A stretch of 22,600 nt of DNA from a virus. Below the pieces are notes generated by a model, which worked only from the letters and a program-made list of their open reading frames with translations, was not told where the DNA came from and searched no databases. Where the stretch lies: positions 1-22,600 of the IMG/VR virus record IMGVR_UViG_3300039191_000524; one strand, written 5' to 3'. The translations under genes and the position numbers were made by a program. Shown piece by piece: positions 1 through 22,600 of the stretch; within the stretch, counting starts at the first letter, position 1; every line of letters begins with the position of its first letter.

Positions 1-1
1 C

Positions 2-475
2 AAGTCCGAACTGAACAAGGAAATCGAAGAGAACATGAAGGCTCAGAAGCAACAAGCTCAACAGGCTCAACAAATCCAACAACAAGTTTTGTCCTCGCAG
101 CTTGAGCTTAATAAAGCTTCGGCCATTGAGAAACTGGCTGGAGGGAAAGAACGCTTTACACGATCTGTAGCCAATATGGGTCTGGAAGATGAAAGAGCGG
201 CTAGGGCCGTTGATAACCGAGCTTCTGCGTCTCTGGATAGAGCAAGAGCAATGAGAGAGCTGTCCTCACTAGATGATGAAAGGCTTCTCAAATACCTAAA
301 CGTCGTTCGATTGATGGAAGGAATGAATCGGGCTCAAGAAGAGCAGATAAAAGAAGACGACATAACAATTTCTGCACGAGGGGAACAAGCAGCAGAGCCC
401 CTTATGCCAGAAAATCCTCTGGGAGCACAGATGTTCTCAGGGCAACAAGAAAACCAACCGCCTGTGGAGGTATGA
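2..475 (+). CDS. Probable portal protein, C-terminal part (5' end outside window)
   Basis: The frame is open from the first complete codon at base 2 and has no stop before 473-475, so this is the 3' end of a gene that begins upstream; the ATG at 35 is probably internal. The visible 157 or so residues start with a Gln-rich helical stretch (AQKQQAQQAQQIQQQ), continue as charged, Ala/Arg/Glu-rich helix, and end in a low-complexity Pro/Glu/Gln tail. No catalytic motif is visible. The portal assignment rests on context: in phages with N4-gp56-type capsids the portal gene usually lies just upstream of scaffold and capsid, and portal C-termini are often Gln-rich helices. The stop is followed one base later by the next ATG, so the genes are probably cotranscribed. 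It could be another head protein instead. Confidence 0.55.
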   Translation, partial: KSELNKEIEENMKAQKQQAQQAQQIQQQVLSSQLELNKASAIEKLAGGKERFTRSVANMGLEDERAARAVDNRASASLDRARAMRELSSLDDERLLKYLNVVRLMEGMNRAQEEQIKEDDITISARGEQAAEPLMPENPLGAQMFSGQQENQPPVEV

Positions 476-476
476 C

Positions 477-791
477 ATGGATAAGTACAGTCAGTCACGT
501 AACAGTCGCATGGATGAATCCCTTGGGATGAGAGACGGGAAAGAGAGTAATAAGAGTCAATCTTACAAATCTCGCCGTGATGAATCAAAAGGAATGAGTC
601 GTGCGATGGATAAACGTGCTCCTCACCGAGCTGATTACCATATGAAAGGGTTTGAAATCAAAGACAACGCGCAAGCGCCAATCGTCCGCGATATCAACAC
701 TAATTCAGAACAGTATGATCTTGGAAGGGTACGTAAATACAGTAACGGAAGCCGGGGTTACCCTGCTGAAGCCTGGAACTACGACTATTAA
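477..791 (+). CDS. Small basic phage protein of unknown function with an internal repeat
   Basis: The gene encodes 104 residues. The ATG lies one base after the preceding stop, and GGAGG inside the end of the previous gene serves as ribosome-binding site. The N-terminal half is rich in Ser, Arg, Lys, Asp and Met. It holds two copies of a short motif, SRMDESLGM (residues 10-18) and SRRDESKGM (32-40). The C-terminal half is richer in Tyr, Arg and Gly and ends NYDY. There is no membrane segment and no recognisable enzyme motif. The position between portal and scaffold suggests a head-assembly accessory or minor virion protein, but this is inference from order alone. Confidence 0.8.
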   Translation: MDKYSQSRNSRMDESLGMRDGKESNKSQSYKSRRDESKGMSRAMDKRAPHRADYHMKGFEIKDNAQAPIVRDINTNSEQYDLGRVRKYSNGSRGYPAEAWNYDY

Positions 792-800
792 GGAGTAGAG

Positions 801-1172
801 ATGAAACAAGAGACTGGGGAAACCCGCGATGCAATCATAGAAGACGACAACAAGCAGATTCAAGATATCCTTGCTGCCAATAAGGGACTTCGAGAGCCCT
901 ATTGGATTGTGATATTTGCTAAACCGTTCAAACGTTGCATAGATGGCCATCCCACCCTTGTAAAACACATAAAAGCATACAAAGCCAGACCAGTCCCTCA
1001 AGTGGGAATGATAACTGGAGAGGTGAACAATGTGTCAGGAGCAATCTCCTGGGATGTGAATATGCCTCAAAGGCCGTTTGACTTTGATGCGCTCCAGAAG
1101 TTTGGAGCAAAGCCTTGTGATGAGGTGGTCGTAGAAACCACGTCTATCCCGAGGTCTTACGTAACACAATAG
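801..1172 (+). CDS. Unknown protein of the head gene cluster
   Basis: The gene encodes 123 residues and has AGGAG seven bases upstream of the ATG. The first 25 residues are acidic and helical. The remainder alternates short hydrophobic strands (REPYWIVIFAKPF, VGMITGEV) with polar loops, which suggests a small alpha/beta or beta fold. I recognise no motif. It lies nine bases after the previous gene and 74 bases before the scaffold-like gene. The following gap contains a 6-bp inverted repeat. It is likely a conserved small protein of this phage group, with no function assignable from sequence. Confidence 0.8.
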   Translation: MKQETGETRDAIIEDDNKQIQDILAANKGLREPYWIVIFAKPFKRCIDGHPTLVKHIKAYKARPVPQVGMITGEVNNVSGAISWDVNMPQRPFDFDALQKFGAKPCDEVVVETTSIPRSYVTQ

Positions 1173-1182
1173 TGCCGCCGAC

Positions 1183-1210
1183 TGTCTCGGGACTGAAGAA
1201 CCATGAGACA
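1183..1210 (+). repeat. Short inverted repeat upstream of the scaffold gene
   Basis: TGTCTC at 1183-1188 can pair with GAGACA at 1205-1210 across a 16-base loop. It sits in the 74-base gap before the scaffold-like gene and is followed by an A-rich run, not a U-tract. It could be an RNA hairpin or processing site, or chance; a 6-bp stem with a long loop is weak evidence. Confidence 0.25.
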
Positions 1211-1246
1211 AAATAAAGGGCGAAACTTTTTAAGGAGCTACACGCA

Positions 1247-1921
1247 ATGAGTGAAGAACCCAACGTTTCGGGCGAAGAAAATATGGAGGCCGCCGATCCA
1301 GAAGTTAGCGAATCAAGTCATGACTCGAATGAGCAGCAGACTGAGGAACAGAACGTCCCTTTGGCTGCATTGCAATCAGAACGAGCGCAACGACAGCAAC
1401 TTCAAGATGAAATCAAAATGATGAAGGAGCACATGTCTCTTATTCAAGCAAATCAGGTTCAACAGAGGGCTCCAGAGCCTAAAGATGAGCTAGACGATCT
1501 TGATGAAGGCGATGTTCTGACTGTAGGGGGAGCTAAAAAATTCCTCTCCAAGATGAACAAGCAATATCAGATGTCCATAGAAGAGCTGAAGATGAGTCAA
1601 AAGCATCCCGACTATCAAGAGATCATCACGAAATATTTACCCGAAGTAATTAAAAACAACCCGGGTTTACGAAACACCCTAGAGTCTACGCAGGATTATG
1701 AACTTGCGTACTACTTGGCCAAAAACTCTGATGTATATCGGGGGGAGAAAGGCAAAGCCAAAAAGAACGCTGATGCAGAACGCATTGTTCAGAACAGCAA
1801 GAGTGCTGGTTCATTAAGCAGCGTTGGGTCAACAACACCAATCTCTCAAGCCAAGCGGTACAAGGACATGCCTGTGGAAGAATTTAGGAATCTCGTAAAT
1901 AGAAACCTGGGTGGACCATAA
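1247..1921 (+). CDS. Putative capsid scaffolding protein
   Basis: The gene encodes 224 residues with AAGGAG upstream of the ATG. The first 40 residues are strongly acidic and Ser/Gln-rich. They are followed by VPLAALQSERAQRQQLQDEI (about 37-56), a charged heptad-like helix that resembles the start of many phage head-scaffold proteins, and then more helix with the acidic patch DELDDLDEGD. The C-terminal part contains a compact helical segment (HPDYQEIITKYLPEVI) and a basic, Ser-rich linker. Scaffold proteins are characteristically acidic, helical and encoded immediately upstream of the major capsid gene, which is the arrangement here (17-base gap). It would form the temporary inner core that directs procapsid assembly. 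There is no protease motif, so maturation would have to use another protein or none. Confidence 0.7.
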   Translation: MSEEPNVSGEENMEAADPEVSESSHDSNEQQTEEQNVPLAALQSERAQRQQLQDEIKMMKEHMSLIQANQVQQRAPEPKDELDDLDEGDVLTVGGAKKFLSKMNKQYQMSIEELKMSQKHPDYQEIITKYLPEVIKNNPGLRNTLESTQDYELAYYLAKNSDVYRGEKGKAKKNADAERIVQNSKSAGSLSSVGSTTPISQAKRYKDMPVEEFRNLVNRNLGGP

Positions 1922-1938
1922 ACAAATTGGAGTAACAA

Positions 1939-2880
1939 ATGACTATTACAACCACAGCAGTGTTGCCTCCAGCGGTTCGGGAATATTACGATAGGCTGCT
2001 TCTTATGACTGCGTATCCTACGCTTGTTCATACTAAGTTTGCTCAAAAACGTATTCTTCCTGAAAAGAACGGAGACACCATTGTGTTCCGTAGGTATTCA
2101 CGGCTTTCTACTGTACCGATTCCACTTGTGGACGGCGTAACTCCTCCAGGAGCTCCGCTATCGGTTACAGATATTAAGGCACGTGTGTCCTTCTACGGTA
2201 ACTTTGTAACTATAACAAACCAAGTACAGCTCACAGTTGAAGACAGAGTCTTGAACGAATCTGCTCGACTTTTGGCACAAAACCTAGCTCAGACTATGGA
2301 TGAAGTGACAAGAGACGTTCTAGCTTCTACAAGTTCTGTTTTACAATGCTCTAACGGTATCAACGGCCAAACTCCTACAGAGTTAACCAAAGCTGATATC
2401 GATAGTTCTGTGAAAACACTACTTGGTAACGATGCAGAAATGATTAGTGAAGTTGTCACTGCCTCAGATGGCTATGCAACATCCCCAGTCAGACCCTCTT
2501 TTTGGGGTTATTTAGACACTGATTTGCTTGATGACCTTGAGTCGGTAGCAAACTTTGTCAACACTGCAAACTACCCATCTCAGCAGACAGTTTTGGATTC
2601 TGAGTGGGGAGCAACTGGTAACGTTCGCTGGCTTTACACATCCGTAGGATCTGTATCTGCAGCAACACCGGCTGTATATAATAACTTTATTGTTGGTAAA
2701 GAAGCATATGCAGTTGTTCATCTTCGAAGCGAAACAGGTGAGTTCTATATTGAGCCACTAGGTTCTGCAGGCGCAGCTGATCCCCTCCATCAGAGAGGCT
2801 CAGTAGGCTGGCAGCATCCGTTCGTTTCTCGAATTTTGAATGATTCATTTATGCTTAACTTAATGGCAACCCACAGCTAA
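1939..2880 (+). CDS. Major capsid protein, N4-gp56 family
   Basis: This 313-residue protein is a normal length for the family. An N-terminal helix contains REYYDRLLLMTAYPTLVHTK (residues 14-33), followed by QKRILPEKNGDTIVFRRYSRL (37-57), a threonine/proline segment with LVDGVTPPGAPLSV, and FYGNFVTITNQ (85-95). Next is the long helix LLAQNLAQTMDEVTRDVLAS. The C-terminus has the typical ADPLHQRGSVGWQHPFVSRI followed by a short hydrophobic tail. This order of a Tyr-rich N-terminal helix, GVTPPG loop, helix ending in TRDVL, and ADPL-QRG-VGW end is what I know of N4-gp56-type capsid proteins with an HK97-like fold. GGAG lies upstream of the ATG. It builds the icosahedral shell. Confidence 0.9.
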   Translation: MTITTTAVLPPAVREYYDRLLLMTAYPTLVHTKFAQKRILPEKNGDTIVFRRYSRLSTVPIPLVDGVTPPGAPLSVTDIKARVSFYGNFVTITNQVQLTVEDRVLNESARLLAQNLAQTMDEVTRDVLASTSSVLQCSNGINGQTPTELTKADIDSSVKTLLGNDAEMISEVVTASDGYATSPVRPSFWGYLDTDLLDDLESVANFVNTANYPSQQTVLDSEWGATGNVRWLYTSVGSVSAATPAVYNNFIVGKEAYAVVHLRSETGEFYIEPLGSAGAADPLHQRGSVGWQHPFVSRILNDSFMLNLMATHS

Positions 2881-2890
2881 GGAGGACACC

Positions 2891-3496
2891 ATGTCACAAA
2901 TGAAACTGGTATCCTGGACCAACGCTACACCCGTTGCCACTAGGAACCAAAGCGTAGGCTTCTCAGTAACAGAAGCTCTCGTAACGAACATTACAGATGG
3001 TGTACAGTACTATTGGAACTCCGGCATGGCCGATGCTTCTTATCTTACTGTCTCATCTGGCGCTATCACTGCATCGAACGGATTTACACCACTCGCACAA
3101 GCTACACTTGTAGCTGCACCTGTGACTGGCGTATCTGCCGCTGCTAACGCTGTCATTACCTGTTCTTTTTTAGATCAGTTTGCCTTCGCAGTAGGAGACA
3201 CAGTGAAACTCACTGACGTTGCAGATGATTCTGCAGATGATGGAGATACCCAGTTGAACTTTTCTACTACAGTAACGGCTGTTTCAGCTACTACTGTAAC
3301 AGTAGCTCAACAGACCAATTCGGGCTTCGCGACTTATGTCAGCGGCGGCTTTTTGGTTAGAGTATCTGACGCTTCTAGCATACCCGTACCTATTATAAAC
3401 GTAGCCATCCAAGGCTTGCTTTTAGGAACAGGTGTTGTTGGAACTGACGGAGACTCAATGGTAGCAGTTTACAGAGGTGAAAACTCTGTAGTTTAA
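2891..3496 (+). CDS. Capsid-adjacent beta-rich protein (possible decoration or head-fibre protein) with FCCH-like domain
   Basis: The gene encodes 201 residues and begins ten bases after the capsid gene, with AAGGAGG before the ATG. The protein is almost entirely beta-type and low in charge, with many Ala, Thr, Val and Ser. The first 75 residues look like a small beta domain. Residues 77-157 (AVGDTVKLTDV, STTVTAVSATTVTVAQQ, ATYVSGGF) follow the pattern of the E1-FCCH-like beta domain also present in the nozzle protein and in the gene at 15238. The C-terminal 40 residues are hydrophobic with several glycines. A high-expression slot right after the capsid, ending in a terminator, suits a decoration or stabilising protein; this is inference. 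Confidence 0.75.
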   Translation: MSQMKLVSWTNATPVATRNQSVGFSVTEALVTNITDGVQYYWNSGMADASYLTVSSGAITASNGFTPLAQATLVAAPVTGVSAAANAVITCSFLDQFAFAVGDTVKLTDVADDSADDGDTQLNFSTTVTAVSATTVTVAQQTNSGFATYVSGGFLVRVSDASSIPVPIINVAIQGLLLGTGVVGTDGDSMVAVYRGENSVV

Positions 3497-3504
3497 AGAA
3501 CCAC

Positions 3505-3538
3505 AAAGGGAGGGGACATTGAATCCCCACCCTTTTTT
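3505..3538 (+). terminator. Intrinsic terminator after the capsid gene pair
   Basis: The left arm AAAGGGAGGGGA (3505-3516) pairs with TCCCCACCCTTT (3524-3535) except for one A-A mismatch at 3511/3529. The loop is seven bases and a run of six T follows (3533-3538). It lies nine bases after the stop at 3494-3496. The GC-rich stem followed by a U-tract is a standard rho-independent terminator. It probably limits expression of downstream tail genes relative to capsid, with some read-through since no obvious promoter follows. Confidence 0.85.
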
Positions 3539-3552
3539 ACACATGAGGTTAT

Positions 3553-3912
3553 ATGGCACATATTAAACATAGTAAGAGAACTGTAGAGGACCTACAGCTA
3601 TTGCCTATTATCGGCAATCAACCCAGAGATGAAAAGGAAGAAGAATTCCTTCGAGAAATCTGTGAGTTTGAATTTATGAACATAGAAGAGGCTGGAGTTT
3701 CTGTAAGGTTTCCTTACGGCAATTCAAAGCATCAACACGTTTTTACGCTTTTTCATGGAGGCAAATATAAGCTTCCACGCTTCATTGCACGGCACTTAGA
3801 TAGCTGTGTGACTCCTATTTGGGAATGGAGGCCTGATGGAACAGGAAGAATGAATAAGCAGCAAGTAGGAAGCAAACCACGCTTTCAAATGAGACAGTCT
3901 TACGGAGGATAA
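3553..3912 (+). CDS. Unknown protein between capsid and adaptor genes
   Basis: The gene encodes 119 residues, with GAGG before the ATG. The N-terminus is basic (AHIKHSKR), then acidic-helical (RDEKEEEFLREICEFEF). A beta section follows with a His-rich stretch (NSKHQHVFTLFHGGKYKLPR) and WEWRPDGTGR, and the C-terminus is basic. I recognise no enzyme motif. It ends two bases before the adaptor ATG. The position between capsid and adaptor is where several podoviruses carry small structural or packaging-related proteins, but I cannot assign a role. Confidence 0.8.
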   Translation: MAHIKHSKRTVEDLQLLPIIGNQPRDEKEEEFLREICEFEFMNIEEAGVSVRFPYGNSKHQHVFTLFHGGKYKLPRFIARHLDSCVTPIWEWRPDGTGRMNKQQVGSKPRFQMRQSYGG

Positions 3913-3914
3913 GC

Positions 3915-4817
3915 ATGGCACAATGGAACCTAGCCCAGATTCGACTCAAAACGCGGCAAGTTACTGGACGGCTAACTACAGATGATATGACGAATGAAGA
4001 GCTTGATACTCGAATCAATCAGTATTACCAGCTCAGATTTCCTGCTGAAGTAAAGCTAGAGCAAAAGCTCACTTACTATAAATTTCTTACTACAGCCAAT
4101 CAAGCTTATTACGACGTTCCGCAAGAGACTTACACCAACTTTGAGCCGCCAGCAACGGTGAATAATCTGAACATGCTATGGTATCAAAACCCTGCTAAGT
4201 TCGAGCAAGACAATCTAACAACTGCTTTACAATATTCGTTTCTTACCCCGTGGACAGGAGATGGAGCCACGGTCACTTTCACTACGACTGTGACGGGATT
4301 TCCGATCTTTCCAGGAAGCACAACTATTAACGATGATGTAGAGACGTTCTTGGATACTAACCAAGATTGGACAACTTCCAACGTGACAATAACGGGATCG
4401 GCCGGTGGTACGGCGACCATCAATTATTCTACCGGAGTTGTTTCCGTTACCTTTAATACTGCACCCATCAATGGTCAGGTTATTAATCTTAACTACATCA
4501 TTTTTCAGGCTGGCAGGCCACAAGCTATCCTTTACTTCAACAACCAATTCGAGCTTTTACCTCCTCCTGATCAAGCTTACATTGTACAAATGCAGGCTTA
4601 TCAGGTAGTAGCAGCTCTTACAGCTGCAACCGATACACCTGAGCTTAACGAATGGGGGCCTTGTTTATCGTATGGAACGGCTTTAGGGATATTTGCGGAT
4701 TATGGAGAGAACGATGCTTATGCAGAGACTACTCGGCTCCATAAAGAACAAATTTCACTGGTTTATTCCCGTACTGAGCAGGATTTATTGAACATAAGAG
4801 CATTACCCAATTTTTAA
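3915..4817 (+). CDS. Putative head-to-tail adaptor protein with inserted beta domain
   Basis: This 300-residue protein begins with a helical section (LAQIRLKTRQVTGRLTTDDM, ELDTRINQYYQLRFPAEV, residues 6-45), typical of proteins that dock under the portal. The C-terminal part reads RPQAILYFNNQFELLPPPDQ (201-220), then TPELNEWGPCLSYGTALGIF (241-260), then a final helix. That combination matches what I know of podovirus adaptor (tail-tube A-like) proteins. Between them, residues about 112-196 form a Thr/Gly-rich insertion (TGDGATVTFTTTVTGFP, GGTATINYSTGVVSVTF) that looks like an independent beta-sandwich module. It would join the portal ring to the tail nozzle. The next genes, a fibre-like protein and the nozzle, fit this. 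The exact family is uncertain. Confidence 0.7.
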   Translation: MAQWNLAQIRLKTRQVTGRLTTDDMTNEELDTRINQYYQLRFPAEVKLEQKLTYYKFLTTANQAYYDVPQETYTNFEPPATVNNLNMLWYQNPAKFEQDNLTTALQYSFLTPWTGDGATVTFTTTVTGFPIFPGSTTINDDVETFLDTNQDWTTSNVTITGSAGGTATINYSTGVVSVTFNTAPINGQVINLNYIIFQAGRPQAILYFNNQFELLPPPDQAYIVQMQAYQVVAALTAATDTPELNEWGPCLSYGTALGIFADYGENDAYAETTRLHKEQISLVYSRTEQDLLNIRALPNF

Positions 4818-4829
4818 AGAGGAAACATT

Positions 4830-5462
4830 ATGGCATGGGATAGAACTCAACCTGAAAACACTACAAAGCTTCGAAACGTGGGAACGGTTATCCGTCCTAA
4901 CTGGGAAGCAATAGAGCTTGCTGAGTCTACCTTTCAGCCTCAAGCAATCAACTTCACTGACAGAACTGTAGCTGGAGTAGCTGTAAACCCAACGGCTATC
5001 ACAGATGCCTTCATTAACTACTGCAAGACAGATTCTGCAGGTAATTCCGAGCTCTTTGGTATTGATGATAGTTCCAATGTTATCCAATATTCTTATGGAG
5101 GGCGATTAGGTTCACCCACAACTAATGTAACCATAGGAACTATCAACTTTGGAAGTAGCACCGTTTCTTACGGTCATAATAATATTATCCATGCCTACGG
5201 TCAGTTTACAGGCGCGGGAGCTACGGTGGTAGCTAGTGGATGTACGATTGCTCGCGTTTCTAAGGGTATTTACCAAGTTTCCTTTTCGGTGGTCCTCCCT
5301 GCAACGACATATGTGGCTGTGGCTACTCCTTTTAATGAAGGTAACGTCCGTATGTGTAAAATCGACGACAAGACTACGGCGGATTTTCGGATCTTTATTA
5401 TTAACGAAAATGCTGCTGCAAGAGATGCGGGTGGTTTTTTCATGGTATGTGGAGGCTTCTAA
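4830..5462 (+). CDS. Minor tail or fibre-like protein
   Basis: The gene encodes 210 residues, with AGAGGAAA before the ATG. The first 35 residues (AWDRTQPENTTKLRN, RPNWEAIE) look like an attachment segment with a short helix. The remainder is beta-rich. From about residue 125 it has the feel of a receptor-binding jelly-roll tip: GATVVASGCTIARVSKGIYQ, then VSFSVVLPATTYVAVATPF, then a short C-terminal strand ending FFMVCGGF. The stop directly abuts the ATG of the nozzle gene, so they are coupled. It could be a small side fibre, a collar protein or a tail tip component. No enzymatic motif is seen. Confidence 0.65.
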   Translation: MAWDRTQPENTTKLRNVGTVIRPNWEAIELAESTFQPQAINFTDRTVAGVAVNPTAITDAFINYCKTDSAGNSELFGIDDSSNVIQYSYGGRLGSPTTNVTIGTINFGSSTVSYGHNNIIHAYGQFTGAGATVVASGCTIARVSKGIYQVSFSVVLPATTYVAVATPFNEGNVRMCKIDDKTTADFRIFIINENAAARDAGGFFMVCGGF

Positions 5463-7622
5463 ATGTCCTTTCAGCCGGCGCTAATAGCTCCCTTTAAGAC
5501 AGGTTTAGACACTGACTTAGAACCTTGGCTCGCCCCTCCCGATTCTTTTCCAGAAATTGATAACATGCACATCACGCATGGATATCTTAAAAAAAGAGAA
5601 GGATATAGGGTTTTTGGAGCTCTCGTTCCCAATGGAGCTACCGTGGCTGTTTCCGCTCTCACTCAAGCCGATCCTGGAGTGGTAACCACAGGAGCTCATG
5701 GATATTCAACTGGTGACAGAGTCTATTTGGACTCAGTTGGTGGCATGACTGAAGTGAATAATAAGATATTTGTCATAATAGTTTTATCGCCAACAACCTT
5801 CTCCATTGATATAAACACAACTACCTTTACTGCATATACCGTTGGTGGAACGAGTCAATTAATAGACCCCTCTACTGACAGAGCCATGGGAATTACCCGA
5901 TATATTGACGCCGACGGAGGAAAAACAACCCTTGGATTTAATCTTCGACGAGTTAATAGATATGATACAGCAGCCAACGTCTTCGTTGAACTCGATAGTG
6001 CTGACATATTTGGTGGAACTGCAGGAGAGAATGACTTTGTTTGGGCCACCAACTGGCAGTCTGGAGGAGGAACAAATAGACTCTACTTCTGCAACGGAAT
6101 TGCGGGAACTCCAGCAGCTGCACCTACAATTAATGGCATCCGATATTATGATGGCACAAGCGATGCTAACAACACCACGCAGTTTTTCCCTACTCTTGGT
6201 GCAGGACCACCTGCCCGGACCTTGGTTGGAGCGCAACTTATTTTTTCTCTTGGACAGAGACTCATTGTTCTAAATACTTTGGAGTATAATGAAACTTCTA
6301 CCTCCAATAACCCGCAAAGAGCCAGATGGTGTGCTAAGCAAAACCCAGAGAACTGGAATGATGTGACAGCCGGAGGTGGTGGCTTTACAGATGCTGCTAC
6401 TGGTGACCAAATCGTCTCTGCTCGTGCTCTTCAGAATCAAATAATCGTATTCTTCACTAACTCCGTGTGGAGTTTAGTCGCAACGTCCGATCCAAACAGA
6501 GCTTTTCGTTGGCAGAAAATTAACTCTTTTAGAGCCTGTGATGGTAAAATGGCAAGCATAGGGTACGATAGGTACGTTGTTGCATTGGGAGTACGTGGAA
6601 TTACCGCTACCGATGGCGTAGAGACGCGTAGAATTGATGATAGAATCGAAGGCTTCACCGTAGATGCGATAAACGTTGACCAATTCCCTAAAGTCTTCTG
6701 TGAACGCTCCTATGCAAATAAAAGATGGTGGACCCTATACAATGACCTGGAAACTACCGATGATGAAAACAATTCTGCTCTCGCATATGATGACGATTCC
6801 GCCTCGTATTCTACCTATACTATATCTCTTAATTGCCTAGGATATGGAAACTTCTCTCAAGACTTTGCATTAGACGATTTTACTGCAGCCAATGACCTTG
6901 ATAAGGCCTTAAATGACTTCGCAGACGAAGATTTCTTCTCGTTCTTTTGGCAAGACAATCAAGAAACGATGCTCGGCGGAGATGTTAATGGAAATATCTT
7001 TGTTCTAGAGACAGAAGCCTCTGATGATGGAAGTGATATAGAAGCTTCCTTCAAGTCAGCCGCTTGGAATCCTTTCAAAGAAGAGGGAAAAGAGTGTCAG
7101 TTATCTTTCTTGGACTTTTATGTAGATACAGACGTTACCACGACAGCTACAGTTGAATTCTTCAAAGACACCAATACGGCTCCGTATAAAACCCAGAATA
7201 TGGATTTTTTACCGCCTTTAGATTTCATCACTGTAGTTGCAGGCGCGGATAAAACCAATCCAGTTAATGTAAATGCTCCGGGTCATGGACTCGCTACAGG
7301 ACAGGTTGTCTTTATTTATGGCGTAGGAGGAATGGTAGAACTTAATTCAGGAGCCGACGGAGATTCTTATACTATCACGGTGGTAGATGAAAATAACTTC
7401 ACATTGGACACAATAGATGGAACTCTTTACTCCGATTTTACTGACGCTGGTGGAGTTTATTTCCGCCAATTTTACCGAACTAAGACTTGGAAGCGAGTAT
7501 ATGGGGGCGGCATTGGCTTTCAGCACAGCATTAGGTTTACTAGTAGTGGAAGTGACCGTCCGTTTAGGATTCATGCGATGAAGCCTTATTTCAAACCTCG
7601 TGGAAAAAGGACGATAAACTAA
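5463..7622 (+). CDS. Large tail nozzle/stabilisation-type protein with two FCCH-like domains
   Basis: This 719-residue protein begins with PALIAPFKTGLDTDLEPWLA (5-24) and NMHITHGYLKKREGYRVFG, the typical opening of nozzle-like tail proteins that list which surface they grip and then form a beta-propeller. An inserted domain at about 64-130 (VVTTGAHGYSTGDRVYLDSV, TTFSID, TAYTVGG) and a second at about 588-667 (NAPGHGLATGQVVFIYGVGG, NNFTLDTIDGT, DAGGVYF) share the same FCCH-like pattern. The middle contains repeated beta segments with Trp/Phe-rich turns (ENDFVWATNWQSGGGTNRLY, NSVWSLVATSDPNRAFRWQK), consistent with propeller blades. The C-terminus is basic (KPYFKPRGKRTIN). It would form the distal tail tube below the adaptor. 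The last base of its TAA stop is the first base of the next ATG. Confidence 0.75.
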   Translation: MSFQPALIAPFKTGLDTDLEPWLAPPDSFPEIDNMHITHGYLKKREGYRVFGALVPNGATVAVSALTQADPGVVTTGAHGYSTGDRVYLDSVGGMTEVNNKIFVIIVLSPTTFSIDINTTTFTAYTVGGTSQLIDPSTDRAMGITRYIDADGGKTTLGFNLRRVNRYDTAANVFVELDSADIFGGTAGENDFVWATNWQSGGGTNRLYFCNGIAGTPAAAPTINGIRYYDGTSDANNTTQFFPTLGAGPPARTLVGAQLIFSLGQRLIVLNTLEYNETSTSNNPQRARWCAKQNPENWNDVTAGGGGFTDAATGDQIVSARALQNQIIVFFTNSVWSLVATSDPNRAFRWQKINSFRACDGKMASIGYDRYVVALGVRGITATDGVETRRIDDRIEGFTVDAINVDQFPKVFCERSYANKRWWTLYNDLETTDDENNSALAYDDDSASYSTYTISLNCLGYGNFSQDFALDDFTAANDLDKALNDFADEDFFSFFWQDNQETMLGGDVNGNIFVLETEASDDGSDIEASFKSAAWNPFKEEGKECQLSFLDFYVDTDVTTTATVEFFKDTNTAPYKTQNMDFLPPLDFITVVAGADKTNPVNVNAPGHGLATGQVVFIYGVGGMVELNSGADGDSYTITVVDENNFTLDTIDGTLYSDFTDAGGVYFRQFYRTKTWKRVYGGGIGFQHSIRFTSSGSDRPFRIHAMKPYFKPRGKRTIN

Positions 7623-8164
7623 TGACTCTTCCCACAACAATTATCCTTCCTCTTAGAACTGACTATTCAGATGAAGATATGGACCGATATTTGAGAGATT
7701 TGGTCTACCAAATACAAGATTTTTATGAGCAAGTCGCAGAGAACGTCAACGGATTCATCAGAAATAATGCCGAAGTCGACCAAGCAGTCTGGACTCCCAC
7801 TCTTGCAGGAACAGGAGCTGGAACTTTCACCTACACTCAGCAGGCAGGATGGTCAATTAGACAGGGAATATTCACTGAGATTTTCTTCGATATCACTTGG
7901 AGTGCCACAACTGCGACAGGCGATCTTTACGTAGAATTACCCTACATCGTGACATTAAGCGATGGGATGCCATTTGTAGGTGTTTTACAGCCTTCTAGCA
8001 TTGCGTTTGCACCTGCTACAAACTTAGTAATTAATGGAATACCAAACTCCTATAGAGGGGAGATATGGACAATAGGCTCTGGAGCGGCTACAGCTAATCT
8101 GGCTGTCCCAGCTTCTGGAAGACTGATTGGCAATCTTCGCTATATAGGACTGGAAGACGAATAA
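7622..8164 (+). CDS. Short tail fibre-like protein
   Basis: The gene encodes 180 residues and starts with a TAATG overlap with the nozzle gene. Residues about 15-50 (SDEDMDRYLRDLVYQIQDFY, EQVAENVNGFIRNN) form a long charged helix suited to trimer formation or tail attachment. From residue 55 the protein is beta-rich (WTPTLAGTGAGTFTYTQQAG, SIRQGIFTEIFFDITWSATT, GDLYVELPYIV) and ends with SGRLIGNLRYIGLEDE. A helix followed by a compact beta head is the usual plan of short tail fibres. This C-terminal style, with paired strands around an expression-like GEIW, is common in phage receptor-binding tips. Function is inferred from shape and neighbours. Confidence 0.65.
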   Translation: MTLPTTIILPLRTDYSDEDMDRYLRDLVYQIQDFYEQVAENVNGFIRNNAEVDQAVWTPTLAGTGAGTFTYTQQAGWSIRQGIFTEIFFDITWSATTATGDLYVELPYIVTLSDGMPFVGVLQPSSIAFAPATNLVINGIPNSYRGEIWTIGSGAATANLAVPASGRLIGNLRYIGLEDE

Positions 8165-8172
8165 CCCAAGAA

Positions 8173-8191
8173 ATGTAAAACAGCTTTACAT
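8173..8191 (+). repeat. Small AT-rich inverted repeat in the gap before the GNAT gene
   Basis: ATGTAAA (8173-8179) and TTTACAT (8185-8191) are perfect inverse copies around a five-base spacer. It lies in the only non-coding stretch between the fibre-like gene and the GNAT gene, 12 bases before the ATG at 8203. No U-tract follows, so it is not a standard terminator. It may be an RNA processing hairpin or a protein-binding palindrome. Confidence 0.35.
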
Positions 8192-8202
8192 CAGAGGATA
8201 AA

Positions 8203-8805
8203 ATGAAAAAAGTAGATGATTTAAGATGGATAAGAGTGTTCACACCCGACCATGTGCCTCATTATCTTATCGATCAGGTGAGGGAAAGAGACTACTCCGT
8301 AGAAGAGTTCTTTAAGTATCACCAGATTAATTGCATGACTCAAGGCGAAAAAGGAGTGGTTTTAAACCCCTTCTCTCATCTTTATGTACTTGCAGACAAA
8401 GAAAATAGAGTACAAGGAATGCTATGGTTTACTGTAGACCCTCTTAGTAAAGACATCTTAATCCAAACCTATTCGATGGATAAAGAGTACTGGGGAAAAG
8501 GTCTCGCTGTAAAAAAATTAGCGGAGCATATAAAACAAATTAGGAAAAAAGGTAATCTCAATAAGATATACTGGGTGACTAATTACCCGAAGCATAGCGA
8601 AAGGTATGGATTTAAGCGCTCAAAAAGTATATTGATGGAGTATACGGAGGAGAATCATGGGAAAAACAATGATGGGGTCAACCCAAAACGAGGGGAACAT
8701 AGACCTGCTGACTCAAGACCAGCAGAACTTCCTATCGAATGCGTTGGGAGGCCAGAACAGCCAGCAAGCGGGACAAGCATTCAACCAGTTCCTGCAGCCG
8801 TTTGA
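8203..8805 (+). CDS. GNAT-fold acetyltransferase-like protein with an out-of-frame overlapping tail
   Basis: The protein has 200 residues. Residues about 55-147 follow the GNAT plan. A central strand pair (SHLYVLADKENRVQGMLWF) leads to strand 4 and the acetyl-CoA pyrophosphate loop, MDKEYWGKGLAVKKLAEHI (92-110, motif A with GKGLA). Then come KIYWVTNYPKHSERYGF and the closing strand SILMEY. Similar GNAT-like genes lie beside ejection protein genes in some podoviruses, where they may be virion components and not housekeeping enzymes. Residues 152-200 (Pro/Arg-rich, no fold signal) are read from DNA that also encodes the start of the next gene in another frame, so this 49-residue tail may be only tolerated read-through. 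Substrate is unknown. Confidence 0.75.
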   Translation: MKKVDDLRWIRVFTPDHVPHYLIDQVRERDYSVEEFFKYHQINCMTQGEKGVVLNPFSHLYVLADKENRVQGMLWFTVDPLSKDILIQTYSMDKEYWGKGLAVKKLAEHIKQIRKKGNLNKIYWVTNYPKHSERYGFKRSKSILMEYTEENHGKNNDGVNPKRGEHRPADSRPAELPIECVGRPEQPASGTSIQPVPAAV

Positions 8806-9229
8806 TCAAGGTCAGTATGATCAGATGTTTCAGAAGTCCTTTATAGACCCTGCACAACAGGCTCTTCAACGTCAAATTATCCCTGGTATTAAGGAGCAAT
8901 TCTTAGGAATGGATGAATCAGGGTCGTCCGCTCTGAATCAAGCTTTATCTCAATCTGCAACGGACGTGTCAGGTCTTCTTGGCTCTCAATACATGAATCA
9001 ATATAATCAGCAGCAAGGAAATCTTCTTCAAGCACTTGGACTAATGTCTGGTTTAGGCTCGCAGAAAACATTTGAACCTATGTTGCAACAGAGACAAGGA
9101 CTTCTTGGACCCTTACTTGGAGCTGGGGGTGCCATCGGTGGAGGACTTTTAGGAGGTCTACTTGGTGGACCTGCAGGAGCTGTTGCCGGTGGAACAGCCG
9201 GTAGTCAATTAGGCAGAACGGTGTCATAA
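8657..9229 (+). CDS. Ejection/internal virion-type protein with C-terminal glycine zipper
   Basis: The gene encodes 190 residues. The ATG at 8657 has a very strong ribosome-binding site, GGAGGAG at 8646-8652, although it lies inside the upstream GNAT frame. The N-terminal two thirds are Gln/Asn-rich helix (QAGQAFNQFLQPFDQGQY, AQQALQRQIIPGIKEQFLG). Residues about 149-187 are a glycine-zipper hydrophobic stretch (GPLLGAGGAIGGGLLGGLLG, GPAGAVAGGTAG) that could insert into membranes. Podovirus ejection proteins such as those of P22-like phages are helical, with membrane-active Gly/Ala segments, and form a channel during DNA delivery. The location just before two large helical proteins supports this. 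The exact family is not recognised. Confidence 0.65.
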   Translation: MGKTMMGSTQNEGNIDLLTQDQQNFLSNALGGQNSQQAGQAFNQFLQPFDQGQYDQMFQKSFIDPAQQALQRQIIPGIKEQFLGMDESGSSALNQALSQSATDVSGLLGSQYMNQYNQQQGNLLQALGLMSGLGSQKTFEPMLQQRQGLLGPLLGAGGAIGGGLLGGLLGGPAGAVAGGTAGSQLGRTVS

Positions 9230-9239
9230 GGAGGCAACC

Positions 9240-10652
9240 ATGGTTTTAGTACTACCCGACCAATCAGGACTCGGAGAAGGAATCCAGCAAGCCGGTGGCA
9301 TGTTAGGAGGAGCTCTTCAACAAGCTCTTCAACAACGGAGAGGCCGAGAGGCTCAAGAACAAACGCATGCAATGTTAGCTGAGCAATTTCCCGCCGATAC
9401 TACATTGGGACGTGTTCTTAGAACTCCAGGCGGCCTACAGGTTGCCCAACAATTGAGCGGAATCCTGGGTCCTATTGCGAAAACCGAATCTCTCACCCAA
9501 CACTCTCAATCTATTCGTGAGCGCTACAAGCCTTCCTCTCAAGGTTATGAAGGAAATGAAGCCGCTCAAAGTTATGATGCTTCCGGTCAAGGAAGTGGAG
9601 CGGGTTACGGCTTGCCTCAAGCTCCCGGACGAGGAGATGTGGGAGCGAGAGTTCCTAAGGAACAACAAGAATATCAAGGCGAAGAAGGGGTGTCTCGTCC
9701 AGAGTCTACCGTTCAGGCTTTTGGTAATTCTCCCATCCAAATGACAAAGACAAAGTCTCCTTTAAAAGTCGAAGAAGGTGAAGAAATAGTAAGTACTCCG
9801 GCAGGAACATTTGCAGCCGCGGATTTCATTGAAACTCCTTTTGGCTCCTATCATCCAAATATGATAGCTGAACTTAATGCAAGCCCGAATCCTAGTGACC
9901 AAAGAGAAGCTCAAGTTATCAATCAATTCTTACTTCAGCAAGAGAACCTCAGTGGTCAGGAAGGAGTTCAGAAGAGAAAAGAATGGAGGAGCGAAATTAA
10001 TGCGTTCTCTAAACCTTTTCAAGATATCACTAAGATGGAGTCTCATGTTAAAAAACTAGAGAAAGGGAGACAGCTTATCCTTTCTGGAAAGACTAATCTT
10101 GATGACAACTGGATGAGACGAGCTACTCAAGCGGCTCTTGATGATAAAGGCGCGCCAGCACTAAGTGAACTCTTAAAGACTGAAGAGGATAGAATCCTTT
10201 ATTCATTGATTTACGATAGTCTTAGAACTAAAGAGCTTGGAGGAAGTAATCCTTCCACTCGTGAAGTCTTGCTCTCCTTAGCCGCGAAACCCTCTCCTTT
10301 CAAAGGGAAAAAAGCCAACATAGCGGTCATGAACGATATGCTACGACTTGCTCGAGAAAACGTAGAGAAAGGTAAAGCTATTGCCGAGATTCGGGATAGA
10401 AGCGGAGCTGTTTCCTTCGGAAGATTTCAAGCGGAAGTAGCGGAGAGATTAAGACCCATTCTTGCGAAAGAGGACCTGAGAATTGAAAATGAAACTCGTC
10501 TAGTAGACGCCCAGCTGTCTCTCAAAGGTAAGAAAGCTACATCTGGATTTAAATATATGCTTGCTCCTGACGACAAAGTCTATTCCGTACCGATAAAGGA
10601 CATCAAGCGTCTTCAAGACCAAGGTGGAGTCATGCTTTATGGCAACAAATAA
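9240..10652 (+). CDS. Putative internal virion (ejection) protein, helical
   Basis: The gene encodes 470 residues, with AAGGAGG before the ATG. The N-terminus is amphipathic and Gly/Gln-rich (SGLGEGIQQAGGMLGGALQQ), followed by Ala/Gln helices. A low-complexity Gly/Pro/Gln linker spans roughly residues 95-170. After about residue 215 the protein is continuous charged helix (EINAFSKPFQDITKMESHVK, ENVEKGKAIAEIRDRSGAVS). It ends with a small beta-like segment, FKYMLAPDDKVYSVPIKDIK, that resembles short phage modules placed at protein termini. No enzyme motif such as a transglycosylase Glu is evident. Size, composition and order (second of three) suit a DNA ejection protein. The 3' end overlaps the next gene by 14 bases. 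Confidence 0.6.
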   Translation: MVLVLPDQSGLGEGIQQAGGMLGGALQQALQQRRGREAQEQTHAMLAEQFPADTTLGRVLRTPGGLQVAQQLSGILGPIAKTESLTQHSQSIRERYKPSSQGYEGNEAAQSYDASGQGSGAGYGLPQAPGRGDVGARVPKEQQEYQGEEGVSRPESTVQAFGNSPIQMTKTKSPLKVEEGEEIVSTPAGTFAAADFIETPFGSYHPNMIAELNASPNPSDQREAQVINQFLLQQENLSGQEGVQKRKEWRSEINAFSKPFQDITKMESHVKKLEKGRQLILSGKTNLDDNWMRRATQAALDDKGAPALSELLKTEEDRILYSLIYDSLRTKELGGSNPSTREVLLSLAAKPSPFKGKKANIAVMNDMLRLARENVEKGKAIAEIRDRSGAVSFGRFQAEVAERLRPILAKEDLRIENETRLVDAQLSLKGKKATSGFKYMLAPDDKVYSVPIKDIKRLQDQGGVMLYGNK

Positions 10653-12393
10653 CCCATGGCAGAACTATGCGGTTGTTGGTGAAGAAGAATCTTCTCCAAC
10701 TCCGGGAGCTCCTCAAGGGGCTTCTCCGTGGTCTCAATACGAGACAGTATCACCTCCAGGCCTTGGAAGTGAAATCCTGGAAGGAACCGTTGAAGGTGTC
10801 AAAGGGGTAGGAAGGATAGCTGGTCGTTCTGCAGCTTCTCTTGTTGCAGCTCCTGCCAAAGGAATAGGTGGGATTTTAGAGTTATTATCTCAGTTTGGAA
10901 CCGAGGGAGAGCCAGGTCAAGTTAAAGGAGCGGGAACTAGACTTCTTAGAAATGTCGGACAATATCTCCAGAAGACCGGAAAGGGTGGAGAGAAATATCT
11001 AAAAGACCAAATCGAAAACGCTCTAGGGAAATCTTACACTTCATTTGAAGAGTCTTTAGCTGGATTTGGCGAAAGAGTTGCAGATATCTATGGAAGAGGT
11101 CCTTTTAAAGGAATGGCTCTTCCTGCAGCAGTGGGAGGAGCATCAGGCCAGATAGCTGAAGAGCTAGGAGCGTCGGAAGGAACTCAAGCTATTGCTGAGC
11201 TCGCCGGGATATTTGGTCCCGATGGAGCAAAAGCGGCTGTTTCATTGATTCCTAAGGCTCTCAAAGAAAAATCAGGTCTTATTTTACCTAAGATTGTTGA
11301 GAAGACGAAAGAGGGCTTCAAAGCTATTGCTCCCAAAGTTTTTCAAGGGAAGAAAGAAAAGGTCTACCAAGGCGTATCTGATCAAGCTAAAACCCTTATT
11401 AATAAGATTCAAAGAGAAAAAATGCCTCTTACTAAGAAACTAGAAGAAGGGATTGATGTTGAAGGCATTCTTAATAAGCAGCTAGACGAAGTACAGAAAA
11501 TAGCCGGCGAGATGCCTCATCAAATCGAAAGCAACTATCTTTCAGACTATTTGAAAAAGGTAAAAAAGGACATCCGAAAATCTCCGGTTCCCACGGAAGA
11601 ACAAGATAAAATCTTAAAGCTAGTTGAGAAGTACCAAAAGTCATATGGACAAACGGAAGGTGGCCTCCGTTTTTATTCTCCCCAAGAGTACTTAAAGCAG
11701 TTCAGAAACATCAATAAAGACGCTAAAAAGCTCTATGAAACGAAACTTTTGCAAGGAGAGCAGAGAGAAACCATTGGTTTTTATGAGGGTCTCAAGAAAG
11801 AGATTTCCAAAACCTTCGAACTTGGAACTCCTAAAGAGTTCTCCGATCTTTTCAAGGCTACGAATAAGGAATTCTCAGAGCTCTCTAACATAAACCGCTT
11901 TGAAACCGTCATGGAAGGCGTTACCTCTAATGGTGTCATAGATGCTTCTAAGCTCAGCAAAAAGATTTCCTCACAGAAAGGCTCCAGATTACTTAGAAGA
12001 CAGCTAGGAAAAGAGGGATTCGATCACTTAAAGGCCATTTCGGATGATTTAGTCAAGGTCAAAGACAAGCTCAAACTCGTAGACGAACTCGGATTGGGTT
12101 CTCTGGTAAAGAGCGCTGTAGCTGCTGGCGTGTTATCCAAACTAGGCGTTCCTTTTGCTAAAACAGCACAGGGAGGTAAAAAGCTGTTAGAGTTAGGGCA
12201 AGGCTATATGCTTATGAACCCTCGCGGTTTTAGAGATACTCAGAATTTCTTGAAAGCCCTTCAGTCAGGAAGTAAAAAATCCATTCAGACCTACCTAAGA
12301 CGTCTAGATAAGCATGCTTTGGAATATCAGAAAGAAAATCCTTCAGTCTATCCATATGAGCAAAGCGCCGAGCCCGAAAAAAAGACTTCCTAA
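10639..12393 (+). CDS. Putative internal virion (ejection) protein, Lys-rich helical
   Basis: I start the protein at the ATG at 10639, giving 584 residues. GGTGGAG at 10623-10629 is at proper spacing, and a GTG 15 bases upstream would add five residues. The N-terminus NNPWQNYAVVGEEE and then SPWSQYE are motifs common at the start of phage internal virion proteins. Residues 45-90 (numbered from the ATG) are Gly/Ala-rich and could be membrane-active (GRIAGRSAASLVAAPAKGIG). A further Gly/Ala-rich helix lies near 155-185 (AAVGGASGQIAEELGA). From about 240 onward the protein is long, Lys/Glu-rich coiled helix. A final hydrophobic stretch (SLVKSAVAAGVLSKLGVPF) precedes the basic C-terminus. This is the plan of ejection proteins delivered before the DNA. 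The antisense peptide gene at 12343 overlaps its last 51 bases. Confidence 0.6.
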   Translation: MATNNPWQNYAVVGEEESSPTPGAPQGASPWSQYETVSPPGLGSEILEGTVEGVKGVGRIAGRSAASLVAAPAKGIGGILELLSQFGTEGEPGQVKGAGTRLLRNVGQYLQKTGKGGEKYLKDQIENALGKSYTSFEESLAGFGERVADIYGRGPFKGMALPAAVGGASGQIAEELGASEGTQAIAELAGIFGPDGAKAAVSLIPKALKEKSGLILPKIVEKTKEGFKAIAPKVFQGKKEKVYQGVSDQAKTLINKIQREKMPLTKKLEEGIDVEGILNKQLDEVQKIAGEMPHQIESNYLSDYLKKVKKDIRKSPVPTEEQDKILKLVEKYQKSYGQTEGGLRFYSPQEYLKQFRNINKDAKKLYETKLLQGEQRETIGFYEGLKKEISKTFELGTPKEFSDLFKATNKEFSELSNINRFETVMEGVTSNGVIDASKLSKKISSQKGSRLLRRQLGKEGFDHLKAISDDLVKVKDKLKLVDELGLGSLVKSAVAAGVLSKLGVPFAKTAQGGKKLLELGQGYMLMNPRGFRDTQNFLKALQSGSKKSIQTYLRRLDKHALEYQKENPSVYPYEQSAEPEKKTS

Positions 12394-12459
12394 TCCCCCG
12401 CTAAACTCACAAATCACTAAACACACAACAGAACAAACTGCTTTGAGGAAAAATTTCAT
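12343..12459 (-). CDS. Small hydrophobic membrane peptide (38 aa), antisense to the structural operon
   Basis: This small frame is supported mainly by its ribosome-binding site: GGAGG (complement of 12466-12470) lies six bases before the ATG at 12457-12459, with just one base between the upstream gene's stop and this start. The peptide starts MKFFLKAVCSVVCLVICEFS, a basic N-terminus followed by a hydrophobic, Cys-containing segment. A Gly-rich turn and a second hydrophobic segment (LGSLFFGLGALLIWID) follow. It would sit in the membrane as one or two helices. Its last 51 bases overlap the end of the plus-strand ejection gene. It is coupled behind a ribbon-helix-helix gene, so a toxin, exclusion or host-membrane role is possible, but nothing in the sequence proves function. 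It may also be a chance frame. Confidence 0.5.
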   Translation of the reverse strand: MKFFLKAVCSVVCLVICEFSGGLGSLFFGLGALLIWID

Positions 12460-12460
12460 G

Positions 12461-12634
12461 TTAAACCTCCTTTTTGTGTTTTAAATAAAACTCTCTTAAA
12501 GCTTGAGTCAGGATAAAGTTTTTACTTTTATTCTGCTGATAAGCTAGAAGTCTGAGCATTTCATACTCTTTTGATGAGAGCCTCATATTCAGAGCCTTCT
12601 TTTTATCTCTGGTGCGGTAATTATCTACTTCCAT
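12461..12634 (-). CDS. Ribbon-helix-helix DNA-binding protein (57 aa)
   Basis: The frame runs from ATG at 12634-12632 to TAA at 12463-12461. A basic N-terminal arm (VDNYRTRDKKK, residues 3-13) precedes strand ALNMRLS (14-20). Helix 1 follows (SKEYEMLRLLAYQQN, 21-35), then the turn KSKN and helix 2 (FILTQALREFYLKHK, 40-54). The spacing and the pattern Leu-x-Met-Arg-Leu-Ser, then helix, then turn, then helix are those of CopG/Arc-type proteins, which dimerise through the strand and read DNA with it. An AAGGA lies nine bases before the start. The promoter region just upstream carries two inverted repeats, suggesting autorepression. It is antisense to all neighbouring virion genes and coupled to the small peptide gene downstream. 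Confidence 0.8.
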   Translation of the reverse strand: MEVDNYRTRDKKKALNMRLSSKEYEMLRLLAYQQNKSKNFILTQALREFYLKHKKEV

Positions 12635-12650
12635 AAGGGTTTGTCCTTAC

Positions 12651-12664
12651 CTCAATCAATTGAG
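12651..12664. promoter_or_regulatory. Second inverted repeat at the predicted transcription start
   Basis: CTCAAT (12651-12656) and ATTGAG (12659-12664) are perfect inverse copies separated by two bases. They lie just downstream of the predicted minus-strand start of transcription, inside the leader. The sequence differs from the 12680-12701 repeat, so it may be bound by another factor or be chance. Confidence 0.4.
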
Positions 12665-12673
12665 TATGGTGCT

Positions 12674-12702
12674 ATTGTACCACTTTGTGAAATAAAAGTG
12701 GA
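12674..12702 (-). promoter_or_regulatory. Extended -10 promoter for the antisense cassette
   Basis: Read on the minus strand, TGGTACAAT (complement of 12674-12682) is a TGn-extended -10 element with five of six bases of TATAAT. Seventeen bases further upstream, TCCACT (complement of 12697-12702) is a weak -35 with three of six matches. A start of transcription near 12667 would leave a leader of about 33 bases before the ATG at 12634. The spacer is covered by an inverted repeat. Confidence 0.55.
12680..12701. promoter_or_regulatory. Inverted repeat between -35 and -10 (possible operator)
   Basis: CCACTTT (12680-12686) and AAAGTGG (12695-12701) are perfect inverse copies with an eight-base AT-rich centre. 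They occupy the spacer of the minus-strand promoter, the position where a bound repressor would block RNA polymerase. The dimeric ribbon-helix-helix protein encoded downstream is the obvious candidate ligand, by inference. Confidence 0.5.
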
Positions 12703-12779
12703 GAAATAAAAGATAAAAGAATATCTTGAGCAAAAAGACCCCAGAACCACAATACGGGCATCTAACACGCGAGGAAAAA

Positions 12780-14891
12780 ATGGCAAAAAAAATTCTTAGA
12801 GCATATAGCGTGGACCAACCTCTTGTTGATGTCCCACACTTAGCTATTAACTCATCCCGAGCTCCCACAGCAGTCGACAGAGATTTCGCTATAGGTGATC
12901 CGTGGATACACAAAACAGACGCAGACAATGCGACAATGTACAATTTCGGTGGCCTGGATTCTAGCCAAGATGCTATCTGGATTTTAGCTGGTCCTGGAGA
13001 CTCAGAAGTTGATACTCTACAAGGCGATTCAGGGGGAGCGATTGCTCCGACAGCAGGAAATATCGTGATGACAGGTGGAACCAACATCACAACTGTAGGT
13101 ACGGCTGGTCCCGGAACCATTACTTTTAATTTAGATGGAGCGATTACTTTAGCTACGTCCGTAACTTCAGCTCTTTATACGACAGCAGCAGGTACGGATC
13201 TTTTGATTACAGCTGTAACCGGTCAAGACATCGTTCTTAAGATGGGAGATGCGGGTGGAGCTAACAAGGTTTCCTTCACAGACAGTGCGGACGTAGAAGT
13301 GTTCTCAGTAGACTCTGATGGGGCGTTGACTTTCTCAAGTCTCGTGGTTACAGGAGCCTTTACTCAATCCGGAGGGACAGCCTCTCTTAATGCTTCCTCT
13401 ACCTTTAACACCGTAATTAACTCTGGGACTTCCAGTGGAACGGTCACGATTGGGAACAGTGTAGCCGGAGCCATTACAATAGACTCGGGAGCCGGCATTA
13501 GTTTAGATGCCGCAGCAGCGTCGAATTTTACTACTGCAGGAGCTGGAATTGATATAGATATAATTTCTGGAGCTGGAAGAGTCATCGTAACAGCCGGAGA
13601 AGACGCTGCGGATGCGATCTATCTTCATGCTGATGCAGGAGTAAGTGAAACCATTAGACTTCACTCCGATCAGGGAACCGGGGTAGCCTCTGTTCATTTA
13701 GAATCAGATGTAGGTGGCGTTACTTTAACGTCCGGTCTAGCGAGTGCCGATGCTATTAATTTATCAGCTACAGCTGGTGGAGTAGACATTGATGGTGCGC
13801 TTCAGGTAAACATTGCTTCTTCTCAAAACGCCGCTGATGCAGTGAGAATTAATGCAAGTGCTGGTGGTATCGATATTGATGCAGCTGGTGCAGCTGGTGA
13901 AGACATTACTATAGATAATGCCGCCGGCTCAATTGTAATAACAGCAGCCGAAGCCGCAGCCGATGCACTTGTTATCAATGCATCCGGTGGTGGTATAGAC
14001 ATCACAGCAGCTACCAATGACCTTGATATAGTAGCAACCGCCGCTTCTGCTAACCTTAGTGGTGGTGAAGCCGACGCAGCAGCCGTTAGGATTAACGCAA
14101 GCAATGCTGGCGGAGGTATGGATATCGATGCTGGAACGCTAGGTATTGCGATTGACTCTACTGGAGCAATCAGTATAGATGCCGCGGCCGCTTCTAACTT
14201 CTCAGTAAGTGGAGCGGGAATCGATTTAAATTTTGCCTCTTCAGCGGGTCGTATCATAGCGACTTCCGGAGAAGATGCAGCCGATTCTATCTACTTACAT
14301 GCTGATGCAGGGAGCAGTGAAACTATCAGATTACATTCTGACCAAGGAACTGGTGTTGCTTCTGTAGCCCTGGTCTCAGATGTAGGTGGTGTTACTCTAA
14401 CTTCTGGTTTAGCTTCAGCTGACGCGATTAACTTAAGCGCAAGTGCTGGTGGGGTAGATATCGATGGGGCTCTAGAGATTAACATCGCATCTAGCCAAGT
14501 GGCAGCCACAGCGGTTAATATCGTAGCGTCTGACGCAGCGGGTGGAATCACCATGACAGCTGGTACAGGTAATGTGAATGTCGCGGGTAACTTCGCACTC
14601 ACTTCTGTTGCCACTCAGATGATTATGAACGGTGGAGCTGTAACGGACTTTATTGGTCAAGCTACCTTGGTGAACGGTGAAATCACAGTTTCCAATACTA
14701 ATATAGCAACGACTGATAGGATATTTGTTGGTAGAAGTGCAATTAACGCTTCAACAGCATTAGGAATGCCTTTAACAACTATCGTTAATTCTACGAGCTT
14801 TAAAATAGAGGCAAAATCTCTAGTTACACCTGCAAATGATGAGACTGGTGACCAATCCACATTTGACTATGTAATCATAAGACAAAGCTAA
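12780..14891 (+). CDS. Repeat-rich fibre/adhesin-type protein
   Basis: I choose the ATG at 12780 (703 residues) because GAGG lies five bases upstream. A TTG at 12726 would give 721 residues but lacks a clear ribosome-binding site. The N-terminal 75 residues hold a probable attachment part (HKTDADNATMYNF). A module at residues 80-119 (APTAGNIVMTGGTNITTVGT) is shared with the fibre genes at 15800 and 17931. From about 240 to 600 the protein is a long array of short Ala/Asp/Gly/Ile-rich repeats, such as AVRINASAGGIDIDA and IYLHADAG, probably a beta-helix or beta-prism shaft. It includes a 109-residue duplication. The final 70 residues form a non-repetitive cap. Low Lys/Arg and high Ala/Gly/Ser/Asp suit a secreted-like virion fibre. 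Receptor unknown. Confidence 0.75.
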   Translation: MAKKILRAYSVDQPLVDVPHLAINSSRAPTAVDRDFAIGDPWIHKTDADNATMYNFGGLDSSQDAIWILAGPGDSEVDTLQGDSGGAIAPTAGNIVMTGGTNITTVGTAGPGTITFNLDGAITLATSVTSALYTTAAGTDLLITAVTGQDIVLKMGDAGGANKVSFTDSADVEVFSVDSDGALTFSSLVVTGAFTQSGGTASLNASSTFNTVINSGTSSGTVTIGNSVAGAITIDSGAGISLDAAAASNFTTAGAGIDIDIISGAGRVIVTAGEDAADAIYLHADAGVSETIRLHSDQGTGVASVHLESDVGGVTLTSGLASADAINLSATAGGVDIDGALQVNIASSQNAADAVRINASAGGIDIDAAGAAGEDITIDNAAGSIVITAAEAAADALVINASGGGIDITAATNDLDIVATAASANLSGGEADAAAVRINASNAGGGMDIDAGTLGIAIDSTGAISIDAAAASNFSVSGAGIDLNFASSAGRIIATSGEDAADSIYLHADAGSSETIRLHSDQGTGVASVALVSDVGGVTLTSGLASADAINLSASAGGVDIDGALEINIASSQVAATAVNIVASDAAGGITMTAGTGNVNVAGNFALTSVATQMIMNGGAVTDFIGQATLVNGEITVSNTNIATTDRIFVGRSAINASTALGMPLTTIVNSTSFKIEAKSLVTPANDETGDQSTFDYVIIRQS
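13500..13826 (+). repeat. Long internal duplication, copy A (109 codons)
   Basis: It encodes 109 residues beginning SLDAAAASNF and ending VNIASSQ. By hand alignment without gaps it matches copy B (14172-14498) at about 90 of 109 residues. The DNA differs at many third codon positions, so the copies are old or were kept apart at nucleotide level. Confidence 0.9.
14172..14498 (+). repeat. Long internal duplication, copy B (109 codons)
   Basis: It encodes 109 residues beginning SIDAAAASNF and ending INIASSQ, in the same frame as copy A and 672 bases downstream. The longest unchanged protein stretch is SDVGGVTLTSGLASADAINL; the corresponding DNA shows many synonymous changes. Confidence 0.9.
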
Positions 14892-14903
14892 TAGGAGAAA
14901 CGG

Positions 14904-15233
14904 ATGGCCCTCTTTACAGATTTCGAAATAAAAGAATTCGATTCGGCTTCCCTAACAGGGTCGTACCAAAATTTTGGTGCGGTCCTGACCTATCCTTGTT
15001 ATGAAGTTATTTTCTTTAATGGATCTGACGTAGATGTTTATGTTTCCCTTGATGGGACGACGGATAATATTCGCGTAGCTTCAGGTCAATCATTACCTAT
15101 GACTGGCTTTAGAAAATATAGTCCTTCGCCTGATGGAATGTATTTATTTAAGAAAGGCGAGCAGCTTCAAATTAAACAGGTGACAGGAACGGGAACTGGA
15201 TTTATTGTGATAAATTGTTTAATGACGAGGTAA
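14904..15233 (+). CDS. Small beta-sandwich-type virion protein of unknown function
   Basis: The gene encodes 109 residues, with AGGAGA before the ATG and 12 bases after the long fibre gene. The sequence is beta-rich with aromatic edge residues: FTDFEIKEFDSASLTGSYQN, YEVIFFNGSDVDVYVSLDGT, then LPMTGFRKYSPSPDGMYLF, and closing strands LQIKQVTGTGTGFIVINCLM. The phrase NGSDVDVYVSLDGTTD suggests a compact fold of the type found in small phage decoration or tail-tip proteins. There is no enzyme motif. It is followed after four bases by another beta protein, so both may contribute to the fibre assembly. Confidence 0.7.
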   Translation: MALFTDFEIKEFDSASLTGSYQNFGAVLTYPCYEVIFFNGSDVDVYVSLDGTTDNIRVASGQSLPMTGFRKYSPSPDGMYLFKKGEQLQIKQVTGTGTGFIVINCLMTR

Positions 15234-15237
15234 ATAC

Positions 15238-15792
15238 ATGAGCGCTAGCGGACAAAATCGTCCCTTTAAATTTGGGGCAAACGACCGACGAGAGTTCATT
15301 GTTCAAGACTCGGAAGTTTCATTTATCGCTATCAATGATTTGAACGGGAATCCTATTTATCTCGGAAGAGCTAAAGTAGGCTCTGCTCTGTCAGAACCTA
15401 AGTGGCAGATTAGATTCATTGAATATGACTCCAACCAAGGGGTTACACGCGTTACTTGGCCTGTAAATGATGAAAGTGCAGCTTCGGCTGATTTCGAGTT
15501 TATTTGGACTGCTGTATCTGATTTAACAATCACCACTATTTCTCAAGCGGCTACGGCTGTAGTAACAGTATCCGATTTAGGAACTCTTGCTAATGGAGAC
15601 CTGATTGTGATTCAAGATGTCGCCGGAATGACTGACGTGAACTTTGATGGCTCTAACATTTATACAGTAGCTAATATTAGTGCTGGACCTAAGACATTTG
15701 AGCTTAGTGGTATAAACAGCTCAGCTTTTGGAGCTTATACCTCTGGAGGCATCGTAATATATGGCGCTGTTGTCAATTACACCTATTCATGA
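15238..15792 (+). CDS. Virion-associated beta protein with FCCH-like C-terminal domain
   Basis: The gene encodes 184 residues with a weak GAGG before the ATG. Residues 1-90 form one beta domain (KFGANDRREFIVQDSEVSFI, NGNPIYLGRAKVGSALSE, TRVTWPVNDESAASADFEF), which looks like a phage structural adaptor. Residues about 98-173 (TISQAATAVVTVSDLG, NGDLIVIQDVAGMTDVN, IYTVANISAGPKTFELSG, GAYTSGG) match the FCCH-like pattern found twice in the nozzle protein and once beside the capsid. The pairing of a unique N-terminal part with a re-used beta module suggests modular growth of the fibre system. It is eight bases upstream of the next fibre ATG. Function is inferred from context only. Confidence 0.7.
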   Translation: MSASGQNRPFKFGANDRREFIVQDSEVSFIAINDLNGNPIYLGRAKVGSALSEPKWQIRFIEYDSNQGVTRVTWPVNDESAASADFEFIWTAVSDLTITTISQAATAVVTVSDLGTLANGDLIVIQDVAGMTDVNFDGSNIYTVANISAGPKTFELSGINSSAFGAYTSGGIVIYGAVVNYTYS

Positions 15793-15799
15793 GGAGTAA

Positions 15800-17338
15800 A
15801 TGGGTTATAAATATAATGCAATCACAGGTGAGTTGAATGTAAGCATAACTGACCCAATCCCCGTCGACTACGCAAATGAGTTTGTGACAGATTCGGGAAC
15901 TGCCGTTCCAGCTGCTCATGTAATTAACTTTATCGGAGACGCTACTCAGGGAATTTCAAGCTCAGGTGCAGGAAGCACGGTAACTTACACGTTGTCAGAC
16001 GCAACCTCCTCTCAGAAAGGGGTGTCAGAGCTCGCAACAGATGCTGAGTCAATAGCTGGCTCAGATACGTCAAGAACCATCGTTCCCAGCTCTCTAAACG
16101 CAAAATTAGGCAGTTTAACTGCTAACTCTCTCCCTTTTGGACAAGGAAGTTCCTCCGCTATTGGTTGGACCTCAGCTTTAACTGATGGTCAGATGATGAT
16201 TGGAAGTACGGGCGTAGCTCCTTCCGCGGGAGTTATTACCTCAAGTGGAGGCACTATCACTGTTACCACGGGAGCCGGAACTTTAAACTTAGATGTGGCT
16301 GGTGGAACTACGGCTATAGATTCTTTTAGTCCTGATTCAGGGACTGACCCCGTTGTTCCAACGGTAGCAGGCCTTGTAAATATGAGTGGCTCCGGAAGCC
16401 TAACAACCGTGGGAAGCTTAAATACTCTTACATTTCAGCTCACTGGTCTGACTCAATACAATGTGCTTGTTGGAGCGGGTTCAACTACAATTACAAAAGT
16501 TGCACCTGGAGCCACGGGGATACCTTTAGTTTCCCAGGGAGCAGCCGCGGATCCAGCCTTTTCTACGGCAGTAGTAGGAGGTGGTGGAACCGGTGCTACA
16601 TCTTTAACTGATGGTGGTATCTTACTCGGTTCTGGAACAGCAGCTGTAACAGTTACGGCTCAGCCAGTCAATGGAGAGCTCTTGATGGGAAGTACCGGAG
16701 TCGATCCTGTGCTAGCCACTATCACCGCAGGAGCTAATGTAACGGTTACGAATGGAGCTGGCTCTATTACCATTGCAGCGGATGGCGGAGGAGACGGCGA
16801 TGTTGTAGGGCCTGCTGCTGCCACGGACAATGCTTTAGCTAGGTATAACACCACCTCAGGAAAACTCTTACAAGATAGTAGCGTGATCGTGACGGATGCT
16901 GGTGAGATGACTAATGCATCTCAACCTTGTTTTTTAGCTACTCACAGCGCTGATCAGTTAAATGTAACAGGTGATGGAACCCAAGCTACAGTAGCTTATA
17001 CCACCGAAATTACAGACCAGAATGCGGATTATGATGGAACGGATACGTTTACAGCTCCCGTAGCGGGAAATTATTCTTTTAATGGAAATGTATTTATTTC
17101 TAATACTGGAGCCGCCACACAGGCGCGTATATTTATAGTAACAAGCAATCGATCTTATGCGGGTAATGTAGACACCCCGATTTCAGGATCTTCGGTTCCT
17201 GGGCTGGCTCTTATAGCAGCCGATATGGATGCGCTGGATACCTGTACCGCAGCTGGTCAAGCTTCCGGAACCACCAAGACCGTGCATTTTGCAAATAGTG
17301 TTTCAGATGCCTATTTTAGTGGGTCTTTAAATTGTTAA
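15800..17338 (+). CDS. Multidomain tail fibre with C1q/TNF-like C-terminal head
   Basis: The gene encodes 512 residues, with GAGGAG before the ATG. Domains in order: N-terminal segment; a phage tail-fibre repeat unit SSQKGVSELATDAESIAGSD (71-90) ending IVPSSLNAKLG; and two related Gly/Ser/Thr units, at 129-169 and 291-330 (GSTGVAPSAGVITSSGG and GSTGVDPVLATITAGAN). Between them is the shared module SFSPDSGTDPVVPTVAG (175-215 overall). From 333 there is a conserved linker, GDVVGPAAATDNALARYN, also present in the gene at 17931. The last part (about 377-512) contains FTAPVAGNYSF, typical of C1q/TNF-like trimeric heads, and ends in a terminal Cys. It is probably a trimeric receptor-binding fibre. 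Confidence 0.75.
   Translation: MGYKYNAITGELNVSITDPIPVDYANEFVTDSGTAVPAAHVINFIGDATQGISSSGAGSTVTYTLSDATSSQKGVSELATDAESIAGSDTSRTIVPSSLNAKLGSLTANSLPFGQGSSSAIGWTSALTDGQMMIGSTGVAPSAGVITSSGGTITVTTGAGTLNLDVAGGTTAIDSFSPDSGTDPVVPTVAGLVNMSGSGSLTTVGSLNTLTFQLTGLTQYNVLVGAGSTTITKVAPGATGIPLVSQGAAADPAFSTAVVGGGGTGATSLTDGGILLGSGTAAVTVTAQPVNGELLMGSTGVDPVLATITAGANVTVTNGAGSITIAADGGGDGDVVGPAAATDNALARYNTTSGKLLQDSSVIVTDAGEMTNASQPCFLATHSADQLNVTGDGTQATVAYTTEITDQNADYDGTDTFTAPVAGNYSFNGNVFISNTGAATQARIFIVTSNRSYAGNVDTPISGSSVPGLALIAADMDALDTCTAAGQASGTTKTVHFANSVSDAYFSGSLNC
16796..16927 (+). repeat. Fibre linker module, copy in the 15800 gene
   Basis: It encodes 44 residues starting GDVVGPAAATDNALARYN and ending MTNASQP. It matches 18717-18848 at 38 of 44 residues by direct comparison, marking a shared module between two fibre genes. 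Confidence 0.9.
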
Positions 17339-17347
17339 GGAGAAGAA

Positions 17348-17929
17348 ATGAAATTTTCAATAGACGGTAATCAAAAATTTGAGCTTTTGGATTGGCATAA
17401 GTCATTAATTAAAAATGATATTCGGTCAGATATTTTCGATGCGGACATGAAAAGACGAGCTACATATAGTGTGGATATGCTTATCCATAAATTAGTTCAT
17501 TCTAATAAGGAAAAATTCCTTAAGCAATTAAAGTCGCTAGAGGTGAAAGAAGTACCAGGTAAATTAGAAGACCTAACTGAGTTTATTGGCTCAAGAGATG
17601 ACATGGGATTACAATCCACTGAGATGACAAGTGGGGTTTCTCTAGAGTGCGATTCAGTTGCTATCCATTCAATCTCGGCTGCCTATCTAAATCTTGCGAA
17701 AACATACTTTCAAAAGTCGGAGATGGACTATCTCACCGACCAACTTGAGTGGGCATTCAATGAAAAGATCAAAGGGTGTTTAAGGCGTATGCATGCAGAA
17801 TGGGATCCTAAACTATCCGACAAGTCTATTTCCATTCCTCTTGATGACGAAATTTTTGTTAATCTCGTAATCTCTCAGCCGGATTATAAAGATCGATCTA
17901 GTAGAGATGCAGAAGCAGTAGAGGTTTAA
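17348..17929 (+). CDS. Unknown helical protein embedded between two fibre genes
   Basis: The gene encodes 193 residues, with AAGGAGAAG before the ATG. Unlike its neighbours it is charged and helical, with many Lys, Asp, Glu and Leu. Segments include LDWHKSLIKNDIRSDIFDAD, KEKFLKQLKSLEVKEV and YFQKSEMDYLTDQLEWAFNE. There are a few beta-like pieces (SISIPLDDEIFVNLVI) and an acidic C-terminus. No membrane segment or known motif is seen. A soluble globular protein between two repeat-rich fibres could be a fibre-assembly chaperone, which phages often encode next to the fibre; this is inference from position and composition only. It ends two bases before the next ATG, so cotranslation is likely. Confidence 0.75.
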   Translation: MKFSIDGNQKFELLDWHKSLIKNDIRSDIFDADMKRRATYSVDMLIHKLVHSNKEKFLKQLKSLEVKEVPGKLEDLTEFIGSRDDMGLQSTEMTSGVSLECDSVAIHSISAAYLNLAKTYFQKSEMDYLTDQLEWAFNEKIKGCLRRMHAEWDPKLSDKSISIPLDDEIFVNLVISQPDYKDRSSRDAEAVEV

Positions 17930-17930
17930 T

Positions 17931-19286
17931 ATGAGTTCAAATCCTGGTTATCCTCCAAATCCTTTATCGATTCCTCTCATTAATTCCAACTTGGTGCCTA
18001 TAAGGACCTTTCCCAGGAGACCGACAACTCAGGATGTAAAATACAGGCCAGGACAATTTGCTATTCTAAATAACAACCCTTCAACTGGAAGTGCTGGGGA
18101 GCTCTGGTATCTATCTTACTTCAGTTCTGGGGTGCCGCAATGGGTACAACTCGCAGCCGGTGGAGTGGATTTAGAGAGCTTTATTCCTGATAGCGGTACA
18201 TCTCCGGTGGTTGCTGATGCTTCTAATCAAGTTACGATGGCCGGTGGAACTAATCTTAATACAGTTGGAGGGACTAACACTCTTACTTTCAACTTAGATG
18301 ATCCTTTTTCCGTGGCCGCAGCAACTATTACTACTCTGGGATCTACTACTGGAAACATAACCACTGTCAATTCAACTACAGTCAATGCCACTACCTTTGA
18401 TACAAATGTCGCAGCAGCCGCAGTGACGCTAGCTGGTACGACTCTAGCAGCGGACGGAACAGACACTAATATCAACCTGACTCTCACCCCTAAAGGAACT
18501 GGCTTTCTAACAACAACGAAAGCAGCCTCTGGTCAATGGTGGCAATTCATAGATGGAACCGATACCTTTGGTTACTACAATAACGCAGGAACTCCTGAAG
18601 CAGCTGTCACAGCTTCCATAGGTTCTTGGTGTTCCGATACCACGAACGGAGCCATCTATGTAAAAAACACAGGGGATGCAACTAATACAGGATGGGTAGA
18701 ACTTGACAGTGGAACTGGTGATGTAGTAGGACCAGCGAGCGCCACCGACAATGCTCTCGCACGCTTCGACTCTACGTCCGGGAAATTAGTACAGGATAGT
18801 ACAGTGATAGTCACCGATGCCGGAGAGATGACGAACGCCAGTCAACCCGCTTTCTCGGCCAACTTAGGAACTCAAGCTGATAATGTAACCGGCTCAGGAA
18901 CTGCTTATACCTTAGGAGATACAGATGTAGGAGTAGCCCTTACTGAAATATTTGATCAAAATGGAGACTTTGCCCCTGGATCAGCAGCTGGTGCTATTTT
19001 CACAGCTCCGGTCACCGGAAAATATAATTTATATGTTTACTGGATAGCGCTGGGATGTACGGTCGCAACTAATTTTGATACTCAAATCGTCACCTCAAAC
19101 CGAGGATATCCTATTACCTTTGTAAAAGCTGCCGGTTCCGAGAACGAATCCCAAGCTCTTTCTGTACTCGCTGACATGGATGCTTTAGATACCTCCACGT
19201 CGGTTCTCACTGTAACTGGAGAAGCTGGAGACACGGTAGATATAGGCAACACATCTACTGTATTTATGGGAAACCTAGCATGTTGA
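17931..19286 (+). CDS. Second multidomain tail fibre, related to the gene at 15800
   Basis: The gene encodes 451 residues. GAGG at the end of the preceding gene serves as ribosome-binding site. The N-terminal 80 residues are distinct (NPGYPPNPLSIPLINSN, ELWYLSYFSSGVPQWVQLAA), probably the attachment part. Residues 83-123 hold the module SFIPDSGTSPVV with GGTNLNTVGGTNTLTFNLD. Then come short Thr-rich repeats (TTLGSTTGNITTVNSTTVNA) and a globular section with WWQFIDGTDTFGYY. From 263 the linker GDVVGPASATDNALARFD matches the fibre at 15800 at 38 of 44 residues. A C1q/TNF-like head (FTAPVTGKYNLYVYW) follows, ending in a terminal Cys. It is probably a paralogous receptor-binding fibre with a different tip, giving an alternative host range. 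Confidence 0.75.
   Translation: MSSNPGYPPNPLSIPLINSNLVPIRTFPRRPTTQDVKYRPGQFAILNNNPSTGSAGELWYLSYFSSGVPQWVQLAAGGVDLESFIPDSGTSPVVADASNQVTMAGGTNLNTVGGTNTLTFNLDDPFSVAAATITTLGSTTGNITTVNSTTVNATTFDTNVAAAAVTLAGTTLAADGTDTNINLTLTPKGTGFLTTTKAASGQWWQFIDGTDTFGYYNNAGTPEAAVTASIGSWCSDTTNGAIYVKNTGDATNTGWVELDSGTGDVVGPASATDNALARFDSTSGKLVQDSTVIVTDAGEMTNASQPAFSANLGTQADNVTGSGTAYTLGDTDVGVALTEIFDQNGDFAPGSAAGAIFTAPVTGKYNLYVYWIALGCTVATNFDTQIVTSNRGYPITFVKAAGSENESQALSVLADMDALDTSTSVLTVTGEAGDTVDIGNTSTVFMGNLAC
18717..18848 (+). repeat. Fibre linker module, copy in the 17931 gene
   Basis: It encodes 44 residues starting GDVVGPASATDNALARFD and ending MTNASQP. The DNA differs from the 16796 copy at many third positions although the protein is nearly the same. 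Confidence 0.9.
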
Positions 19287-19296
19287 GGAAACGAAA

Positions 19297-19536
19297 ATGA
19301 AAGAAATAATTAAAGAAATGTGGGGAAAAATACCTATGAAATTACGTTACGGAATATTCTTTTTTTCAGGAGTAATGGTGGTAGGAACGGCGTGGTTGTC
19401 GACCTCGTGCTCTCATCTACAAAACTATCCTTCAGACAATCTGATAGAAGAGATTGTAGAAGAAGTAATAGAAAGCCAAACAGGGCAAGAAATAGATCTC
19501 AGTCCATTCAGTCCCGAAAAAAAAAGCCCATACTAG
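19297..19536 (+). CDS. Small membrane protein, possible lysis-related or lipoprotein-like
   Basis: The gene encodes 79 residues, with GAGG before the ATG. A short basic-amphipathic N-terminus (MKEIIKEMWGKIPMKLR) leads into one hydrophobic segment, YGIFFFSGVMVVGTAWL (18-34), followed at once by STSC with Cys38. The soluble part is acidic (DNLIEEIVEEVIESQTGQEI) and ends DLSPFSPEKKSPY. An acidic helix ending in QTGxxIDLSPxSP is a pattern I have seen in small proteins of podovirus late regions; I do not know its role. Cys38 resembles a lipoprotein site, but the -3 residue is Ser, not Leu, so lipidation is uncertain. It could be a spanin-like or holin-accessory protein. No endolysin is nearby in this window. 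Confidence 0.7.
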   Translation: MKEIIKEMWGKIPMKLRYGIFFFSGVMVVGTAWLSTSCSHLQNYPSDNLIEEIVEEVIESQTGQEIDLSPFSPEKKSPY

Positions 19537-19596
19537 ATTACACCTTGTTCCAGTTCTAACTTTGTCTTTACAAGATAATTCTTTAGCTCTACCTTC

Positions 19597-19608
19597 GGCT
19601 TGAAAGCC
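19597..19608 (+). repeat. Small inverted repeat beside the ribosome-binding site of the Cys-cluster gene
   Basis: GGCTT (19597-19601) and AAGCC (19604-19608) are inverse copies with a two-base gap, immediately before AGGAGG at 19610-19615. A hairpin with a two-base loop is sterically poor, so it may instead be a protein site or chance. The 83-base gap 19537-19619 holds nothing else I can support. Confidence 0.2.
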
Positions 19609-19619
19609 AGGAGGTATAT

Positions 19620-19982
19620 ATGGCATTGAACGTGGCTCCACGCGCAAGAGATGTTACCATCCAATTCAAGGATTCCTGCAACTGGTGTTGTTGGTGCTGT
19701 CGGTCAGTTACTGATGAGACTCAGGTTTATATCAATACAAAAGGACACGCAGTTGTCTTTGACCCTAAGAAGGCCGAAGATGAAAGAACGGCTCTAAGGC
19801 GCACTATTTCTAATCTCAATAGAAAGATTGAACAAGTAGCTAGTCAGTCTCATAGACATACAGAAGAAGTGAGAAAAGAACTCCAAGAAAAACTAGGAAA
19901 AGTCCTGGATGAAGAAACAGCCACTCCGATCACTCTGGGTCTTCTGGGACGGATAAACGCTGTCTTGTGGGATGTTCTTTGA
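19620..19982 (+). CDS. Cys-cluster plus coiled-coil protein of unknown function
   Basis: The gene encodes 120 residues. The ATG at 19620 has AGGAGG five bases upstream. The N-terminus contains a dense cysteine cluster, SCNWCCWCCRSV (Cys 20, 23, 24, 26, 27), too tight for a normal zinc finger. A short beta part (TQVYINTKGHAVVF) and a long charged helix with heptad character (ERTALRRTISNLNRKIEQ, HTEEVRKELQEKLGKVLDEE) follow, and the protein ends with a hydrophobic tail. The cluster could bind metal, form disulfides or be a membrane/lipid anchor. It is the last plus-strand gene before the opposing operon, and its final 53 bases overlap the 3' end of the minus-strand gene at 20187. No function can be assigned. 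Confidence 0.7.
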   Translation: MALNVAPRARDVTIQFKDSCNWCCWCCRSVTDETQVYINTKGHAVVFDPKKAEDERTALRRTISNLNRKIEQVASQSHRHTEEVRKELQEKLGKVLDEETATPITLGLLGRINAVLWDVL

Positions 19983-20187
19983 GGCGATCGATGTTATTCT
20001 TAATCTCATCGTATAAGTCATTCCAAGCTTCTCTAGTGAATGACTTTTGGTGCATGTATATATTGAGAACTTCCATATCTTCTAACACGTAGATCAGATA
20101 TTTCTTCTCAGTACAAAGAAAAGCTGCACATCCATGGTCTAAAGCTTCTTCAATACTTTGGGGCTCAAAACCTTCATCCCAGCTCAT
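19930..20187 (-). CDS. Small acidic protein of unknown function, last gene of the minus operon
   Basis: The gene encodes 85 residues. The ATG overlaps the stop of the YqaJ-like gene (ATGA), with GGGAGG five bases upstream. The protein is acidic and mixed alpha/beta: IEEALDHGCAAFLCTEKKYL, IYVLEDMEVLNIYMHQ, a helix EAWNDLYDEIKNNIDRLKEH, and a charged C-terminus. I see no known motif. Being translationally coupled to the nuclease suggests a partner or regulator of recombination, but that is only context. Its 3' end overlaps the opposing Cys-cluster gene by 53 bases. Confidence 0.75.
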   Translation of the reverse strand: MSWDEGFEPQSIEEALDHGCAAFLCTEKKYLIYVLEDMEVLNIYMHQKSFTREAWNDLYDEIKNNIDRLKEHPTRQRLSVPEDPE

Positions 20188-21059
20188 TTTTCCTCCCTAA
20201 GGCTCCATCTTTCACTCGGTTTCTTTCTGTAACTGTCTAAATCCACCTTTAAAAGCTCAGGAATCGCCTGATAGTCCACTCGACCAGGGATTACACTCCT
20301 CGTATAGCGAAAGCCCCCTGCGCGTGAATTAAGGCCCTCTGAGTAGTCTTTCAACATAGACTCTAATGCCTTTTCTTCCGTTTCGAGGGCTCGCTTCTCT
20401 TTTTTGAGTTCCCAAAGCCTAGACGCACATTCCTTCCAAGAGTCGTCGCGCTCTATAAAGTCAGCTTCGATCAAGTCCGGTTCTTCCAAATTCTCAACGC
20501 AGTTCCAAAACTTAGATTCTTTTTTAAGCATATCGTCTATGTAGTCTTCGTCACGAGGAAGGGTGACAATGACGCCTTCGCCTTTATGATAAGAAAAGTA
20601 GTCAATCTGAGTAATATTGTAAAGTCTGAATAAAATTTCTAACTGATGCATGACTTGTGGGTAATAATGCACAGGCACTTTCCCTTTTTTGGCTGCCGCA
20701 TGGTCTTCAGCGCTACAGTTTTTAATCTCTACCGCTCTATCTTGGGTAATATTTATACCATCAAGACTAGCCATCATGTATTTCAAATCCGGATGAAACA
20801 CCACGTCAGCTGCAAACTCATCTCCTACAAGCTTTTGGTAAGCTTGTCTTGCTGGCTCTTCCATTGCCGTGCCAAACCGAGTCGCTACGTTATCGATAGA
20901 TCCATCTAACATCCCCAGCTTCTCTTGACAAAGTAAACGGGGAGTTTTCACCCTCCCGTCGTTCATCTTGAACTTACAGACTCCCATAATGATAGGAGCA
21001 TCTGAAGCGCCAATATGATTCTTTCGCATATCTAACCATTCTTTACTTCCCTGTTCCAT
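20184..21059 (-). CDS. YqaJ-like viral recombinase / lambda-Exo-type PD-(D/E)XK nuclease
   Basis: This 291-residue protein starts EQGSKEWLDMRKNHIGASDA (2-21), the usual opening of the YqaJ/lambda exonuclease family. The motif GTAMEEPARQAYQKL (63-77) carries the conserved acidic pair. ASLDGINI gives the catalytic Asp100, and AVEIKNCS gives the Glu111-x-Lys113 of the PD-(D/E)XK site. Then YYPQVMHQLEI (132-142) has the Gln residues typical of the family. The C-terminal 100 residues are charged helix (RLWELKKEKRALETEEKALE) and probably an oligomerisation or partner-binding arm. In this family the enzyme digests the 5' strand of double-stranded DNA ends and works with an annealing protein, here encoded two genes upstream. 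TGATG coupling to the preceding gene supports a shared complex. Confidence 0.88.
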   Translation of the reverse strand: MEQGSKEWLDMRKNHIGASDAPIIMGVCKFKMNDGRVKTPRLLCQEKLGMLDGSIDNVATRFGTAMEEPARQAYQKLVGDEFAADVVFHPDLKYMMASLDGINITQDRAVEIKNCSAEDHAAAKKGKVPVHYYPQVMHQLEILFRLYNITQIDYFSYHKGEGVIVTLPRDEDYIDDMLKKESKFWNCVENLEEPDLIEADFIERDDSWKECASRLWELKKEKRALETEEKALESMLKDYSEGLNSRAGGFRYTRSVIPGRVDYQAIPELLKVDLDSYRKKPSERWSLREEK

Positions 21060-21289
21060 CAGATTCCTCCTTTATTTTCTTTCTCTTCTCGTTGATGATA
21101 CGGGTGAAGATAGATCAAAATTTCTTCAATTCCCCATTCAATTATAGCGAATTTAACTATAGCCATATAAGCTGCTTTTTGTAGTTCTTTAGCTTCTTTT
21201 CCTTGATTTTCTAAAAGAGCTAATGAGGCTTTTAATTGGTCTGCCGCATTCTGAGCTACGATTTCAAAAAAAGATTTTTCTTCACTCAT
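21059..21289 (-). CDS. Small helical protein between annealing protein and nuclease genes
   Basis: The gene encodes 76 residues. It overlaps both neighbours: its ATG shares a base with the stop of the RecT-like gene (TAATG) and its own TGA with the nuclease start (TGATG). The AAGGAGG upstream is strong. The sequence is almost all helix: SFFEIVAQNAADQLKASLAL, ENQGKEAKELQKAAYMAIVK, followed by a hydrophobic section (FAIIEWGIEEILIYLHPYH) and a charged end. No DNA-binding motif is recognised. A gene fixed between annealing protein and exonuclease is a good candidate for an accessory or adaptor of that pair, by context only. Confidence 0.75.
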   Translation of the reverse strand: MSEEKSFFEIVAQNAADQLKASLALLENQGKEAKELQKAAYMAIVKFAIIEWGIEEILIYLHPYHQREEKENKGGI

Positions 21290-22086
21290 TAAATTCCTCC
21301 TTCCATTTCGTCTTGAAGTTGAACTTCAGACTTAGATTTCTCAAGAACCTTTTCGTACATCTCTTTGGGCATCTCCCACAGACTTTGGATTCCTTTTCTC
21401 TCAAGGAACTTCATCACCTTTGCCTTGTACTGAGGAACCTTATCAATGAAGAACGAAAGAGTCTTATGTTGTTCTTCAGTTAACTGATCCGATTTCTTGA
21501 CTGGAGCGTCAATTTGAGGTATTTCATTAACTTTCACCTCATCTCCCACGGTTTCACTTGAAATATTTGAGTCCAATGAGATCTCTCCCTCAACATAGCA
21601 ATTGCCAATGATATCAGGGAAAAGCTGCCTAGCTAGCCTTGAAAGAGCTCTAGCATAGAGCATATCTCGTGTGAAATTAGCCCAGACCGGATTCTTTGTA
21701 AGCCCAGCTTTCTGAGCCTCTTCTATAGAAAAGCTCTCAGTCCAGCAGTCCTTTGTATCAGCACGCTTTCCATGAAGGATGCAGACTGTATTACTCGACC
21801 TTGTGTCTCGCGTGATAGAGTGTTTCTTCTGACGGATAAGAGCAGCCATCATACGCGATGACATCTCTACTTTCCCCTTCACGTAGTACAATCCACCTCC
21901 TAAGGCAAGTCTAGGATCGACGTTAAGGCTCTTTGCAGTCTCTACAATCGCAAATATACCCTCAGGACCCATCTTGGCATAGTGAGGGGTCTTCATTAGC
22001 AACTGGCATAACTCCTGCGTGTTCTTGAGTTCTGCCAAGTAATTTGTTTGTGGCTTAACCACAATTTCTTTATTTTCTACTATCAT
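21289..22086 (-). CDS. RecT-like single-strand annealing protein
   Basis: I start at the third of three consecutive ATGs (22086; 265 residues) because AAAGGAG then has six bases of spacing. A start at 22131 would add 15 residues and overlap the upstream gene by 62 bases. The core (about residues 40-168 from this start) reads GPEGIFAIVETAKSLNVDPR, LGGGLYYVKGKVEMSSRMMA, then WTESFSIEEAQKAGL and NPVWANFTRDMLYARALSRL, and ends FPDIIGNCYVEGE. This fits a phage group usually described as RecT-like annealing proteins. The C-terminal 100 residues are charged and linker-like, typical of the exonuclease-binding tail. It pairs complementary strands exposed by the YqaJ-like nuclease during phage recombination and replication. 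Confidence 0.72.
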   Translation of the reverse strand: MIVENKEIVVKPQTNYLAELKNTQELCQLLMKTPHYAKMGPEGIFAIVETAKSLNVDPRLALGGGLYYVKGKVEMSSRMMAALIRQKKHSITRDTRSSNTVCILHGKRADTKDCWTESFSIEEAQKAGLTKNPVWANFTRDMLYARALSRLARQLFPDIIGNCYVEGEISLDSNISSETVGDEVKVNEIPQIDAPVKKSDQLTEEQHKTLSFFIDKVPQYKAKVMKFLERKGIQSLWEMPKEMYEKVLEKSKSEVQLQDEMEGGI

Positions 22087-22249
22087 CATCATCTCCTTTA
22101 GTAAGCTCTTTTTGAGCTGTTTTATAGCCAAGCCAGTACATGCTTCTGGTCAATAGAATTAACAATTCATGCTCAGGAAGACAAGAAAGACATAAAGTCT
22201 TGCCGTCTCCTAAGTCTTCTAATTTGGATTCACACTCCTGGCAATACAT
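22070..22249 (-). CDS. Small zinc-ribbon-like protein
   Basis: From the ATG at 22249 the protein has 59 residues. GTG ATG ATG lies in a row at 22255-22247, and the last ATG has AGGAGG at five-base spacing, the best distance. It opens MYCQECESKLEDLGDG, and CLSC follows, so Cys 3, 6, 20 and 23 form two CxxC knuckles of a zinc ribbon. The rest is a helical piece (EHELLILLTRSMYWLGYKTA) and a charged tail ending DDDSRK. Such small ribbons bind zinc and often act as regulators or subunits of DNA-handling complexes. It overlaps the next gene by 17 bases and the previous one by 20. Function is not assigned. Confidence 0.75.
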   Translation of the reverse strand: MYCQECESKLEDLGDGKTLCLSCLPEHELLILLTRSMYWLGYKTAQKELTKGDDDDSRK

Positions 22250-22562
22250 CATCACCTCCTGTCATATCGATAAAAGTTTTGCTCAACTGTACGCAATAAT
22301 CGAACAGCTGAGTTTGTTTCTTTTGAATGCGGGGCTCAGACTTAGGGATAGAAATTCCCCAGGCCCCAGTAAGTTCGTCTAAAGCATTTTCCATGCCCTC
22401 TACGCTTCCAGTGTTATACATGTGATGGATGAGCTCTTCTACGAACTCCTTAGCAGCCTCAAACTTGGCTACCTCCTCACTGTACTCACACTCATGATCT
22501 GGTTCATCATAATAACTAGGGTCAAAGAAATCGGCCCTTAGGCTTGGTTCATAATAATTCAT
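22230..22562 (-). CDS. Acidic unknown protein, first complete gene of the minus operon
   Basis: I use the second of two adjacent ATGs (22562; 110 residues), which has GGAAGGAG at five-base spacing. The frame remains open to the window edge, with a GTG at 22589 as an alternative longer start. The N-terminus is Tyr/Asp/Glu-rich (NYYEPSLRADFFDPSYYDEP), followed by helix (EEVAKFEAAKEFVEELIHHM, GMENALDELTGAWGI) and a basic-to-neutral C-terminal helix (IQKKQTQLFDYCVQLSKTFI). I see no recognisable motif. It overlaps the zinc-ribbon gene by 20 bases, so the six minus-strand genes look like one transcript. Confidence 0.7.
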   Translation of the reverse strand: MNYYEPSLRADFFDPSYYDEPDHECEYSEEVAKFEAAKEFVEELIHHMYNTGSVEGMENALDELTGAWGISIPKSEPRIQKKQTQLFDYCVQLSKTFIDMTGGDDVLPGV

Positions 22563-22600
22563 CATCACTCCTTCCGGTTGAAACTCCACGATTCCGCGTG

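Follow-up and report, generated by a model that had tools for sequence, protein, structure and literature searches.

C1q domains are carried in hypervariable recognition islands of marine and cryoconite phages, where C1q-headed putative receptor-binding genes lie by the tail fibres and are varied by recombination against a conserved core genome (Mizuno 2014, PMC3909814; Bellas 2020, PMC7468147). The distant Alteromonas phages A5 and V22 have in common modules composed of a tail fibre and its cognate chaperone (PMC10579305). The receptor-binding proteins of Klebsiella phages are modular and branched, with an anchor, a shaft and a swappable C-terminal domain, and more than one of them is present per virion (PMC6872550).

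The locus described here shares features with each of these systems. Like the recognition islands, it places C1q-headed genes by tail fibres in a region varied by recombination; it differs in having two C1q fibres with a common linker that flank a doubled small gene, K, and the parts of PMC3909814 and PMC7468147 considered here do not mention a linked small gene. As in A5 and V22, a fibre and its downstream small partner are exchanged between unrelated phages, although K has no sequence similarity to gp9 of A5 (hhalign probability 0.1%) and sequence comparison gave no C1q head in the A5 fibre. The anchor, shaft and swappable C-terminal domain of the Klebsiella proteins are also found, and judged from the genes there would be more than one fibre per virion, but two of the fibres, B and C, bear C1q heads and no depolymerases. 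The cluster is therefore a case of well-documented, ordinary fibre mosaicism, C1q-headed recombining phage fibres having already been published, and C1q-type heads recur in environmental phages. For the K family, no published description was found in the papers searched.

The window, that is, the whole stretch of DNA that was analysed, is an entire virus record of 22,600 bases; related records mostly measure 33-40 kb, and the window is probably a fragment of a phage genome. Its genes are those of a tailed phage and include capsid, tail, fibre and RecE/RecT genes, and its major capsid protein matches the phrog_1357 major head protein (5.8e-43), which places the source, an uncultured short-tailed phage, in the Caudoviricetes. 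Contig L096 (8,587 bases) is 99.99% identical to positions 5393-13979 of the window, which indicates that the same phage was assembled independently. An ORF check recovered three long and three small genes where an earlier note on this DNA had placed them:

12780..14891, + strand: gene A, fibre-type protein of 703 aa (ORF; N-terminal domain and module by profile)
14904..15233, + strand: small gene, 109 aa (relatives at the same place; no family match)
15238..15792, + strand: small conserved gene, 184 aa, probable tail protein (Pfam E1_FCCH, 1.1e-7)
15800..17338, + strand: gene B, C1q-headed fibre protein of 512 aa (ORF; head homologous to that of C)
17348..17929, + strand: gene K, 193 aa, with a domain of ~95 aa present twice (profile matches); proposed fibre assembly partner
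17931..19286, + strand: gene C, C1q-headed fibre protein of 451 aa (ORF)

Gene A, which has an in-frame TTG upstream at 12726, has counterparts in the corresponding position in most related phages. The number of promoter sites inside the fibre cluster was not above that in shuffles.

We consider it probable that this region is a host-recognition module of at least three separate fibres with swappable C-terminal domains, in which K is a proposed partner of the C1q heads. In this explanation A and C would be held by related but distinct N-terminal domains and B by its own, and each fibre would consist of a shaft built from repeats followed by an exchangeable C-terminal domain, a C1q-type head in B and C and a K1-lyase_C domain in A. 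New combinations would arise when phages exchange segments of shaft and head, and the likely joints are the conserved stretches of shaft and linker. K would be needed to fold or trimerise the C1q heads, or to cap them transiently, and would be gained and lost with them. The segments on which this explanation draws are the following:

12780..13013, + strand: N-terminal (putative anchor) domain of A, aa 1-78 (same domain family as the N-terminus of C)
13023..13136, + strand: module of A, aa 82-119 (profile match 3.6e-10)
13473..13883, + strand: internal repeat copy 1 of A, aa 232-368 (77% identical to aa 456-594)
14145..14561, + strand: internal repeat copy 2 of A, aa 456-594 (77% identical to copy 1)
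14652..14819, + strand: K1-lyase_C domain of A (PF24146), aa 625-680 (Pfam 34.5 bits, cut-off 27)
15887..15997, + strand: first module copy of B, aa 30-66 (profile match 3.6e-12; missed by the earlier note)
16331..16444, + strand: second module copy of B, aa 178-215 (profile match 5.7e-8)
16796..16927, + strand: linker of B, 44 residues, aa 333-376 (38/44 identical to the linker of C)
16928..17335, + strand: C1q-like head of B, aa 377-512 (alignment; profile and fold matches)
17931..18164, + strand: N-terminal (putative anchor) domain of C, aa 1-78 (same domain family as the N-terminus of A)
18186..18302, + strand: module of C, aa 86-124 (profile match 3.5e-10)
18717..18848, + strand: linker of C, 44 residues, aa 263-306 (38/44 identical to the linker of B)
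18849..19283, + strand: C1q-like head of C, aa 307-451 (AlphaFold pLDDT mostly above 85-90; Z 16.0 to Caprin-2 C1q)

The three long genes had been said to share a 40-residue module. This module is real, with a length of ~37 residues, and its Smith-Waterman scores exceed those of shuffles by 11.8 SD (C versus A) and 14.9 SD (C versus B). In the fetched loci and the window, a profile built from the three copies matched 112 copies, distributed over 75 proteins with up to six per protein; one protein of locus L005 has three consecutive copies at a spacing of 43 residues. The module is a common shaft unit and no mark peculiar to the cluster in the window.

Profile comparison also revealed an N-terminal domain common to A and C, which the earlier note had not described; gene B has no domain of this type and begins with an N-terminus of its own. 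In a tree of this domain the A anchors of the phage group separate from the C anchors (branch support 100/99), with the exception of two distant genes in the C position that fall on the A side. The two anchors are old, separate lineages. Comparison of the domain fold with the PDB gave weak matches only (best Z 3.6), and the matches in BFVD are uncultured Caudovirales proteins of unknown function. The internal repeat of gene A, of about 137 residues, was detected through the near-identical contig L096. With regard to a catalytic domain that would make gene A a capsule depolymerase, Pfam gave only the K1-lyase_C domain, and no PDB sequence match was obtained. Overall, the conserved N-terminal domain, repeat shaft and variable C-terminal head found here are those of a fibre protein.

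The linkers of B and C are identical at exactly 38 of 44 positions, as had been claimed. At the DNA level they are identical at 93/132 positions, and the codon differences comprise 24 synonymous and 6 non-synonymous changes. This divergence, being mostly synonymous, indicates that the linker is no recent copy. Several related genes also have the front half of the linker before non-C1q sequence, and versions with a "GEMTNASQP"-type ending precede C1q heads; the linker looks like a two-piece element, made of a generic shaft portion and a head-proximal one.

The heads behind these linkers belong to one family, with about 38% identity over 122 aligned head residues and 46% over the 192 aa of head plus linker. 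The linker, at 86% identity, is better conserved than the heads (about 38-46%), which agrees with the earlier note. That note had proposed C1q/TNF-like heads, and a C1q fold is supported both by profile searches and by the predicted structure of the C head. A profile of 31 members of the head family matched the PDB entries of cerebellin-1 (3.3e-8 for three repeats together) and EMILIN-1 (0.0016), and two relatives of the family pass the cut-off of the Pfam C1q family PF00386; the heads of the window, searched alone, gave no PF00386 match at E<=1. The AlphaFold model of the C head aligned by VIA with the C1q domain of Caprin-2 (Z 16.0, rmsd 2.2, 127 residues) and by Foldseek with C1QL1 (2.9e-6), and among the predicted viral proteins nearest to it several carry a C1q annotation. 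The jelly-roll fold (Z up to 16) and the C-terminal position are common to these predicted heads and to the eukaryotic C1q/TNF heads of C1QL, cerebellin and Caprin-2, although the identity is only about 15% and the heads of the window are fused to phage fibre shafts. On this modelling the heads of B and C are C1q folds. The structures are models of single chains, and the heads are most likely trimeric receptor-binding tips. In some distant relatives three short C1q-headed genes stand in tandem and are followed by one K gene (L005 7878-9871, L106 5202-7194 and L099 15358-17383).

To compare the cluster among relatives, 156 related stretches were collected by a scan with the capsid protein, and the best 80 of the 156 were kept (capsid 78-91% identical). 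The order of the fibre cluster is largely kept in the genomes examined, and the C-terminal types are redistributed among anchors and positions. Anchors of one kind bear unrelated heads, and heads of one kind are found on unrelated anchors, both in close relatives and in more distant phages. For example, type T8 occurs on genes A and B of G008 and type T1 on B and C of G004, and C1q heads were found on N-termini N1, N2 and others. The capsid protein of G024 is only 34% identical to that of the window, yet its B piece is 69% identical; in G028 and G029 the capsid is 38-43% identical and A is 49-50%. The occurrence of A and B pieces in phages with capsids only 34-43% identical points to exchange between backbones. 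This comparison bears out the domain swapping that had been suggested, with C-terminal domains exchanged between genes and between phages, and it shows several distinct fibre genes per genome, the products of which would be present together in the virion.

The least familiar element of the locus is K. Its two domain copies (aa 1-85, 2.5e-25, and aa 99-189, 5.1e-30) were matched through the family profile only, and the two halves of the protein gave no direct mutual alignment. The domain is usually single in relatives and doubled in the window. A correspondence of the doubling to the two C1q fibres was rejected, because doubled K also occurs beside a single C1q gene. No significant match to the K family was found in Pfam, PHROGs, NCBIfam or the PDB, and tblastn gave no match in cultured phages. 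Assignment by homology to a known tail fibre chaperone of the DUF4376 type was discarded, given the lack of a Pfam, PHROGs or NCBIfam family and of similarity to A5 gp9. Genes of DUF4376-type chaperones lie directly beside the fibre gene, and so does K: a scan of viral contigs that used only the K family gave 80 loci, and in 79 of them a C1q-headed gene is adjacent. The C1q head lies within 300 bp upstream in 73 of these loci and directly downstream in 6, and the remaining one is cut by the contig end. At 70% identity the 80 loci fall into 18 clusters, which means that the independent cases are fewer than 80, and these counts come from metagenomic contigs with common ancestry. Among close relatives that span the fibre region, K is present in 4 of 5 genomes with C1q, the window being one of the four, and in 0 of 17 others (p 7e-4). 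Seen from the heads, K is directly downstream in 35 of 73 evaluable C1q loci and elsewhere in the locus in more; roughly a third to a half of loci have C1q heads without K, which indicates that not every head needs it. The similarity of K gave about equal partial rank correlations with the N-terminal part of the fibre (0.28) and with the head (0.24), and sequence covariation therefore does not single out the head.

Alternative readings concern first the architecture of the cluster. In phage G7C and in Klebsiella phages a single tail-anchored fibre carries others via a docking domain, and the earlier note had suggested a branched or multi-specific apparatus. The row of several fibre genes would fit such an arrangement, as would B, which lacks an N-terminal domain of the A/C type and could dock on another fibre. 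Unlike in the Klebsiella phages (PMC6872550), no T4gp10-like docking domain was found in Pfam or PDB sequence searches, an absent match that weighs little by itself, and A and C each possess an N-terminal domain of their own; we regard branching as improbable. Growth by duplication had also been proposed. In the sense of recent duplication this is unlikely, given that the anchors of A and C are separate lineages and the heads of B and C are not sisters, each grouping with heads of other phages (SH-aLRT 89-91 from few columns). The head tree, of modest support, and the synonymous divergence of the linker disfavour a recent duplication of the two heads; each was probably taken up independently from a common pool. 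Genomes in which a head type is repeated were no more frequent than after shuffling (10 versus 9.5 genomes, p 0.49). It is likewise very unlikely that only one of the three fibres is functional and that a recent gene duplication left the remaining two as relics or alternates: the modules common to the three genes would agree with this, but all three genes are intact and lie close together, with intergenic gaps of 1-12 bp from A to C, the A anchor and the C anchor are each conserved in their own right among relatives, and the linker differences are mostly synonymous (24 vs 6).

For K, the size of the protein, its place and the precedent of fibre-chaperone pairs (PMC10579305) suggest by analogy an assembly partner specific to C1q-headed fibres. 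The genetic linkage to C1q genes would fit equally well with a structural part of the C1q fibre, such as an adaptor or tip protein, and in other fibre systems tip proteins are encoded beside the fibre. This role appears rather unlikely: K is short and charged, inspection of its sequence by eye makes it probably helical, many C1q fibres have no adjacent K, and K stands beside C1q fibres with unrelated N-termini, which argues against an anchor adaptor though not against a tip protein. Returning to the assembly partner, we tentatively propose that K represents an unrecognised, widespread family of assembly factors dedicated to C1q heads and moving between unrelated phages, so that head and K together form an exchange unit for host range. 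The libraries searched name no folding partner for C1q heads. If K is one, it would be a marker for C1q fibres, a route to soluble fibres for receptor studies and a concrete unit of exchange for phage recognition modules.

The three small genes had been described as virion-like. This is plausible for 15238 as a tail protein, and 17348 carries no virion signature. Gene 15238 is 47-73% identical in most relatives, some of which lack the FCCH part. E1_FCCH is named from the ubiquitin-activating enzyme E1; one such domain occurs in 15238 and two in the large tail protein at 5463-7622.

A close relative (L330/L355/L356, JAAKFB010000001.1, 36,464 bases) has a capsid protein 86% identical to that of the window and the same fibre cluster, with a C1q head and K. 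This contig belongs to a MAG that bears the label Chlamydiae bacterium K1000_chlam_2. Another Chlamydiota genome contains a 35 kb contig with a capsid 40% identical, a C1q head and K; these are the two K genes in 232 Chlamydiota genomes, and both adjoin C1q heads. Both contigs have the size of a phage genome, and the length of the first far exceeds that of the other fetched contigs of its MAG, which may reflect mis-binning; environmental Chlamydiae as hosts are only a hint.

Just downstream of the fibre cluster, on the minus strand at 20184-22131, lie genes for a RecE-like exonuclease and a RecT-like annealing protein, which could favour recombination at short homologies.
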